DNA of 64,000 bases from Calothrix anomala FACHB-343 (GTDB lineage: Bacteria; Cyanobacteriota; Cyanobacteriia; Cyanobacteriales; Nostocaceae), in contig NZ_JACJQG010000021.1 in NCBI RefSeq assembly GCF_014696435.1, forward strand, positions 1 through 64,000. The letters run 5' to 3'. Below, piece by piece: positions 1 through 64,000 of the stretch. The position numbers and the translations under genes are program-made. Under the pieces are notes generated by a model, which saw only the letters and a list, made by a program, of their open reading frames with translations, had not been told where the DNA came from and made no database searches. The first letter of the stretch is position 1; each line of letters begins with the position of its first letter.

Positions 1-1
1 A

Positions 2-118
2 GAGGTTTCAATTTGGGAATGCGATCGCAATCTTAATCAGGTTTGTGTAGATTGGCGTTTTCGTACAGAAGATGCAAGAGTTAAGCTTTCAAAGATTTAT
101 CCAACCCAGCAAAATTAA
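2..118 (+). pseudogene. C-terminal end of an IS630-type transposase (runs off the left edge)
   Basis: An open frame enters from the left edge and stops with TAA at 116-118, giving about 38 residues. The tail has the pattern WE..RN....VDWRF..EDAR.KL...YP, which I recognise from the C-terminus of IS630/Tc1-type transposases common in cyanobacteria, where the DDE catalytic core lies upstream. The core is outside the window, so I cannot say whether the element is intact. The near-palindrome directly downstream could be its terminal repeat or a terminator. The family call rests on a short tail only. Confidence 0.5.
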
Positions 119-121
119 TGG

Positions 122-143
122 GACAGACCACTAGTAGTCTGTC
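122..143. terminator. Hairpin after the transposase tail
   Basis: GACAGAC at 122-128 pairs with GTCTGTC at 137-143, and the loop holds the palindrome ACTAGT. It is followed by AATTTTGTTTT. The position 3 nt after the transposase stop and the T-rich tail fit a Rho-independent terminator. It could also be the terminal inverted repeat of the insertion sequence. Confidence 0.4.
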
Positions 144-166
144 AATTTTGTTTTGAGGGGTTTTTG

Positions 167-210
167 GTAGTGCGGGCATCTTGCCCGCGTGAGCGAGACG
201 CTCACACTAC
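167..210. repeat. Three-way-junction palindromic repeat
   Basis: The 44-nt segment folds without leftover bases at the junction. GTAGT (167-171) pairs with ACTAC (206-210); inside are two abutting perfect hairpins, GCGGGCA/TGCCCGC (172-188, loop TCT) and GTGAGCG/CGCTCAC (189-205, loop AGA). This is the architecture of a small palindromic repeat. No coding function is supported. Confidence 0.55.
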
Positions 211-270
211 TGTCCCTCATTTCAACCCTGATAGACTACTAGTGAAGGAGAAGAAGGAGGAAAATAGGAA

Positions 271-299
271 TGCCCAATGCCCAATGCCCAATGCCCCAT
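271..299. repeat. Heptamer tandem repeat (TGCCCAA type)
   Basis: Three TGCCCAA units plus a TGCCCCA variant lie just upstream of the TPR gene. Heptamer arrays of this kind are the short tandemly repeated repetitive (STRR) sequences known from heterocystous cyanobacteria. The same unit recurs at many other intergenic sites here, in both orientations. Confidence 0.8.
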
Positions 300-339
300 C
301 ACCTGATATAATCTCATCAAAAGACTCGCAGAATTTTCA

Positions 340-1971
340 ATGGACTGGATTACTTTACTGCGATCGCTACAGTCTGATTTTATTAAGAGGTTAACGTCTG
401 GTTGTCTGCTTCATTGTGAAACAGAAGGTCAATATAGTGAGTTAACTATAATCTCTGGAGAGAGGTTAAAAGCACTCAGAGATTTTTGCTGGCTGATGGC
501 TGAAAAATATAAACGTACTTCGCCAGTCCGGGATGTTTTTATTAGTAATTTAAAAGGGAAACTCGGTGAGGAAGTTGTTAAAGAACGTTTAGCCAATTTA
601 ATTACAGAAGTTGATTATGAAAAACGCTTTGGTGGTGATGGTAAAATTGATTTTACTTTAACTGCTGACCCGGCAATTGGAGTTGAGGTAAAATCGCGTC
701 ACGGCACTATTGATAAGGTGCGATGGTCGGTTAGTTCAGAAGAAGTAGAAAAAAATGCAGTTATTGTCTGTGTTTTAATCCAAGAAGAAGTGCATGAAGC
801 GCAAAGCGAATATCATCTGTTTTTAGCTGGTTTTTTACCCACACAAATGATTAAACTCAAAAGGGGAAGAATTGCTTTTGGAATTAATCAATTACTGTAT
901 GGTGGTGGTTTGTATGCTTATTTAGAACAGTTACAAGGCGAACAACCAATTCAACAACCAGCGACAAATAATAATTATCATCCGCCGCAAGTTACAGCAA
1001 TTAATCAAAATAATCATCAGCTAACTAAGCTGTTTACATATCCGAAAAAAGAAGAGGTTTTTTTAGAGCAAGAACCAGATTTAAATTTAATATATGTAAA
1101 TCTAGGCGATAAATCTTTTGAGCAAGGCGAATCTGATAAAGCGATTATCAACTATAATCAAGCCTTGGAACTTGACCCTGAGAATGCAGAAGTTTATTAC
1201 AAACGGGGAATGGTGCGCTATCACTTGGGAGATTACGAAGGTGCGATCGCAGATTATACTCAAGTTATCCAAATTAATCTCAATCATCCCAAAGCTTACC
1301 AGCAAAGGGGTTTAGCTCGTTATCAGCTAGGAGATTATCATTCAGCAATTGATGATTATACTCAAGCGATCAGAATTAATCCCCATGTAGCCGTGACTTA
1401 CAGGAACCGTGGTGATGCTCGTTCTCATTTAGGCGATCGTCAAGGAGCTATTGAAGATTATTCTCAAGCAATCAAAATTAATCCCCATTATGCCGTTACA
1501 GATAAAAATAGCAGTATTTCTCGCTATTTACTGATAGAACAACAAAAATTTACCCAAGCAATTAAAATTAATTCAAATGATGCGCTTGCTTATTATAACC
1601 GCGCCCAAGCCCGTGCTGATTTAGGCGATTATGAGGGAACAATTGCTGATTATACCCAAGCAATCAAGATTAATCCTAATTATGTGGATGCTTATTATAG
1701 TCGTGGTAACGCTCATTTTGACTTAGGCGATTATCACAATGCAATGAAAGACTATACTCAGGTAATTAAGCTCAATTCTCATTATGTTGATGCTTATTAT
1801 AATCGCGGTCATGCTCGTTTTGGTATTGGCGATAAGCAAGGCGCATTAGAAGATTTCCGAAAAGCAGCAGATATTTATTGGAAAGAAGGAAAAATAGCCG
1901 AACACAACGAAGCTAGAGAAAAAATTTTAGATTTAGAAATTGAGGAATCTTTAGATATTTTAAACTTTTAA
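340..1971 (+). CDS. TPR-repeat protein with a PD-(D/E)XK-like N-terminal domain
   Basis: 543 residues in two parts. Residues 1-170 resemble a restriction-endonuclease fold: E77/E78 in a GEEVVKERL helix, D104 in GKIDF, then E116-V-K118 on a strand, matching the spacing of a PD-(D/E)XK catalytic core. A low-complexity linker (about 200-240) leads to roughly eight TPR units (about 250-525), most with the pattern YxxRGxxRxxLGDYxGAIxDYTQAIxINP, a protein-interaction superhelix. No signal peptide or membrane segment is seen, so it is probably cytoplasmic. The ATG at 340 follows a heptamer array; no strong Shine-Dalgarno is visible. The nuclease activity is an inference from motif spacing. A fragment of an older TPR pair (the degenerate fourth unit) suggests unequal repeat decay. 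Confidence 0.8.
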   Translation: MDWITLLRSLQSDFIKRLTSGCLLHCETEGQYSELTIISGERLKALRDFCWLMAEKYKRTSPVRDVFISNLKGKLGEEVVKERLANLITEVDYEKRFGGDGKIDFTLTADPAIGVEVKSRHGTIDKVRWSVSSEEVEKNAVIVCVLIQEEVHEAQSEYHLFLAGFLPTQMIKLKRGRIAFGINQLLYGGGLYAYLEQLQGEQPIQQPATNNNYHPPQVTAINQNNHQLTKLFTYPKKEEVFLEQEPDLNLIYVNLGDKSFEQGESDKAIINYNQALELDPENAEVYYKRGMVRYHLGDYEGAIADYTQVIQINLNHPKAYQQRGLARYQLGDYHSAIDDYTQAIRINPHVAVTYRNRGDARSHLGDRQGAIEDYSQAIKINPHYAVTDKNSSISRYLLIEQQKFTQAIKINSNDALAYYNRAQARADLGDYEGTIADYTQAIKINPNYVDAYYSRGNAHFDLGDYHNAMKDYTQVIKLNSHYVDAYYNRGHARFGIGDKQGALEDFRKAADIYWKEGKIAEHNEAREKILDLEIEESLDILNF

Positions 1972-1990
1972 TGATTAGATTTAGTTGGTC

Positions 1991-2023
1991 ATTGGGCATT
2001 GGGCATTGGGCATTGGGCATGGG
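1991..2023. repeat. Heptamer tandem repeat (TTGGGCA orientation)
   Basis: About four and a half copies of ATTGGGC follow the TPR gene stop by about 20 nt. This is the reverse complement of the array upstream of the same gene, so the TPR gene is flanked by inverted heptamer arrays. Confidence 0.8.
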
Positions 2024-2108
2024 AAAGCGATATTTTCATGTTTATTTGTGAGATTATTTTATAATTGGCTGCCTTAAAAATAAGGACTAGAGAAGATAGA
2101 TTTTTATT

Positions 2109-2270
2109 GGGGTGCATCCCAGTTTTTAAAACGCCCGCAGGCTGGAAGCCTGGGGCTATAAAGACAAAGCCTGCCTCCGCAGGCTATAAGTTTTTGAAGC
2201 CTGCGGAGGCAGGCTTTGTTTGTGTAGCAATACCCTTCTAGGGTATTGATTAAAAAAGTGGGATGCTCCC
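2109..2270. repeat. MITE-like palindromic element with GGGATGCTCCC ends, copy 1
   Basis: A 162-bp unit ends in GGGGTGCATCCCA (2109-2121) and TGGGATGCTCCC (2259-2270). Inside are nested hairpins: a CAGGCT/AGCCTG stem, two AGCCTGC(G/C)..GCAGGCT stems, and AATACCC/GGGTATT near the right end. A second copy at 12999-13158 has the same termini and the same hairpin modules in rearranged order. No open reading frame fits it, which points to a non-autonomous mobile repeat. Confidence 0.6.
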
Positions 2271-2769
2271 TTTTTATTGTTCTTGGTGAACGCAGTTTAG
2301 AGTCTCTTGTAAAAGTCCTAATTTCCGCGTTCTTCTTTGCGCCTTTGCGCCTACTCTGCGAGAACGGCTTCTCTACGAGACGCTGCGCGAACGCCGAATG
2401 CGTGAGCTTTCAACCTTCTAATCAACAAAGCCACAATATTTATACAAGAACTCTATTGCATTGATGTCGCGGTACAGTGGTTTATTGGGTGAAATTTGCG
2501 CGATCGCATGATAATTAACGGCAGATATACTGAGGACAGTGAGGAATATAAAACCGATTTTTCGCATATTTAAGTTATTTCCTCAGACTGTATCTGTATA
2601 AATTTTTAAATTTACAATTATCAGACTTATATCACAAAATAACAGTTCCTTGATTAGATACAATTTTGCAGATCGCTATTTTTTAAAACTATGGACAATT
2701 GGCGTAATTCAATACTAGAATTGGGCTAAAAACTTAAGTATTTACTAGTAAATAGGTGAGAGGATTGTG
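2271..2769. other. Intergenic region with small dispersed repeat fragments
   Basis: About 500 bp between the MITE-like repeat and the secreted-protein gene. Around 2325-2405 there is a GC-richer patch (TTTGCGCCTTTGCG, then CTGCGAGAACGGCTTCTC and AGACGCTGCGCGAACGCC) of the kind seen in small dispersed repeats of Nostocales. The remainder is AT-rich, and no promoter could be assigned with confidence. Confidence 0.4.
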
Positions 2770-3342
2770 ATGATAACCTTTGGTTTTAAATATTTCACTG
2801 CTGCTTGTACGGCAATTTTGCTAGCTAGTACTCACCATTTACCCGATCCGGCGATCGCATCTGTAAACAATCAGTCTCAGCAAATAGCCCAAAATCAAGC
2901 TCAAACAACTAATTCTGAACCTAATTTAGTATTTAGACCTATTTTAGCTAAAATCAAGCAAAAGAGCCGAATTCGTATATTATTACCCAAATTTATTCCT
3001 GAATCCGATGGCGTAACCAAAATTTACGCTATTGTCGAAAGCGCTACACAAAATAAATACGAAATTTTACTAGGTTTTAGTCCTGATTGTAATGGTGGAA
3101 CGGCTTGTAGGTTGGGCGTTGTCACTGCGGAAGCTGTAACGCGGAAAACACCTCGCCTGAGCGGTAAAACTGTGAATTTAGCAAGGGGAATTAGGGGTTA
3201 TTTTGTCGATGCTAGCTGTGGTGCGAATTGCTCAGATGCTACCTTGACTTGGCGGCAACGGGGAGTGCAATATACTGTAGGGTTAAAAGCAGGCGATCGC
3301 GCTTCGTTAATTAAAATGGCTAATTCTGCGATTAATCCCTAA
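2770..3342 (+). CDS. Secreted protein of unknown function
   Basis: About 190 residues. The N-terminus is a signal peptide: a hydrophobic run near residues 8-22 and a likely cleavage after the alanine-rich AIAS. Four cysteines (CNGGTAC and CGANC) could form two disulfides in an exported domain of about 110 residues that starts after a glutamine-rich linker. I do not recognise the family. A GTG lies directly before the chosen ATG, and GAGAGGA upstream could serve either; the ATG at 2770 has the better spacing. It is followed on the same strand by a Uma2 gene after 75 nt, with no evidence of functional coupling. Confidence 0.7.
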   Translation: MITFGFKYFTAACTAILLASTHHLPDPAIASVNNQSQQIAQNQAQTTNSEPNLVFRPILAKIKQKSRIRILLPKFIPESDGVTKIYAIVESATQNKYEILLGFSPDCNGGTACRLGVVTAEAVTRKTPRLSGKTVNLARGIRGYFVDASCGANCSDATLTWRQRGVQYTVGLKAGDRASLIKMANSAINP

Positions 3343-3417
3343 ATGTCGATGCAGTTGTGCAGTGGCTTGTTGGTGTAGATTTTAAGCAGATAGGAAGGCG
3401 ATATAAAGGCGAAAAAT

Positions 3418-4044
3418 ATGATCCAAGCCTTACGCAAGCTAGTAACATTTGATGAGTTTGTTGCTCAATACCCAGACAACTCTGGAAAACGTTATGAACT
3501 GCATGATGGAGTAGTGGTAGAAATGTCCCAACCTACAGGTGAACATGAAGATGTTATTGGTATTTTGGGACTAGAAATATCTGTCGAGATTAAGCGGCTA
3601 AATCTTCCCTACTTCATTCCAAAAACTGCATTAGTCAAACCACCGGACAATGAATCGGCTTATTCACCAGATATATTAATTATTAATCGCTCCAATTTGG
3701 TAAATGAGCCACTGTGGAAAAAGCAATCTACAGTCACTCAGGGTGCATCAATTCCCCTGGTAATTGAGGTAGTCAGCAGTAATTGGCGCGATGATTATTT
3801 TACCAAACTAGGTCAATATGAAGCGGTAGGTATCCCGGAATACTGGATTGTTGATTATGCAGCGTTAGGTGGTAGGCGGTTTATCGGTAACCCCAAACAA
3901 CCAACTATTTCGGTTTATTCTTTAGTTGAGGGAGAATACCAAGTTCAACAGTTTGTTCAAGAACAACAGATTATCTCACCAACTTTCCCCGAATTAAATT
4001 TATCTGCGTCACAAATTTTTGAAGTTGGCGGTTTGATAACTTAG
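3418..4044 (+). CDS. Uma2 family endonuclease (DUF820, PD-(D/E)XK fold)
   Basis: 208 residues with the full Uma2/DUF820 signature: RYELHDG with E27, the SPDI motif with D85, VIEVVS with E117 and the K130 region in FTKLGQYEAVGIPEYWIVD. These correspond to the acid and lysine residues of a PD-(D/E)XK nuclease. The family is greatly expanded in filamentous cyanobacteria, and the in vivo substrate is generally unknown. The ATG at 3418 is preceded by an AAGG about 10 nt upstream. It is followed by a bidirectional terminator shared with the convergent PRC-barrel gene. Confidence 0.9.
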   Translation: MIQALRKLVTFDEFVAQYPDNSGKRYELHDGVVVEMSQPTGEHEDVIGILGLEISVEIKRLNLPYFIPKTALVKPPDNESAYSPDILIINRSNLVNEPLWKKQSTVTQGASIPLVIEVVSSNWRDDYFTKLGQYEAVGIPEYWIVDYAALGGRRFIGNPKQPTISVYSLVEGEYQVQQFVQEQQIISPTFPELNLSASQIFEVGGLIT

Positions 4045-4053
4045 CCACGAAAA

Positions 4054-4084
4054 TGTTGGGTTTCGTTCCTCAACCCAACCTACG
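4054..4084. repeat. Half copy of the GTAGGTTGGGTTGAGG palindromic repeat
   Basis: GTTGGGTTTCGTTCCTCAAC followed by CCAACCTAC matches one arm of the long palindrome present in full at 26236-26309 and 62416-62487. Only one arm is present here, so this is a solo or decayed copy. Confidence 0.6.
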
Positions 4085-4099
4085 CATTTTAAGATGAAT

Positions 4100-4139
4100 A
4101 AATTAAACCCCTCTTCACATAGGAAGAAGGGTTTAATTT
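4100..4139. terminator. Bidirectional terminator between Uma2 and PRC-barrel genes
   Basis: AAATTAAACCC (4100-4110) pairs with GGGTTTAATTT (4129-4139), and inside TCTTC (4112-4116) pairs with GAAGA (4123-4127). It is T-rich on both sides. It sits between two convergent genes and can serve both. Confidence 0.75.
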
Positions 4140-4146
4140 TCAACTT

Positions 4147-4180
4147 AATTACGAATTACGAATTACGAATTACGAATTAC
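4147..4180. repeat. Octamer tandem repeat (AATTACGA)
   Basis: Four to five units of AATTACGA end immediately before the stop codon of the PRC-barrel gene. A similar array occurs at 25741-25768, just after the GlsB/YeaQ gene. Confidence 0.75.
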
Positions 4181-4181
4181 T

Positions 4182-5162
4182 TTAATATCCTTCTTCTTCG
4201 TATTCTGGCTGTTTCTCTTTGACTTTCTTAGGAATATTCACTGGTTGGGGTTCATCTTCCCAAGCATCGCCTTCTACATCGTCGTAATTGTCGTATTCAT
4301 CGACATAAGGCTTTTTGTAGGGTTGCGCTTCAAATTTTACAGGTTGTTGATACCTGTCTTTATCTGTCGCTTCACTCCAGTTATCTTCTTCGTCGTCTTC
4401 TTCGTATTGAATCGATTCGTATTGACGCGCTTGCATTACTTGGCGCTGGGGTTTTTCTTCTTCAATATAATCTTCGTCCCATTCTTCCCTGGCTACGGGT
4501 TCGGGGGTGCGGACTTTGGGCTTAGGTGGTTGTAATGGTACACCACTTGGGAGTTGATTTCCAGGGGCGACGGTACGCGGTGCGGCGTAGTATTCTTCAT
4601 CAGCGTCTCGTTCCCAAGGTGCTTTACCAATACCCAGTCGCTCGAGAACGCCAACTGACAATTGGGTGGTTCTTTCTTCTGCACCTTCAAAGACAATCAA
4701 TCTACTAGGCCCTGTACTGACGACTTCATCAATTGAAAGTTCGTAGGTACTTAGCACTTGTTCGGGAATTTGGGGTAATCCCAAGGAGGCGATGACTATG
4801 GAGTGGAGTTTACCATTTTCACCGTTGAATTTAAAGCCGCGCACTCTTCCTAATACTTCACCTGTTTCTGTAATTACTTCCCAGTTAATCAGGTTACTTA
4901 AGGTTTCAACTTCAATATCTTCAATTACGTCCTCGTTATCTACCAGGATGACATCGCCAATCTGGCTGATACTGCTCAGGTACATGTTGCGTGGTATACC
5001 AGAAATAGAGATCAGGCTGTCTCTCAAGCCAAGAGCTACAACCTCTCGTTGATCTATATCCACCCAGACTTGACTAACGATACCTACTCGCTTACCGTTG
5101 TCGCGGGTAATCACCTGAGTATTTAATATGTCGGAACGCCTAATTATCTGTTCAGAGGTCAT
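4182..5162 (-). CDS. PRC-barrel domain protein with acidic C-terminal tail
   Basis: 326 residues from the chosen start. Two PRC-barrel-like units occupy about residues 1-80 (MTSEQIIRRSDILNTQV..) and 85-165 (WEVITETGEVLGRVRGFKF..). They are followed by a long disordered tail rich in D, E, P and Y (about 190-326). An in-frame TTG or GTG start could add 18 residues, but the internal ATG at 5162 has an AGGACT upstream and begins where the conserved domain begins. It lies 58 nt after smc on the same strand, so co-transcription is likely. The pairing with smc suggests, but does not prove, a role related to chromosome or RNA metabolism. PRC barrels are protein and RNA interaction folds. Confidence 0.85.
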   Translation of the reverse strand: MTSEQIIRRSDILNTQVITRDNGKRVGIVSQVWVDIDQREVVALGLRDSLISISGIPRNMYLSSISQIGDVILVDNEDVIEDIEVETLSNLINWEVITETGEVLGRVRGFKFNGENGKLHSIVIASLGLPQIPEQVLSTYELSIDEVVSTGPSRLIVFEGAEERTTQLSVGVLERLGIGKAPWERDADEEYYAAPRTVAPGNQLPSGVPLQPPKPKVRTPEPVAREEWDEDYIEEEKPQRQVMQARQYESIQYEEDDEEDNWSEATDKDRYQQPVKFEAQPYKKPYVDEYDNYDDVEGDAWEDEPQPVNIPKKVKEKQPEYEEEGY

Positions 5163-5220
5163 TCTATACCGAGTCCTGATCTCGAATCCGGTTAATCTAT
5201 ACACTATTATTAACAAAAAC

Positions 5221-8200
5221 TCAAGCAGATGTATGGTCGGCTGGCAATTTAATTCCCAAAACTTGGGTGTAAGCTCCCCGTGCTTGAGTAACGCCTATTG
5301 TGCGTTCGGCTGATTCTATCATCGGGCGGCGCAAACTCACAACTATAAATTGTGCTTGTTTAGCCTGTTGTTTAATCATTTTAGCTAATCGTTCTACGTT
5401 TGCCCCATCTAAAAACATATCAACTTCGTCGAAGGCGTAGAAGGGGGAGGGGCGATAGCGTTGCAAAGAAAAGATAAAACTTAAGGCTGTGAGGGATTTT
5501 TCACCCCCAGACATGGAAGCTAATCGCTGTACTGGTTTACCTTTGGGGTGCGCAACTAAGTTTAAGCCACTGCTAAAGGGATCTTCGGGATCGTCTAGTT
5601 GTAAGTATCCGTCACCTTCGGAAAGGGTGGCGAAAATTGATTGGAAGTTTTCGTTAACGGCGTCGAAGGCTTCTTTAAAGGCGCGTTGGCGTAATGTAGT
5701 AAAGTTTTCAATGCGCAAAAGTAATTCGGTGCGCTCTCCTTCTAGGGTTTCCAGCTTTTGCGTCAGTTCTTGCAGGCGGTTTTGGGTGCGTTCGTATTCT
5801 TCTAAGGCCAGCATATTTACTGGTTCCATTGCTTGCAGGCGTTTGGCAAGCGATCGCAATTCTTTCTGCAATTCTTCTAAGTCTACTTGATCTGGGACTT
5901 CTGGCAGTGGATCGGGTAATTCTGGCGCTAAGGTTTGCAGTTGTTCTCTGACGTTAACTAATTCCTCGCGCCGTGCTGTGAGGGTTTCTTGCAGTTTTTC
6001 TAGTTCCCATTCTAATTGTTGTTGCCGCAGGAGATGCGATCGCAGTTCTTGTTCGGTGCGATCGCGTTTTTGTTTCTCTTCCCCTAAATTCTGTTCCATC
6101 TCGCTCAATTTGGCGCGAGTTTCGGCAATTTGGCTGCTGAGGGCGCTATGTTGAGTTGTAATGGTTGCGAGTTGATTTTGCTGGGTTTCTTGCTCTTGCT
6201 GGTACTGGGTGATCCGTTCTTCCGCTTCTTGGATTTTCTCTTGTAAGCGTTGCTGCTGATTCTCTAAATTTCTTAATCTTTGTTCTGCTTCCCGTAAAGC
6301 TGTTTCCCGTTGTTGTAATTGTTGCTCTTGATTTTTAATGGTGGCTTGGATTTGTTGCCATTCGCTAGGGGTTTGGGAGGCTTCCAACTCTGCTAAAGTT
6401 TGTCGCAATTGTTGCAACTGATTTTCCTGTCCCGGTAATTCCCGATCCAAAACTTCCAAACGGGATTGTGCGGTGGCGAATTTTTCGCTATTTTGGGCTA
6501 ATTGCGATCGCGTGTTTTCTAACTGCGCTGTTAAGGTTTTAATTTCTTTTTGCAGCTGTTCTAATTGAATTTGCTGCTCTCTTCTGGCTTGACGCGCTTC
6601 TGTCACTTGCTGCGATAAAGTTTTGGCTTTGGTTGCGAGAGTAGAAATCGCTTCGCCACACCGTTCTAAAACCTTCTCAATTTCCCCTAAACGTCTGCGT
6701 AATGCGGCGACTTCTTCCGGTTCTGCTGCTTCGCTGTTCCCAAACCGCAAAGATGAACGCTGGGTGTTACTACCGCCAGTCATTGCGCCACTAGTTTCTA
6801 ATAATTCCCCGTCTAGGGTGACAATCCGGTATAAGCCGAGGTTTTTCCGCGCTTGTTCTAGGGTGGAGAAAATAACGGTGTTACCAAAGACGTAACTAAA
6901 GACATCTTTATAACGGCGATCGCATTCTACTAAATTCACCGCATAGTTAACGAAACCGCTAGCTAATCGGAGGGTAGCATCTTGGGTAAATCTCGGCGGA
7001 TTAATTTTATTTAAAGGTAAAAATGTGGCTCTCCCGGCGCGTTTCTGCTTTAACAGTTCAATTCCCGCAGCCGCAACACCGTCATCTTCTACTACTATAT
7101 GTCCCAATCTGCCGCCAGCCGCAATTTCTAACGCCAGTTGATAGCGGGGTTCAACTCTGCCTAACTGTACCACTAAGCCACACAAACCAGGCATTCCCGA
7201 TTGTAAAATCACCTTGCTGGCTTGGGTTCCTTGAATTTCCTGCTGTGCTTGCGCTTGTGCTTCTAATTTATCTAACTGGCGCTGTTTTTCTCGCTGTTCT
7301 TGTAATAATCGCTTTTGCGTATCTTGTTGAATTTGCAGTTCTTGTTCTGTCGCAGCGAGATTTTGCGCGAGATTTTGAATTGGTTCGCTAGAACTATTAA
7401 ATTCTGTTTCTAAACGACTACATTCGGCTTGTTTTGTCGCTAATTCTGGTTCTAAACTAGTTACGAGTTGAGTTTGTTCTTGAATTTGCTGCTGTAACTG
7501 ATCGTTCCGTTCTCTCAGCGTCGCTTGTTCGGTGCGTTGGGGTTCGAGAGTTTGCAGCAGCGTTTCAATTTGATGGTTTAACGCCGTTTGTTGTTGTACC
7601 CAAGCTTCGGAAGCGGAAGCGATTTCCGTTGCTGCTTGGCGAGAAGTTTCTAAAGCTTGTTGCGTTTCATCCCGTTGTTGCTGACAATAAACAATCGATT
7701 GCCTTTCCACAACCTGAGTTTCTGCTATTTGTTCTAGGGAACGCTGATGTTGTTGAATTTCTTGCTGACTTTGCGCTTGGCGTTTCGTGGTTTCTTGAAT
7801 TGCGGTTTCTAATTCGCTGCGCTGACGCTGGAGTTGCTTGTGTTCCGCTTCTTGGGTAGCTAGGGTAGATTGTACAGCTAATAATTCCTCTTCACCCAAA
7901 GCTTTGACATGGGCGTTGAGTTGATCTAATTCAACAGTAGTTTGCTCAATTGTAGTATTGAGGGCGGTGAGTTCGGTAGAAAGTTCTACGGATTTGCGAT
8001 CGCCATTTTGAATTTGGTTAGCTAATTTTTCCTGCTGTGCTTGGAGGGAACGCCAAGATAACACCGCTTCCCAAGATTGCTTTGCTAAATACTCAGCGCG
8101 GAGTTTTTGATATTTCTCCGCTTTGGCTCGGTCTTGCGACAAGCGATCGCGTTGTACAGTTAATTCAGTTTCAATAATCCGACAACTGTCTTCCTTTTCC

Positions 8201-8892
8201 TTCACCTCATCTAAAGTCGCCTTCGCTTGGTGAATTTTGCGATCAAACGCCGCTACTCCCGCCAATTCGTCAATAATTTCGCGCCGTTCCCTGGCGTTCA
8301 TCGAGATAATACTGGTAACGTCCCCTTGCAATACGACGTTATAACCTTCAGGATAAATCCGCAGGGTTTCTAAAGCTTCATGTAATTCCGTCAGCGTGCA
8401 AGAAGCACCATTAATATAGTAATTCGATGTATAAGTTCCTTGATAAGTCACCCGCAGCTTTCTGGTGACACTCCACTCATTCGAGGTTTCTGGGTTAGGA
8501 AGCTTAGAATTTGCCTTATTTTCTTCCGTTTCCTCGATTTCCTCGCTTTCCTCAACTTCTACAACTTCTACATCCTCTAAACTGTCTTGCACTGTTGGCT
8601 TGGTATCATTAATCGAAACCGCATCGCTAATATCAAAAGTCACCGTCACACTAGCTTCCACAGTCGCGCGACTTTTCGCCGTTTGAGTATTATTAACCAA
8701 ATCAGGTAAGCGATCGGCACGCATTCCTTTAGAACTAGCCAATCCCAGACAAAACAGTAGCGCATCGAGAATATTCGATTTACCAGAACCATTCGGCCCA
8801 GATATTACAGTAAACCCCCCCAATAAAGGAACTTGGGTGGTACCGCCAAAGGACTTAAAGTTGGTAAGTTCGACGCGCTTGACATGAACCAT
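5221..8892 (-). CDS. smc: Chromosome segregation protein SMC
   Basis: 1223 residues with the whole SMC plan: N-terminal head with Walker A GPNGSGKSN (32-40), long coiled coils rich in Q and E, a hinge near 560-690 (GLCGLVVQLGRVEPRYQLAL..), a second coiled coil, and the C-terminal head with ABC signature SGGEKS (from 1128) and Walker B FYAFDEVD (D1155). It dimerises and organises the chromosome in an ATP-dependent way with ScpA/ScpB, which are not in this window. The N-terminal head carries an acidic insert (about 95-135, rich in EVEESEE), absent from typical bacterial SMCs of about 1190 residues. The ATG at 8892 starts exactly at the conserved MVHVKRVELTNFKSF. Confidence 0.97.
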   Translation of the reverse strand: MVHVKRVELTNFKSFGGTTQVPLLGGFTVISGPNGSGKSNILDALLFCLGLASSKGMRADRLPDLVNNTQTAKSRATVEASVTVTFDISDAVSINDTKPTVQDSLEDVEVVEVEESEEIEETEENKANSKLPNPETSNEWSVTRKLRVTYQGTYTSNYYINGASCTLTELHEALETLRIYPEGYNVVLQGDVTSIISMNARERREIIDELAGVAAFDRKIHQAKATLDEVKEKEDSCRIIETELTVQRDRLSQDRAKAEKYQKLRAEYLAKQSWEAVLSWRSLQAQQEKLANQIQNGDRKSVELSTELTALNTTIEQTTVELDQLNAHVKALGEEELLAVQSTLATQEAEHKQLQRQRSELETAIQETTKRQAQSQQEIQQHQRSLEQIAETQVVERQSIVYCQQQRDETQQALETSRQAATEIASASEAWVQQQTALNHQIETLLQTLEPQRTEQATLRERNDQLQQQIQEQTQLVTSLEPELATKQAECSRLETEFNSSSEPIQNLAQNLAATEQELQIQQDTQKRLLQEQREKQRQLDKLEAQAQAQQEIQGTQASKVILQSGMPGLCGLVVQLGRVEPRYQLALEIAAGGRLGHIVVEDDGVAAAGIELLKQKRAGRATFLPLNKINPPRFTQDATLRLASGFVNYAVNLVECDRRYKDVFSYVFGNTVIFSTLEQARKNLGLYRIVTLDGELLETSGAMTGGSNTQRSSLRFGNSEAAEPEEVAALRRRLGEIEKVLERCGEAISTLATKAKTLSQQVTEARQARREQQIQLEQLQKEIKTLTAQLENTRSQLAQNSEKFATAQSRLEVLDRELPGQENQLQQLRQTLAELEASQTPSEWQQIQATIKNQEQQLQQRETALREAEQRLRNLENQQQRLQEKIQEAEERITQYQQEQETQQNQLATITTQHSALSSQIAETRAKLSEMEQNLGEEKQKRDRTEQELRSHLLRQQQLEWELEKLQETLTARREELVNVREQLQTLAPELPDPLPEVPDQVDLEELQKELRSLAKRLQAMEPVNMLALEEYERTQNRLQELTQKLETLEGERTELLLRIENFTTLRQRAFKEAFDAVNENFQSIFATLSEGDGYLQLDDPEDPFSSGLNLVAHPKGKPVQRLASMSGGEKSLTALSFIFSLQRYRPSPFYAFDEVDMFLDGANVERLAKMIKQQAKQAQFIVVSLRRPMIESAERTIGVTQARGAYTQVLGIKLPADHTSA

Positions 8893-9380
8893 AGGCGCTC
8901 TTTAGCTAGGCTAATGAAGTAAAAGTGTAGCAAGTAAATTTAGATTGTCTACTAATTCCGCTAGAGAATTTAGGATTTATCTATCCCAACAACAGTCAGG
9001 AGAGTTTAGCAGCATTGCCGATAAATTGGTATAGTTTTACGCAATTTTTCGCCATAGCTATTTCCGTGAGGAAGCAAACTCTGCAATTTGAACAATTGTA
9101 CTAGCGTGAATATAGCAGTCTTAACTTATATCATGTTTGACGAAATAAATGTTATTGGATGAATATTTTATTTTTATACAAATACCTGAGAGTGAGCATT
9201 GCCCATCATATCTGGTTTGTGGTGAGTATTAAACCGCCGAGACGCCAAGTACGCCTTCTGTGCAAGAGGCTTCCGCCAACGCGCAACGTCTCCCAAGGAA
9301 AGAATAATTCGTAGAGTGTGCGTAAGTCCTAAATTTTTAGTAATGTTATTTGGAGAGATTGGGGAATTCTGTAAAATTAT
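8893..9380. other. Intergenic region upstream of smc with repeat fragment
   Basis: About 490 bp. The part near 9225-9335 (GACGCCAAGTACGCC.., then GAGTGTGCGTAAGTCCTA) matches the repeat at 21808-21955 in its right half, including the AGTGTGCGTAAGTCCTA end. The remainder is AT-rich, should contain the smc promoter, and shows no other clear structure. Confidence 0.45.
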
Positions 9381-9514
9381 CTTACAGCTATTTTCAGGTA
9401 AATAAACCACGCTGTAGGGGCACGGCACCGACAATCTTTTGGTACATACAATAATTTTACTGGTGCCGTGCCCCTACGACAGGTGTGGTTCAAATAGGTG
9501 AAAACTGCTGTAAG
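9381..9514. repeat. Long palindromic repeat with GTAGGGGCACGGCACC arms
   Basis: Nested inverted repeats: CTTACAG (9381-9387) with CTGTAAG (9508-9514), AACCAC with GTGGTT, and GTAGGGGCACGGCACC with GGTGCCGTGCCCCTAC around a loop of about 40 nt. A related element, also with TTACAGCA/TGCTGTAA ends, is at 13238-13344. It has no coding capacity. It lies directly upstream of the DUF433 gene and so may shape its 5' leader. Confidence 0.6.
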
Positions 9515-9536
9515 TTGTTAGTTAATCAGATAAATT

Positions 9537-9887
9537 ATGCTACTTGAAGACTACTTTGATTTTCAGCGTCCTGATGATATTCGACTAAAAGGTACAAGAG
9601 TAGGAATTGAAACTATTCTTTATGAATTTATCCACCGGAGTCGGACGCCAGAAGAAATTGCTGAAAGCTATCCTTCATTAACTTTAGAACAGGTATATGC
9701 AACTATTCTTTATTACCTACATAATAAAGAAGCCGTCAGCGCCTACATGACTGATTGGTTAGAGTGGAGTCATAAAATGCAAGAAGAACAACGACGCAAC
9801 CCGCCGCCAGTTGTCGCCAAATTGATAAAATTCAAAGCTGAAAGAGAAGCTATGAAAAAAGCAGATGACTCTCAACTATATTCTTGA
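9537..9887 (+). CDS. DUF433 family protein, likely antitoxin
   Basis: 116 residues. The core RLKGTRVGIETILYEFIHRSRTPEEIAESYPSLTLEQVYATILYYLHN is the DUF433 winged-helix signature, a DNA-binding-type fold. It is followed by a charged helix ending in EREAMKKAD. DUF433 genes typically precede DUF5615 PIN-like genes, and the two are predicted toxin-antitoxin partners. Here the downstream DUF5615 gene overlaps by 23 nt, which fits translational coupling. The antitoxin role is inferred from family and context. Confidence 0.85.
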   Translation: MLLEDYFDFQRPDDIRLKGTRVGIETILYEFIHRSRTPEEIAESYPSLTLEQVYATILYYLHNKEAVSAYMTDWLEWSHKMQEEQRRNPPPVVAKLIKFKAEREAMKKADDSQLYS

Positions 9888-10227
9888 TGAAAATGTCGAT
9901 AAACTATATTTACGACAATTTCGACAACGTAATCCTAATTTAATCATGTGGGTAGTTGGAGATCCAGGCGCTCCACCTAGAGGGACGCTAGATCCAGAAA
10001 TATTATCTTGGTGTGAGGAACACAACTTTATTTTAGTTACAAATAATCGTAAATCTATGCCTGTACATTTGGCTGAACACATCGCCCAAGGGCGGAATAT
10101 ACCAGGCATTTTTATTTTGAGTGATAAATTAACTATTGGTCAGACTATTGATGAATTAGTTGTAATTGCTCAAGCATCTTTTGACAATGAATATCAAAAC
10201 CAAATTGTACATTTACCATTGATTTAG
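9865..10227 (+). CDS. DUF5615 PIN-like protein, likely toxin
   Basis: 120 residues. LDENVD near the N-terminus, D28-region acids and LVTNNRKSMPVHLAEH in the middle match the DUF5615/Mut7-C PIN-like nuclease group, where clustered acidic residues bind metal and cleave RNA. The start ATG (9865) lies inside the end of the DUF433 gene. The pair is flanked by repeats on both sides (9381-9514 and 10248-10301), consistent with a mobile or accessory module. Function is inferred. Confidence 0.85.
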   Translation: MTLNYILDENVDKLYLRQFRQRNPNLIMWVVGDPGAPPRGTLDPEILSWCEEHNFILVTNNRKSMPVHLAEHIAQGRNIPGIFILSDKLTIGQTIDELVVIAQASFDNEYQNQIVHLPLI

Positions 10228-10247
10228 ACAATTACTCTAGATTGAAA

Positions 10248-10301
10248 ATGGGCATTGGGCATCCTTTCGGCTTCGCTCAAGGCGAGTGGGCATTGGGCAT
10301 T
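10248..10301. repeat. Heptamer repeat array interrupted by a 24-nt insertion
   Basis: GGGCATTGGGCAT is interrupted at 10262/10263, and TGGGCATTGGGCATTGG resumes at 10287. The heptamer phase is kept across the interruption. The array follows the DUF5615 gene. Confidence 0.75.
10263..10286. mobile_element. 24-nt small dispersed repeat inserted in a heptamer array
   Basis: Exactly 24 nt (CCTTTCGGCTTCGCTC then AAGGCGAG) separates two in-phase halves of a heptamer array. This fits the very small (about 24-nt) mobile repeats described in Nostoc-type genomes, which are recognised because they interrupt other repeats. A second 27-nt insert of a different sequence lies at 10358-10384. Confidence 0.5.
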
Positions 10302-10357
10302 GGAAATAATTTCGGATTTGCGCTTTTAAATTAGATATTAATCTAAAATCCAAAATC

Positions 10358-10384
10358 GTTCGACTGAGCGCTCACGACGAAGTC
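10358..10384. mobile_element. 27-nt palindromic insert in a TAAAATC repeat
   Basis: A tandem TAAAATC/CCAAAATC stretch is interrupted by GTTCGACTGAGCGCTC then ACGACGAAGTC, after which TAAAATC repeats resume. The insert is GC-rich in AT-rich surroundings and contains the palindrome GAGCGCTC. It is another candidate minimal mobile repeat. Confidence 0.4.
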
Positions 10385-10609
10385 TAAAATCTAAAATTCC
10401 TTGTCCCCTGCTCCTGTGCGAAGAAGAAAGTCCCTTAGCTGGCGTTAGCCTACCAGTGGCGGTGGTAAGCACAGAATTATGATTAACTACGAAAATTCCC
10501 CCCTTACTCCCTGCTCCCTGCTCCCTTGCTCCTCAATTCACCCGCGATCGCCTTTCTGTTGCTAAATTAACAAAGTAGAATAAAAAATCACAGCTAGGTG
10601 CAATCCACA

Positions 10610-12772
10610 ATGGTATCTACTTCTACATCATTCTCGGATATCAAAAACCATTGGGCACGCTTATTTATTGAAGCTTTATCAGCGCGTCGTATTTTAAGTG
10701 GGTATCCAAACGGGACTTTTCGTCCAGATAACTCAGTAACTCGTGCAGAATTTGCTGCCATTATTAAGAAAGTATTTACAGTAGCGCAAAAGCGCCAATA
10801 TGTGCCTTTTACTGATGTCCCTACTAGCCATTGGGCTTTTAGTGCGATTCAGCAATCCTATGAAACAGCATTTATCAGTGGATATCCCGATCGCACTTTT
10901 CGCCCTAATAATAGAATTGCCCGGGGCGATGTCTTTGTTGCCATAGTCAATGGCTTAGATATTGCCACGAAAATTAAACCCGATTTGGTAAATAAGCTGT
11001 CGCAATTTTATCAAGACGCCAATGCGATCGCTGGTTATGCGAAAAATCAAGTAGCTATTGCTACAAGTGCTGGTTTAGTAGCCAGCTATCCCAATATCAA
11101 ATTACTTAACCCCAATATCGCCGCCACTCGCGGTGATGTTGCAGTGATAGTCTATCAAGCTTTAGTTTACCTGGGGCAAGCAGAGAAAATTACCTCTACT
11201 TATTTAATCGCGCCACCCACGCCAATCCCCTCATCAACGCCAATACCAACACCCGCACCAGTACCAGTACCAGTACCAGTACCAGCACCCGCACCCGCAC
11301 CAGTGCCAGTACCAGTACCAGTACCAGTACCAGCGCCAGCACCAGCACCAGCACCAATACCAATACCAACGCCAACACCAGCGAATACGGTGAGGGTAAA
11401 TCATCAACGGGAGTTTCGCGGTGTGTGGGTAGCCGCAGTTTGGAATGGTAATTGGCCTTCTAAACCGGGATTACCGACTGAACAACAAAAAGCAGAATTA
11501 GTTGCCATTATCAAACGATTGCAGCAACTTAACTTTAATGCGCTAATTTTGCAGGTACGTCCCGAAGGAGATGCGCTGTATGCTTCGACTTTAGAACCTT
11601 GGAGTGCTTGGCTTACAGGAACTCAAGGGAAAGCACCAGATCCATTTTATGACCCCTTAGAATTTGCGATCGCCGAATGCCACAAACGCAATATTGAACT
11701 TCATGCTTGGTTCAATCCCTATCGCGCTAAAACCTCTATTAGACAAGGAACAAACGTCATTCCTCACATAGCCGTCACTAATCCCCAGGTTGTTTATCAA
11801 TGGGGTAGTCAGCTATGGATGGACCCGGGAGTGCAAATAGTCCAAGATAGAGCTTATAATGTCATTCTCGATGTTGTGCGCCGTTATGATATCGATGGCG
11901 TTCACTTAGACGATTATTTTTACCCTTATCCCATATCCGGTCAAAATTTCCCCGATAGCAAAACCTACGAAACTTATCGACAAGCTGGCGGCGGATTGAA
12001 TATCGGTGACTGGCGCAGAGAAAACGTCAACCTCATGGTGCTACGCCTAGCTGAAGGCATTAAAGCTGCCAAGCCCCATGTTAAATTTGGCATCAGTCCC
12101 TTCGGTATTTACAGACCCGGACAACCAGCAGGAATTACTGGCTTAGATGCCTATGATGTTCTGTATGCCGACGCAAAGAAATGGTTAGAACAAGGTTGGA
12201 TTGATTACATCGCCCCTCAACTTTACTGGCGTACCGACCAAGCACAACAAAGTTATACCGCCTTACTCAGATGGTGGACGCAGGTAAATACTAAGCAAAA
12301 ACACGTTTACGCTGGTAACAATTTAACTGAACCCAGTAACAAGAGCCGGGAGAGTGAAGAAATTGAAAAACAAGTAGTATTTAGTCGTAGCCAAACGGCA
12401 AACTTGTCTTTAGGAAATATCTTCTTTAATCTCGATGTCTTGATCCAAAACAGTCAAGGTATCGCTGATAAATTTCAAACTCAGCTTTATGCCAAACCTG
12501 CCATAGCGCCAATTATGCCTTGGCGCGACACCACACCACCAACACCCCCCACCGCATTGCAATATGTCAACGGTAGACTTAATTGGCAACCTGGGGATAA
12601 TCAACCAGTTCGTTCTTGGGTACTGTATCGCCAAGCGGGAGAAAATTGGGAGATTCAGCGCATTTTATCTGCTGGTACTAACTTTGCGACAGTGGGGGCA
12701 GGTACCTATGCAGTCTCCGCAGTGAATAGGTTAGCAACTGAGAGTTTAGGCGTGGTAATTACAGTTAGTTAA
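10610..12772 (+). CDS. SLH-domain GHL10 family glycoside hydrolase
   Basis: 720 residues. Three S-layer homology domains occupy about 5-185 (SDIKNHWA..SGYPNGTFRPDNSVTRAEFA; VPTSHWAFSAIQ..GYPDRTFRPNNRIARGDV; a weaker third). A P/A/V/T-rich spacer follows (about 200-262). The catalytic region is about 265-585, opening FRGVWVAAVWNGNWPSKPG and containing HAWFNPYRAK, DGVHLDDYFYPYP and KFGISPFGIYR, the hallmarks of GHL10/YngK-type (DUF187) hydrolases. A beta-sandwich-like tail ends the protein. SLH domains normally anchor proteins to peptidoglycan-linked polymers or outer-membrane layers. No classical signal peptide precedes the first SLH. A GTG 12 nt upstream is an alternative start. Confidence 0.93.
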   Translation: MVSTSTSFSDIKNHWARLFIEALSARRILSGYPNGTFRPDNSVTRAEFAAIIKKVFTVAQKRQYVPFTDVPTSHWAFSAIQQSYETAFISGYPDRTFRPNNRIARGDVFVAIVNGLDIATKIKPDLVNKLSQFYQDANAIAGYAKNQVAIATSAGLVASYPNIKLLNPNIAATRGDVAVIVYQALVYLGQAEKITSTYLIAPPTPIPSSTPIPTPAPVPVPVPVPAPAPAPVPVPVPVPVPAPAPAPAPIPIPTPTPANTVRVNHQREFRGVWVAAVWNGNWPSKPGLPTEQQKAELVAIIKRLQQLNFNALILQVRPEGDALYASTLEPWSAWLTGTQGKAPDPFYDPLEFAIAECHKRNIELHAWFNPYRAKTSIRQGTNVIPHIAVTNPQVVYQWGSQLWMDPGVQIVQDRAYNVILDVVRRYDIDGVHLDDYFYPYPISGQNFPDSKTYETYRQAGGGLNIGDWRRENVNLMVLRLAEGIKAAKPHVKFGISPFGIYRPGQPAGITGLDAYDVLYADAKKWLEQGWIDYIAPQLYWRTDQAQQSYTALLRWWTQVNTKQKHVYAGNNLTEPSNKSRESEEIEKQVVFSRSQTANLSLGNIFFNLDVLIQNSQGIADKFQTQLYAKPAIAPIMPWRDTTPPTPPTALQYVNGRLNWQPGDNQPVRSWVLYRQAGENWEIQRILSAGTNFATVGAGTYAVSAVNRLATESLGVVITVS
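11250..11383 (+). repeat. Hexanucleotide-like coding repeat (Pro-Val/Pro-Ala spacer)
   Basis: Tandem CCAGTA and CCAGCA/CCCGCA hexamers encode alternating Pro-Val and Pro-Ala dipeptides between the SLH domains and the hydrolase. Such runs readily change length by slippage, so spacer length may vary among strains. Confidence 0.8.
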
Positions 12773-12811
12773 TTTTTGCAATCTACATCTGCAAATTGAT
12801 ATTATTTATGT

Positions 12812-12850
12812 AACTTCCCGTCATCAAATTGATGACGCGGAAGTTTTTTA
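12812..12850 (+). terminator. Rho-independent terminator of the GHL10 gene
   Basis: AACTTCC (12812-12818) pairs with GGAAGTT (12839-12845), and CGTCATCAA (12819-12827) pairs with TTGATGACG (12829-12837), with a single bulged C at 12838. A run of T follows. It lies 40 nt after the stop. Confidence 0.85.
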
Positions 12851-12889
12851 ATATGGGAGTAATTCGTCACAGATATAAGACTAATTAAA

Positions 12890-12946
12890 AAAAAGAATGC
12901 AACAAATTGTAGGGGCATGGCAATGCCATGCCCTCTAGAATATATT
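12890..12946. repeat. Short palindromic repeat GTAGGGGCATGGCAATGCC, copy 1
   Basis: AAAAGAATGC, a short spacer, GTAGGGGCATGGCAATGCCA, then TGCCCTCTAGAATATATT. The centre GGCATGGCAATGCCATGCC is palindromic. Near-identical copies lie at 16018-16072 and 28876-28935, and an interrupted one at 55437-55745. Confidence 0.7.
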
Positions 12947-12998
12947 AATATATCGCTAAAAATATTAGTACATTCATAAGTCTATATACCCTTTTTAT

Positions 12999-13158
12999 GG
13001 GAGCATCCCAATTTTGACGCAATACCCTCAAGGGTATTGCTATACCAACAAAGCCTGCCTTCGCAGGCTATCAAACTTTTAGCCTGCGAAGGCAGGCTTC
13101 GTATTTGTAGCCCCACCCTTATAGGGTGAGGGCGTTTTTGCACATTTGGGATGCTCCC
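12999..13158. repeat. MITE-like palindromic element with GGGATGCTCCC ends, copy 2
   Basis: GGGAGCATCCCA (12999-13010) and TGGGATGCTCCC (13147-13158) are exact inverted repeats, flanked by CTTTTTATG and CTTTTTATAG. Interior hairpins are GCAATACCC/GGGTATTGC, AGCCTGC/GCAGGCT twice, and CACCC/GGGTG. Compared with copy 1 at 2109 the modules are shuffled while the ends are kept. Confidence 0.65.
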
Positions 13159-13237
13159 CTTTTTATAGCTAAGTAATTAGCTGGAAATTTTCAATTATTC
13201 AAGACTAAGGATGGTAATTCATTCTTGATATAAATAC

Positions 13238-13344
13238 TTACAGCATATTTCAGGTAAATGAGGTACGCGCTTCGGGGCATGGCAGTGCCAGTGCCCCTAC
13301 AATCAACGATAATCTGTACCTTACTAACTGGCAATCTGCTGTAA
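13238..13344. repeat. Palindromic repeat with TTACAGCA ends
   Basis: TTACAGCA (13238-13245) is matched by TGCTGTAA (13337-13344); inside, GGTAC pairs with GTACC and GGGGCATGGCAGTGCC forms the core. It is related to the element at 9381-9514. It sits 240 nt upstream of the COP23 gene. Confidence 0.55.
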
Positions 13345-13581
13345 TTCATGAATACTAATAAGCAAATTTTGACGATTAGATAATTATAATTGCCAAAATT
13401 GTGCGGAATTGACTATAATTAATGGAACAATTCATTTTTGCTGATTATCGCAATTGCGTTGCAATTAGTTGGAGATTTTGGCTGATAATTTGGCAAAAAA
13501 TGAGATGAATTGAAAATTGGGGAATCCTTAAAAAAGAATAAAAAGCTAACTTTATTTAAATTTAAGGAGTATAGCATCACG

Positions 13582-14175
13582 ATGAAACTGCAATCATTAA
13601 CAACAGTTTTCACAGTAGGTGCGATCGCATTTGGGGCTACTGTTTCTCTACATCAACCAAGCTACGCCCAAGCAAGAGGATTTTATTGCGATCGCACTAC
13701 AGGCGTACCCGTGACAGTGTACCAAACTTACTCCGGTGCGAGGGAACCTTGGATTCGCTGGACTTCTAATTATTTCACACAATCAGGCTACGACCCAGTA
13801 CAGCGTTGTGAAGAAGTCAGTGCCAGATTAGAAACATATCGACTTAGCAGAAAGCTGAGATTTATTACTGTTGGCATTATGAATGGGCAAAGGGTTGTCT
13901 GTACTGCTAGCAGATTTAATGGACGTTGTGAAGGCTTGATATTTACCCTCAAACCCCGTGAAGATGGGGTAAGAACCCTAAATAATCTCTTAGCATGGCG
14001 TGATGGACAAGCTGGTGCTCCATCCCTCTATGAAAGTGGTACAGTACCTTATATAGATGTGAGCGATCGCTTAGGACAAGATACTAACCCTACACCATCG
14101 CCTACTCCGAGCAATGTTGAGCCAGTACCATCCCAACCGCAACCGGATGGAGGACGTAGCGGAGAGTTCAATTAA
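13582..14175 (+). CDS. COP23 domain protein (circadian-oscillating-protein type)
   Basis: 197 residues from the ATG at 13582, which has TTAAGGAG 12 nt upstream; an in-frame upstream start would add 24 residues before the signal peptide and is unlikely. A signal peptide (hydrophobic 10-20, cleavage after SYAQA) is followed by the COP23 core: FYCD with the first Cys, TVYQTY.. REPWIRW, RCEEVSARLE, and VCTASRFNGRCEG. Cysteine pairs probably form disulfides in the exported protein. The C-terminus is proline-rich. COP23 was first seen as an oscillating membrane-associated protein in a unicellular cyanobacterium; its biochemical role is unknown. Its stop codon abuts the ATG of the following protease. 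Confidence 0.85.
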   Translation: MKLQSLTTVFTVGAIAFGATVSLHQPSYAQARGFYCDRTTGVPVTVYQTYSGAREPWIRWTSNYFTQSGYDPVQRCEEVSARLETYRLSRKLRFITVGIMNGQRVVCTASRFNGRCEGLIFTLKPREDGVRTLNNLLAWRDGQAGAPSLYESGTVPYIDVSDRLGQDTNPTPSPTPSNVEPVPSQPQPDGGRSGEFN

Positions 14176-14958
14176 ATGTCCCTTAGTGGTTGGTTATTAT
14201 TGGGGCTGATCATAAATTTAGCGAGCGCTCAATTTGATTTGCCAGTCCAGCAGAGTACTATTGCCCAAACAGTCCCTAAATATTCCCTCACAACTCCCAC
14301 CGAGACAGAGAAGATTCAAAAATTAGCACAACAGACTACTGTGCGCATCCTCACCGCCAATGCTTCCGGTTCTGGTGTGATTGTGCAGCATCAAGGACAA
14401 ATCTACACAGTATTAACCAGCTGGCATGTAGTCGCTTTTAGCGATCGCCATACAATTATCACCCCTGATGGTCGTCGTCATACTCCATCGCGCCAACCAC
14501 AGCAACTAGGTAATAGCGATTTAGCAATTACTCAGTTTCGCAGTAATTCCCGCTATCAAATCACAACAATTAGCACTGAACCTGTAAAACTGGGAGAGCC
14601 TGTATTTGCAGCTGGCTTCCCCATGTATCAGGGACAGAGTTTAGCCACTACTTTTAACCAAGGTATCAAAGTATTCCGCTTTACCAGTGGCGAGATATCA
14701 GTCTTACCCCCAAAATCTCTCGCGCAAGGTTATCGCTTAGGTTACACAAATGATATTGCTGTAGGTATGAGCGGCGGCCCGATTTTTAATGCTAGTGGCT
14801 TGCTAATTGGAATTAATGGACGGTTGAAAAACCGCGATCCAAATTTTGGTATGTATACCTTTGAAGATGGTACAGAACCACCAATAGGATTGTTACCACA
14901 AATACTTAGTTCTAGTTGGGGAATTCCTATTACTAATTATTTGCAGTTTCATAACTAG
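14176..14958 (+). CDS. Trypsin-like serine protease, exported
   Basis: 260 residues. An N-terminal hydrophobic segment (4-18, ending in ASA) serves as signal peptide. The chymotrypsin-fold triad is visible: H84 in TSWHVV, D115 in GNSDLAI, S199 in GMSGGPIF. It is short for the family and has no PDZ domain, so it is not a typical HtrA/Deg. The ATG directly follows the COP23 stop (TAA-ATG, zero spacing), indicating translational coupling. A second protease follows 147 nt downstream. Substrate unknown; the exported COP23 protein is the obvious candidate partner. Confidence 0.9.
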   Translation: MSLSGWLLLGLIINLASAQFDLPVQQSTIAQTVPKYSLTTPTETEKIQKLAQQTTVRILTANASGSGVIVQHQGQIYTVLTSWHVVAFSDRHTIITPDGRRHTPSRQPQQLGNSDLAITQFRSNSRYQITTISTEPVKLGEPVFAAGFPMYQGQSLATTFNQGIKVFRFTSGEISVLPPKSLAQGYRLGYTNDIAVGMSGGPIFNASGLLIGINGRLKNRDPNFGMYTFEDGTEPPIGLLPQILSSSWGIPITNYLQFHN

Positions 14959-14966
14959 ATTGAAAG

Positions 14967-15018
14967 TGGGCATGGGGCATTGGGCATTTTGTAGAGACGC
15001 GATTAATCGCGTCTCTAC
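14967..15018. repeat. Heptamer array followed by 28-bp GACGCGATTAATCGCGTC palindrome
   Basis: TGGGCAT-type heptamers (14967-14988) are followed by a perfect palindrome at 14991-15018 whose centre is GACGCGATTAATCGCGTC, extended on both sides by GTAGA/TCTAC. Related palindromes are at 16836, 20639, 21517, 24059, 30517 and 62349; several also abut heptamer arrays. Confidence 0.8.
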
Positions 15019-15105
15019 AAGTTGTCTTCTCTTTCATACAAGGCGATGAAAATTGTTTCATCGAGACTGCCTTTTTTGATAATTTTCACCTCAGAGTAGT
15101 TAATT

Positions 15106-15996
15106 ATGAATTTCAGTTTTTCTCGCTTTAACTCTGTGCCTGGGTTACTAACAGGAACAGCAGTAGTAGCAGCCATAGTAATTAATCAACCTGCATCTGC
15201 CAAAACAGCGAAAGAAGTAGCGCAAATTGCCGTCCCTACAACAGTAAGAATTGATAATTCATTAGGTAGTAATTATGGTGGTTCTGGGGTAATTATTAGT
15301 AGAGATGGCAATACTTATACTGTATTAACAGCAAATCATGTAGTTAAAAGTGCAAATACTGAATACAGCATTCGCACCAGCAAAAATAAAACTCATAACG
15401 TTATTTCTGTGCAAAATTTGCAGAGAAATGATAGCGATCCAGATTTAGCAATTGTGAAATTTGAAAGTACAGAAGAGTATCCTGTTGCCCCAATTAGCAA
15501 TTCTGATAATGCGGGAATTGGTACAGGTATTTATATTTCTGGTTATCCCATGTCTATTGAGAATAATAACGACCGAGAATATGAGTTTACAAAAGGACAA
15601 ATTACCAGCCGTCCAGAAAGCAAGCCTCAAGGTTATACCATGCGTTATGATGCGGTGACGCGACGAGGTATGAGTGGTGGCCCGGTATTTGATGTGAGCG
15701 GGCGTGTGGTAGGAATTCACGGCCAAGGCGATCGCGATGGAGTAATTAAAAATGAGTCTGCTACCGGCGGAGAGATAGAAATCAAAACAGGCTTTAACGC
15801 AGCCGTTCCAATTAATACATTCAAGGAAGTCATTTCTCAATCGGGCGTACAAGTTGCATTCCAAGAAGATAATTCCCAAGCTGAAAATGTGGAAGCAACC
15901 CAACCAACAAAAGCTGAAGTCAGAAGTTGGGCGCAAGATTTTGCCGCCGGAGTAGTTAACACTATTATTGAGAGGGTGATTCCTCGTTTTTGGTAA
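15106..15996 (+). CDS. Trypsin-like serine protease, exported (second copy)
   Basis: 296 residues with a signal peptide (hydrophobic 12-26, cleavage near PASA-KT). Catalytic triad H78 (TANHVV), D113 (SDPDLAIV) and S190 (RRGMSGGPVF). It has an extra C-terminal region of about 70 residues ending in a possible amphipathic helix (FAAGVVNTIIERVIPRFW). It is homologous to the preceding protease in order and spacing of motifs but well diverged, so this is an old tandem duplication or independent recruitment. No PDZ domain is seen. It probably acts in the periplasm or outside the cell. Confidence 0.9.
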   Translation: MNFSFSRFNSVPGLLTGTAVVAAIVINQPASAKTAKEVAQIAVPTTVRIDNSLGSNYGGSGVIISRDGNTYTVLTANHVVKSANTEYSIRTSKNKTHNVISVQNLQRNDSDPDLAIVKFESTEEYPVAPISNSDNAGIGTGIYISGYPMSIENNNDREYEFTKGQITSRPESKPQGYTMRYDAVTRRGMSGGPVFDVSGRVVGIHGQGDRDGVIKNESATGGEIEIKTGFNAAVPINTFKEVISQSGVQVAFQEDNSQAENVEATQPTKAEVRSWAQDFAAGVVNTIIERVIPRFW

Positions 15997-16017
15997 GAAA
16001 AAACTGAATACCAATTT

Positions 16018-16072
16018 GAAAAAAGAATGCGCCAGATTGTAGGGGCATGGCATTGCCATGCCCTCTAAAATA
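16018..16072. repeat. Short palindromic repeat GTAGGGGCATGGCATTGCC, copy 2
   Basis: Same order as at 12890: AAAAAAGAATGC, spacer, GTAGGGGCATGGCATTGCCA, TGCCCTCTAAAATAT. It lies between convergent protease and GST genes. Confidence 0.7.
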
Positions 16073-16079
16073 TCCAGGA

Positions 16080-16778
16080 TTAACGTTGAATAGTCTGGGC
16101 AGATTGATTAAATAATAAATCCCGTGACTTCTCAATATCTAATGCCTGATTTTTAAATGCTTCCGCTTTTTCATAAGCGCGAATTGTCGCCGGACGAGCT
16201 TTAATTGCCTCAAACCAACGCTTTAAATTCGGAAAATCTTCTAAATTTTGACCTTGATTTTCATAAGGTACAATCCAAGGATAAGCGGCAATATCAGCAA
16301 TGGAATAATCGCCTGCTACAAATTCTCTATCTGCCAATCTTTTATCTAATACTGCATACAATCGCCCTGTTTCTTTAACGTAGCGATTGATAGCATATTC
16401 AATTTTTTCTGGTGCATATTGGCTAAAGTGGTGATTCTGTCCCGCCATTGGCCCTAAACCGCCCATTTGCCAGAATAACCACTGTAAAACCTCAGCACGG
16501 TGGTGTAAATCTTGAGGAATTAACTTGCCGGTTTTTTCTGCTAGATATAACAGAATTGCACCAGATTCAAAAATAGAAATTGATGTGCCGCCATTGGCAG
16601 GTTCATTATCAACAATTGCTGGGATACGATTGTTAGGTGAAATCTTTAAAAACTCTGGCTTAAATTGGTCACCAGTACCAATATTTATCGGAATAATATT
16701 ATAAGCAAGTCCAACTTCTTCTAAGAAAATTGTGATTTTATGACCGTTGGGTGTTGTCCAATAATATAAGTCAATCAT
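16080..16778 (-). CDS. yfcG: YfcG-like (Nu-class) glutathione transferase
   Basis: 232 residues. The thioredoxin-fold half opens MIDLYYWTTPNGHKITIFLEE and includes ISPNNRIPAIVD and IFESGAILLYLAEKTG; the helical half has LQWLFWQMGGLGPMAGQNHHF and DYSIADIAAYPWI. This is the YfcG/YghU type, known as GSH-dependent disulfide-bond oxidoreductases that use a Thr/Asn pair instead of a catalytic Cys. AGGAGAA lies upstream of the ATG at 16778. It is the most distal of five same-strand redox genes after the ArsR/thioredoxin divergent region. Its gene symbol is by similarity only. Confidence 0.88.
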   Translation of the reverse strand: MIDLYYWTTPNGHKITIFLEEVGLAYNIIPINIGTGDQFKPEFLKISPNNRIPAIVDNEPANGGTSISIFESGAILLYLAEKTGKLIPQDLHHRAEVLQWLFWQMGGLGPMAGQNHHFSQYAPEKIEYAINRYVKETGRLYAVLDKRLADREFVAGDYSIADIAAYPWIVPYENQGQNLEDFPNLKRWFEAIKARPATIRAYEKAEAFKNQALDIEKSRDLLFNQSAQTIQR

Positions 16779-16797
16779 GGTAGGTTCTCCTGATTTT

Positions 16798-16861
16798 GGG
16801 TATTGGGCATTGGGTATTGGGCATTGGGCATTGGGCAGAGACGCGATGAATCGCGTCTCTA
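16798..16861. repeat. Heptamer array plus GACGCGATGAATCGCGTC palindrome
   Basis: About five TTGGGCA/TTGGGTA units (16798-16835) run directly into the palindrome GAGACGCGATGAATCGCGTC (core) at 16836-16861. It separates the GST and SDR genes. Confidence 0.75.
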
Positions 16862-16873
16862 CAATTGTGTTCC

Positions 16874-17563
16874 TTAAAAACGCTCAACCCAAGGACGTAA
16901 TTCTACTTCCCATGTCCAAGCGCTGCGGGGTTGATTTAAGATGTTGAGGTAAGTTTGAGCGATCGCATCTGGATCGAGAGTACTATCTGGGTTATCTGCT
17001 GGATCTTGCCGTTCTGCGGCACGAATTACACCATCAATGACAAAATGCGCTACGTGAATATTCTTAAGTGCTAATTCCCTGGCAATGCTTTGAGCTAAAC
17101 CTCTCAAGGCAAATTTACCCATTGCAAACGGTGCAGATTGCGGGTAACCTTTAATACTCGCGGAAGCTCCGGTAAAAAATATCGCCCCTCCTCCTTGCTG
17201 TAACATTCTTTTAGCAGCAGCTTGGGCAACAAGAAACCCTCCATAAGCAGTAATTTCTAAAGTCTTAGCAACTTCGCTAGGTTCGAGTTCAATTAAAGGC
17301 CCTCGTACTCGAAAACTGGGATTGTAAACAACTACTGTCGGAGTACCAAGTTGATTTTCAACATCGCTAAATAACTGGTTTACTTCCTCTGGTTTTGCAG
17401 CATCAGCAGCGAAGCTAACTGCACCTATTTCATTACTCAGCTGTGTCAGTTTCTCAATGGTGCGAGCTGCTAGGGCGATTTTCAGTCCTGATTTGGCAAA
17501 TAAACGGGCAATAGAGGCGCTTAATCCATTACCTGCTCCGACTATTAAAGCTGTTTTTGGCAT
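16874..17563 (-). CDS. SDR-family oxidoreductase with Phe at the usual catalytic Tyr
   Basis: 229 residues with a Rossmann fold: VGAGNGLSASIARLFAKSG at the N-terminus (glycine-rich NAD(P) loop) and the FFTGASASIKGYPQSAPFAMGKFALRGLAQS segment. In classical SDRs this holds S and YxxxK; here the tetrad reads FAMGK, so Lys remains but Tyr is Phe. A clade of SDRs with F/A in this place exists, so activity may differ from standard alcohol/ketone reductases. AAGGA precedes the ATG. It belongs to the same-strand redox series between nitroreductase and GST. Confidence 0.85.
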   Translation of the reverse strand: MPKTALIVGAGNGLSASIARLFAKSGLKIALAARTIEKLTQLSNEIGAVSFAADAAKPEEVNQLFSDVENQLGTPTVVVYNPSFRVRGPLIELEPSEVAKTLEITAYGGFLVAQAAAKRMLQQGGGAIFFTGASASIKGYPQSAPFAMGKFALRGLAQSIARELALKNIHVAHFVIDGVIRAAERQDPADNPDSTLDPDAIAQTYLNILNQPRSAWTWEVELRPWVERF

Positions 17564-17678
17564 AGGTGCAATTTTCCTTGACGGGTGAAATTTGATGAGC
17601 TAGGGAAAAATGTTAAACCTGCAATGAGCCAGCTATGATGAAGCGAACCACGCGCCAAAAAATAAAGGATTGTTGAAT

Positions 17679-17719
17679 GTTGACTGTTGACTGTTAACAG
17701 TTAACCGTCAACAGTCAAC
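17679..17719. repeat. Inverted heptamer array forming a hairpin
   Basis: GTTGACTGTTGAC (17679-17691) is the exact reverse complement of GTCAACAGTCAAC (17707-17719), and GTTAAC palindromes occupy the centre. It is built from CAACAGT-type heptamers. It lies between the nitroreductase and SDR genes and could act as a transcription attenuator or RNA-stability element. Confidence 0.6.
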
Positions 17720-17736
17720 TTTATTATCGCTAAGAA

Positions 17737-18402
17737 TTACCCCTGATAAGCATTACCGATTCTGTCTACAGATACGTTAGCAGATAAAGGTAAACGACCA
17801 GGATTAAGGCGTGGTTCTGCGGCATAGCCAACAGGTACAATAACTGCGATCGCTAAATCTGGATCTTCTGCTGCACCAATTACTGCTTTCACTTGATCCT
17901 CAATCCAACCATTCATAAAACAGGTGGATAATCCTAAGCTTTCGGCTGCAAGTACTAAATGGGTAGCAGCAATGATTGCATCTTTGATCGCATATTCGCG
18001 TCGCTTGTCTCCTAAACCAGCTTGGAATTGCGGGATAGCATTTTTAAAATAGTTGACTGTACCTTCATTCCAGGCACCAGTTTTCAGTGCTTCTTCGTAA
18101 ATTGGGGTTAAATCTTTTTCTCCAGCATTCGGATCGGCTGCAAACACAAATGTCACGGGTGCTTGGATAATTTGTTTTTGATTCCAAGACGCAGCTGCTA
18201 AAGCTGCTTTTTGTGCTTCATCTTGCACCAAAATAATTTGCCAAGCTTGGATATTAAAACTACTAGGTGCGGCTACGGTTAATTCTACTAGTTGCTTGAG
18301 TAGTTCTGGGGCTATGGGGTCTGATTTAAAAGTCTTAATAGAACGACGCTGAACAATAGCAGTGGGTACATCTAGGATTTGAGTAGGTGCGATCGCGCTC
18401 AT
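17737..18402 (-). CDS. Nitroreductase family protein
   Basis: 221 residues. Typical FMN-binding nitroreductase pattern: IVQRRSIKTFKSDPI at the N-terminus, AAPSSFNIQAWQIILVQD (flavin contact), a helical middle, and AATHLVLAAESLGLSTCFMNGW and VIVPVGYAAEP near the end. The family reduces nitroaromatics, quinones or flavins with NAD(P)H. CAGGAGAA precedes the ATG at 18402. An inverted repeat GCTATC/GATAGC lies about 30 nt upstream and may mark a separate promoter or operator. The gene is part of the redox series beginning with thioredoxin. Confidence 0.92.
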   Translation of the reverse strand: MSAIAPTQILDVPTAIVQRRSIKTFKSDPIAPELLKQLVELTVAAPSSFNIQAWQIILVQDEAQKAALAAASWNQKQIIQAPVTFVFAADPNAGEKDLTPIYEEALKTGAWNEGTVNYFKNAIPQFQAGLGDKRREYAIKDAIIAATHLVLAAESLGLSTCFMNGWIEDQVKAVIGAAEDPDLAIAVIVPVGYAAEPRLNPGRLPLSANVSVDRIGNAYQG

Positions 18403-18507
18403 GAGATTCTCCTGATTGTTGAAGTTGCTATCCAGTGATAGCGATTCTTATTATCGGTCTAAATGCTTTTTTGGTGTAAAAGGTTGCCACCCATTACGCC
18501 AAAGCAA

Positions 18508-19623
18508 TTATAAACTCACGGCTGGTTCGTTTGCAGGCGACCAAAAAGGATAATCTGTATATCCCTTTTCCCCGCCACCATAGAAGCTTTCAGGAATTGG
18601 CTGATTTAAAGGTGCATTTAAAGCCAAACGTCGCGGTAAATCGGGATTAGCAATAAATAAAGTGCCAAAAGCGATTAAATCAGCTTGTTGATTCGCCAAA
18701 ACCGCATTACCTTTTTCCGCCGTATAACCACTACAGACAATAAGTGTTCCTGTATACCTTTCTCTGAGATAATCCGTTGGTACTGCTGTTCCGCCATGTC
18801 TGATATCTGCGTCTGTGGATTCAATCAGATGCAGATAAGCTAAATCAAATTGGCTCAATACTTGCGCTGTATATCCAAAAGTTTCTAAAGGATTAGAGTC
18901 ACGCATATCGTTAAATGTCCCGCTAGGGGAAAGGCGAACTCCTACCCGTTTACTATCCCAAACGCTGGTAACAGCCTCGACAATTTCTCGTAAAAACCGG
19001 ACGCGGTTCTCAATACTACCGCCATACTCATCTGTTCTTTGATTCGTACCATCACGGAGAAACTGGTCAATTAAATAACCATTAGCTGCATGAATTTCGA
19101 CGCCATCAAACCCCGCCGCTAGAGCATTTACTGCTGCTTGACGGTACTGTTCCACAATCACCGGAATCTCGGAAGTTTCCAAAGCGCGGGGAGTAACAAA
19201 AGGTTTTAATCCTTCAAAAGTTAATGCTTGACCTTCTTGAGGTGCGATCGCTGAAGGTGCAATAGGTAATTCGCCATTTGGTTGCAAATCAGGGTGAGAA
19301 ATCCTGCCTACATGCCACAGTTGCAGAAAAATTCTACCACCCTGTTGATGTACAGCATCCGTTACCAACTTCCAACCCGCCACCTGTTCTGGTGAATGAA
19401 TTCCTGGTGTATTTGGATACCCCTGTCCTTGGGGTGAAATTTGAGTTGCTTCTGCAATAATCAATCCAGCCGAAGCACGTTGCACATAGTATGTAGCATT
19501 TAACTCATGTGGTACATTGCCCTGACCGGCTCTTTGCCTAGTCAAGGGAGCCATAACTATGCGATTGGGCAGTTCTAAGTCACCCAATTGATAAGGAGAG
19601 AACAAGTTAATACTATTATTCAT
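18508..19623 (-). CDS. nemA: Old Yellow Enzyme family alkene reductase
   Basis: 371 residues of a TIM-barrel OYE. Signature parts: LPNRIVMAPLTRQRAGQGNVP (FMN contact), LQLWHVGRISHPD, GFDGVEIHAANGYLIDQFLRDGTNQRTDEYGGSIENR with the His-Asn substrate pair and downstream Tyr, and ADLIAFGTLFIANPDLPRRL. These enzymes reduce activated C=C bonds and nitro esters with NADPH. The gene symbol is by similarity to NemA. It stands between thioredoxin and nitroreductase. No strong Shine-Dalgarno is seen. A repeat-filled gap of 220 bp separates it from trxA, so a single transcript is possible but not shown. Confidence 0.92.
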   Translation of the reverse strand: MNNSINLFSPYQLGDLELPNRIVMAPLTRQRAGQGNVPHELNATYYVQRASAGLIIAEATQISPQGQGYPNTPGIHSPEQVAGWKLVTDAVHQQGGRIFLQLWHVGRISHPDLQPNGELPIAPSAIAPQEGQALTFEGLKPFVTPRALETSEIPVIVEQYRQAAVNALAAGFDGVEIHAANGYLIDQFLRDGTNQRTDEYGGSIENRVRFLREIVEAVTSVWDSKRVGVRLSPSGTFNDMRDSNPLETFGYTAQVLSQFDLAYLHLIESTDADIRHGGTAVPTDYLRERYTGTLIVCSGYTAEKGNAVLANQQADLIAFGTLFIANPDLPRRLALNAPLNQPIPESFYGGGEKGYTDYPFWSPANEPAVSL

Positions 19624-19670
19624 TGCTCAAATTTTGAGTATAAACAATTCAGCCATAGTTTGGGAAGGAA

Positions 19671-19741
19671 GCAGGGGTGCAGAGGAAGCAGAGGAGGCAG
19701 AGGAGGCAGAGGGTGCAGAGGAAGCAGAGGGTGCAGAGGGG
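19671..19741. repeat. 9-bp tandem repeat (GGAGGCAGA/GGGTGCAGA/GGAAGCAGA)
   Basis: About seven units of a 9-bp motif of the form GGNNGCAGA occupy the gap between the OYE and thioredoxin genes. It is purine-rich on the top strand. No gene is supported here. Confidence 0.7.
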
Positions 19742-19752
19742 GTAAATAAATC

Positions 19753-19839
19753 AATGCCCAATGCCCAATGCCCAATGCCCAATGCCCAATGCCCCATGCC
19801 CCATGCCCAATGCCCCATGCCCCATGCCCCATGCCCATT
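19753..19839. repeat. Long heptamer array (TGCCCAA/TGCCCCA)
   Basis: About twelve units, the longest heptamer array in the window. It ends 5 nt before the thioredoxin stop codon, so transcripts from trxA into the OYE gene would carry it. Confidence 0.85.
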
Positions 19840-19843
19840 AACT

Positions 19844-20170
19844 TTAAGAAATATACTGCGCTAACGTCTTGGCTAACGTGGTTTTAGGCACCGCACCCAC
19901 AACCGTATCGACTTGTCGTCCACCCTTAAATACCATTAACGTAGGGATACTCCGAATACCATAATGGCTGGCAACAGTAGGATTTTGATCTGTGTTCAAT
20001 TTCACTACTTTTACCTGTCCATCGTATTCGCTAGCGACCTCATCGACAACCGGAGCTACCATTCTGCAAGGGCCGCACCAAGGTGCCCAAAAGTCAACTA
20101 GGACAGGAACTTGGCTTTCTAGAACTTCTTGCTTAAATGTGGCTTCCGTGACACTTGTAACGGATGACAT
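19844..20170 (-). CDS. trxA: Thioredoxin
   Basis: 108 residues, full thioredoxin fold: [24 protein letters not shown] with the redox pair C32/C35, [22 protein letters not shown] with the cis-Pro. The AGGAGG seven bases before the ATG is a near-ideal ribosome binding site. It reads away from a divergent ArsR regulator, and a perfect 9-3-9 palindrome lies between the two. It therefore probably heads an inducible redox unit rather than being the constitutive housekeeping thioredoxin. Confidence 0.97.
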
Positions 20171-20194
20171 AATTGTCCTCCTAATTTAATTCTA

Positions 20195-20215
20195 TTATTC
20201 GATATTATCGAATAA
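20195..20215. promoter_or_regulatory. Perfect inverted-repeat operator between trxA and arsR-type gene
   Basis: TTATTCGAT (20195-20203), 3-nt spacer ATT, ATCGAATAA (20207-20215). Size, symmetry and AT-rich arms match operators of ArsR/SmtB repressors. It lies 25 nt upstream of the trxA start and 36 nt upstream of the regulator start, so one dimer could control both genes. Confidence 0.75.
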
Positions 20216-20250
20216 GTAAAATATAAGCCATTTTATGAGATAGTGCAACT

Positions 20251-20604
20251 ATGAGATTTTTGTATCATCCAGACCGAAAAGATATAACATTAGCGGGAGT
20301 GCTATACGCCTTAGGCGATCCGGTGAGGCTAGAAATTGTGCGGCTGTTAGCTACCAAGGGGGAGCAATGCTGTGCGGGGTTTGATTTTGCGATCGCCAAA
20401 TCCACAATGTCCAATCATTTTAAAATTTTACGGGAGTCAGGCGTAGTACTGACCCATAAAGAAGGAACGCAGCACATCAACCAATTGCGGCGAGAAGATT
20501 TAGAAGCCAGATTCCCCGGATTACTAGATGCAGTCTTGCAATCAGCCCAACCATTAAATATTTGTGCCACAGCAGGTAAGCAGGTATTGGGGCATAGGGT
20601 ATAG
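20251..20604 (+). CDS. ArsR-family transcriptional regulator
   Basis: 117 residues, winged helix: LAGVLYALGDPVRLEIVRLLA, then the recognition helix region KSTMSNHFKILRESGVV and wing THKEGTQHINQLR. Cysteines C40, C41 and C105 are positioned to sense oxidants, electrophiles or metals by thiol chemistry; the typical CXC metal motif is absent, so redox or electrophile sensing is more likely than arsenic or zinc sensing. It is divergent from trxA and the following redox genes across a palindromic operator, which makes these its probable targets. The specific inducer cannot be read from the sequence. Confidence 0.88.
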   Translation: MRFLYHPDRKDITLAGVLYALGDPVRLEIVRLLATKGEQCCAGFDFAIAKSTMSNHFKILRESGVVLTHKEGTQHINQLRREDLEARFPGLLDAVLQSAQPLNICATAGKQVLGHRV

Positions 20605-20638
20605 GGCATAAGGGGGACAAGGAGGATAAATGAAAATT

Positions 20639-20662
20639 GTAGAGACGCGATTAATCGCGTCT
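20639..20662. repeat. GACGCGATTAATCGCGTC palindrome overlapping the creatininase gene end
   Basis: TGTAGAGACGCGATTAATCG continues to 20662. The palindrome overlaps the final codons and stop of the minus-strand creatininase gene, encoding its terminal -RRD and TAA. Confidence 0.8.
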
Positions 20663-21454
20663 AATTGGTTGAAAGTGATAAATGTCACGTATGACTTGTA
20701 CCCAGCCATCGGAAAGGGATTCGAGAATGCGATCGCCTTTTTCTTTGGTAGCGGTTGTAGCATCGCCAATCACACCAGTTTTACTGATATCTTTTGTTAC
20801 CCAAGCTACGGGTAATTGACCTTCCCAACTCAGCAATGTACTTTGTGGTTGTTCTGGTGGATACTCAGCGACAACTTTATCAAGTTTTACTTGCTCCGGT
20901 AACAGTGCCAACATTAAACTCGTTTCCGCATCACCGGCGTGCATACCTAACTTAGCTTCTTTAGGAGTTAGCAATTCCTTGGTAATATTAGGCGCACGCC
21001 AGGTAAACAAGGGAAATACCGATAAATCACCATATTTAACATGTAAATCCCGCGCCGCCATTTGCATAACTTGCGGCTGTCCCCCGTGGGAGTTCATCAA
21101 AACTAATTTTCTAAATCCAGCCCGGTAAATACTTTCTCCCACCTCCATAATTGTGGCTGTGAGAGTTTCTGTACTCAAGGTAATAGTGCCGGGAAAATGC
21201 CAATGTTCGTTAGATTTACCATAGTTAATACTGGGCAAGGCATAAGCCGGAATGCTAGAGTCAAGTTTTGCCAAAGCTTTCCCCAACACCCCAACCCCAA
21301 TAGCCGCATCCACAATTAGCGGCAAATGGGGGCCGTGTTGTTCAATTGCACCTACAGGTTGAATAATTACTACATTTTCCTTATTTGGCATCTCTTGGAT
21401 ATCAGTCCAACTCAGGTAAGGAAAAAAGCGTTCTGGGGGTATGAAGCTATGCAT
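20651..21454 (-). CDS. Creatininase family amidohydrolase
   Basis: 267 residues. Metal-binding and core motifs of the creatininase/FAPy-hydrolase family: QPVGAIEQHGPHLPLIVDAAIG (E, H, D ligands), NEHWHFPGTITLS, LVLMNSHGGQPQVM and MHAGDAETSLMLAL. These enzymes hydrolyse cyclic or linear amides; the actual substrate in cyanobacteria is unsettled. The last residues (IRRD) and the stop codon are supplied by a palindromic intergenic repeat, so the C-terminus appears altered by repeat insertion. The ATG at 21454 opens the conserved MHSFIPPERFFPYLSW. It is convergent with the arsR-type gene. Confidence 0.9.
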   Translation of the reverse strand: MHSFIPPERFFPYLSWTDIQEMPNKENVVIIQPVGAIEQHGPHLPLIVDAAIGVGVLGKALAKLDSSIPAYALPSINYGKSNEHWHFPGTITLSTETLTATIMEVGESIYRAGFRKLVLMNSHGGQPQVMQMAARDLHVKYGDLSVFPLFTWRAPNITKELLTPKEAKLGMHAGDAETSLMLALLPEQVKLDKVVAEYPPEQPQSTLLSWEGQLPVAWVTKDISKTGVIGDATTATKEKGDRILESLSDGWVQVIRDIYHFQPIRRD

Positions 21455-21516
21455 TTGATTAATCTCGCGTCCTTTTTATCTTACCTGCGGGCAGGGGGAC
21501 AAGGGGGACACTTGTA

Positions 21517-21593
21517 CAGACGCGATTCATCGCGTCTCTGCCCAATGCCCAATGCCCAATGCCCAATGCCCTATGCCCAATGCCCAATGCCCA
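21517..21593. repeat. GACGCGATTCATCGCGTC palindrome followed by heptamer array
   Basis: The palindrome at 21517-21540 is fused to about seven TGCCCAA units up to 21593, mirroring the order at 14967-15018 in the opposite orientation. It lies upstream of the creatininase gene. Confidence 0.8.
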
Positions 21594-21654
21594 TTTTCCA
21601 CCAAGTTTAATTTTTTTGGAAAATGTGATCTAGAATACCGACTATAAATTGAAC

Positions 21655-21745
21655 GGATGATATCGTTTAGTTGTGTGTGAGGAGCAAGTTAAAACGAAAA
21701 ACACCCGGGGTGGAAACACGGCAACACTCCCAGGTGTTTTTTGTT
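21655..21745 (+). ncRNA. Yfr2/Cyano-1-type small RNA
   Basis: A TATAAA box at 21643-21648 could give a transcript from about 21655. It contains GTGTGAGGAG (21675-21684), then a terminal stem: AACACC (21700-21705) pairs with GGTGTT (21733-21738), with GGGG/CTCCC pairing inside and a loop carrying GGAAACA, followed by TTTTTTGTTT. The GGAAACA loop and 3' terminator match what is known of the Yfr2 family of abundant cyanobacterial RNAs. The upstream decamer is the exact complement of ten bases of the conserved unpaired Yfr1 motif ACUCCUCACAC. No open frame overlaps. Strand could in principle be reversed, but the loop motif and T-run favour plus. Confidence 0.68.
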
Positions 21746-21807
21746 TCATATACAAGAAATATATTTTACAAAGAATAAGCAAGGCAATCGCGACATTTAA
21801 CTTCACC

Positions 21808-21955
21808 AGGACTTAAGCAAAAATTGCCAAAAAGCTTAATTTATGGAACCGCCCTTCGGGTTCAGCAGTTCGCAATCGACGCAAAGCGCCAAGACTGCGG
21901 CTGCTTCACCAAGACGCCAAGAACGCCAAGAGTTCATAGAGTGTGCGTAAGTCCT
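21808..21955. repeat. Repeat element with AGGACTTA(C)GCA termini
   Basis: AGGACTTAAGCA (21808-21819) and TGCGTAAGTCCT (21944-21955) are imperfect inverted ends. The interior carries GCCAAGACGCCAAGAACGCC-type direct repeats. Similar ends occur at 22882-23027 and single ends at about 9320 and 30650. Confidence 0.5.
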
Positions 21956-21960
21956 ATTCA

Positions 21961-22857
21961 CTAAATTTGAGAGTAGGTTAACTCCCGAATTACCTTGAGA
22001 AATTCCTGTAAAACGGGCGATGAATCTTCTCGTCGCCAAACAACGACAATCTCGCGAGAGAAATCAGCACCTTGGATTGGGCGATAAACTACGCCTGTAC
22101 GTTGTAGATTTTGCACGTTGCTAGGTAACAGTGCAACTCCCATACCGCCAGCAACTAAACTGAGAACAGTAATTGTCCAAGTTGCTTCTTGGACAACTTT
22201 AGGGAAAAAACCAGCTTGCTGACAGAGGTTAATAATTTCTGTATAGGAAGGGACAATTTCTGGGGAAGGTAGCACAAAAGGTTCGTTAGCCATCGCAGCG
22301 AGAGGAATTTCTGCTAGATTGGCGAGGGGATGGCTAGCGGGTAATGCAATCACTAAGGATTCGCGGACAATGGGTAAATAACTCAAGTGAGAATCTTGTT
22401 GATGGGAATGGGATAAACGATCGAATGCGACATCGAGACGACGATTGAGGAGTTCTTGAATTTGTTCGGAACCTGTGAGTTCGCGCAATATAAGTTTGAC
22501 ATGGGGAAAGCGATCGCGAAATGTGCGCAACATCTCCGGAAGCACGCTATTAGCCACAGAACTATTGGTTCCGATGATTAACTGGCCAATTTCGCCGCGA
22601 CTCGCCCTTTGCGTTTGAAAAATCGCTTGTTCTAGTTGATTTAAAACTAATCTCGCTTCTTCTAAAAATACTTGTCCTGCAGATGTAAGTTGTAAAGGGC
22701 GCTTTTTGCGATCGAATAATTTAACACCAATTTCGGCTTCTAAAGCGCTAATCTGTTGACTGAGGGGAGGTTGCGCTATATGCAGACGTTGAGCTGCGTA
22801 GCTAAAGTTTTTTTCTTCAGCCACAGCAATAAAGTAGCGCAAATGTCGAAGTTCCAT
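21961..22857 (-). CDS. LysR-family transcriptional regulator
   Basis: 298 residues. N-terminal winged helix MELRHLRYFIAVAEEKNFSYAAQRLHIAQPPLSQQISALEAEIGVKLFDR (1-50) then the effector-binding domain (about 90-290) with PEMLRTFRDRFPHVKLIL and LDVAF. It is closest in style to CatR/BenM-like members with the HIAQPPLSQQI helix. It is divergent from aspartoacylase with a 316-bp gap that holds a MITE-like element, so any classic LysR autoregulatory site has been separated from one of the genes. GGGGAAG precedes the ATG. Target and inducer unknown. Confidence 0.93.
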   Translation of the reverse strand: MELRHLRYFIAVAEEKNFSYAAQRLHIAQPPLSQQISALEAEIGVKLFDRKKRPLQLTSAGQVFLEEARLVLNQLEQAIFQTQRASRGEIGQLIIGTNSSVANSVLPEMLRTFRDRFPHVKLILRELTGSEQIQELLNRRLDVAFDRLSHSHQQDSHLSYLPIVRESLVIALPASHPLANLAEIPLAAMANEPFVLPSPEIVPSYTEIINLCQQAGFFPKVVQEATWTITVLSLVAGGMGVALLPSNVQNLQRTGVVYRPIQGADFSREIVVVWRREDSSPVLQEFLKVIRELTYSQI

Positions 22858-22881
22858 CGCTTCCCCAAACCACTATTATTT

Positions 22882-23027
22882 TAGGACTTATGCAAGTGTC
22901 ATATTTTTTTCGTTTAGGTTGTCAAGAGTCAAAAGTCCAAAGTCCAAAAAACCTTAATTTTTGACTATTGACCCTTGACCCTGGACTCTTAGACCAGAAG
23001 ATAATTGTGCCAGTTGCGTAAGTCCTA
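22882..23027. repeat. MITE-like element between LysR and aspartoacylase genes
   Basis: TAGGACTTATGCAA (22882-22895) and TTGCGTAAGTCCTA (23014-23027) are 14-bp terminal inverted repeats with one mismatch. The interior has AAAGTCC and TTGACCC heptamers in opposite orientation (GAGTC near 22926 and GACTC near 22984), so the whole unit can fold back. It is 146 bp, non-coding, and likely a non-autonomous transposable repeat. Confidence 0.6.
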
Positions 23028-23173
23028 TATTTATTACTATATTTTTTATATATAGTGTACTTGTGCAAAAAATATCTTAAATATAGTTGCTTTCCCTTAT
23101 ATTGACAAATAGAGACTATTGAGCAAGATTCATCCCAAGAACGTCTCAGGTTATCGGGGTAATCAGTAGGAAT

Positions 23174-24073
23174 ATGAGCAAAATTAAGCGTGTTGTAATT
23201 GTTGGTGGAACTCACGGAAATGAAGTCACCGGAATTTATCTAGTTAAAAAATTTGAGCGATCGCCTCATTTAATTCAGCGTTCAAGTTTTGAGAGTCGGA
23301 CATTGATCGCCAATCCTAAAGCGAGTGCGATCGGTAAAAGATACGTAGATACAGATTTAAATCGCTGTTTTCTCCGCGAAGATTTAGAAAACCCAAATTT
23401 GGCTAGTTATGAAGCGCAACAAGCCAAATTAATTCATCAAACTTTTGGCTTGCAAGGTAGTCAGCCAGCAGATTTTGTGATTGATTTACATAGTTCTACA
23501 GCTAATATGGGGCTGACTATTATTTTAGGTAATGAGAATTCATTAAATCTGCATTTAGGAGCTTATTTGACATCAATAAGTCCTAAAGTAAATATCCTAT
23601 TTTCTACCAGTCAACAAAAGTTCAGACCTCACTTAGATTCAATTTGTGAATTTGGCTGTACCTTAGAAGTTGGTGCAGTTGCGCAAAATGTTTTAAATGC
23701 TGCATTATTTCAAGAAACTGAAACAATTATTCACGCTATTTTAGATTATTTAGAAGCTCATAATCAGGGAACAGCACCGCCTGTAAAAGATAATATCAAC
23801 GTTTATCACAGCATTGAAACCATCGACTATCCCCGAAATGAGATAGGAGAAATTGAAGCAATGATTCATCCAAAACTACAATTTCAGGATTATCAACCAT
23901 TGCATCCGGGAGAGCCGATATTTTTAAATTTTGAGGGTAAAGAAATAGTTTATGCAGGAGAATCTACAGTGTATCCTGTTTTCATCAATGAAGCAGCTTA
24001 TTATGAAAAAGGAATTGCAATGTGTATAACGCAATTAAGCAAGATAAATATTAATAATCAGAGACGCGATTAA
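23174..24073 (+). CDS. Aspartoacylase / succinylglutamate desuccinylase-type zinc hydrolase
   Basis: 299 residues. Zinc ligands H14 and E17 in GGTHGNEVTG and H106 in VIDLHSST, with the substrate-binding DTDLNRCF and a catalytic Glu in CTLEVGAVAQ. This is the AspA branch of the M14-like carboxypeptidase fold, hydrolysing N-acetylaspartate or related N-acyl amino acids. The ATG at 23174 follows AGGAAT. The C-terminus ends NNQRRD with the final RRD and stop encoded by the same palindromic repeat that ends the creatininase gene, so native sequence has probably been replaced. LysR is divergent upstream. Confidence 0.9.
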   Translation: MSKIKRVVIVGGTHGNEVTGIYLVKKFERSPHLIQRSSFESRTLIANPKASAIGKRYVDTDLNRCFLREDLENPNLASYEAQQAKLIHQTFGLQGSQPADFVIDLHSSTANMGLTIILGNENSLNLHLGAYLTSISPKVNILFSTSQQKFRPHLDSICEFGCTLEVGAVAQNVLNAALFQETETIIHAILDYLEAHNQGTAPPVKDNINVYHSIETIDYPRNEIGEIEAMIHPKLQFQDYQPLHPGEPIFLNFEGKEIVYAGESTVYPVFINEAAYYEKGIAMCITQLSKININNQRRD

Positions 24074-24085
24074 TCGCGTCTGTAC
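24059..24085. repeat. GACGCGATTAATCGCGTC palindrome at the aspartoacylase stop
   Basis: CAGAGACGCGATTAATCGCG (24059-24078) and on to 24085. The stop codon TAA of the aspartoacylase is the centre of the palindrome. Confidence 0.8.
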
Positions 24086-24102
24086 AATTGTGAATTAAAT
24101 AG

Positions 24103-24831
24103 CTAACTTTTTACAAATGTCCACTCCAAGATTTTGATCGGTGCTTCTTGGAGTGCTTGAGTAAGTTCAGCGCTGTTCTTGAATTTCAACTGATTTATTT
24201 TACAGGCTTCGATATTGACTGTAAATTTCTCATTCTCAAACGGCCAAGGTTTGACAGTTACTAAAGAATCGTTACGTTGCATAATATCATAACGCTCATC
24301 GTCAGGGCCTTTGCTAATTTCTAACCAGCGTTCATCCTCAGGTAGTTGTTGTTGACAGAGAATTAAAGAAAGGCGATCGCACCATTGCATAAATGCATAA
24401 GCTGCGTCTACATCTTTCTTTCCAATTCCTAATTCTTTAGTCCATTTTTTTTGATTTTCTACTTGCTCATCAAGAAATTTAGCTAATTCTGGACTCTGAT
24501 CGCGATTTCCTTCATATAGATAACTCACGTGTCTAGAAATTAATAAAGCTACCCAGCGTCCGCGATAACGAGCATTTTTGACTAAATTTATTTGTTTATC
24601 TACAAGTACATCTTTACCTAAGGTAAAATCCATTGGCGCACCAGCTTCGGTGACAATATCTTCTTCCCATTCTTTCTCTAAATCATCATGATGAGAAATT
24701 GCGGCGAGGGTTTCATATAACCGAGGTGGAGCATTTTTACGCCGCCATTGTCCTGCTAATTGTGCTGCTAATAAAGCATGTGCGCGATGATAAATAATTT
24801 CCCAACCATCGGATGTAGTATTTACAATCAC
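24103..24831 (-). CDS. DUF3891 family protein
   Basis: 242 residues. The N-terminal part has H17 in YHRAHALLAAQLA, then ISHHDDLEKEWEED (H47, H48, D49, D50), and a later RHVSYLYEG. The spaced His and Asp residues resemble metal-dependent helical hydrolases of the HD type; this is my inference. The family is known only as DUF3891. The start is GTG with GGAGAA 9 nt upstream. It is downstream of the Mn catalase gene on the same strand, with a terminator between, so it is probably separate. Confidence 0.8.
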   Translation of the reverse strand: MIVNTTSDGWEIIYHRAHALLAAQLAGQWRRKNAPPRLYETLAAISHHDDLEKEWEEDIVTEAGAPMDFTLGKDVLVDKQINLVKNARYRGRWVALLISRHVSYLYEGNRDQSPELAKFLDEQVENQKKWTKELGIGKKDVDAAYAFMQWCDRLSLILCQQQLPEDERWLEISKGPDDERYDIMQRNDSLVTVKPWPFENEKFTVNIEACKINQLKFKNSAELTQALQEAPIKILEWTFVKS

Positions 24832-24872
24832 TAGTTAATTCTCCATACTTTTAACTTTATTTATCCGGAAAA

Positions 24873-24905
24873 ATGAGCCAGAGAATTAACTTCTAACTGG
24901 CTCAT
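24873..24905 (-). terminator. Rho-independent terminator of the Mn catalase gene
   Basis: ATGAGCCAG (24873-24881) pairs with CTGGCTCAT (24897-24905). Read on the minus strand the stem is followed by TTTTTCC. It lies 20 nt after the catalase stop. Confidence 0.85.
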
Positions 24906-24926
24906 ATTATGTTATTCCTCAGTTAA

Positions 24927-25616
24927 TTAGGAATGCTTTTGTAGCGGGTCGGCAATATATTTGAATGTTGGTTCAGAATTCCAGGGGCCGCGCTCATCTT
25001 GGCTACCGTTTGTAGATAAATTGTAGTAGAGAGCGACAGTTTCATCTGGTTGAATATTACCAAAAAGTGGATCTGTTAATTTACCCAGAGAATCCAGTGC
25101 TTTCATAAACATTTGGGTATGAGAAATTTCTCTGGTTAACAGATGGACTAATGTTTTTTTGGTACCATCATCTGTAGCTAACTTGATCAACTCTTCGTAA
25201 GTCTGACGCGCACCAGCTTCGGCTGCAATATTAGCTCGCAAATCGCGGACTACATCGCCACCTTCGTTGATATAATTTGCAGTCCAAGCGCTACCTTGAC
25301 TATCTAAAAAGTGAGGCCCGATACCTCGAATTGCAAAGAGAGTACTTTTATAAGCCTCTGTTTGATCGGTATTTTTTGTATGGGATTCAATGAGTTTACC
25401 CACCATTTCTAAATGACCAAACTCTTCAATAGCAATGTCTTGTAGCATGTCTTTAATACCAGCATTTTCGACATGAAAAGATTGCACCCAATATTGTAGA
25501 GCAGCTGTAAGTTCTCCTGTAGCTCCACCAAATTGTTCGAGGAGTAACTGCGCAAACCGAGGATTCGCCTCGCTAACGTTTACTACATGAATCGGTTCTT
25601 TTTTATGAAAAAACAT
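24927..25616 (-). CDS. Manganese catalase
   Basis: 229 residues, ferritin-like four-helix bundle. Dimanganese ligands by position: E35 in GGATGELTAALQYW, E65 and H68 in IAIEEFGHLEMVG, a Glu in AAEAGARQTYEELI, and a His in LTREISHTQMF. It breaks down hydrogen peroxide without haem and is the main catalase type of many Nostocales. GGGAGAA precedes the ATG at 25616. The next gene upstream on the same strand is a GlsB/YeaQ stress membrane protein, which supports a stress context. It is shorter than Mn catalases of about 290 residues, lacking the long C-terminal tail. Confidence 0.93.
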   Translation of the reverse strand: MFFHKKEPIHVVNVSEANPRFAQLLLEQFGGATGELTAALQYWVQSFHVENAGIKDMLQDIAIEEFGHLEMVGKLIESHTKNTDQTEAYKSTLFAIRGIGPHFLDSQGSAWTANYINEGGDVVRDLRANIAAEAGARQTYEELIKLATDDGTKKTLVHLLTREISHTQMFMKALDSLGKLTDPLFGNIQPDETVALYYNLSTNGSQDERGPWNSEPTFKYIADPLQKHS

Positions 25617-25740
25617 TTCTTGGTTCTCCCTGAAACAATAATGTGGTTAAACAAATTAATAATTCATCCTTCGTAATCCGTACTCACAAGTAATGCTGAT
25701 GTTGGCGAAGAGTACTTAATTACATTTATCCTGTCTGATT

Positions 25741-25768
25741 TAATTACGAATTACGAATTACGAATTAG
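25741..25768. repeat. Octamer tandem repeat (AATTACGA)
   Basis: Three units of AATTACGA just after the GlsB/YeaQ stop codon, the same unit as at 4147-4180. Confidence 0.7.
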
Positions 25769-25774
25769 TAATTA

Positions 25775-26053
25775 TTACGCTCTGCTGCTTCTGTTCAATA
25801 GTCCCCATAAATAAATAGCAATAATTGCACCAATTACAGCTATAAATAGACCTGTTAGACTAAATCCAGCGCCAGCAGCAGTAATTTGTAAAGTTCCTGT
25901 TTGTAAAAGCGTGTAGAGGCTTCCACCAACGAAAGCGCCGATAATCCCTAAGACGATTGTAGAAAGGATACCGCCACCTTGATAACCTGGATAAATTGCT
26001 TTCGCGATCGCACCAGCTAAAAGTCCTAAGACAACCCAAGCAATAATATTCAT
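25775..26053 (-). CDS. GlsB/YeaQ/YmgE family stress-response membrane protein
   Basis: 92 residues with three hydrophobic segments rich in Gly and Ala: IIAWVVLGLLAGAIAKAI, ILSTIVLGIIGAFVGGSLY and LTGLFIAVIGAIIAIYLWGLL. The order and GxxxG spacing match the transglycosylase-associated (YeaQ/YmgE) small inner-membrane proteins. GAGGA precedes the ATG. Function is unknown beyond association with stress. The catalase gene lies downstream on the same strand. Confidence 0.9.
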   Translation of the reverse strand: MNIIAWVVLGLLAGAIAKAIYPGYQGGGILSTIVLGIIGAFVGGSLYTLLQTGTLQITAAGAGFSLTGLFIAVIGAIIAIYLWGLLNRSSRA

Positions 26054-26235
26054 AAAATCCTCAGAAATCTTGTCTGGTTATTACATAATTTATCTATTAA
26101 CTATCTAAATTGTTTCTACCAGTTGAGATAAATGTAACAACCGAAAGATAGATAAAGATTTTCTAGATTTTTAAGAACTATCTAAGCTAATTATGTTGCA
26201 ATACGGTTCAGTTAGCGTCAAAAACCTTAAACCGC
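26054..26235. other. AT-rich leader upstream of the GlsB/YeaQ gene
   Basis: About 180 bp with no open frame or strong palindrome. It should contain the promoter of the minus-strand gene, but no box could be assigned. Confidence 0.4.
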
Positions 26236-26309
26236 GTAGGTTGGGTTGAGGAACGAAACCCAACATTTTCGGCGATTTGTTGGGTTTCACTTCGTTCAAC
26301 CCAACCTAC
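26236..26309. repeat. GTAGGTTGGGTTGAGG long palindrome, full copy
   Basis: GTAGGTTGGGTTGAGGAACG opens and CGTTCAACCCAACCTAC closes, with GAAACCCAACA and TGTTGGGTTTC inside; a 74-nt fold-back repeat. A second full copy is at 62416-62487 and a half copy at 4054-4084. Confidence 0.7.
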
Positions 26310-26668
26310 ATTTATCCTTAACTGAACTGTATTGAATTATGTTGATTGCTTGATAAAAAATATGAAAATCACAAGTGATATTTTCAATTCGTGCTGTTTT
26401 GCTCAAGGCTATAAACATTAGGCTATCTGTTTCTACCTTGAGAAATAAATTGCTTATCTGTCTTTTTATAGATGTGTTAATGAATCTAAATATTTTTAGA
26501 TATAAATGTTGCGCTTTTAAGCTGCATAAATAATCTTATGAGCTTTTACTAAAGCTAAGTAATTTTTTAGTCTTGAGTATCAAGAGGAGGGTAATTCTGT
26601 TGCTATCAACATGATGAAATTTAAATACAGAATACCCCTTGAGCGCTCAACAACAATCAGGAGTACCA
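26310..26668. other. Leader region of the APC permease gene
   Basis: About 360 bp, AT-rich. There is no open frame with support and no clear operator. An AGGAG (26659-26663) sits 5 nt before the GTG chosen for the permease. Confidence 0.4.
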
Positions 26669-28027
26669 GTGACTAGACGTGAAAACTTCAGTTTAATTGA
26701 GCAGGTAGGATCGCCGGAAATAGCCACGCCCAAGCAATCGCTAACATTACCGGATGCTGTGGCGCTGATTGTGGGAATTGTCATCGGAGCAGGGATTTTT
26801 GAAACCCCAGCTTTAGTTGCGAATTATGCAGGTAGCGATGTTGCGGTACTGCTGTTCTGGCTAGTTGGTGGTGCAGTTTCTTTGGTAGGCGCATTGTGCT
26901 ATGCAGAGTTAGCCACAACTTATCCTGATGTTGGTGGTGTTTATTATTACTTAAAACGGGCTTTTGGCAAGGGAATCGCCTTTTTATTTGCTTGGGCGAG
27001 GATGACAGTAATTCAAACAGGTTCGATTGCACTGTTAGCATTTGTCTTTGGTGACTATGCTTCTCAGATATGGCGGTTGGGGACATTTTCACCCTCTATA
27101 TATGCAGCAGTTGCGATCGCACTTTTGACTGCTTTGAATATTGTCGGTTTGCAACAAGGTAAATGGACGCAAAATTTACTCACTGCGGCGAAAGTTTTAG
27201 GTTTATTACTGGTGGTAATTATCGGCTTAACTGCCACATCTGATACTACCATCCCTGTAGAATCTACAACATCTGGTAACTGGGGATTAGCAATGGTGTT
27301 TGTGCTGTTATCCTACGGTGGCTGGAACGAAGCAGCTTATATTGCAGCAGAAATCCAAAATCGACGCCGCAATATTTTGCGATCGCTCCTCTTGAGTATT
27401 GGTATTATTACCGCTATTTACCTGCTAATCAATTGGGCTTACCTGCGAGGCTTAGGTGTAGCAAACATGGCGCAATCGGAAGCCGTCGCCGCAGATTTAA
27501 TGCGATCGCTTTGGGGCGCACCCGGAGCCTTTTTTGTCAGTCTACTGATTGCAATTTGTACATTAGGCGCAACCAACGCCACAATTTTTACCGGGGCGCG
27601 GACTAATTACGCTTTAGGGCAAGATTTTGCGCTGTTTGGTTTCATGGGACATTGGCGACAACGCCCCAGCACACCTACCTATGCATTACTTTTGCAAGGT
27701 GCGATCGCCTTAGGGTTGGTTATCTTGGGTACCCTCACCCGCAAAGGCTTTGAAACAATGGTGGATTACACCGCCCCAGTGTTTTGGTTTTTCTTCCTGC
27801 TTTCCGGGATATCGCTGCTGGTATTACGCCAACGCGAACCGCAAATACAACGAGCTTTTCGCGTACCTTTGTATCCATTCACACCTTTACTTTTTTGTGC
27901 AGTGTGCGCCTATCTGCTCTACTCCAGCTTAGTTTATACCGGAGTAGGTGCAGTCCTTGGCGTCGCAGTTGTCGCAGCAGGAATACCCCTATTTTTGTGG
28001 AATCAATACCGTCAACGAAGGGCGTAA
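26669..28027 (+). CDS. APC-superfamily amino acid permease
   Basis: 452 residues with about 12 hydrophobic segments. The first transmembrane helix includes DAVALIVGIVIGAGIFETPALV, the helix-break substrate motif of APC transporters. LCYAELATTYPDVGGVYYYLKRAFG and the later GGWNEAAYIAAEI are also characteristic. It imports amino acids or amines by proton symport or exchange; the substrate is not predictable from sequence. The GTG at 26669 has AGGAG at ideal spacing; a TTG start 30 nt upstream would add 10 residues but has no ribosome binding site. Confidence 0.9.
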   Translation: MTRRENFSLIEQVGSPEIATPKQSLTLPDAVALIVGIVIGAGIFETPALVANYAGSDVAVLLFWLVGGAVSLVGALCYAELATTYPDVGGVYYYLKRAFGKGIAFLFAWARMTVIQTGSIALLAFVFGDYASQIWRLGTFSPSIYAAVAIALLTALNIVGLQQGKWTQNLLTAAKVLGLLLVVIIGLTATSDTTIPVESTTSGNWGLAMVFVLLSYGGWNEAAYIAAEIQNRRRNILRSLLLSIGIITAIYLLINWAYLRGLGVANMAQSEAVAADLMRSLWGAPGAFFVSLLIAICTLGATNATIFTGARTNYALGQDFALFGFMGHWRQRPSTPTYALLLQGAIALGLVILGTLTRKGFETMVDYTAPVFWFFFLLSGISLLVLRQREPQIQRAFRVPLYPFTPLLFCAVCAYLLYSSLVYTGVGAVLGVAVVAAGIPLFLWNQYRQRRA

Positions 28028-28043
28028 GGGAAAGGGGGACAAA

Positions 28044-28077
28044 CAATTCAAAATTCAAAATTCAAAATTCAAAATTA
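28044..28077. repeat. Octamer tandem repeat (AATTCAAA)
   Basis: Four AATTCAAA units follow the permease stop by about 20 nt, and a heptamer array (28096-28117) comes next. Confidence 0.75.
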
Positions 28078-28157
28078 TGAATTCTATTTGACTTTTGCCC
28101 AATGCCCCATGCCCATTTTCAAATATCCCAAATACCAAAATAATTAGGAGTTTAGTG

Positions 28158-28811
28158 ATGAATTTATCCAAAATTCTGCTTTTACTAGCTACCGGCTTTA
28201 GTGTTGTCAGCTTTGGGATTACTGGCTGTACAACTCAACAGCAAAGTTCAGAAGCAGATACTCAAGAACCAGCCGTAACTGTTCAGCAAACCGAAGCACC
28301 AGCAACTACAACCACAGAACAACCCCAAGAACGTCCTGGTGATGTTCCCTACGTTCCTACGCCTCAGCCTGTGGTAGATGCAATGTTAAATGTTGCTAAA
28401 GTGGGTAAGAATGATGTACTTTACGACCTTGGTAGTGGTGATGGCAGAATAGTAGTCACAGCCGCTCAAAAATACGGTACCCAAGGCGTAGGTATAGATA
28501 TCAATCCCGAAAGAGTTGCCGAAGCTAATCAGAATGCACAAAAAGCTGGAGTAAGCGATCGCGTTAAGTTTGTCCAGCAAGATTTATTTAACACCGACTT
28601 GAGTCAAGCTACAGTAGTGACGCTCTACTTGCTACCTGATGTTAACATCAAACTCCGCCCCAAATTATTTAAAGAACTCAAACCCGGTACTCGGATTGTT
28701 TCCCACGCCTTTGATATGGGCGATTGGAAACCTCAACAGACATTAAATGTTGATGGTAAAACTATTTATTATTGGGTAGTTCCGGAAAATGTTCCGGCGA
28801 ATTTGCGATAG
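28158..28811 (+). CDS. Lipoprotein with class I SAM-dependent methyltransferase domain
   Basis: 217 residues from the ATG at 28158, which has AGGAG 7 nt upstream. The N-terminus MNLSKILLLLATGFSVVSFG-ITGC is a lipoprotein signal with lipobox Cys24, followed by a Q/T/E-rich linker. The methyltransferase core begins at about 66: VLYDLGSGDGRIVV (motif I, 88-100), GVGIDINPERVAEA with the ribose-binding Asp, VKFVQQDLF, and TLYLLPDVNIKLRPKLF. The domain resembles protein or small-molecule N-methyltransferases. A membrane-anchored, apparently exported methyltransferase is unusual because SAM is cytoplasmic. An upstream in-frame ATG would create a spurious extension encoded by heptamer repeats. Confidence 0.85.
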   Translation: MNLSKILLLLATGFSVVSFGITGCTTQQQSSEADTQEPAVTVQQTEAPATTTTEQPQERPGDVPYVPTPQPVVDAMLNVAKVGKNDVLYDLGSGDGRIVVTAAQKYGTQGVGIDINPERVAEANQNAQKAGVSDRVKFVQQDLFNTDLSQATVVTLYLLPDVNIKLRPKLFKELKPGTRIVSHAFDMGDWKPQQTLNVDGKTIYYWVVPENVPANLR

Positions 28812-28846
28812 TCATTGGTCATTTGTCATTGGTCATTTGTCATTGG
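28811..28846. repeat. Heptamer array (TTGTCAT/TGGTCAT type)
   Basis: Five alternating GTCATTG/GTCATTT units begin at the last base of the methyltransferase stop codon. This is the second heptamer class in the window. Confidence 0.8.
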
Positions 28847-28875
28847 ATTGATTTTTGGCATTAAGTTTTATGGTT

Positions 28876-28935
28876 TGAAAAAAGAATGCCATAAATGGTA
28901 GGGGCATGGCAATGCCATGCCCTCTAGAATATATT
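28876..28935. repeat. Short palindromic repeat GTAGGGGCATGGCAATGCC, copy 3
   Basis: GAAAAAAGAATGCC, spacer, GGTAGGGGCATGGCAATGCC, ATGCCCTCTAGAATATATTG. Almost identical to 12890-12946. Confidence 0.7.
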
Positions 28936-28954
28936 GATGTGCTTACCCGACATA

Positions 28955-29045
28955 TCGCCCGCAGGCTGGAAGCCTGGGGCTATAGATACGAAGCCTGCCT
29001 TCGCAGGCTTTGTTAAATTAGCCGCACCATTCTATGGTGACGGCG
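28955..29045. repeat. Fragment of the AGCCTGC hairpin repeat
   Basis: CGCCCGCAGGCTGGAAGCCT then GGGGCTAT, and GAAGCCTGCCTTCGCAGGCT, then GCACCATTC/GGTGACGGCGG. These are the interior modules of the elements at 2109 and 12999 without their ends. It sits directly after hemN. Confidence 0.6.
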
Positions 29046-29076
29046 GGATTTGAGGATTAGTGAGGATCTGAATCGC

Positions 29077-30459
29077 CTATATTGCTCGTGAGAAATGTTT
29101 TTCCTTCTTTCTCATGTGATTATCAAAAATCACAGCAATATTTCTCACTAACAATCGACCAATATCTGTAATTAAGATGTAGTTTTTAGATAAACTAACT
29201 AGCCCATCAGCTTCTAGGGGCTTTAACATCTCTAATTCGTGGCTGAAGTATTCATCAAAACATATTTGAAATTTATCAGCAATATCTTGTTTATGCAATT
29301 GAAAATGAGACATAATACTCATAATGACATCCCGTCTAATAATGTCATCTTGATTGAGTTTAATTCCTTTGCTCAAAGGTAAAGTATCTGTAGAAATCGC
29401 CTGATAATATTCCTTCAGTTGCTTGTGATTTTGGAAATAAGCATCTTCTAACATGCTGATAGAGGTAGCACCAAACCCAAAAAGTTCCGTTTCCGCGTGG
29501 GTGGTGTAGCCTTGGAAGTTCCGCTTGAGAGTGCCATTGCGTTGCGCGATCGCTAATTCATCGTTAGATTTAGCAAAATGATCCATCCCAATAAACATAT
29601 ACTCATTATTGGTTAATTCTTCAATGGTCATTTTGAGAATTTCTAACTTTTCCTGGGGAAGAGGTAAAGCTGATTCAGGAATATTTTTTTGTGCTGGTTT
29701 AATCCAGGGAATATAAGCAAAATTAAAAACTACAATTCGGTCAGGATCTAATGCAATTGTCTTTTTGATGGTTTCCCGAAAACTTTGCCGAGTTTGATAA
29801 GGTAACCCATAAATTAAGTCTACATTTACGCTCTCAAATTGAGCTTCTCTAATCCAACTCATGACATCAAATAGCATTTCCTCTGACTGGATGCGATTGA
29901 TTGCTACTTGAACTTCGTGATTAAAATCTTGAATGCCGAAACTAATGCGATTAAACCCAATTTTTCTCAGAAATAAAATGTAGTCTCTATCGACATAGCG
30001 AGGATTAATTTCAATAGAAATTTCTGCCGATGGGTCAATAGTAAAGTGTTGGGTGATATGTTTCCAGATAAATTCTACTTGCTCAGGTTCTAAGTAATTA
30101 GGCGTACCACCACCCCAATGAATTTGCAGAACTTTGCGCTCAGAATCGATTAAAGCTGCGGTTTGCTGAATATCTTTAACCAAATTTTCTAGGTAAGGTT
30201 TGGCAATATTCTTGTTGTTGGAAATTACAGTATTACAGCCGCAAAAGTAGCAAGCACTCTGACAAAAAGGGATGTGGAAATATAAAGATAAGGGCGTTTT
30301 TCTTTGATTTGAAGCTGCGATCGCATTTTGTAAATCATCTAGGGTGAATGCTTCGCTTAATTCAGTAGCAGGTGGGTAACTGGTGTATCTGGGTGCAGGT
30401 GCATCATACTTTTGGATCATCTCCAGATCGAATTTGACACCAGGTAAGAGAAAAACCAT
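29077..30459 (-). CDS. hemN: Oxygen-independent coproporphyrinogen III oxidase (radical SAM)
   Basis: 460 residues. Radical SAM cluster motif C66xxxC70xxC73 in FHIPFCQSACYFCGC, plus HWGGGTPNYLEPEQ, ISIEINPRY, NRISFGIQDFN and VDLIYGLPYQT, all typical of HemN. It decarboxylates coproporphyrinogen III to protoporphyrinogen IX without oxygen in haem and chlorophyll synthesis. GGAGG lies five nt before the ATG at 30459; a TTG one codon earlier is less likely. It is divergent from acsF; in other cyanobacteria hemN clusters with a second acsF and a haem oxygenase for low-oxygen growth. The helix beyond residue 400 is the HemN C-terminal domain. Confidence 0.95.
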   Translation of the reverse strand: MVFLLPGVKFDLEMIQKYDAPAPRYTSYPPATELSEAFTLDDLQNAIAASNQRKTPLSLYFHIPFCQSACYFCGCNTVISNNKNIAKPYLENLVKDIQQTAALIDSERKVLQIHWGGGTPNYLEPEQVEFIWKHITQHFTIDPSAEISIEINPRYVDRDYILFLRKIGFNRISFGIQDFNHEVQVAINRIQSEEMLFDVMSWIREAQFESVNVDLIYGLPYQTRQSFRETIKKTIALDPDRIVVFNFAYIPWIKPAQKNIPESALPLPQEKLEILKMTIEELTNNEYMFIGMDHFAKSNDELAIAQRNGTLKRNFQGYTTHAETELFGFGATSISMLEDAYFQNHKQLKEYYQAISTDTLPLSKGIKLNQDDIIRRDVIMSIMSHFQLHKQDIADKFQICFDEYFSHELEMLKPLEADGLVSLSKNYILITDIGRLLVRNIAVIFDNHMRKKEKHFSRAI

Positions 30460-30516
30460 CAAAACCTCCGAAGTAATGCGACAATGCGACCTAGCAGTTT
30501 TTGCTTGTATGGGGTA

Positions 30517-30590
30517 ATAGAGACGCGATTCATCGCTCTTGTAGAGACGCGATTCATCATAGAGACGCGATCAATCGCGTCTCTACAAGA
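30517..30590. repeat. Tandem GACGCGATTCATCGC palindromes, partly decayed
   Basis: TAGAGACGCGATTCATCG (30518-30535), then two further copies, the last being a full GAGACGCGATCAATCGCGTC palindrome (30562-30581) with TCTAC after it. Three copies in one place, showing local amplification. Confidence 0.7.
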
Positions 30591-30648
30591 GTTCCCTGTT
30601 GTTTTGTCCGCATCTTTCCCATATGTGAATCGAATAACTTATTGAACT

Positions 30649-30860
30649 CAGGACTTACGCAGGTGTTGAGGATTTGTACTTCCTTCATGTTCAATCGTCA
30701 GCACTCTCGGCAAATGAGCTACAGACTCAGGATGTCTGCCAGTTCACAGTCAATGCCAGAGCTAGAGAATTGTTATTCTGGGGTAAGGCAGGATTCGCAT
30801 CACTCTATCCAGCACATATCATGCCGATGCGTAGAACCAATGGTTCTTGCCCTAAGGCAT
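30649..30860. other. Possible decayed insertion element with AGGACTTACGCA end
   Basis: AGGACTTACGCA at 30650-30661 is the same terminal sequence as in the elements at 21808 and 22882. It is followed by about 200 bp of higher complexity and GC content than the surroundings. Short open frames exist on both strands but none gave a recognisable product. Confidence 0.3.
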
Positions 30861-30966
30861 CGCTGCCATTTTTCTTTCTCCCAAAATTATTTAACTATTT
30901 CTCTTTGTATAACTATTAAGCTATTAATATTTCTTTATCTTTGTCTGTGTGTGAAGGCACATATTA

Positions 30967-31031
30967 ATGGGCATGGGGCATTGGGCATGGGGCAACAGTC
31001 AACCGTCAACCGTCAACAGTCAACCGTCAAC
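30967..31031. repeat. Two heptamer arrays (TGGGCAT and CAACAGT/CAACCGT)
   Basis: GGGCATGGGGCATTGGGCAT directly precedes CAACAGTCAACCGTCAACCG and on; two heptamer classes are fused head to tail just upstream of acsF. Confidence 0.8.
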
Positions 31032-31116
31032 CCCTCCATTTGCAGAACTTAACTATTTAGAACAATATTTTATGCTTATATAACTATTGGAAGATTTAAT
31101 CATAAAAGGATTCTCG

Positions 31117-32193
31117 ATGGTGAAGTCTCTTGAAACTCCGGAGCCTCAGATGCTGAAGCCAGGTATTAAAGCGCCTGTGCAGGAAACATTATTAACACCC
31201 CGGTTTTATACTACTGACTTCGCCGCGATGGAGAAGTTAGATATTTCCGCCAATGAGACTGAGTTATTAGCAATTGTTGAGGAACTAAGGGCTGATTATA
31301 ACCGCCATCATTTTGTGCGGGATGATGAATTTAAACAATGTTGGGATGGCATTCAAGGAGAAACAAGACGTTCTTTTATTGACTTTTTAGAGCGTTCTTG
31401 TACTTCCGAATTTTCTGGGTTTTTATTGTTTAAAGAACTGTCGCGCCGCCTGAAAGAAAAGAACCCAATTTTGGCAGAAGCTTTCCAATTAATGGCAAGA
31501 GATGAAGCCCGCCATGCAGGTTTTCTCAATAAATCAATGGCTGATTTTAATCTTTCCTTAGATTTGAGCTATCTGACCAAAAATCGTACTTATACATTTT
31601 TTCCGCCAGAGTGGATTATTTACACAGTCTACCTATCGGAGAAAATTGGGTACTGGCGCTATATTTTAATGTATCGGCATTTGCAGAAAAATCCCCAATA
31701 TCAATTTTATCCCCTCTTCCGAAAATTTGAGAGTTGGTGTCAGGATGAGAATCGACATGGAGATTTCTTTAAAGCGTTACTCAGGTCACAACCAAAATTA
31801 TGGCAGAACTGGAAAGCGCGGTTGTGGGTGCGGTTCTTTTTGCTGACGGTGTTTGTTACCCATACAATTACAGTCTTTGAACGTGCTAGTTTTTACCAAT
31901 CTATCGGTATACATCCGCGCAAGTATAATCAGCAAGTGATTCGGGAGACAAATAATACCGCCGCCCGTGCATTTCCGTTGATTTTAGATACTAATCACCC
32001 GGAATTTTTCTGGCGATTAGAGCAGTGTTTTGAAAATAATCAGAAATTGGCAGAGATTAACAAGAGCGATCGCTCTAAGTTTGTCAAGTTCTGGCTGAAA
32101 GTACCAGCGATCGCGGCTATTATCTGGCACATGTTGCGGATTTATCTGGTTAAACCCATTAATGCGGAGTTAACACGAGAAACAGTTCTTTGA
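31117..32193 (+). CDS. acsF: Mg-protoporphyrin IX monomethyl ester (oxidative) cyclase
   Basis: 358 residues, start ATG 31117 with AAAAGGA upstream (a TTG ten codons earlier is not needed). Di-iron ligands are visible as ExxH pairs: DEARHAGF and DENRHGDFF, with earlier Glu in EFSGFLLFKELSRR. It forms the isocyclic ring E of chlorophyll using oxygen. Cyanobacteria often carry two copies, one for normal and one for low oxygen. The head-to-head position with hemN suggests this is the low-oxygen isoform, but sequence alone does not settle that. The gap between them (657 bp) is full of repeats. Confidence 0.95.
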   Translation: MVKSLETPEPQMLKPGIKAPVQETLLTPRFYTTDFAAMEKLDISANETELLAIVEELRADYNRHHFVRDDEFKQCWDGIQGETRRSFIDFLERSCTSEFSGFLLFKELSRRLKEKNPILAEAFQLMARDEARHAGFLNKSMADFNLSLDLSYLTKNRTYTFFPPEWIIYTVYLSEKIGYWRYILMYRHLQKNPQYQFYPLFRKFESWCQDENRHGDFFKALLRSQPKLWQNWKARLWVRFFLLTVFVTHTITVFERASFYQSIGIHPRKYNQQVIRETNNTAARAFPLILDTNHPEFFWRLEQCFENNQKLAEINKSDRSKFVKFWLKVPAIAAIIWHMLRIYLVKPINAELTRETVL

Positions 32194-32216
32194 AAAAAGC
32201 AGGAAGCAGAAGAACT

Positions 32217-32256
32217 TTGACACTCCCCTGTTGATAAAACGGGGGATTCTTGAATT
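32217..32256. mobile_element. Possible relic end of an IS200/IS605-type element
   Basis: TTGACACTCCCCTGTTGATA then AAACGGGGGATTCTTG contains a CCCC(T)GTT/AACGGGG-type hairpin. This resembles the imperfect hairpin ends of IS200/IS605-family elements in cyanobacteria. No transposase remnant is found beside it. Confidence 0.3.
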
Positions 32257-32326
32257 GCATTGATGAATAGAATGTGGGCTGCTATTCCAGAATACTATAA
32301 ATTTGCTAATTTATTATTTTTATCTG

Positions 32327-32441
32327 ATACCATTTCAATATGAAAATGCATATTATTAGCCTGCGGAGGCAGCCTTTGTTTGTTTAGCTCAAGGCTTCTA
32401 GCCTTGTAGCTTTAATGTGCAACCTCACATAGAATTGGTAT
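32327..32441. repeat. Small inverted-repeat element with ATACCA ends
   Basis: ATACCATTTC (32327) and AATTGGTAT (32433-32441) are imperfect inverted ends. Within are AGCCTGCGGAGGCAGCCT and AAGGCTTCTAGCCTT hairpins. It lies 145 nt upstream of the TpsA-like gene. Confidence 0.4.
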
Positions 32442-32588
32442 GACTAGATTTATTCAAGAGTCATGTAATATTCTTTTACCGTAATTATAAACAAATGTAA
32501 AAAAGCATATATTTTGTAACATGAGAAATGGTAAAAAATTGTCAGCATATCTAGCGATTTCGTCTCTCCTAGAGCAATTTGTGTATCG

Positions 32589-35500
32589 ATGCCTGTTTCG
32601 CGTAATGTTTTCGTTGGATGGTTCACAATCGCCTTCATTACAGCATTTTGGGGAAACGCCGCAAATGCCCAAATTACCCCAGATGGAAGTTTAGGAACTG
32701 AGGCTTCACAAGTAACTCCTAATGTTGATATTAAAGGGTTACCTGCTGAACGGATTGATGGTGGCGCTACAAGGGGAGCAAATTTATTTCACAGTTTTTC
32801 CGAGTTTAATATTAGAGACTTGCAAAGGGTTTATTTTTCCAATCCCACAGGAATTGAGAATATTTTGATGCGAGTAACGGGGGGTAAAGTCTCTAATATT
32901 CTGGGAACTTTAGGGGTAAATGGTAACGCGAATTTATTTTTGATGAACCCAAATGGAATTGTGTTTGGGAAAAATGCACGGTTGGATCTGGGAGGTTCGT
33001 TTGTTGCGAGTACGGCGAATTCATTTGTGTTTGGTGATGGGTTGGAATTTAGTGCAACTAATCCCCAAGCAGCCCCATTGTTGCAGGTTAATTTGACACC
33101 AGGGCTGCAATATGGCAACAATGCTGGAAGTATTTTAAATCAATCCAGTTTTAATAATATTGGTTTACGGGTACAACCTGGTAAGACTTTAGCACTTGTG
33201 GGTGGTGATGTTTTTTTAGACGGTGGTATTCTGACATCACGAGGAGGCAGAATTGAACTGGGGAGTGTCGCTAGTAATAGTTTAGTGAATGTAAAACCTA
33301 CTGATGATGGGTTTTCTCTTGACTATGAGGGTGTTAAAGAATTTCAAGATATTAATTTTAATTCGTCTTTTGCGAATGTGAGTGGTGAAGGTGGCGGTGA
33401 TGTGCAATTGCAAGGAAGGCGCATTACTTTTTATGACTTTTCCTCAATAGATGCTAGTACTTTAGGTTCAGAGCCAGGCGGAACTTTGGCAATTAATGCT
33501 GTTGACTCAGTTGAACTATATACTACTGCTTTATTTGCAGAAGTACTACTGCCAAATGCTACCGGAAAAGGAGGAAATTTAACGATTAGGACTAATTTTT
33601 TAAAAGTAGCTGATGGTTCAATAGTATCAATTAATACTTATGGCATAGGAGATTCTGGAAAGTTAACCATCAGATCAAAGTCTGTGGAAGTAATTGGCGA
33701 ATCAGCAGATGGCAGAATTCCCAGTGGATTAGTTGCTGAAGTGGAGCGTAATGCTACCGGGAATGGAGGAGTTTTAACTATTGAAACTGAACGTTTGAAA
33801 GTTGCCAATGGAGCAATCTTATCAACTAGTACGTTGGGTAAAGGAAATGCTGGAGAGATGCTCATCAAAGCAACTGATATAGAAGTAATTGGTCGTTCAG
33901 GTAATGGCAGGTTTGCCACTGGATTGTTTGCTCAGGTTAATTCATCAGCTACTGGAAATGGTGGTAATTTAACTATTGAAACTAACAAATTAACTGTAGC
34001 TGAGGGAGCACAAATAGGACCCAGCACTTTTAGCAGTGGGAAGGCAGGAAATTTAAGAATTATTGCGAATCAAGTCGAAGTAATTGGACGCTCAAGGGAT
34101 GGCAAAGCTCCCAGTGGATTGTTTGCTCAAGTTAATGCATCGGCTACTGGAGATGGAGGTGATTTAATTATTGAAACTGACGAATTAATAGTAACCGATG
34201 GAGCACTCTTATCAACTAGCACTTTTGGCGGTGGGAAAGCAGGAAATTTAAAAATTATCGCGAATAAAGTGGAAGTTATCGGCACTTCGCCTGATAACCA
34301 AGTTTCCACTCGTTTAGCTACTCGAGTTAATCCCACAGCTACCAAAGATGGGGGTGATTTAATTATTGAAACTGGCCAATTGACAGTAGCAAATGGAGCA
34401 CAGTTAGAAACTAGTACATTTGGTGATGGCAAAGCAGGAAATTTGAAAATTACTGCGACTGAAGTGGAAGTAATCGGAACCTCGATTGATGGCCGATCTC
34501 CCAGTGCTTTGTTGACTCAAGTCATTCCATTAGCTAATGGAAATGGAGGCAACTTAAATATTGAGACTGACAACTTAACAATAACTGATGGAGCACTCTT
34601 ATCAGCTAGTACAGGAGGTAAAGGGAATGCTGGAGATTTAAAAGTAAGTGCCATTCAAGTCAAATTAATTGGTACTTCGGCAAATGGTCAATTCAGCAGT
34701 GGTTTATTTACTCAAACTGAAAGTTCAGGAAATGCAGGAAAAGTAGAAATTACCACCGATAAGCTATTTGTAGAAGACGGAGCGAGGATTTCTGCCGCAA
34801 CTTCTGGCGGTAAAAGCAATGACATCACCATAAACGCCAACTCCCTAACAGCAACCAATGGTGGACAACTCCGCACTACCACCTCTGGAGAAAACAAAGC
34901 AGGAAACATCACCTTAAAAGTAACCGATGACATCACCCTCACGGGAACCGATACTGGTATATTTGCAAATACAACCCCAGAATCCCAAGGTAACGGTGGT
35001 AATATCTTTATCGACCCCAGAAAAGTCACTATTCAAGATGGTGCAAAAATAGCAGTAGATAGTCAAGGTACGGGTATTGGTGGCGATGTAGAACTGTTTG
35101 CAGGTTTGTTGACTCTCGATAATGGACAAATCTCTGCCCAAACTCGCAGCAATACTGGCGGTAATATTAACCTGAATCTGCAAGACTTACTATTACTACG
35201 CAACGGCAGTCAAATCACCACCACAGCCGGAAATCAACAATTTGGCGGCGATGGCGGTAACATCACCATTAATACCCCTTTTATAGTCGCTGTTCCCAAT
35301 GAAGATAGTGATATCACTGCTAATGCTTTCAGTGGTACAGGCGGCAAAGTTAACATTGCCACAAACGGTATTTTTGGTATTCAGTCACAGCCACGTCTAA
35401 CAGAATTGAGCGATATTACTGCTAGCTCGGAATTAGGTGTTAATGGTGAGGTATCTATCAACACACCGGAAGTAGACCCTTCGCGGGGATTGGAAGAATT

Positions 35501-35867
35501 GCCGGAAAGTGTTGTTGATGTGGCAGGATTAATTAATCAGAACTTGTGTACTGCTGCTCGTCAGGGAAGTGAATTTGTAGTAACAGGCCGTGGTGGGTTA
35601 CCTGTTACTCCCTATGATATCCTCCAAGGGGGCGCTACCTGGGAAGATTGGCACATAGCAGAAGAACAAGGGTTATCTACACCAAAGCCAGGAAGAGGAA
35701 ACAATCAATTACAGAAAAAAAGCCAGGAATCTCAACAAATTGTGGAAGCACAAGGCTGGATAACTCATAATAATGGCGATGTCATTCTGACGGCGAAACC
35801 AGCTAAGGTAACCCCACAAGGTACTTGGTTACATCCTCTAGATTGCCGGATGTTGAGGGAAAGCTAA
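32589..35867 (+). CDS. Two-partner-secretion (filamentous haemagglutinin-type) exoprotein
   Basis: 1092 residues. Signal peptide (hydrophobic 8-22, cleavage near ANA-QI), then the TPS domain (about 28-270) with GTEASQV, ERIDGGATRGANLFHSFSEF, NLFLMNPNGIVFGKNARLDLGGSFVAST. The rest is a right-handed beta-helix, including about five copies of a 65-residue repeat. The last 180 residues include CTAARQGSEFVVTGRGGLPVTPYD, typical of the cyanobacterial branch. Such proteins cross the outer membrane through a TpsB pore; no TpsB is in the window. The stop codon overlaps the ATG of the CHAT gene (TAATG), so the two are co-translated. Confidence 0.93.
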   Translation: MPVSRNVFVGWFTIAFITAFWGNAANAQITPDGSLGTEASQVTPNVDIKGLPAERIDGGATRGANLFHSFSEFNIRDLQRVYFSNPTGIENILMRVTGGKVSNILGTLGVNGNANLFLMNPNGIVFGKNARLDLGGSFVASTANSFVFGDGLEFSATNPQAAPLLQVNLTPGLQYGNNAGSILNQSSFNNIGLRVQPGKTLALVGGDVFLDGGILTSRGGRIELGSVASNSLVNVKPTDDGFSLDYEGVKEFQDINFNSSFANVSGEGGGDVQLQGRRITFYDFSSIDASTLGSEPGGTLAINAVDSVELYTTALFAEVLLPNATGKGGNLTIRTNFLKVADGSIVSINTYGIGDSGKLTIRSKSVEVIGESADGRIPSGLVAEVERNATGNGGVLTIETERLKVANGAILSTSTLGKGNAGEMLIKATDIEVIGRSGNGRFATGLFAQVNSSATGNGGNLTIETNKLTVAEGAQIGPSTFSSGKAGNLRIIANQVEVIGRSRDGKAPSGLFAQVNASATGDGGDLIIETDELIVTDGALLSTSTFGGGKAGNLKIIANKVEVIGTSPDNQVSTRLATRVNPTATKDGGDLIIETGQLTVANGAQLETSTFGDGKAGNLKITATEVEVIGTSIDGRSPSALLTQVIPLANGNGGNLNIETDNLTITDGALLSASTGGKGNAGDLKVSAIQVKLIGTSANGQFSSGLFTQTESSGNAGKVEITTDKLFVEDGARISAATSGGKSNDITINANSLTATNGGQLRTTTSGENKAGNITLKVTDDITLTGTDTGIFANTTPESQGNGGNIFIDPRKVTIQDGAKIAVDSQGTGIGGDVELFAGLLTLDNGQISAQTRSNTGGNINLNLQDLLLLRNGSQITTTAGNQQFGGDGGNITINTPFIVAVPNEDSDITANAFSGTGGKVNIATNGIFGIQSQPRLTELSDITASSELGVNGEVSINTPEVDPSRGLEELPESVVDVAGLINQNLCTAARQGSEFVVTGRGGLPVTPYDILQGGATWEDWHIAEEQGLSTPKPGRGNNQLQKKSQESQQIVEAQGWITHNNGDVILTAKPAKVTPQGTWLHPLDCRMLRES
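33683..34690 (+). repeat. Internal 195-nt coding repeats in the exoprotein gene
   Basis: About five units, each starting near VEVIG and running through LFAQV, TGNGGxLxIET and GxAGNLxI. Units are divergent at the DNA level, so they are old but still in register. They would build one additional beta-helix turn set per unit. Confidence 0.8.
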
Positions 35868-38503
35868 TGAAACGCCTGCTGAGGTTTCTCCTAATTGCCA
35901 CTTTGGGGCTAATTTTCAGTGTCACTATTCCGGTTTTGCTGACTGTTCAAGCACAACAGTCACCCCTAGAATTGCTGCAAACAGGAAAAAAGTATTATGA
36001 TGCTGGACAGTTTTCAGCCGCAACACAATTATTACAGCAAGCAGCACAAATTTATCAAACTCAAGGAGATTTACCTCAGCAAGCTCAGGCATTAAGTTTT
36101 GTGTCTCTATCTCAGCAAAAATTAAGTAATTTACCTGAAGCAGAAGCTGCAATTAATACTAGCTTGTCAATACTGGAAAAACTACCAGATAAAAATAGTT
36201 GGCATCAGGTTCGCGCTCAAGTGTTGAATGCGCAAGGAAATCTGCAATTAGCTAAGGGCAATGCTACAGCTGCTGTGGAAATATGGAAAAATGCCGCCAG
36301 TCTTTATGCTGAGATTGGTAATACAGTAGGTATAATTGGTAGCCAAAGCAATCAAGCTGAAGCATTGCAGGTATTGGGACTTTACCGCCAAGGGTATAAG
36401 CTGATTAATGATATAGAAGAAAAGTTGCAAGCACAACCGGACTCTGAACTTAAGGCTACAGGTTTACATAATCTCGGTAATATACTTAGGCAAAGAGGTG
36501 ATTTAGAACGCTCTCAAAAGCTTCTAGAGCAAAGTTTAGCGATCGCAGAAAAATTAAAAACTACCGAATCTGTTCAAGATAAAATATTGCTGAGTTTGGG
36601 AAATACTAAACTAGCTCTCGCTAGAAGAGCAAAAGCTATTAAAGATCCGCAAGCTGCTGCACAGTCGATTCAAGAAGCTGTAAATTATTATCAACAGGCA
36701 GCAAAGGTGACAACTTCACCAATTACAAAAATTCAAGCACAACTCAATCAGCTAAGTTTATTGATAGAGACGGAACAGACAGCAGCTATTGAGCCTTTAT
36801 TATTAGCGATCGCCAAACCAATTGTCCAGTTACCCGCCAGTCGCGCTGCTGTATATGCACAGGTGAATTTCGCTGCAAGTTTGCTCAAATTGGAAAATGG
36901 GAAAAAAGAGATAGCTAACTCGGTAAATATTGCACAGATATTAGATACTGCGGTGACACAAGCTAGGAGTTTAGCCGATAGACGAGCCGAATCTTATGCT
37001 TTGGGTACTCTTGGTAAGTTACACGAAAAACAACAATCTAGGCTATTAGCTAAAAAATATACACAATTAGCCCTAGTTATTGCCCAAGGGATAAATGCGC
37101 CGGATATCGCTTATCAATGGCAATGGCAGATGGGAAGGATTTTACAGGCTGAAGCAGAAAATCAGCAACAAGCAGTTAGTGAGGCAATTACTTATTACAC
37201 CGAAGCATTTAATAACCTTAATAGATTACGTAGTGATTTAGTTGCCCTTTCTCCAGAAGTTCAGTTTTCTTTTCGTGAGAGTGTAGAACCAGTATATAGG
37301 CAATTAGTAGATTTATTATTACGTTATCCCCAAGTTAGCAAAGATAACTTAATCCAAGCACGTAATGTAATTGAAGCATTGCAATTAGCCGAATTAGATA
37401 ACTTTTTTCGTGATGCTTGTGTTCAACCCGTAGCGGTAAATATTGATAATTTAGATTCTCAGGCTGCGGTGGTTTATCCTATTACATTAGAAAATCGTTT
37501 GGAGGTAATATTAAAATTGCCTGGGGTAGATAATCTGCGTCACTATACAAATCAAAATCTCTCTACAATACAAGTAGATGAAGCAGTTAAAAACCTGCGG
37601 ATTTTATTAACAAAAAGAAGCACAACCCCCAGACAAATACAAACAGCATCAAAGCAATTTTATGATTGGTTAATTAAACCGTTTGAAAAAGAATTAGATA
37701 CTACCAAAGATGGTAATCAAAACTCAATTAAAACCTTGGTATTTGTTCTAGATGGATCTTTACAGAATATTCCCGTATCAGTTCTTCATGATGGGGAAAA
37801 ATATCTCATAGAAAAATACGCTGTTGCTGTGACTCCAGGCTTGCAACTTTTAGCCCCCAAACCTCTATCAAGAAAAAATCTCAAAGCGTTAATTGCTGGA
37901 GCAACTAATGCGCCTAGTTTTGAGAAAGAAGGGTTAAGTCCATTAGAAAACGTCAAATTGGAATTATTGGAAGTGGGTGAGCAAGTAAACCACGCTCAAA
38001 AATTAGAAAACCAAGAATTTATCCAAAAAAATATCCGTAACCAGATTAATTCTAGTTCTGTTAATGTTGTTCATATTGCCACCCACGGTAAGTTTAGTTC
38101 CAACCCCGAACAGACTTATATTCTAGATTGGAATCAACGTATTCAAGTAAAAGATTGGGATAATTTACTACAAGTAAATGACTTTAAAAAGCTGACTCCT
38201 GTGGAATTATTAGTTTTGAGTGCTTGTCAAACAGCCACAGGAGATAAACGCGCTGCTTTGGGTTTAGCAGGGGTTGCTATTCGTGCAGGTGCAAGCAGTA
38301 CTTTGGCTACCCTTTGGCAAATTAATGATGCTTCCACAGCCCAATTTATGATTAAGTTTTACCAATATTTGAATAATCCTAAATTAACTAAAGCAGAAGC
38401 CCTGAGAAATACTCAACTTGCCTTTTTGAAAGGCTACGACAATACAGATTACAATCGTCCTTATCATTGGGCACCTTTCATTTTAATAGGCAATTGGTTG
38501 TAA
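35867..38503 (+). CDS. CHAT domain protein with N-terminal TPR repeats (caspase-like)
   Basis: 878 residues from the ATG at 35867, which overlaps the preceding stop. Signal peptide or membrane anchor at 5-25 (LLRFLLIATLGLIFSVTIPVLL). TPR-like helical repeats occupy about 30-460. The C-terminal CHAT domain (about 590-878) has the His-Cys dyad: H740 in HIATHG and C787 in LSACQTATG, followed by GVAIRAGASSTLATLWQINDASTAQFM. CHAT is a caspase/separase-like peptidase fold. The start used here excludes 14 upstream residues encoded from a TTG. Coupled to a secreted exoprotein, it is a candidate processing protease or surface effector; direct evidence is lacking. Confidence 0.95.
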   Translation: MKRLLRFLLIATLGLIFSVTIPVLLTVQAQQSPLELLQTGKKYYDAGQFSAATQLLQQAAQIYQTQGDLPQQAQALSFVSLSQQKLSNLPEAEAAINTSLSILEKLPDKNSWHQVRAQVLNAQGNLQLAKGNATAAVEIWKNAASLYAEIGNTVGIIGSQSNQAEALQVLGLYRQGYKLINDIEEKLQAQPDSELKATGLHNLGNILRQRGDLERSQKLLEQSLAIAEKLKTTESVQDKILLSLGNTKLALARRAKAIKDPQAAAQSIQEAVNYYQQAAKVTTSPITKIQAQLNQLSLLIETEQTAAIEPLLLAIAKPIVQLPASRAAVYAQVNFAASLLKLENGKKEIANSVNIAQILDTAVTQARSLADRRAESYALGTLGKLHEKQQSRLLAKKYTQLALVIAQGINAPDIAYQWQWQMGRILQAEAENQQQAVSEAITYYTEAFNNLNRLRSDLVALSPEVQFSFRESVEPVYRQLVDLLLRYPQVSKDNLIQARNVIEALQLAELDNFFRDACVQPVAVNIDNLDSQAAVVYPITLENRLEVILKLPGVDNLRHYTNQNLSTIQVDEAVKNLRILLTKRSTTPRQIQTASKQFYDWLIKPFEKELDTTKDGNQNSIKTLVFVLDGSLQNIPVSVLHDGEKYLIEKYAVAVTPGLQLLAPKPLSRKNLKALIAGATNAPSFEKEGLSPLENVKLELLEVGEQVNHAQKLENQEFIQKNIRNQINSSSVNVVHIATHGKFSSNPEQTYILDWNQRIQVKDWDNLLQVNDFKKLTPVELLVLSACQTATGDKRAALGLAGVAIRAGASSTLATLWQINDASTAQFMIKFYQYLNNPKLTKAEALRNTQLAFLKGYDNTDYNRPYHWAPFILIGNWL

Positions 38504-38523
38504 GTACAGATTATCTATCGTCA

Positions 38524-38743
38524 GGGTACAACAATTTTCATACATGTCAACTTGAGCTTCAAAGCTTTTGAAACTCTCGTTTCCAGGCTCTGCCTGGAAA
38601 TGCGTATTGGGAGGCTCCGCCTCCTGTTGAGATAAATTGAGGCGGAGCCTCACGATCATCGCTCCCACGCAGAGCATGGGAGCGAGGTAGGATAAGAGTT
38701 TCACGTTAAGTTGATGCCAATGAACGGCCGTTGTGCCCCTACC
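38524..38743. repeat. MITE-like element with TGTCAACTT/AAGTTGA ends
   Basis: CATACATGTCAACTTGAG (38540-38557) is inversely repeated by CACGTTAAGTTGATGCCAATG near 38703-38722. Extended, the outer arms AGGGTACAAC and GTTGTGCCCCT also pair. Interior hairpins: TTCCAGGC/GCCTGGAA, GGAGGC/GCCTCC, GCTCCCAC/GGGAGC. A sister element lies at 55463-55703. Confidence 0.6.
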
Positions 38744-38788
38744 AGTGTATTTCATTTACATGAAAAATGCTTTAATACCGTTTGTAAA

Positions 38789-39607
38789 TTAATTTCCACT
38801 TAAAAAAATATCTCCAGCAATTGGTTCTTGAGCAATTTTTTCTAATCCAACTTGCTGCTGACTTAATAAATCAACCCAGATTTGTTTAATACTAATATTT
38901 TCTGGTTCGTTGAATCTCAAATTTGCTATTTCTGTTAAAGTATTTAACCAAATGCTATGCTTGGCATAGATTTTAATACGTTCGATTGGTGTGTTGGCAG
39001 AGTTTAAATCTCTGGTGAGTGCAGAAGATGGTTCCACCCTTTTAACGATTCCTGTTAAAGAAGCAGGATTTGATGATTGCTGAGATTCTCCAGCACTAGA
39101 ACAATTAATATCTACATACCAGCGATATTGTTTATTAACTTCCAAAGGTGAGGTATGAGATGGCAAATTTATCCTGAAAATACCCGATTTTTGAGCTAAT
39201 TGAAACCGAGTCCGATAAACTTCATTCTCTCCATCTTGCAGAGAAAATTCTGCCTCCGGTGCTTCTTTGTTGGTGTAGGGTATGTACACCCATAATTTAG
39301 GTTTTTCATCCACAGTTAACTGTAAATTATAAGTACCTACTAAAGCTGTGAGTGGTGGTTTATTGGACTGATAAAGACAATCACCCCTACTTCCTGTTCC
39401 CTCACTGGCTGGGGGAGTTCCCCTGTCTGGAGGAGGAGGTGGGATGAAGACAACTTGTTTTTGCTGTTGCTGAGAATTTTTAATATGTGAATTGTTAGAT
39501 TCCGCTAAGACAGGCTTGGGATAGACAAACAAGCTATAAATGCCCAAACTGACTAATAATAAAGGTTTCAGTCTGAAGCACTGTAGTTTTCTCCCGTATA
39601 ACTGCAT
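38789..39607 (-). CDS. DUF928 family exported protein
   Basis: 272 residues. Signal peptide (hydrophobic 14-28, cleavage near VLA-ES), then the family signature PPPPPDRGTPPASEGTGSRGDC, TALVGTYNLQLTVDEKPKLWVYIPY, and GIFRINLPSHTSPLEVNKQYRWYVDINC. Two cysteines probably form a disulfide. DUF928 genes in filamentous cyanobacteria are often beside CHAT, CHASE2 and haemagglutinin genes, as here, but no biochemical function is established. GAGGAGAG precedes the ATG. It is convergent with the CHAT gene. Confidence 0.88.
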   Translation of the reverse strand: MQLYGRKLQCFRLKPLLLVSLGIYSLFVYPKPVLAESNNSHIKNSQQQQKQVVFIPPPPPDRGTPPASEGTGSRGDCLYQSNKPPLTALVGTYNLQLTVDEKPKLWVYIPYTNKEAPEAEFSLQDGENEVYRTRFQLAQKSGIFRINLPSHTSPLEVNKQYRWYVDINCSSAGESQQSSNPASLTGIVKRVEPSSALTRDLNSANTPIERIKIYAKHSIWLNTLTEIANLRFNEPENISIKQIWVDLLSQQQVGLEKIAQEPIAGDIFLSGN

Positions 39608-39722
39608 TTCTTGCTCTCCTCAAAACCATTATCTCGCACCTGTACATTAGATAATAGTCTGATTTTATGATGCAAGTAATTACAAATTGCGGATGAATAA
39701 TTTGTGAAGATTTGCTTTTTTC

Positions 39723-39755
39723 AGATCCCCGACTTCTCAAAGAAGTCGGGGATCT
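39723..39755. repeat. Perfect 15-bp stem hairpin (GATCCCCGACTTCT)
   Basis: AGATCCCCGACTTCT (39723-39737), loop CAA, AGAAGTCGGGGATCT (39741-39755). It is downstream of the RTX-type gene and upstream of DUF928. No T-run follows on either strand, so it is a palindromic repeat that may still block transcription. Confidence 0.7.
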
Positions 39756-39788
39756 AATACCGCAATTTGGTAAATCATCTAGCTGAGT

Positions 39789-40631
39789 TTAGACTTCTAT
39801 AGTACTGCTTTCTATAGAGGCGATATTACTATGTCCTAGTACCTTGGCAATTAGTTCACCACCGAAGCCATCCCACAAGGGTCTGGCGTAAATATCTACA
39901 GTCGTAACTCCATTGAAACTACCGAGCCTGAAATCATAATATCCTGGTGGATTATCTTGGATCTGAATAATATCCTCTCCTAGTTTAAAGTCGTTGATCA
40001 GTGCATATTCATCTAGCAAAGCACCGCCATCGTAGTAAAGTTTATTTTGATCTCCAAGCACAAATACGTCTCTTCCACTACCACCAATCATGACATCAAA
40101 GCCAGAATCACCAACCAGGCGATCGTTACCATCACCGCCATTTAAGGTATCCTTACCGGTACCACCATACAGCGTGTCATTTCCTCCCAAACCCCGTAAT
40201 AAATCATTGCCATCTCGTCCGGATAGACTATTGTTATTACTATTACCGTCAATGGCATTATCGAGATTATTACCGGAGCCGTTGATGAGAGCGCTGCCAG
40301 TTAGCTGTAAGTTTTCTACGTTATTGCTTAGAGTGTAGGTGACTGAGGTTCTTACAGTATCAATTCCAGACCACAGTCCTTCAATGACTTGATCGCTAGT
40401 ATTGTCAACAATGTAAATATCATCACCTAAGCCACCTTCCATTGTGTCTTTACCAGTACCACCATACAGCGTGTCATTACCCAAATCACCAAATAATATG
40501 TCATCACCTTCTAACCCATAGATAACATCATTATCCCAAGTTCCGTTCAGTTGTAACTTAAAATTAAATGGCGCTCCAGGCCCGTTAAAAGTGTTGTTGT
40601 CGTTGTATATTGTTCCTGTAATTGTAGCCAT
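39789..40631 (-). CDS. RTX-type calcium-binding protein
   Basis: 280 residues. Two blocks of nonapeptide GGxGxDxLx repeats: IYGLEGDDILFGDLGNDTLYG (38-58) and GRDGNDLLRGLGGNDTLYGG (about 138-157), separated by a VENLQLTGSALINGSGN segment typical of this family. Such repeats form calcium-filled beta-rolls after export by a type I system. No N-terminal signal peptide is present, consistent with type I secretion. AGGGAGAA precedes the ATG. The promoter region contains five phased repeats (40758-40806). Its place inside the CHAT/CHASE2 region suggests a further exported component. Confidence 0.9.
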   Translation of the reverse strand: MATITGTIYNDNNTFNGPGAPFNFKLQLNGTWDNDVIYGLEGDDILFGDLGNDTLYGGTGKDTMEGGLGDDIYIVDNTSDQVIEGLWSGIDTVRTSVTYTLSNNVENLQLTGSALINGSGNNLDNAIDGNSNNNSLSGRDGNDLLRGLGGNDTLYGGTGKDTLNGGDGNDRLVGDSGFDVMIGGSGRDVFVLGDQNKLYYDGGALLDEYALINDFKLGEDIIQIQDNPPGYYDFRLGSFNGVTTVDIYARPLWDGFGGELIAKVLGHSNIASIESSTIEV

Positions 40632-40757
40632 TTTAATTTCTCCCTTTAGTTCTGATAATTAACTGATATTGTTGATTAAATTGTTTAATCAACCTGATGA
40701 CTAAAGTATGCTCAATATTTTCTTTTAATAGTTGAGGAGAATTGGGGACTATAAAAA

Positions 40758-40806
40758 TTGAGGTGAATTGAGATAATTGAGGTTAATTCAGATTAATTCA
40801 GGTTGA
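40758..40806. promoter_or_regulatory. Five phased 10-bp direct repeats upstream of the RTX gene
   Basis: Units start at 40758, 40768, 40777, 40787 and 40797: TTGAGGTGAA, TTGAGATAA, TTGAGGTTAA, TTCAGATTAA, TTCAGGTTGA. The roughly helical-turn spacing is what a response regulator binding cooperatively would use. It is 127-175 nt upstream of the RTX start. Cyanobacterial Pho boxes have similar TTAACCT units but 11-bp spacing, so the regulator is open. Confidence 0.5.
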
Positions 40807-40918
40807 GAGATTGGATTGTAACAACCATGTAGCGTTCATTGCTATACCAATCCGAAATTACGTTCAGAAACAAGAACGCCAACTTTTCCCAAAAGTCGGG
40901 TATTTAGGGAAACGTTTA

Positions 40919-43255
40919 TTAATTATTTTTTGAACTATAAGTCTTATAAACTACCAAGCTACCAATACTACCCACTAATACCAAACCCGCAGGAATTAAA
41001 GGTAACCAAGCCGCCTGTACTACTAATAACACCCAACAAATACTGTATAAAATAGCCAAAGCTATACCACCAGGCAGTATAATTAGTAGTGGTATTCGTT
41101 TGATATATGCGGAAGAGAATTGCAGATACCAAGCTAGGAAACCTCCTATCAAAGACCAAGCAAAAATCCAAATCACTTCTCCATATTCAGGTAAAGTCCA
41201 AATCAAAGGTCGATGATCTAGTACTGTACTGAGGATTTGACTAACCATATGTGCTTGAATCTCTACCCCAGACATAGTTTGCACCGACCAACGGCTACTA
41301 TAAGGGGTAAGCCAGGAATCATCGTTAAAACTAGGAGCAGTTGTACCAATTAGTACAATGCGATTTTTGACTAAATCAGGATTAAACTGATTTTTCAGTA
41401 ATTCTTGCAGTGAAATTTTCACCGCAATATCACTAGATGCACGGTAGTTTAATAGTACTTGGTGACCGCTAGGATTAATATTATGGTAGCCACCAGTGTT
41501 TTTTTCTAAAGTTTTAAATACTGCTTTGCCTAATTTGAGATAATTATCTGGGGTAAATTCAATCTGAATTCCCCGTTCTGCTAAGTAACGAGTTGCTAAA
41601 ACCCAGCTAAAGGCGTAGTTACTTTGACAAGGAGAAGCATTACCCACAGCTAATAAATTTCGGCGAATAACTCTATCTCGATCCAACAAGACATTGTTAA
41701 ATCCCTGACGATGGGGAGGAATTTCTGGCGGGGGGAACACTCCGGGAACCTTGGGAATTTGGTATTTACAGATAGCAAAAAAGCGATCGCTATTTCCCAT
41801 GCTTTTGGCTAACTCCCCATAATCTCCTCCCACTGGGATTTCTCGGTAGATATCTAAACCAATGGCTTGCGCTCCATATTGCTCTAATTTGCTGACAATT
41901 TGTGCTAGGGAACGGTCGGATAAAGAAGCAGATCCTCTTTCTTTTAAGGGTTGAGATTGTACATCTTCTTCTGTGATAGTTACCAATAATAGTCTTTTGT
42001 CTGGTTCTTCCTGTGGTCTTTGTCGCAGCAAATGGTCAAAAGCTCCCATTTCCCATGCTTCCAGGAAACCAAGGGAGCGAACACCGATCGCCAAACAAGC
42101 GATCGCCAAACTCGCCAAAATTGCAGTCCATGGAGGGATGGAAGTCCTAGTTTCCTCGAAAGCTAGCAGTTGTTGCTCAACCCAATTACGATTAAACACA
42201 GATGCGTAAATCGGGTTTTTGACCACTAAATTCCCCTGTTGTTGGGTTACCAAACCAGATAAGCGCAATTCTAAATGTTCGTAACAATTTTTGGCTGGGA
42301 TTTTTCCCTGACGCAGAATTTTTTTATAGAGTAGCAGTAACTTTTCACTAGCACAATTATTTCTTAAAATCCGGTCTCGGATTGTTCGCAGATGTTCTGG
42401 TTCATCTTGGGATTCCCAATTTTCAATCAGGCGTTGCTGTACTAATCTTTTAACTGATTGGGGTGTTTGCAATTCTGATTCCTGGCTAATTAACCAACAC
42501 AGTTTTTGGGTCAAAAATGGCTGTCCCCCAGTCCAATACAATATTTCTTTTAACACTGCTTGAGGATTACTAATCCTTCCAGCTAAACCTGCTGCTAATA
42601 CAGCACATTCATGTAATTGAAAACCTTTGAGTTCAATTGCTCTACCAATATTAAAAGGTGTAGCATATTCATCTTGAATTAACTCTGAGGGGGTAGCAAC
42701 TCCCAACAGTGCAAAGGTAAGTCTATTGTATTCAGGTTTGCTGGCTCGTTTTTCGTAGCAATTACGAATTAAACCAAAAAATTCATCAGTTGCAAAACTT
42801 AAGCTGAGAACACTATCGATTTCATCAATAAAGATGACAATATTTTCCTTAATTTGTACCAGTAAGATTTTTTCGATAAATTCTCCCAACTTTTGCACGG
42901 GAGATAAATCATCCTGTTCCCGTAACCAACTACGTCGATTTACTCGCAATTCAAAACCGCTAATTAATTCCTGAATAATACCGCCATACCATTGTGATGC
43001 TGTAATTTCTTGACTACCAATTCCACTGAGTTCAATTTCACCACAGACGATATTTTCTGCTTGTAGCTTATACATAGTCTGAATTCGCAAGCTAGATTTT
43101 CCCATTTGGCGAGAATTCAGAACATAGCAATATTCCCCAGCTAATAAAGCCTGATAAAGTTCACTGTCTGCTTGGCGAAGAACATAGGTAGAAGCATCTG
43201 GGGGTAAGCTTCCTCCAACTTGATATTGATAAGGGGAATTGAGTTCTGGACTCAT
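40919..43255 (-). CDS. AAA-like ATPase fused to a CHASE2 sensor domain
   Basis: 778 residues. The N-terminal AAA-like (AAA_35) module has Walker A in [10 protein letters not shown] (G52-K53-S54) and Walker [10 protein letters not shown] (D144, E145), then [12 protein letters not shown] first transmembrane segment (about 374-396) leads to a CHASE2 domain (about 400-690; [59 protein letters not shown]). Three C-terminal membrane helices follow. CHASE2 senses extracytoplasmic signals, so ATPase and sensor are joined across the membrane. Its ATG directly follows the stop of the vMAP-AAA gene (TAG-ATG), so the two are translationally coupled. Confidence 0.93.
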
Positions 43256-44647
43256 CTAAATATGACTCAAATGTTGAGAAAAATACTGACTATACAACTG
43301 ACAACGAGGTTCTACCTTGTTTCCTAAAAGTCTCACCAATCCTATACTCTGCAATTGATAAGCTAACACAGGTTCTATTTGTATTGGAATCGGAGAAACA
43401 ATAACTTTTTTAAAAGCCGCAGCCAATTCTGGATGCTGTTGTAGGTTTAACCACTGTTCCCGTAAATGATGACTGTAAATACCTGCATCTGTAGCTGCTT
43501 GCTCTAAAATTTGTGTAATGGTAACTTGGGGATATATTTTCATGTAGATAAAAGCCTGTTCTAATAGGTAAGGATGACCTCCAACAAGTTGCATAAGTGA
43601 TTCAATTGTTTTAGCATCTATGTTTAAAGAATGTTGATGAACTAGTGATATTACCTGCTCATGGGTAAATTCTGGTAATTCAATTGGTAACCCAACATTA
43701 AATGGAGATTGATTAATATTTAGTCTAATGTAGACATTCGTGGAATGAGCAATTACCAAACGTAATTTTTTCCAGACTTTACGACTTCTTGCTTTTTCGT
43801 ACCAAGAACGCAAAAGCCCAAAAAAATCTTCATATATTTCCGGATACGGAAATAGTATATCTACATCATCTAGACATAAGACAAGAGGCGTATCTGCTTG
43901 TGCTAATAAGTATTCTTCAAAGAAGGTTGTGCAACTAACTTTTGCTCCCATACCTTCTTCGTCCCAATATTCATCTAACTCACTTGCTAATCCTAATTCC
44001 CGACTAATGTTAATACAAAACCAGCGCAAAAATTTATTCAGATTATTAAAATGAGTACTACTGTCAGCTAATTCAAAGCTTAAACTAACAGTACGATATT
44101 TGTCCTGTGCTGCCTCAGATAGGATTTTATCAATCAGATATGTTTTACCCATGAGACTGGGAGCTTTAATCCTAATCAGAGAGCCTGGTTGCTTGACTGT
44201 TTCATAACAAATAGATTCAATATTATGACGTTCTACATAAATATTAGGAATAAAATTTTGTTGATTTTCCGAAGAGTTAGAATTTTGAAATTTCTCTTCA
44301 TTTTTTATTAAATTAAAATTAATTGATGAGATATTGCTAGGGAACTCTTGCTCAATATTTTCTTGATAAATATATTCCTGCCAATGTCTTTTTAATGCTT
44401 CTTTGAAATTACTTTTTCTGACTTTTTCTCCCAAAGCTTCCGTCAGAGTTTTCCAAAGTTTGGGAGCTACATCTTGACTTATATAACTGGTAGCATATTG
44501 ATACTTGGCTGCTATGGCATCATACTCTTCTCTATTCCATGCTCCTTTAAGGATAATAATCTCAACATCTGTTAAGTTTCTTTGAAATGTTTTATATGTT
44601 AATTTATTGGCAATTTGAATCGCTTCATCTAAGTTAAAATTTCTCAT
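43256..44647 (-). CDS. vMAP-type HTH plus AAA-like ATPase
   Basis: 463 residues. Residues 1-90 (NLDEAIQIANKLTYKTFQRNLTDVEIIILKGAW..YDAIAAKYQYATSYI) match the vWA-MoxR-associated N-terminal helix-turn-helix (vMAP) domain. A variable linker precedes the AAA-like domain: Walker A APSLMGKTYL (162-171), Walker B LVLCLDDVD (255-263), and GGHPYLLEQAF. vMAP-AAA proteins are partners in predicted NTP-dependent conflict or signalling systems in multicellular bacteria. Its stop abuts the start of the CHASE2 gene. Cytoplasmic, no membrane segment. Confidence 0.9.
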   Translation of the reverse strand: MRNFNLDEAIQIANKLTYKTFQRNLTDVEIIILKGAWNREEYDAIAAKYQYATSYISQDVAPKLWKTLTEALGEKVRKSNFKEALKRHWQEYIYQENIEQEFPSNISSINFNLIKNEEKFQNSNSSENQQNFIPNIYVERHNIESICYETVKQPGSLIRIKAPSLMGKTYLIDKILSEAAQDKYRTVSLSFELADSSTHFNNLNKFLRWFCINISRELGLASELDEYWDEEGMGAKVSCTTFFEEYLLAQADTPLVLCLDDVDILFPYPEIYEDFFGLLRSWYEKARSRKVWKKLRLVIAHSTNVYIRLNINQSPFNVGLPIELPEFTHEQVISLVHQHSLNIDAKTIESLMQLVGGHPYLLEQAFIYMKIYPQVTITQILEQAATDAGIYSHHLREQWLNLQQHPELAAAFKKVIVSPIPIQIEPVLAYQLQSIGLVRLLGNKVEPRCQLYSQYFSQHLSHI

Positions 44648-44813
44648 TATTAAAGCTCAAATTGATTTAACTGGTTTTTATATAAAATTATTGAGCATCC
44701 TAATTAATGTTAGTTTACACCAGATTGCAGACGAAATCACCAGAAAAATAAAGCCATTGGGTCTAAACAAAGAAAACCTGGCGAACCAGGCTAATTATAT
44801 GCATCTTAATAGT

Positions 44814-44850
44814 AAAATCCCCTCTAAAAGATAAATTTTGAGGGGATTTT
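44814..44850 (-). terminator. Terminator of the beta-oxidation gene cluster
   Basis: AAAATCCCCTC (44814-44824) pairs with GAGGGGATTTT (44840-44850), and A/T pairs continue inside. On the minus strand it is followed by a T-rich tail. It lies 43 nt after the fadE stop. Confidence 0.8.
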
Positions 44851-44892
44851 AATCACGAAATTGTTGTTAACTATTCTAAGTTCATGGCTGGC

Positions 44893-47325
44893 TTAGGCAA
44901 CAGTCTGAACTAGTGCGGCAAAGCTTTGACTTCCTTGCATATACTCCTCTAAACTAAAGGAATCTACTTGAATCGCATCATTACGGGCGAATTCAGCCTC
45001 GCAGATAAGTTCAACATCTTTCTCGCTAATTACCCCAGCTTTTAAGGCTGTGGAAATTAACTCATCGGGTTTTAGCTGTGGTAGTTTCCCTGCATGGCTA
45101 GCATTTTTGATAGTTTTAACGATTGGTTCAGCTTGGGATAACAACGTAAAAGCTTTTTCCAAACGTCCTAATGCTTCATCGCTGCTGCGGGGAATATGAA
45201 TACCTGCGGTAAGGCGATCGCGTATTTCTCCAAGAGTTTGTAATTTATGTGCAACTTCAGCACCAAGTTTGTCATCGGGTAATGAACCAATGGGATTAAG
45301 TCGCCACCACCAAGTCAAGAAATTACCTAACACGGGGACAAATAAATTCTGGAATATCCCCTCAAACGCTAATTGCATCTGCGCAAAAGCATATTGCATC
45401 GCCCAGTGAACAAAAGCTAAGTCTTCCGCTTTTCGTCCTTCGGCTTCAAAACGGCGGAGGGTAGCAGTTGCTAAATACATCCAGGTGAGAATATCCGCAA
45501 ACCTTCCTGTGAGTTTCTCCCGTCGCTTCAAGGTTCCACCGAGGGAGAACATGGCAATATCAGTTAGTAAGGCAAAGGTAGCCGCAGCCCATTGTAATTT
45601 ACGGTAATATTTAGCCGTCTCACCTGTAACTGGTGAAGCTGCTAAATTCCCACGGGTAAGATAGAGAAGTTTGGCGCGGAAACCATTACGCACCGTCAAG
45701 CCTAGATGATGCCAAAAAGCTTGATCAAAAGCATTCACATCTGATTGATTTAGTGCTGTAATTTCCGCATAAACATAAGGATGACAGCGAATCGCCCCTT
45801 GTCCAAAAATCATCAAGGTACGGGTGAGAATATTTGCGCCTTCGACGGTAATAGAAATTGGAGTGGCTGTATAAATATTGGCCAATAAATTTCTGGGGCC
45901 TCGACAAATTCCCGCACCGCCCAGAATATCCATACCGTCGTTGATGATTTTGCGGGAGATTTCGGTCAAACTATATTTGGCGATCGCAGAAACTACCGCA
46001 GGTTGTTCGCCTTTATCTACTGCACCACAGGTATAAGTTCGCGCCGCCTCCATTAAGTATGTTAAACCGCCAATTCTCGCTAAAGGTTCTTCCACACCTT
46101 CAAACCGACCAATCGATAAACCAAATTGTTGCCGTACCACAGCATGAGCGCTGGTAACTCTCGCTACTAACTTTGCTACACCCGTACAACTAGCCGGGAA
46201 GCTAATTCCCCTACCTGCGGCTAGGCTTTGCATCAACATTTTCCAGCCATTACCAGCCTGTTCCACACCACCGATAATTTGCTCAACAGGAATAATAACG
46301 TTATGTCCTTCTGTAGGCGAATTGTAAAAAGGTACACCCATTGGGTCATGTCGTCTACCCATAATTACTCCCGGTGTATCCGTCGGGATTAAAACACAGG
46401 TAATGCCAACTTCTTTACCTTTGCCTAAGTAATTTTCCGGGTCGCGTAATTTAAAAGCTAGTCCTAAAAGAGTTGCGATCGCAGCTAAGGTAATATAGCG
46501 CTTCTTCCAATTCAACCGCAGATAAAGCTTACCATCATCACCTCTAAACACCGTTCCTTCTGACTTAATACTAGCCGCATCTGACCCAGCCGTCGGTTCT
46601 GTCAGCGCAAAACAAGGAATTTCCTCACCCCTAGCGAGACGGGGTAGGTAATAATTTTTCTGTTCTTCTGTTCCGTAGCGGAGTAATAATTTTGCTGGGC
46701 CTAGTGAGTTAGTTACGCCCACAGTTGCAACGTGAGTAAAAGAACGGGATGCTAACTTAGTCATCACATTACTGTAGGCGAAATTAGAAAATCCCAAACC
46801 GCCATACTCTTGGGGAATCATCATTCCTAAAAAGCGTTCTTGTTTGAGATAGTCCCAAACTTCCGGCGGTAAATCCTTGCGGCGATAAATTTCCCAATCA
46901 CTTACCATGCGACAAACCTGTTCAACAGGGCCATCAAGAAAGGCTTGCAATTCTGGTGTAATTATAGGGTATGGTTCTTGATTAATTCTTTGAAAATTTG
47001 GTTTACCTGAGAAGAATTCCCCATCTACCCAAACATTACCCGCTTCAATAGCTGCGCGTTCAGTATCAGAGATTTTGGGTAATAAATTAAAGGCTTTAAT
47101 GGCTTTGATTAACGGTGATGTGATGATATTTTGGCGGATAATTGGGATATTGAAAATAAGAGCGATCGCACCAAAAATTACCCAAGTCCAAATAGGGGCG
47201 TGGACGAATACTAGTAATGTTGCGAAATATAGCGACCAAACCCATAAAGGAACGCCAATGTAACCAAGCAATAGTAATAGGAAAACTAGCGTTGAAACTA
47301 TTATGATTGGATGAATAAGGTTCAT
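44893..47325 (-). CDS. fadE: Acyl-CoA dehydrogenase, FadE type
   Basis: About 810 residues, the size of Escherichia coli FadE rather than short-chain acyl-CoA dehydrogenases of about 380. Hydrophobic N-terminus (about 5-60), then the acyl-CoA dehydrogenase body: QEYGGLGFSNFAYSNVMTKLASRS, CFALTEPTAGSDAASIKSEGTV (FAD/substrate region), RGISFPASCTG, GMDILGGAGICRGPRNLLANIY. It catalyses the first oxidation of acyl-CoA to trans-2-enoyl-CoA. The ATG at 47325 has GGTGA seven bases upstream; the ATG five codons earlier has none. It is last in a same-strand order with acyl-CoA ligase, fadN-like and fadA genes. Confidence 0.93.
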   Translation of the reverse strand: MNLIHPIIIVSTLVFLLLLLGYIGVPLWVWSLYFATLLVFVHAPIWTWVIFGAIALIFNIPIIRQNIITSPLIKAIKAFNLLPKISDTERAAIEAGNVWVDGEFFSGKPNFQRINQEPYPIITPELQAFLDGPVEQVCRMVSDWEIYRRKDLPPEVWDYLKQERFLGMMIPQEYGGLGFSNFAYSNVMTKLASRSFTHVATVGVTNSLGPAKLLLRYGTEEQKNYYLPRLARGEEIPCFALTEPTAGSDAASIKSEGTVFRGDDGKLYLRLNWKKRYITLAAIATLLGLAFKLRDPENYLGKGKEVGITCVLIPTDTPGVIMGRRHDPMGVPFYNSPTEGHNVIIPVEQIIGGVEQAGNGWKMLMQSLAAGRGISFPASCTGVAKLVARVTSAHAVVRQQFGLSIGRFEGVEEPLARIGGLTYLMEAARTYTCGAVDKGEQPAVVSAIAKYSLTEISRKIINDGMDILGGAGICRGPRNLLANIYTATPISITVEGANILTRTLMIFGQGAIRCHPYVYAEITALNQSDVNAFDQAFWHHLGLTVRNGFRAKLLYLTRGNLAASPVTGETAKYYRKLQWAAATFALLTDIAMFSLGGTLKRREKLTGRFADILTWMYLATATLRRFEAEGRKAEDLAFVHWAMQYAFAQMQLAFEGIFQNLFVPVLGNFLTWWWRLNPIGSLPDDKLGAEVAHKLQTLGEIRDRLTAGIHIPRSSDEALGRLEKAFTLLSQAEPIVKTIKNASHAGKLPQLKPDELISTALKAGVISEKDVELICEAEFARNDAIQVDSFSLEEYMQGSQSFAALVQTVA

Positions 47326-47452
47326 TATGTTTTCACCCATGTGAATAAAGGTATTAAAATCTCACGCAGAGACGCAGAGGCGCAGAGAAAGAAAAAGAGA
47401 GTTTGAAAATTCTTTCCTTCTGCCTTCTGCCCTCTGCCTCCTGCCTTCTTCC

Positions 47453-48634
47453 TTAAATCATCAAATTCTCAAACACCGCCGCAGCACCCATTCCACCGCC
47501 TACACACATCGTCACCAAACCATAACGGACGCTACGCCGTTTCATTTCGTGGAAGAGAGTAGCTGTAAGTTTCGCACCAGTACAACCCAGGGGATGTCCC
47601 AAAGCGATCGCACCACCGTTGACATTCACAATCTCTTCATTAAGTCCGAGTTTGCGAATTACAGCCAAACTTTGAGCTGCAAAGGCTTCGTTGAGTTCGA
47701 TTAACCCAATATCGTTTAAGGTAAGACCGACTTGTTTTAAAACTTTGGGAACAGCTTCCACAGGGCCAATACCCATAATTTCCGGGGCGACACCTGCAAC
47801 CGCATAGCCTAACATTTTACCCATTGGATGGACATCGAGCATCCGCACCATGCGATCGCTCATCACCACTGTAGCAGCTGCACCGTCTGACATTTGCGAT
47901 GAATTACCCGCAGTTACACCACCACCCATGCGAAATACAGGTTGCAATTTCATCAAGGCTTCCATACTGGTATCCGGACGCGGCCCTTCGTCTACCGTCA
48001 ATACCTTTTCTATTGGGCGCGGAGTCCCTTCAACATAGAGTACTTCTTGCACTGTTAGCGGTACAGTTTCCTCTGTAAATCGTCCTTGTCTAATAGCAAC
48101 CACAGCCTTTTGGTGGGAACGCAGCGCAAAAGCATCTTGTTCTTGACGAGAGATTTCGTAATGCTGCATGACGTTTTCGGCGGTAATCCCCATCGTGCAG
48201 TACACCTTAGGCATATCTACCATCATATTGGGGTTAGGGGCTAAATAATGCCCGCCCATCGGAATCAAACTCATCGATTCCGTACCACCAGCAACAATTA
48301 CCTCCGCGTGTCCTGCCATAATTGCTTGAGATGCGATCGCAATACTTTGCAATCCCGAAGCACAGAAGCGATTTACTGTCATTCCGGCAACAGAATCAGG
48401 TAAACCTGCACGTTGGGCGATTAACCTTCCAATATTAAATCCCTGTTCTGCTTCTGGGAAAGCACAACCCATAATCACATCATCAATATATATAGGTTCT
48501 AAATCTTTAACTCGTTCAATTGCTGCTTTAACTACAACTGCACCCATATCATCAGGACGCATATTATGTAGAGTTCCTCGTGGTGCTTTTCCTACAGGCG
48601 TGCGAACGCTACTCACTATATAGGCATCTTTCAT
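47453..48634 (-). CDS. fadA: Acetyl-CoA C-acyltransferase (3-ketoacyl-CoA thiolase)
   Basis: 393 residues. Catalytic residues: C91 in [12 protein letters not shown]347 in [14 protein letters not shown] and C377 in [21 protein letters not shown] is also typical of thiolases. It cleaves 3-ketoacyl-CoA to acetyl-CoA and a shortened acyl-CoA; biosynthetic thiolases look similar, but the neighbours favour beta-oxidation. GGGAG precedes the ATG. It lies between fadN-like and fadE genes with gaps of 112 and 160 bp. Confidence 0.95.
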
Positions 48635-48794
48635 AAATAACTCCCACCTATTGATAAATAAGGTAAAAGAGATAATTCTCTTTCTCCTCTTCCTTCGTGT
48701 TCTTTGCGCCTTTGCGGTTCGTTATGAATTTTTTTAAACGAACCACGAAGACACGAAGATCGCAAAGAGAAGAGGGTTTGAAAGGGTTTTTGCG

Positions 48795-51164
48795 CTAGTT
48801 TCTGAGAGGTTTTTTGGTTTTCAAAGTATGTGCAAATCTTTCTTGGGTTTTTGGTTGGTGTAATAGTGGTAAAAAGGACTCTCTTTCCAATTTCGATAAA
48901 TAATCCTCATCAACCAACGCTGGCGCAGTTAATTCCCCTCCAGTCATCACATACGCCAAACGACTAGCTAAATAATGGTCATATTCAGAAATATAACCGC
49001 CCTGCTGCATCACATACGCCGCGTGTTCCAACATCGCCCGCGCTTGACGCCCTAACACCATGATGGCATTACGTTCTGTAGGTGGTGTATAACCTATCCT
49101 ATCCAAACACAGCACTTCCTCTTTCGCCACAGATAAAAGCCTGTCGGAATTCATCACAATTTTGGTTGTGGGCGAAAGGTAGCCTAATTCTTGTCCTTCA
49201 TAAGCGCTACTAGAAACCTTCGCCATCCCAATGGTTTCAAACACTTTCCTGAGGAAGGGTTGAATATCTTGGGGTGATTCACTAGCGGCTTTGTCATTAG
49301 CCCAGGTAACCATGCGCATAATCCCACCAGCGCCAGGAATTAAACCTACACTGAGTTCTACTAATCCAATATAAGTTTCTGCTGCTGCTACCACATGAGG
49401 ACAAGCTAAAACTAATTCACAACCTCCGCCTAAAACTCGCCCCACAATCGCTGCAACAATTGGTTTGGGGAAATATTTAATCCGTTGGAGTAATGCTTGG
49501 AATTTGACGATTAAGTCAGCAATACCTTTACCGTTATCTGTTTGCGCTAACATAGCCATTTCTGCCAAATTCGCGCCACCGGAGAAGTTTGCACTTTCAT
49601 TTCCAATGACTAATCCCCGGTAATCGCTGTTCTCTATAATATCTAAGACTTGAGCTAATCCTTCTACAACTTTTAAAGTTAGCGTATGTCCTTTGGAATG
49701 AAATTCGTACAAAACGACTCCATCGCCCATATCTAACAAAGAAGCTTCCGAGTTTTCCCACAAGATATTTTTGGTATCTTCTTTGATAGCTGATATCAGA
49801 ATTTCGTCTGTTGGCGCTTTTGGTTGTTCGCTAATACAAACAGCACAGGCTTCAACTACTTTTTGTTCAGCCCAGGATAGTCTATCTTTGCGATAGAAAC
49901 TATGTACGCCATTATCGTGCATCTTTTCTACCCACTCTGGCACAGATATATCCGCCGCTTTCATGTCTGCTAATACAGTCTCAAAACCGAGGATATCCCA
50001 AATTTCAAAGGGGCCGAGTTCCCAACCAAAACCCCAACGAATCGCCCTGTCTATATCTGCGGGTTTATCGGCTATTTCGGGAATGCGACGGGCGCTATAA
50101 CCTAATATTTCTAAGGTGGATTGACGGAAGAATTTACCTGCACGACCAGGATCGTGGTAGAGTTTGCGGAGGCGATCGCCTAAATCACTAATTTTCCCAA
50201 TCGCTTCAATATCCCCTAAATCTAACGGTTTCGCGGCTTCATAAGCTAAAGTCGTCGGATTAATCGAGAGAATTTCCTTACCTTGCTTTTTGTAAAATCC
50301 TTGACCTGTTTTTGCCCCTAACGTCCCAGTTTCTACGAGTTTTTTCATTAACGCTGGTACTCGCAAAACCTCCCGGCTTTCATCGTCGGGAATAGCTGGG
50401 TAAAGGTTCCTAGCCACATACATTAATGTATCTAATCCTACCAAGTCAGCCGTGCGGAATGTCGCTGATTTTGGTCGTCCGGCGATGACTCCTGTTAACG
50501 TATCAATTTCTTCTATTGTATAACCTTGCTCAGTCACACCCTTAATCCCCAACATCGTTGCATACATCCCGATGCGGTTAGCAATAAAGTTGGGTGTATC
50601 TTTAGCTACCACTACACCTTTACCCAGGTGTATCCTACCGAACCATTGCATTCTTGCGAGGATTTGCGTATCAGTATCCGGTGTAGGAATTAACTCTAAT
50701 AATTTGAGATATCGAGGAGGATTAAAAAAGTGAGTACCTAAAAACCGCTGACGAAAAGCTTCTGAACGCCCTTGAGCAATTTCATTGATGGGTAATCCAC
50801 TAGTATTAGTAGACACCACCGCATCATCCCTAATTGTACTTTCAATTCGCGCCATCAAATCTTGTTTAATAGCGAGATTTTCTACAACAACTTCAATTAC
50901 CCAATCAACATTAGCAATGCGGTGAAAATGTTCGTCAAAATTGCCTAAAATAATGCGACGGGCTGTTTTTTCTGTAAATAAAATTGGCGGAGATTGCTTG
51001 AGTGCTTTTTTAAAAGCTGTTTCTACAATCTCATTTTTATTGCCACCTTTAGCCGCAATATCTAATAATTGAACTGTTAAACCAGCATTCGCTAAATGGG
51101 CGGCGATTTGAGTTCCCATCACCCCCGCACCCAATACTGCGGCTGTTCGGAACGGCTTAAACAT
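48795..51164 (-). CDS. fadN: 3-hydroxyacyl-CoA dehydrogenase/enoyl-CoA hydratase (FadN/FadB type)
   Basis: 789 residues. Dehydrogenase first: Rossmann GAGVMG (12-17), SNTSGLPINEIAQG-like TNTSGLPINEIA, FFNPPRYLKLLELIPTP. Then the enoyl-CoA hydratase part (about 480-720): NESANFSGGANLAEMAM and KPIVAAIVGRVLGGGCELVLACPHVVA with GLIPGAGGIMRM. The order (dehydrogenase before hydratase) and the length match Bacillus FadN rather than the hydratase-first FadB. It performs steps two and three of beta-oxidation. AAGGGTGATG lies before the ATG at 51164. The symbol is by architecture. Confidence 0.93.
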   Translation of the reverse strand: MFKPFRTAAVLGAGVMGTQIAAHLANAGLTVQLLDIAAKGGNKNEIVETAFKKALKQSPPILFTEKTARRIILGNFDEHFHRIANVDWVIEVVVENLAIKQDLMARIESTIRDDAVVSTNTSGLPINEIAQGRSEAFRQRFLGTHFFNPPRYLKLLELIPTPDTDTQILARMQWFGRIHLGKGVVVAKDTPNFIANRIGMYATMLGIKGVTEQGYTIEEIDTLTGVIAGRPKSATFRTADLVGLDTLMYVARNLYPAIPDDESREVLRVPALMKKLVETGTLGAKTGQGFYKKQGKEILSINPTTLAYEAAKPLDLGDIEAIGKISDLGDRLRKLYHDPGRAGKFFRQSTLEILGYSARRIPEIADKPADIDRAIRWGFGWELGPFEIWDILGFETVLADMKAADISVPEWVEKMHDNGVHSFYRKDRLSWAEQKVVEACAVCISEQPKAPTDEILISAIKEDTKNILWENSEASLLDMGDGVVLYEFHSKGHTLTLKVVEGLAQVLDIIENSDYRGLVIGNESANFSGGANLAEMAMLAQTDNGKGIADLIVKFQALLQRIKYFPKPIVAAIVGRVLGGGCELVLACPHVVAAAETYIGLVELSVGLIPGAGGIMRMVTWANDKAASESPQDIQPFLRKVFETIGMAKVSSSAYEGQELGYLSPTTKIVMNSDRLLSVAKEEVLCLDRIGYTPPTERNAIMVLGRQARAMLEHAAYVMQQGGYISEYDHYLASRLAYVMTGGELTAPALVDEDYLSKLERESFLPLLHQPKTQERFAHTLKTKKPLRN

Positions 51165-51337
51165 ACATCACCCTTCCTATTTGAATTTTAGATTTTAGAT
51201 TTTGGATTTTGGATTGAATTAACTACCTAACTCTCAAAAAATCATAGTACTCAGCCAAAAACTCTCTATAACTCTCTTAACTTCGCGCCCTTTGCGTACT
51301 TCGCGGTTCGTTTCTTAATACCCTTCCCCACTAAGCA

Positions 51338-53488
51338 TTACGAATTAAGAGACTGCGCAAACGTAGGACAAGAAAAAGTCTGATTAGCTGGACATAAATC
51401 ATTTATTTGTTCTATTGTGACATTTCCCGCCCTTGCTGCCCTCTTTTCTTCATACATTGCATTAATTTCTTGAGCAAACACCTCTAAAATTTTGACCCTA
51501 TTTACCTCCTGAGTTGATGTCAACATACCATTCTCAACAGTCAGGTTAAAATTAATAAGCTGGAATCGTTTTACATTCGACCAATACGGTAAATGACAAT
51601 TCGCTTCATCGACTAACGCTTGATATAAAGCGATAATACAAGGATGTTGCAGCAACTCTTCAGTTGATACATCAATTCCACTAGCTATAGCCTGCTGATG
51701 TAAATTTTCTAAATCTGGAAAAATCAGCATCGAACAAAACTTACAATCAGCGCCTACAGTCACAGCGTGGGCTATTAACGGAGATATTTCCAGCTTGCTT
51801 TCTATGGGTTGGGGTGTGACATACTTACCTGTAGAAAGTTTAAATCGGCTTTTCTTTAAGCCAGTAATTTTGAGAAAACCGTCAGGGGTAAATTCTCCTA
51901 AATCGCCTGTATGTAACCAACCTTGAACATCAATTAATTGCTGAGTAGCTGCTGTATTTTTGTAATAACCTTGGGTATTGTAGGGACTTTTCGTAAGAAT
52001 TTCCCCATCTTCAGCAAGAGTAACTTCTACACCTGCAATGGGTACGCCTACGGTTCCTGCACGGTTGTATTGACTGCGATTACAACTTACTGCTGAACTG
52101 GTTTCTGTTAAACCATATCCCTGTAAAATCTTGATTCCCGCAGCCGCAAATAAATTTACAATCTCTGGTTTTAAAGCTGCACCTCCACTAATTAAGTATT
52201 TAATATTCCCACCAAAAACAGCACGCCATTGGGAAAATACAAAACTATCTGCTACTTTCAACATCAAAGCATCGTGATGTTGTAATTTTTTACCCAATTC
52301 ATATTTTTGAGCTAATTTTACTGCCCATTTCATCATCGATTGGGATATGGGAAGATAAAGTTGTCTGGCGGAAATAGCGTTACGAGAAGAGAGTAAATGC
52401 GTTTTTAAGTTTCTTCCCGTTGTAGATAATTTTAAAGTAGCTTCTCGTAGGTTAGAAAGTGCTGTTTTCGCCTCCCTTGCAGTGGGAAACCTAAAGGGTA
52501 AGATGGTAACGCGCTGATGTGGTAAATTTTCTTTTACTTTTTTACTCGGTTTTGGGTGTTTATCTCCTACGTCTATCAACTTTGCATAAACCTTTTCTAA
52601 GAGTAAAGGTACGGTAGCAAATATTGTTGGCTGAACTTCTTTCAGGTGTTTTAATACCCTATTGGCATTACTGAAGTAAATACTGTGCCCATAGTTAATA
52701 TGACCGTAAACAAAAACACGAGCTAAAACATGAGTTAATGGTAGAAAGGAAAGAATTACCTCCTGAGAACCAAATTTTAAATCGGGAATACCTGTAAACA
52801 TTGCGAGTGCATTTGCAGAGAGATTTTCATGGGTGAGCATTACCCCTTGCGGTTCTCCTGTAATTCCCGGAATGTAAATAATAGTTGCTAAGTCATCAGC
52901 GATGATTTTGGCTTTGAGTTCTTTTATTCTAAATTCTGAATTTTTATCTCTACCTTGAGAGCGAATTTCATCTAATGAAAATACTTTCATCCCTATTTTA
53001 TGTTGTTGATGCCAATCATCAGACACATCAGCAACTATGATTGTCTGGAGATGAGTTGTATTTTCTAAATAAGGCAGAATTTGCGCTAGCAATTCTAAAT
53101 TAGAAATAATCAGCGCCTTTGCTTCTGTGTGCTGCAAGATGAAAATAATATGTTCAATTGTTTGGGTTAAATCAATTGGCACATTTACCAAACCTGCGAG
53201 TAAAGAACCCATATCAGCAATGCAAAATTTGACATCGCTGTGCATAAGTAAAGCAATACAATCCCCTGCTTTTAGCTCCAAATCCAGCAAGCCTAACGCC
53301 AATTCCGCCGCAGCCGTGCGCAATTCGTGGTTAGATAAAGGTTGCCAGCCTGTATCTGTAAACTGGTTGAAAGCGCTAGAGTTAGGAAAGCGATCGCACG
53401 CTTCATCTAATAACGAAAGCAAAGTTCGCCCTAAAATTACCTCTCCAGTATTAGGAGGCGCTCTATAAGTCTTATTTGTAGATAACAT
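51338..53488 (-). CDS. Long-chain acyl-CoA synthetase-like AMP-binding protein with degenerate P-loop
   Basis: 716 residues of the ANL superfamily: LISGGAALKPEIVNLFAAAGIKILQGYGLTETSS, GTVGVPIAGVEVTLAEDGEIL, GWLHTGDLGEFTPDGFLKITGLKK and the C-terminal Lys in STGKYVTPQPIE. The nucleotide P-loop is altered: IIYIPGITGEPQGVMLTH at 203-220 stands where YTSGTTGxPKGVMLTH is normal, losing Ser, a Thr and the Lys. Adenylation may therefore be weak or the enzyme may bind without activating. It heads the beta-oxidation order, with a gap of 173 bp to the fadN-like gene. No clear ribosome binding site before the ATG. Confidence 0.9.
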   Translation of the reverse strand: MLSTNKTYRAPPNTGEVILGRTLLSLLDEACDRFPNSSAFNQFTDTGWQPLSNHELRTAAAELALGLLDLELKAGDCIALLMHSDVKFCIADMGSLLAGLVNVPIDLTQTIEHIIFILQHTEAKALIISNLELLAQILPYLENTTHLQTIIVADVSDDWHQQHKIGMKVFSLDEIRSQGRDKNSEFRIKELKAKIIADDLATIIYIPGITGEPQGVMLTHENLSANALAMFTGIPDLKFGSQEVILSFLPLTHVLARVFVYGHINYGHSIYFSNANRVLKHLKEVQPTIFATVPLLLEKVYAKLIDVGDKHPKPSKKVKENLPHQRVTILPFRFPTAREAKTALSNLREATLKLSTTGRNLKTHLLSSRNAISARQLYLPISQSMMKWAVKLAQKYELGKKLQHHDALMLKVADSFVFSQWRAVFGGNIKYLISGGAALKPEIVNLFAAAGIKILQGYGLTETSSAVSCNRSQYNRAGTVGVPIAGVEVTLAEDGEILTKSPYNTQGYYKNTAATQQLIDVQGWLHTGDLGEFTPDGFLKITGLKKSRFKLSTGKYVTPQPIESKLEISPLIAHAVTVGADCKFCSMLIFPDLENLHQQAIASGIDVSTEELLQHPCIIALYQALVDEANCHLPYWSNVKRFQLINFNLTVENGMLTSTQEVNRVKILEVFAQEINAMYEEKRAARAGNVTIEQINDLCPANQTFSCPTFAQSLNS

Positions 53489-53968
53489 TTGATTAAAGAA
53501 GAATCTATCACTCTTCCCCTCGTTATCAGTTATCAGATGTTTTATTGGCTATTTTCTGATAACTATGCTTTTGTCAATCAACAGGCTTGAATCTCAAGTT
53601 TGGTGAATAACTCATAATTCAAAAATGCCAGCGTTACTCTGTCACTAAGCCTCCGCTTTTATCTGAATTACCAGCCTTCACCCTCACAGGATATCAGTCT
53701 GATTGAATAATCTATTCTCTTGTTTTATTTCAGCCAAATAAATGCCAGACGAGGTAATGTCTCAGATGCCGACTTTTGATACCTAACGCCTGAAGACTGC
53801 TAAATTTACCCTTTCAATTTGATTCTATTAAAGACAGAATTATCGGCTTTTAAGACATTTGGCTATTACAGAGCCATTGCCTTAAACTCTACTTTTCTGT
53901 ACTAATAATAATGTAGAACATGCTGGGGATCAACGACAACCTTTGTATCTTTTTCGCAAAGAAACACA
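53489..53968. other. Intergenic region, 480 bp
   Basis: Between the lipase stop and the acyl-CoA ligase start, both on the minus strand. It should contain the promoter of the ligase-fad genes. I see no clear palindrome of the FadR/FadE-box type and no repeat family found elsewhere in the window. Confidence 0.4.
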
Positions 53969-54868
53969 TTACCTGGTGAAATTCTCTGGCTGCAAGGTAG
54001 GTATTTTTATCATACATCTAGCGGATGGATTGCCTATTTCTGCTTCTAAATGCTTTTCTAGCCAATTCACCAAATCTCCTAGTACTTTTTGGTAATTAAC
54101 CTCTAGGTGAAAGTCGTGATAGTCCCCAGGATATTCATAGCATTCTTTATCTGGTAAGCTGACTTTTTGGAAAAACGCCATGCTACCTTCTGGGGGTGTA
54201 ATGGAATCGGCGCTGCTATACATAATTAACAAGGGAACTTGTAATTCACTAGCATGGCTTTCTACCCATTTTTCTGTTGCGAAAAACTCTGCCGCTAGTC
54301 TAGCAGTGCCATATTCGTGGCGTAATGGATCTTGAGTATGAATTACATTTGCACTATGTAACTTAGAGTTTTTATCCAGACTCACTTTCAGGCTAAAGTT
54401 AGGCCAGACTTGGGAAAGCATTCGCCCTAATGCAACTTGTAGCACCGGGAGGTTAACTTTTCCCAAAGCTGGTGCTGTTAAGACTAGCCCTTGCAAACTT
54501 TGGGGAAAGCGTAAAGCATAGTCTACTGCGATCGCAGCTCCTAAACTATGACCCCACAAAAAACACGCACAACTCGGCCCTCGTTCCTGAATTCTGGTTA
54601 AAAAGGTATGTAAATCTTCTCGTAACTCAGCCCAGGAATTAATATGTCCTCGTTGCCCAGGCGATCGGCCATGTCCCCGCAAGTCAAAAGCGTAGGTAGC
54701 ATAACCTCGCGGGAGTAAATGCTGTACTGCATCCACAAATAAACCGCTATGCGCTCCAAATCCGTGGACTATGGCAATAATCGCTCGTAATTCCCCCTCT
54801 GGCTGCCAACTTTGGTAATAAAGGTTAAGCCCTCCTGCTCCCGTGAAGGTGCCTTCGATATGTGTCAT
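53969..54868 (-). CDS. Alpha/beta hydrolase, monoacylglycerol lipase-like
   Basis: About 299 residues from the ATG at 54868 (MTHIEGTFTGAGGLNLYYQSWQP), with GGTAGGT upstream; an earlier ATG would add 48 residues with no family similarity. Nucleophile elbow GHSLG in FLWGHSLGAAIAVDYA, oxyanion-region HGFGAHSGLF, DLRGHGRSPGQRGHI, and C-terminal D (SSADSITPP) and H (DYHDFHLE). This matches the Hydrolase_4 lysophospholipase/monoacylglycerol lipase group. It lies upstream of the acyl-CoA ligase on the same strand and could feed free fatty acids into the adjacent beta-oxidation pathway. Confidence 0.9.
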   Translation of the reverse strand: MTHIEGTFTGAGGLNLYYQSWQPEGELRAIIAIVHGFGAHSGLFVDAVQHLLPRGYATYAFDLRGHGRSPGQRGHINSWAELREDLHTFLTRIQERGPSCACFLWGHSLGAAIAVDYALRFPQSLQGLVLTAPALGKVNLPVLQVALGRMLSQVWPNFSLKVSLDKNSKLHSANVIHTQDPLRHEYGTARLAAEFFATEKWVESHASELQVPLLIMYSSADSITPPEGSMAFFQKVSLPDKECYEYPGDYHDFHLEVNYQKVLGDLVNWLEKHLEAEIGNPSARCMIKIPTLQPENFTR

Positions 54869-55436
54869 TGCTGTACCTACCAAATGCGTTTTTCTATGTT
54901 TTGAAAATCTATGTCTCAAGACGCAATTGGAGATTGTTAGCTCTATAGGAATCTGATTTGATTTGGTGAAAATATGCCTATTTGTCAGATTTTTCGGGTA
55001 AGCAATACCCAAAATATGCGGTTTTAGATAGCATTACCCATCCGAATACGGATACTTCAAAAATCAACTATGAATCCTATAGTTTCTGTGATTAGTAATT
55101 TTAATTATGTAGTTAGCACTCAATCGCTAATTACAAATTATGAAAAATAATCCATCTATACTTAGCCAGAACTTTGCCAATCAATAGATATTATTTCGCT
55201 CCTGAATCTGTACTTTTAGGGGCTGGATAATATTATGGGATTGTAGTTCAACTAAGTACAAATGCTGGTATAAACAATCTACGTTTTGAGACCTTGAATC
55301 CAAATTGATCCAGCAATTTGTCAGGCCTCAAGAGCTAAGTTTCAAAAGTCTTTGTGCATCTTTTTATATTGTATTAATTCTATTCCAGTCAGTTGGAAGT
55401 CTCAACAATTATTAGTGCTTACATTAGTGGCACATC
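54869..55436. other. Upstream region of the lipase gene
   Basis: About 570 bp, AT-rich. There is no recognised gene; it is likely to carry the minus-strand lipase promoter. Nothing else was identified. Confidence 0.4.
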
Positions 55437-55745
55437 AATATATTCTAGAGGGCATGGCATTGTCCACCTGTGTCAACTTAAGTTCTCTGGCTTACCCAAC
55501 AAATCGCCCACAGGCTGTAAGCCTGGGGCTAACGCTACAAAGCCCACCTTTGTGGGCTAAGAAAATTCAGCCCACGCAGGTAAGCTCATGTTCAATTAGC
55601 CGCACCCTTACAGGGTGACGGCGGTTTATTGGGTAAGCGAGGGGTTGAGAGTGAGGACAAAACTTTGCAACCAAAAGGGTTTCGCGTTAAGTTGACACGT
55701 ATGGGCATTGCCATACCCCTACCATTTGTTGCATTCTTGTTTCAA
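55437..55745. repeat. GTAGGGG repeat interrupted by a second repeat element
   Basis: Read on the minus strand, AAGAATGCAACAAATGGTAG, GGGTATGGCAATGCC is split from GGCATGCCCTCTAGAATATA by an insertion. The outer parts reproduce the short repeat seen whole at 12890, 16018 and 28876. GGCATTG occurs on each side of the insert (55456-55462 and 55704-55710). Confidence 0.65.
55463..55703. mobile_element. Inserted MITE-like element with TGTCAACTTAA ends
   Basis: TGTCAACTTAA (55471-55481) and TTAAGTTGACA (55687-55697) are perfect inverted repeats. The interior has AGCCTGG/GGCTTT-type hairpins and CACCC/GGGTG. Flanked by a 7-bp direct repeat GGCATTG, as expected for a target-site duplication. A sister copy lies at 38540-38722. 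Confidence 0.6.
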
Positions 55746-55861
55746 ATTTGGATAAAAAGCCTTATTAATAAAACTAATAGCTTGGATTGAGCTACAAACC
55801 CTAACATTTTCAGGGGTTTTTTGGGTTTACATCCTGTAAGCTCAACCTTGTAGCCTAAGAA

Positions 55862-55901
55862 AAGCAGTAGGGGTTTAGCAATGCTGAAACCCCTACTGCT
55901 T
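55862..55901 (-). terminator. Terminator of sodB
   Basis: AAGCAGTAGGGGTTT (55862-55876) pairs with AAACCCCTACTGCTT (55887-55901), inner AGC/GCT also pairing. On the minus strand it is followed by TTTTCTT. It lies 54 nt after the sodB stop. Confidence 0.85.
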
Positions 55902-55954
55902 GGTATATTTACCTGAAAATGTCCTGACGGAATAATTTATGCTTGGCTCTAAAC

Positions 55955-56557
55955 TTAGGCTTTAGCTAAATTTTCCGCAGCAAAGTCCCAGTTGACTAAT
56001 TGCTCAAGGAAGTTTTTGATAAATGCAGGACGAGCATTTCTGTAGTCGATGTAGTAGGCATGTTCCCAAACATCTAAGGTGAGAAGTGCTTTTTGTCCGT
56101 AGGCTAGGGGATTCTCTGCGTTTGGTGTTTTGATTACTTTCAAAGTACCACCATCATCAATCAACCAAGCCCATCCACTACCAAACTGAGTTGCAGCAGC
56201 GTTGGAGAACTCTTCTGCAAATTTCTCGAAGCTACCAAAATCTTTATCGATTTTATCGGCTAGTGCGCCGGAAGGTTGACCGCCACCTGCTGGTTTAAGT
56301 GAGTTCCAAAAGAAGGTGTGGTTCCAAACTTGCGCTGCGTTGTTAAAAACTCCTACTTTAGAAGCATCTTTAAAAGTGGCTTTGATTACTTCTTCTAGGG
56401 ATTTATCCGCAAGTTCTGTACCGTCGGTAAGCTTATTGAGGTTATCTACATAAGCTTTGTGGTGTTTGCCATAGTGATACTCGAAAGTCTCAGCTTTCAT
56501 GCCATACGGCTCTAGTGCATTAAAGTCGTAGGGTAGGGGGGGCTGTTGAAATGCCAT
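55955..56557 (-). CDS. sodB: Iron superoxide dismutase
   Basis: 200 residues. Metal ligands H28 (FEYHYGKHH), H80 (QVWNHTFFW), D162 and H166 (LTLDVWEHAYYIDY). The Gln in AAQVWNH and the GGGQPSG linker are typical of the iron form. It converts superoxide to peroxide in the cytosol. GAGAGGA precedes the ATG at 56557. A strong terminator follows, so it is a single-gene unit. Confidence 0.96.
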   Translation of the reverse strand: MAFQQPPLPYDFNALEPYGMKAETFEYHYGKHHKAYVDNLNKLTDGTELADKSLEEVIKATFKDASKVGVFNNAAQVWNHTFFWNSLKPAGGGQPSGALADKIDKDFGSFEKFAEEFSNAAATQFGSGWAWLIDDGGTLKVIKTPNAENPLAYGQKALLTLDVWEHAYYIDYRNARPAFIKNFLEQLVNWDFAAENLAKA

Positions 56558-57336
56558 TGTGTAAAATCCTCTCTGTACCGGTTTCCAGTTTACAGCTATT
56601 TAGAAGCTTAGGAAATTGCAGGTTTTGTTTTGATTAGTTTCATGCTCTTCATATTGGAACATAAAACTTAACATCGTCATTCTACTACCAAAGTGAAAAT
56701 TAAAACACCAGGCTTCTCAAATTAGTTAAATCCCCAGTAGGGCTGGGGGGAATTCCCAAATTGCTCGCAAAAAGTTTGTCAAGACAAAAAACCATCGTGG
56801 TTAATTTCGCACAATTGTCCCACCTTTTTTGAGTCAGGGATTGATGGACGATTTTGCTGGGTGTAGAGAAAAAAAGCCCAGATTCCATAAGTAGGCAGCA
56901 GCCACAAACTTTCACTAAAACAGCTATTTGCTGGGTGTGCCTGAAAATATGGGTATTTTTTTGTATGAAGATTCATTGACTGAAATGATAATAATTTATC
57001 TATAGGAATCAGATGTAATTTTGGCAAAAATTTCTCGATCTAGAATATGGCAATGCCCACCATGTCTTAGTTTTGGTGGGCGCTGCTATTACATTTAGCT
57101 AATTTTTGTAGTTGAAAAACTTCTCGCTTAAGTAGGAAATATTCAATAATGTGAAAATCAGTCTTTAGTTAGATGTATTAATTATAAAATTAAAAATTTT
57201 TAAATATAAAAAGCTTGATAAAAAAAACTAATGCTAAAGCGATCGCACTCAAGTTTTTGAAGTGCAACTTTTCAGAGTGGTGAGTGGGTGCTAAATCACT
57301 CACCTCTGTACATCCACATCAGCAATTAACAAAAAA
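56558..57336. other. Intergenic region, 779 bp, with one hairpin
   Basis: AT-rich. GCCCACC (57055-57061) pairs with GGTGGGC (57075-57081); no T-run follows. Several short open frames on the minus strand are not supported by any recognisable motif or codon bias. Contains the sodB promoter. Confidence 0.5.
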
Positions 57337-58950
57337 TTACAGGGATGAGGTTTGAGAGAACAGTTGTTGACAATAGCTAACGATTTTATCTGTGACTTCA
57401 GAGATGCTGAGGCCATCGGTTTGAATTTCCATCGCATCTGCGGCTTTTTGTAAAGGTGAAACTTTGCGCGTGCTATCTTTCCAGTCACGTTCAGCAATAT
57501 CTCGCTCCAACTGCTCTAGACTGACTTCCGGCTGATTTTGTTTTTTAAAGTCTTGCTGTCTGCGACGAGCGCGTTCGCTGACAGAAGCGGTTAAAAATAT
57601 TTTCACTTCTGCGTCGGGGAAGACATGGGTACCAATGTCTCTACCTTCAGCGACTAAACCACCTCTTTTACCCCAGCTTTGCTGTTGTTTAACTAAGGCT
57701 TTGCGCACAGCACCTTGAGCTGCGATCGCGGATACTTTAGATGTGACTTCAATGGTGCGAATTTCTTGGGTGACATCGCTACCGTTAATCCAAACCTGAA
57801 CGGGGGATTGTAAATTTTGGCTGGGAGTTAATTTAATTTCGCAAGAACTAGCTAATTCTGCGATCGCGCATTCATCGTCTAGGGGAATATCATTTTGCAG
57901 TACAAGCCATGTAACAGCACGATACATTGAGCCAGTGTCTAAATACACCAGACCTAATTTATTAGCGACTTGCCGAGCAACTGTAGATTTTCCGGCACCA
58001 GCAGGGCCATCTATGGCGATAATCGGCAGGCGATCGGACAACAAAATGTTGTCAATCAGCCTTGTAGAACCCATCCGAGCTGCGATCGCGAGCATTCCTT
58101 CCTCCTGAACTTTTACTAAAGACATCAATGTAGTTGGCTCAACCAATTCAATATATTCCACTAAGACATTACTGACCATTGCTACTTCTTGCTGCACTGC
58201 GGCGATCAGCTGACTGCGATTGCGCACCCCTGACTTAAAAATAGCCTCAGCCTTTTGTAAGCCGCGATATAACACCGCAGCTTGCTGTTTTTGAGTTGCA
58301 GTCAAATATTGATTGCGAGAACTTAAGGCCAAACCAGAGGCTTCTCGCACCGTTGGACAAGCAACAATCTCTATGGGAAAATTCAGATCTGCCACTAAGC
58401 GTTTAATAATCGCTAGTTGCTGACCATCCTTTTGCCCAAAGTAGGCTCGGTCAGGCTGCACCAAGTTGAAAAGCTTGGTCACAATCGTGGCCACACCTTG
58501 GAAGTGCCCTTGCCGAAACCCACCACACAAGCCTGTTATCATAGCAGATGGAGGGATTACTTGTGTAACCTTAGCTTCTTGTATACTCTTCTGTGGAACA
58601 CCCATTGCTTCCGGAGTGGGCGCAAAAATTACGTCTACCCCAGCTTGTTCGCACAGTTGCATATCTAGCTCTAAAGTCCGGGGATAGCGATTAAAATCCT
58701 CATTTGGGGAAAATTGCAGTGGATTAACGAATATGCTGACAATTACTGTAGAATTTTCTTGCCTAGCTCGTTGAATCAAGCTTAAATGACCAGCGTGTAA
58801 ACCTCCCATTGTCGGCACTAAACCAACAGCAGTCCGCTCCCAACTAGTCATTTCATCTAGCACTACATCATCTAAAACCGCACAATTTTTTTCTGAGCGG
58901 CGTTGAGTTAAATAGCAGCTTAAAGCCGCAACTGTTGTCAGCAGGCGCAC
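57337..58950 (-). CDS. panC-cmk: Bifunctional pantoate-beta-alanine ligase / cytidylate kinase
   Basis: 537 residues, fused as in other cyanobacteria. PanC part (1-about 290): VPTMGGLHAGHLSLI with H52 and H55, FVNPLQFSPNEDFNRYPR, FGQKDGQQLAIIKRL. Cmk part (about 310-537): IDGPAGAGKSTVARQVANKLG P-loop, YLDTGSMYRAVTW, RDIGTHVFPDAEVKIFLTAS, ERARRRQQDF. It links coenzyme A/pantothenate synthesis with CMP/dCMP phosphorylation. The start is GTG at 58950 with GGGG a few bases before. It is divergent or unlinked to neighbours; rlpA lies upstream on the same strand after 220 bp. Confidence 0.96.
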   Translation of the reverse strand: MRLLTTVAALSCYLTQRRSEKNCAVLDDVVLDEMTSWERTAVGLVPTMGGLHAGHLSLIQRARQENSTVIVSIFVNPLQFSPNEDFNRYPRTLELDMQLCEQAGVDVIFAPTPEAMGVPQKSIQEAKVTQVIPPSAMITGLCGGFRQGHFQGVATIVTKLFNLVQPDRAYFGQKDGQQLAIIKRLVADLNFPIEIVACPTVREASGLALSSRNQYLTATQKQQAAVLYRGLQKAEAIFKSGVRNRSQLIAAVQQEVAMVSNVLVEYIELVEPTTLMSLVKVQEEGMLAIAARMGSTRLIDNILLSDRLPIIAIDGPAGAGKSTVARQVANKLGLVYLDTGSMYRAVTWLVLQNDIPLDDECAIAELASSCEIKLTPSQNLQSPVQVWINGSDVTQEIRTIEVTSKVSAIAAQGAVRKALVKQQQSWGKRGGLVAEGRDIGTHVFPDAEVKIFLTASVSERARRRQQDFKKQNQPEVSLEQLERDIAERDWKDSTRKVSPLQKAADAMEIQTDGLSISEVTDKIVSYCQQLFSQTSSL

Positions 58951-59108
58951 AAAATACCCCTAGTTTTTCTTGTCTCTCCCCCGTTAGTTTATATCTGAAA
59001 TAGGGGGCAAAGATGTTTAACTAGGGGAATTTCCGTGAGAGTTGATCAAAACTCGAGTGTAGGCAGTGAAAGGCGGTGAGGCAATTGGGTTGAATAATTT
59101 TGACGGGT

Positions 59109-59146
59109 AAGGGATGAAGTATAACGTAATTTCATACTTCACCCTT
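59109..59146 (-). terminator. Hairpin after rlpA
   Basis: AAGGGATGAAGTAT (59109-59122) pairs with ATACTTCACCCTT (59134-59146) with one bulge. Located 26 nt after the rlpA stop; weak T-tail only. Confidence 0.55.
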
Positions 59147-59171
59147 GAGTTACCACTCATGAAGCTGGTTG

Positions 59172-60281
59172 TTATCTTCCCAAAACCTCAATTTTCACTG
59201 GTGCAACGCCACTACCCATCATCCCTAAAACTCGCGCCGCGCCTGCGGAAACATCAATAATTCGACCCCGAATGTATGGGCCCCGGTCGGTAATAGACAC
59301 CACGACAGAACGACCATTGCGGGTGTTAGTTACGCGAACTCTGGTACCAAAGGGTAAGCTACGGTGAGCAGCTGTCATTCCTTCGGGATTAAATCTCTTA
59401 CCACTGGCAGTGCGGCTACCAGAACCATCATATCCATACCAGGAAGCTATGCCACGCAGGGTGATTCTTCCAACACGAATGGCGGCTTGGGCAATTTGTT
59501 GTGGCTGCTTCGCTATTGATAAGGGGGAATTGGGTAAATTGTTAATCTCGCTGATGGGGGAAGCATTACCGATGAGTCTGCGCATCCGGTTAGCTGCTTG
59601 CAATGCATCTTGGGCGAGGTTGTTTGTAGAATCGGCTAGGCGGGTATTATCATTGAGTTCCACCAATTCTTGACCATTGACATTGATGGTATAGCGATCG
59701 CCTTTTTGTTGGGAGTCAGCAGCTTTATTTTGGGGTTGATCGGCAAGTTTTGCTTCGCTGCTTCCTGTCCAACTTACGCTAATTTGGCTAGCGTCTAAGT
59801 TTTCCCGATACATCTGGTTAATTTTTGCTGCTATTACACCAGCTCGTTGTACCGGGTCATCTGATGTCGCAGTGATTTGGTTACCTACATCCGAAATATT
59901 GCCAATGCTGGCTACCTTGGTGGCGTTGCTAGCAATAGGGGCGTACATTTGCACGCCCCCAGAATTTCCCATAACGCCGACTTTACTATCAGCACTAGCT
60001 GAAGGTAACGAACTCAAAAAGGTAAGCACAGGAATATTTCGGATGAAAAGGGTTGCCGCCTGGCGACCTGCAATGCTGTGAGCGTGAATTTCTGCGATCG
60101 CAGCATCAGCAGTCTGTTTCCCTGCGAGGGATTGATACTCTCCTACCTTGACAACATCACCTGCTGTCGATTGTGGGGAAGCTAGCGCATTTCCCTTGGT
60201 AGTTTGCGTGCGACCGACTGAGGGCATCCCAAAAACAGTCAGAAACAGGGCGACAATAGTCCACAAATGTCTTTGATTCAT
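59172..60281 (-). CDS. rlpA: RlpA-like septal ring lytic transglycosylase
   Basis: 369 residues. Signal peptide (hydrophobic 7-20, cleavage near GRT-QT), a long linker rich in Q, N and A, and a C-terminal double-psi beta-barrel (about 275-366): GIASWYGYDGSGSRTASGKRFNPEGMTAAHRSLPFGTRVRVTN, VVVSITDRGPYIRGRIIDVSAGAARVLGM. The catalytic Asp is in ITDRGP. It cleaves denuded glycan strands in the periplasm, often at septa. No lipobox Cys is seen, unlike lipoprotein RlpA of enterics. The long middle region has no domain I can name. Confidence 0.92.
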   Translation of the reverse strand: MNQRHLWTIVALFLTVFGMPSVGRTQTTKGNALASPQSTAGDVVKVGEYQSLAGKQTADAAIAEIHAHSIAGRQAATLFIRNIPVLTFLSSLPSASADSKVGVMGNSGGVQMYAPIASNATKVASIGNISDVGNQITATSDDPVQRAGVIAAKINQMYRENLDASQISVSWTGSSEAKLADQPQNKAADSQQKGDRYTINVNGQELVELNDNTRLADSTNNLAQDALQAANRMRRLIGNASPISEINNLPNSPLSIAKQPQQIAQAAIRVGRITLRGIASWYGYDGSGSRTASGKRFNPEGMTAAHRSLPFGTRVRVTNTRNGRSVVVSITDRGPYIRGRIIDVSAGAARVLGMMGSGVAPVKIEVLGR

Positions 60282-60764
60282 GCGTCCGATTTTTAAAGCG
60301 ACTCTAGAACAGAAGTTTTACGGTTCGTCGGATTTTGCACCACTGAACGTGAGTAACCCTACAACTCGAACTCGTTCCGCTTTCACTTTTTTGTTCATAA
60401 CTGCAACAGACTAACACGAACTTTTGAGCCTGGGGATCAGGGAATTAGCGTAAGTCTTGGTAACTTTAGCAAATTTTTGTATCGTTTTCAAGGCTCAAAC
60501 CTTTCTCAAGTGCGGATTTCAACTATGTAACGTTTTTTTTGATAAGTCATACTTTTTTTATGGAAAATTAACATTTTTGGCGTCTCAAATTGAATTTTTA
60601 GACTGCAAATTTTACTCAAATATTGATTCTGTATGTATTTTTCTGTGCTCCTATAATCAACTAAATAAACTTTAAAGAAAAAATAACTTTAAAGTTTAGT
60701 TATTGGGAATAATTACTTAATATTAGTATTTTATTAAATCTTTACATAGCCTTTTAAGCATTCT

Positions 60765-60778
60765 GTAACAAGAGTTAC
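60765..60778. promoter_or_regulatory. NtcA-like site GTA-N8-TAC
   Basis: GTAACAAGAGTTAC fits the NtcA consensus GTA-N8-TAC and is part of a longer palindrome CTGTAAC-AAGA-GTTACAG (60763-60780). No -10 box at the usual 22-24 nt was found on either side, so this is a candidate only. Downstream on the plus strand lies glutaminase, a nitrogen gene, about 570 bp away; on the minus strand rlpA is about 480 bp away. Confidence 0.4.
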
Positions 60779-60992
60779 AGCTTTCCATTCAAAAAATAGC
60801 AGTCTCTCATTAGATATTGTAATAGTTACTTTTGTTACAAATGTTTATCTAAAAGCAACATAGATAGTTTTTGCTATTGGTAAAATAAGGTACTTTAAGT
60901 ATTTGTACTTTTAAGTGATTGTAACCAAAAAATATGCATGTGTTATTTGTTACCGAGTAAGCGGCTGTATCAACGGAAATAACACAAAACTT

Positions 60993-61042
60993 ATTGGTCA
61001 ATGGTCATTTGTCAATCGTCATTTGTCAATGGTCAATGGTCA
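60993..61042. repeat. Heptamer array (GTCATTT/GTCAATG)
   Basis: About six units TGGTCAA/TGGTCAT/TTGTCAA, same class as at 28811-28846. Confidence 0.75.
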
Positions 61043-61346
61043 GTAGGGGCGAATTTATGCGATCGTCATGGATATTTGAGGATATTTGTGAACCCGCCCG
61101 TACAGTTATCAGTTGTTTGAGCGACAGTCAATCGTCAAGTGTCAACCGTCAACAATTTACGCATAAGGGACTTCCAGAAAATAAATTATCCAATTTACTC
61201 AGATAATATTTTTATTCCTCCCCCTCTCCCCCTGCCCCCTGCTCCCTGCCCCCCTGCCTACGCAGCGATGGGATATTTTTTTAGTTGGAAGTCCCTAAGC
61301 CCTATAGTTGATTGAGTATGATTTTTTAGAACCAACTGTAGGTTTC

Positions 61347-62309
61347 ATGGCAACTCAAGGAGATTTAGAAACAGTCCTGTTACCGTTATTAGAAGTTATC
61401 AAGGACTTGCATTCCCAGTACCAGTCACTCAAGGAAGGTACAGTAGCAAACTACATTCCCGAATTAGCAAAGGTAAACCCCGACTTGTTTAGCATCTGTA
61501 TTGTGACGGTAGATGGTCAGATTTACGAAATTGGCGATTTAGAACACCTATTTACAATTCAGTCTATTTCCAAAGTGTTTGCATACGGACTGGCCCTTGA
61601 GGATCATGGAAGAGATTATGTGTTGACTAGGGTTGGGGTGGAACCAACAGGAGATGCATTCAATGCCATTATCCTAGATGAACAGTCAAATCGGCCATTA
61701 AATCCAATGGTAAATGCTGGGGCGATCGCGACTACTAGTTTAATTAAAGGTGCTGGTGCCACCGAACGCCTCAACCGGATGTTAGATATGTTTAAACGCT
61801 ATATCGGTCATGATGTGTTCGTAGATATTTCTGTGTTCACCTCAGAACGCAGTACTGGACATCGTAACCGCGCTATGGCTCATCTCATGCTGAATTTTGG
61901 CATGATTGACCAAAATATAGAAGAATCCTTGGATCTTTACTTCCAGCAATGTGCGGTGATGGTAAATTGTCGCGATTTAGCTGTAATGGCGGCGACTTTG
62001 GCGAATAAAGGTATTAACCCCATTACTCAGGAACAAGCAGTTAAGAAAACTTATATTAAAGATATTCTCAGCGTCATGTACACCTGCGGTATGTATAATT
62101 TTGCGGGTGAATGGGCTTATAAGGTGGGGATTCCGGCTAAAAGTGGAGTTTGTGGCGGTATTCTGGCTGTTGTTCCCCAAAAAATGGGAATTGCTGTCTT
62201 TTCACCTCCATTAGATAGAAGGGGTAACAGCGTCCGGGGGGTTAAGGTATGTGAAGAACTTTCCCAACGGCTAGGGTTACATCTATTTGAATGTTCTGAG
62301 AAAGGTTGA
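61347..62309 (+). CDS. glsA: Glutaminase A
   Basis: 320 residues from the ATG at 61347. Serine beta-lactamase-like fold: S73-I-S-K76 in [20 protein letters not shown] is the SxxK nucleophile motif, with [76 protein letters not shown] and [13 protein letters not shown] following. It hydrolyses glutamine to glutamate and ammonia. A TTG 39 nt upstream is an alternative start. An NtcA-like site lies far upstream. A heptamer and palindrome run follows the stop. Confidence 0.95.
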
Positions 62310-62321
62310 ATAGTATTTACT

Positions 62322-62373
62322 GTTGACGGTTGACGGTTGACGGTTGTACAGACGCGATTAATCGCGTCTCTAA
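62322..62373. repeat. Heptamer array plus GACGCGATTAATCGCGTC palindrome
   Basis: TTGACGG units (62320-62346) then ACAGACGCGATTAATCGCGT (from 62348) with TCTAAC after it, the same array-plus-palindrome order as at 14967 and 16798. Confidence 0.75.
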
Positions 62374-62415
62374 CAACTGACAATTGACTAAATAAGCGAT
62401 CGCATTATTCAGCAG

Positions 62416-62487
62416 GTAGGTTGGGTTGAGGAACGAAACCCAACATTTATCCGGACGTTGGGTTTCACTTCGTTCAACCCAACCTAC
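62416..62487. repeat. GTAGGTTGGGTTGAGG long palindrome, second full copy
   Basis: GTAGGTTGGGTTGAGGAACG and CGTTCAACCCAACCTAC, with GAAACCCAACA and GTTGGGTTTCACTT between. Same as 26236-26309. It is preceded and followed by TAAGCGATCGCAT, a direct repeat of 13 bp on both sides. Confidence 0.7.
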
Positions 62488-62598
62488 GAAATTGACCATT
62501 GACCAAATAAGCGATCGCATCATTCCGCATTTTTTCAAGTAATATTTATAACAAGTCTAAAATATAAATTTTAAATTTTATTTAAGCGAGAAAGTGCT

Positions 62599-64000
62599 AT
62601 GTCGGAAGAAAAGACTTATTTAGAGCTTTCGGAGGCGGATGGCGGTGCCCATAAATTTTATGAAGTTATCGTTAAAGATACGCAAGTTAGTATTCGCTAT
62701 GGTCGTATAGGCGACAAGGGACAAACGCAGACGAAAACTTATCCCACCCCAGATAAAGCCAAAGCTGACGCGAACAAAAAAATCAAAGAGAAATTAGCTA
62801 AGGGTTACGAACATGCGGTGATGGGTGTGCGCCAAAAGCGTTCCGTTACCCGTCGCGCTGTTACCAGTACTGCATCTACAGCGAAACAAGCGCCAATTCT
62901 TTGGAAATTTAACTCTAATTCCGCAGCTTTTGGTATTTTTATAGATAGCGATCGCTGTTGGTTAGGTAATCAAGCAGGTCAAGTCTTTGCACTCAATCAC
63001 CAAGGTAAAGTAATTAATCAGTTCAAGCTACCCGATGGTGTGAAGTGTTTAGTCGCTGATGATATTTGGATTTATGCTGGCTGCGATAATGGCAATGTCT
63101 ACGACCTTACAGGTAAATTACCGCGAGTCGCCTACGAAATTGACGAAAATGTCGATATTTATTGGCTAGATATCAAAAATGGCTTGTTAGGCGTTTCTGA
63201 TGCTAACGGTGGTGTCACCATTATCGATCATGATGATGAATCACAATGGACTCGTTTAAGTCAAGGCCAATATGGTTGGATGGTACGCTGTGACGAAGTT
63301 GGTATTTATCACGGTCATAGTCAAGGCGTGACTATGTATGATGTTCAAGAAGGGCGAGTGCTGTGGCAGCAAAAAACTGGTGGTAGCATATTATTTGGTT
63401 GGCAAGAAGCATCAACCGTTTATGCAGGTGCAAGCGACCAGAAAATTTACAGCTTTAGTAAAAAAGGTAAAGCTGGCGCAGTTTATAAATGCGATGCGTC
63501 TGTTTACTCTTGTGCTACCGCGCAGGATGGGAAGTATGTATTTGCGGGTGATAGCAGTTCTTCGATTTACTGCTTTAACCAATCAGGGGAACGTTTGTGG
63601 AAACTAGCGACTGATTGCGGTTCTGCTTTATCGATGCAGTTTTTTGATAATTGTATATATATTGTCACTACCGATGGTGCTTTAGCTTGTATTGATACGA
63701 GTGAAGCAGCGATTCAAGCCGCACAAGGGGGGACAATTCCCCAAGCTGCGATTATTAAAGCACCCACTACAGAAGGTGCTGCACCTTCATCTGTGGTGGA
63801 AACCACAACAGATACCAGCCAAGGTGTCATTGTGGAATGTTATCGGGAGGGAAGTAAACTGCGGGTGCGGGTTGTTTCCCCAGGATATAACCCCAATTGG
63901 AAAGTACAGTTTCCTAAAGATATTCGTCAAGAAGGACAGCGTTATCTCGTCCAAGAAATTCGCGAGTCAGCTAGCGGTGGATTTTATCGCGCTTACGGTG
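62599..64000 (+). CDS. WGR domain protein with beta-propeller, C-terminus outside window
   Basis: Open for 467 residues to the right edge without a stop. Residues 1-80 are a WGR domain: YLELSEADGGAHKFYEVIVKDTQVSIRYGRIGDKGQTQTKTYPT..KAKADANKKIKEKLAKGY. A basic linker (VRQKRSVTRRAVTS) leads to a PQQ-like/WD-type propeller (about 95-385) with repeated ILWKFNS, QVFALNHQGKVI, GNVYDLTGK, KIYSFSKKGKAG, SIYCFNQSGERLWKL blades. A further region after 420 (GVIVECYREGSKLRVRVVSPGYNPNWKVQFPKDIRQEGQRY) is separate. WGR domains are best known in PARPs as nucleic-acid binding modules; here no ADP-ribosyltransferase is visible in the part seen. Function unknown. Confidence 0.88.
   Translation, partial: MSEEKTYLELSEADGGAHKFYEVIVKDTQVSIRYGRIGDKGQTQTKTYPTPDKAKADANKKIKEKLAKGYEHAVMGVRQKRSVTRRAVTSTASTAKQAPILWKFNSNSAAFGIFIDSDRCWLGNQAGQVFALNHQGKVINQFKLPDGVKCLVADDIWIYAGCDNGNVYDLTGKLPRVAYEIDENVDIYWLDIKNGLLGVSDANGGVTIIDHDDESQWTRLSQGQYGWMVRCDEVGIYHGHSQGVTMYDVQEGRVLWQQKTGGSILFGWQEASTVYAGASDQKIYSFSKKGKAGAVYKCDASVYSCATAQDGKYVFAGDSSSSIYCFNQSGERLWKLATDCGSALSMQFFDNCIYIVTTDGALACIDTSEAAIQAAQGGTIPQAAIIKAPTTEGAAPSSVVETTTDTSQGVIVECYREGSKLRVRVVSPGYNPNWKVQFPKDIRQEGQRYLVQEIRESASGGFYRAYG

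Follow-up and report, generated by a model that had tools for sequence, protein, structure and literature searches.

What joins a secreted exoprotein, a caspase-like protease and a membrane receptor with its ATPase partner in one short stretch of a cyanobacterial contig? Six such genes (Table 1) lie within the window, the whole stretch of 64,000 nucleotides from Calothrix anomala FACHB-343 that was analysed. Their grouping exceeds chance, and the gene set is a recurrent, multi-copy module. On balance, we consider it probable that the locus is one copy of a multi-copy cyanobacterial envelope module, in which a CHASE2 receptor with a swappable cytoplasmic cassette regulates exported genes and the CHAT protease matures the exoprotein.

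Table 1. The six genes of the locus, with positions in the window and domain matches (E-values).
Feature	Coordinates	Strand	Length (aa)	Domain matches	Other features
TpsA-like exoprotein	32589..35867	+	1092	PF05860, 8.5e-63, residues 27-274; TIGR01901, 3.3e-26	
TPR-CHAT (caspase-like), putatively exported	35867..38503	+	878	PF12770, 3.2e-56, plus TPR	Dyad H740/C787
DUF928 protein	38789..39607	-	272	PF06051, 3.7e-55	Signal-peptide-like start
RTX repeat protein	39789..40631	-		PF00353, 9e-34	
AAA_35-CHASE2 membrane receptor	40919..43255	-	778	PF05226, 5.5e-64; AAA_35 PF14516, 1.1e-27	
Partner AAA_35 ATPase	43256..44647	-	463	AAA_35, 1.4e-140	Conserved N-terminal HTH-like domain of about 90 residues

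All six genes, as named in a preliminary description of this DNA, are open reading frames with strong Pfam matches. The two tight junctions that it reported were also borne out. The stop codon of the exoprotein gene overlaps the CHAT start codon by a single base (TAATG, 35865-35869), and the AAA_35 gene, whose stop ends at 43256, is followed without a gap by the ATG of the AAA-CHASE2 gene (43255). The receptor consists of an N-terminal ATPase, with a P-loop and a DEID motif, followed by the CHASE2 sensor. By hydropathy, the sensor is flanked by one N-terminal TM-like segment (379-397) and three C-terminal ones (693-711, 731-749 and 751-769).

Clustering was measured in the window's own genome, which has 93 CHAT, 30 TPS, 21 CHASE2 and 19 DUF928 matches. 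Of the 21 CHASE2 genes, 14 had a DUF928 gene no more than 5 kb away (null mean 0.41) and 17 had CHAT within 15 kb (null 5.5), and TPS occurred with CHAT within 10 kb in 19 of 30 (null 5.4), under a chance model that takes no account of contig ends or gene-family expansion. In the same test, AAA_35 genes were generally without linkage to the module's TPS or DUF928, and AAA_35 occurred with TPS in 2/22 cases versus 2.0 expected. Such a result would fit two unrelated neighbours that happen to stand side by side, an AAA_35-CHASE2 pair and a TPS-CHAT-DUF928 envelope set, as would the position of the TPS-CHAT genes on the strand opposite to the sensor genes.

A wider scan covered the best 80 of 541 loci, with the longest open reading frames as gene calls. 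Across these 80, the front of the CHASE2 receptor was caspase-like in 52 loci, AAA_35 in 18 and of neither kind in 10. Two loci taken as candidates for AAA-CHASE2, L079 and L080, encode AAA_35 proteins that lack CHASE2. Of the best 80 of 541, those with at least 8 kb of flank to each side had DUF928, TPR-CHAT and TPS in 13, 12 and 11 of 15 AAA-type loci and in 34, 18 and 22 of 36 caspase-type loci, TPR-CHAT being absent near half of the latter. The preliminary description had counted the RTX protein in the system, but this did not hold for a core part, since RTX was matched in only 9/18 AAA-type and 8/52 caspase-type loci among the best 80 of 541. Exoprotein, TPR-CHAT, DUF928 and CHASE2 nevertheless recur together above chance, in the own genome as in the scanned loci, and the lack of neighbourhood conservation that it had named as a danger did not materialise.

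The partner gene changes along with the receptor front. Counts within 6 kb were made on CHASE2 stretches of at least 300 residues, excluding the short loci L041-L070 (130 open reading frames had a CHASE2 match before row exclusions). An AAA_35 partner accompanied 23/29 AAA-type receptors and DUF1822 accompanied 0/29. For caspase-type receptors, DUF1822 was present in 50/64, any AAA_35 partner in 4/64 and an HTH-like partner in 0/64. CHASE2 proteins of neither type were less linked (DUF928 9/21, TPR-CHAT 6/21, TPS 3/21). The window conforms to the AAA type: no DUF1822 or sigma match was found within 6 kb of its CHASE2 gene, and AAA_35 occupies the place of an EACC2-caspase front.

The history of the two fronts was followed in trees. 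A 114-row CHASE2 tree, from a quick search under a simple model, had many long branches; we therefore relied on smaller mixture-model trees of 25 and 38 rows, subsets chosen after the first tree with most of the distant rows and some near-copies omitted. A single clade of the 17 AAA-type CHASE2 domains was rejected in the 38-row tree (p-AU 4e-65, from a test that presumes a group specified in advance and was applied here to subsets chosen afterwards), so the cassettes were exchanged at least twice. Within the clade of the window type, monophyly of the AAA rows was not rejected (p-AU 0.348, 25-row tree), and thus only about two exchanges are clear, their direction unfixed on unrooted trees. CHASE2-fused AAA_35 domains were scattered over the AAA_35 tree, in which the X rows were mostly matches ranked by likeness to the window, and at least three changes were forced. 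The replacement of the usual caspase-like domain by an ATPase suggests two unrelated switches for the same job. A fuller claim, in our view somewhat less likely than not, is that the caspase-like/DUF1822/sigma set and the AAA_35 pair were swapped at least twice on one receptor domain in one gene neighbourhood, while DUF928 and a caspase-like protease that matures a TPS adhesin outside the cell were kept.

CHASE2, DUF928 and TPR-CHAT diverged in step. In Mantel tests on the AAA and caspase types, with near-identical CHASE2 rows removed, CHASE2 was correlated with DUF928 (r 0.78, 0/999 permutations) and with TPR-CHAT (r 0.55, 0/999). The exoprotein tracked CHASE2 weakly (r 0.22, 5/999; 0.04 for AAA-versus-caspase pairs), and TPS genes may therefore be freely exchanged. 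The correlation of CHASE2 with DUF928 was also found within one genome (r 0.60, 2/4999; 12 of 14 pairs, C84 and C125 being missed by the profiles). This argues against unrelated neighbours, as does the fact that CHASE2 is itself the linked half of the pair, with DUF928 within 6 kb of 57/64 caspase-type and 17/29 AAA-type receptors. Some AAA-type loci, such as L128, have no DUF928, TPS or TPR-CHAT in the fetched stretch, and AAA_35 genes elsewhere in the genome stand apart, but we judge mere adjacency to be very improbable. What the preliminary description had missed is that the CHASE2 sensor and the exported genes beside it make up the constant part, the ATPase half being the exchangeable cassette.

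The caspase form resembles published EACC2-caspase-CHASE2/DUF1822/ECF sigma systems, which have been grouped with immunity and apoptosis systems (Burroughs and Aravind, eLife 2021, PMC8195603 section 9). The resemblance of our caspase-type copies, which have DUF1822 beside them and in many cases a sigma-type gene, was judged by architecture and neighbours rather than with the EACC2 profile. The window receptor likewise is a signalling protein with CHASE2 as its C-terminal part, but AAA_35 stands in place of the caspase front and a second AAA_35 ATPase replaces DUF1822/sigma. By term counts, the main text of PMC8195603 mentions neither DUF928 nor exoprotein. In its passage on a Nostoc genome cluster, another paper describes two WD40 genes, a hypothetical gene, CHASE2 and DUF928, and cites a Synechocystis DUF928 protein responsive to acid stress (Sci Rep 2017, PMC5587647); the CHASE2-DUF928 neighbours are shared with the window, and cassette exchange, TPS and CHAT do not appear in that passage. 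Neither the AAA_35 form nor the exported output turned up in the literature searched.

The published classification raises the alternative of conflict or programmed death, in which CHASE2 would sense damage or attack, the cassette would trigger death or shut-down, and the exported genes would be armour or bystanders. Membrane-bound CHASE2 orthocaspases are depicted in cyanobacterial cell death in a review (PMC7475262). In the own genome, moreover, one AAA_35 partner bears CHAT, and partners adjoin AAA_35-WD40 and AAA_35-GUN4 proteins. However, the six window proteins gave no PADLOC model match apart from one TPR match, and the receptor is linked to exported DUF928, TPS and TPR-CHAT. In addition, CHASE2 proteins adjoining DUF928 elsewhere in the genome end in a histidine kinase-receiver or GGDEF-EAL region, and these are ordinary regulators. 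We therefore regard a conflict role as unlikely.

The two ATPases keep their motifs: GKS and D-E-x-D were present in 29/29 AAA-CHASE2 rows, and GKT with the first Walker B Asp in 15/15 partners, where the next residue was D in 6, N in 4, G in 3 and E in 2. The pair is laid out like the own-genome pairs with WD40 or GUN4 C-termini: the partner, a strong AAA_35 match, precedes a protein whose AAA_35 match is weaker and whose C-terminal domain varies from pair to pair. In the window's pair, that C-terminal domain is a CHASE2 sensor in the membrane. A Sigma70_r4 match was found in 1/15 partners (3.3e-4, under the curated cut-off), comparison of the HTH-like domain with the module's sigma proteins gave an hhalign probability of 0.3%, and the best PDB profile match of the partner N-terminus was 5i8l, an entry named lysozyme (1.1e-5). 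A DNA-binding fold is faintly hinted at.

The partner had been described as a vMAP ATPase. VMAP ternary conflict systems (Kaur et al., eLife 2020, PMC7159879) are also ATPase-based predicted signalling systems of multicellular bacteria, and PMC10907252 defines them by a MoxR-like AAA ATPase clustered with a vWA protein. In the main text of PMC7159879, CHASE2 and CHAT have 0 occurrences each. Neither a MoxR nor a vWA match was listed for the 20 scanned of the window's 39 open reading frames of at least 150 aa, namely all of that length in 26639-58950 except 30501-31052 (4 by NCBIfam only, the rest by Pfam), so the window differs from these systems and membership was not upheld. The label presumably came from HTH_VMAP-M9, a domain name for the partner N-terminus.

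In the envelope module that we favour, the membrane CHASE2 receptor and exported DUF928, often with a TPS exoprotein and a TPR-CHAT protease, form the constant part. CHASE2 would read a signal outside the membrane and alter the state of the cytoplasmic domain in front of it. That domain is caspase-like in most sampled copies, with DUF1822 alongside and often a sigma-type protein. In the window it is an AAA_35 ATPase, which would work with the second one, bearing the HTH-like domain, and either cassette would turn on or tune the exported genes; outside the cytoplasm, the CHAT protease would mature or trim the exoprotein. The analysis shows the module itself, the exchange of cassettes, the intactness of the motifs and, by a simple rule, export; we infer which way the signal runs, that the output is transcriptional and what CHAT acts on. 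The overall reading in the preliminary description, an outside signal controlling an exported protease, stands as regards neighbourhood, co-divergence, export by rule, dyad and TPS-CHAT fusions, and falls as regards VMAP ternary membership and an RTX core. If the fuller claim of swapped switches is true, an ATPase switch and a cascade of proteases are functional equivalents. An exchanged switch beside a retained sensor, and an output retained in good part, offer a direct route to testing the nature of that output. Many little-understood CHAT, TPS, CHASE2 and DUF928 genes of this genome would find a place in a single repeated module, and cell envelope control would be linked to the predicted 'apoptosis-like' caspases that multicellular bacteria possess.

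A further prospect raised by the exported proteins is that adhesins may be processed by an exported caspase. Signal-peptide-like starts, scored by a home-made rule rather than SignalP, were found in 61/66 TPR-CHAT and 89/93 DUF928 proteins but in 0/29 AAA-CHASE2 and 1/65 caspase-CHASE2 proteins, in agreement with the suggested export of CHAT. The window exoprotein has the N-terminal TPS secretion domain expected of TpsA. The preliminary description had advised looking for a TpsB gene elsewhere in the genome, and 13 ShlB matches were found there, none of them on the window's contig, C59; export of the exoprotein would therefore be in trans. No promoter word common to the module genes was found.

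In Bordetella, FHA is exported by two-partner secretion and matured by a separate protease of subtilisin type, SphB1. The window likewise combines a TPS exoprotein with a putatively exported protease, adjacent here and fused elsewhere, but the protease is a caspase-like CHAT, TpsB is absent from the contig, and cleavage is putative. Alternatively, the exported CHAT may target other envelope or foreign proteins, or serve as a TPR scaffold. Among the 59 TPR-CHAT genes whose neighbour could be tested, only 25 have TPS directly upstream in the same orientation, and no CHAT-specific motif was found in the exoproteins. However, the catalytic dyad, intact in the window as described earlier (H740 in IATHGKF and C787 in LSACQTA, numbered from the ATG at 35867), is preserved in 67 of 69 aligned TPR-CHAT relatives. 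Furthermore, three own-genome paralogues encode TPS and CHAT in a single open frame, all with the dyad retained, and a role apart from the exoprotein seems rather unlikely. The DUF928 protein of the window is predicted to adopt a beta-sandwich fold with added C-terminal helices.

All six genes of the preliminary description were present at 32589-44647 of the window (table below). As it had stated, the exoprotein and TPR-CHAT genes overlapped by one common base (TAATG), the AAA_35-CHASE2 and AAA_35 ATPase genes were joined stop to start, and the CHAT domain had kept its His-Cys dyad (H740 and C787). The P-loop was retained in both ATPases. Two parts of the description were not borne out: the RTX gene is not a constant part of the module, and membership in a vMAP system, the label earlier given to the second ATPase (the partner), is not supported, with no MoxR or vWA match among the 20 of 39 window ORFs scanned. 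The set is flanked by what look like housekeeping genes: an AcsF cyclase gene precedes it, and FadE/FadA/FadB-like genes follow. Beta-oxidation-like gene clusters are unusual in cyanobacteria, and the pairing of HemN-like radical SAM with AcsF is typical of low-oxygen tetrapyrrole clusters.

Features of the window and of related loci in the same genome
Feature	Location	Coordinates	Strand	Remarks
TPS exoprotein	window		+	1092 aa
TPR-CHAT protein	window	ATG at 35867	+	878 aa from this ATG
DUF928 protein	window		-	272 aa
RTX repeat protein	window		-	
AAA_35-CHASE2	window		-	778 aa
AAA_35 ATPase (partner)	window		-	463 aa
S-layer homology and GHL10 glycosyl-hydrolase-like protein	window	10598-12772	+	
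Cyano-1 RNA (RF01701)	window	21671-21745	+	52.9 bits; sole Rfam match at gathering score in the window
HemN-like radical SAM gene near AcsF cyclase gene	window	29077-32193	- (HemN), + (AcsF)	
Short G+C-rich inverted repeats	window, CHAT-DUF928 intergenic	38575-38690		GGAGGCTCCGCCTCC type; spotted by eye
FadE-, FadA-, FadB-like genes and AMP-binding enzyme	window	44893-53488	-	beta-oxidation-like cluster
TPS-CHAT fusion	L014, contig C19	2643-8102		
TPS-CHAT fusion	L013, contig C120	3950-10357		
TPS-CHAT fusion	L015, contig C9	3681-9269		
AAA_35 pair	L026, contig C104	3744-5399 and 5399-8905		N-terminal CHAT on partner, WD40 repeats on second protein

The claimed grouping is a real, recurrent module, and its clustering within the organism's own genome (9.24 Mb in 144 contigs) exceeded random placement. 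That genome held 19 DUF928, 93 CHAT, 30 TPS, 21 CHASE2 and 22 AAA_35 matches, and the TpsB gene to be sought elsewhere was represented by 13 TpsB (ShlB) matches. DUF928 was found within 5 kb of 14/21 CHASE2 matches, compared to 0.41 by random placement (maximum 3 in 1000). Within 15 kb of CHASE2, CHAT was found in 17/21 cases (5.5 by random placement) and TPS in 10/21 (2.0). Within 10 kb of the 30 TPS matches, CHAT occurred at 19 (5.4 by random placement) and TpsB at 12 (0.8). The 22 AAA_35 genes of this genome were generally unlinked to the module, with 2/22 near TPS (2.0 expected), 3/22 near DUF928 (1.35 expected) and 3/22 near CHASE2 (1.5 expected).

The CHASE2 sensor keeps its position and the signalling part attached to it varies. 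A Pfam scan of five further CHASE2 proteins from the same genome found a caspase-like CHAT domain as the front (the domain N-terminal to CHASE2) in two (L014 and L003), a C-terminal histidine kinase and receiver in two (L007 and L002), and a C-terminal GGDEF-EAL in one (L001). Genes near caspase fronts in this genome encoded DUF1822 (L014 and L003) and proteins matching sigma region 4 (L014 and L006). The window layout, in which TPS and CHAT point at DUF928 and CHASE2, occurred with caspase fronts in other genomes (G084/L082, G042/L083, G125/L086 and G074/L087) and with AAA_35 fronts at L121, L136, L138 and L139, among the best 80 of 541 loci described below. The module genes were differently ordered in the AAA_35 forms of G120/L071, G101/L081 and G091/L078; in the G091 stretch TPS was present, and no DUF928 or CHAT was seen. 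Identity to the CHASE2 region of the window was 51-61% in eight of these loci. Also among the best 80, L120 of Nostoc sp. B(2019) had both cassette types adjoining, oppositely oriented, around a pair of DUF928 genes, with AAA_35 and CHASE2 as distinct ORFs.

The CHASE2 alignment was scanned against a genome collection of 84,980 species; of the 541 loci confirmed, the best 80 were analysed. With our own profiles, 52 of these 80 fronts were caspase-like, 18 were AAA_35 and 10 were neither; an AAA_35 partner gene was visible at 17 of the 18 AAA-type loci. Together with the own genome and its relatives, the scan gave 114 CHASE2 genes of sufficient length, a sample rich in Nostoc near-relatives. 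Within 6 kb, AAA types had the AAA_35 partner in 23/29 cases and DUF1822 in 0/29. Caspase types neighboured DUF1822 in 50/64 cases, a sigma match in 24/64, any AAA_35 partner in 4/64 and an HTH-like partner in 0/64. The Fisher test of AAA_35 partner versus DUF1822 (p = 7e-16) is descriptive only, because it ignores the relatedness of loci and enters on both sides two caspase-type loci that have the two genes in their vicinity. CHASE2 genes of neither type were accompanied by DUF928 (9/21), TPR-CHAT (6/21) and TPS (3/21). At two of the best 80 loci (L148 and L163) the module lay on contigs that bear the names of Tatlockia and Candidatus Gracilibacteria MAGs, and these are probably misbinned cyanobacterial DNA.

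The trees show two or more exchanges of the front, the direction of which unrooted trees leave unfixed. On the 114-row CHASE2 tree, which has many long branches, the AAA label required 7 changes, at least 4 by starred branches. AAA rows were interspersed with caspase rows in a careful 25-row tree of the window type, where a single AAA clade was not rejected (p-AU 0.348). With the C85-type clade added (38 rows), one clade for all 17 AAA rows was rejected (p-AU 4e-65), with at least 2 changes. In the AAA_35 tree, the domains fused to CHASE2 stood apart from one another, with other AAA_35 domains in between (5 changes, of which at least 3 were forced). Most AAA forms had the AAA_35 partner in both groups. 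In distance correlations computed without near-identical rows, CHASE2 followed DUF928 (r 0.78, n=55) and TPR-CHAT (r 0.55, n=36), each with 0/999 permutations, to which shared species history could contribute; for TPS r was only 0.22 (n=35, 5/999). Among AAA-versus-caspase pairs alone, r was 0.73, 0.49 and 0.04, respectively. The 12 paralogous CHASE2-DUF928 pairs inside the own genome gave r 0.60 (2/4999).

Signal-peptide-like starts, scored by a simple rule, were found in TPR-CHAT (61/66), DUF928 (89/93) and TPS (56/71), and rarely in AAA-CHASE2 (0/29), caspase-CHASE2 (1/65), sigma (0/26), DUF1822 (4/56) and AAA_35 partners (3/50). Neither-type CHASE2 scored 19/23 because its first membrane segment sits at the protein start. 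By this rule, caspase-type copies with a TPR-CHAT gene combine an outside caspase-like domain with an inside one, and the window copy has only the outside one. The inner dyad had His in 66/68 and Cys in 67/68. Most likely, CHASE2 would read an outside signal and change the front, the cassette would pass this change on to the exported genes, and exported CHAT would act on the exoprotein. The relay may reach transcription, since the caspase cassette has a sigma-type protein, for which Burroughs and Aravind (PMC8195603) likewise propose a transcriptional role. In the AAA form, the HTH-like N-terminus of the partner was not confirmed by profile tests.

The caspase-type copies correspond to the CHASE2, DUF1822 and ECF sigma form published in PMC8195603, equated on architecture and neighbours and not on an EACC2 profile. 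Elsewhere, CHASE2 and DUF928 are described as neighbours in one Nostoc and a Synechocystis DUF928 protein is noted in connection with acid stress (both PMC5587647); a metacaspase-CHASE2 fusion is also on record (PMC2853523; likewise the review PMC7475262). We found no paper joining the CHAT domain with CHASE2 in cyanobacteria or with two-partner secretion, and neither the front exchange nor the exported set was described in the literature text examined; these absences are weak evidence because most subscription papers fell outside the search.

In 25/59 testable cases the TPR-CHAT gene had a same-strand TPS gene directly 5' to it, and in three loci of the own genome a single open frame held both matches. 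These fusion proteins are 1.8-2.1 kaa long and all three retained His and Cys. The C-terminal GRGG-P pattern of exoproteins was absent from 3/3 fusions, and from 31/64 complete unfused exoproteins too. Contig C75 carried a GUN4 version of the AAA_35 pair.
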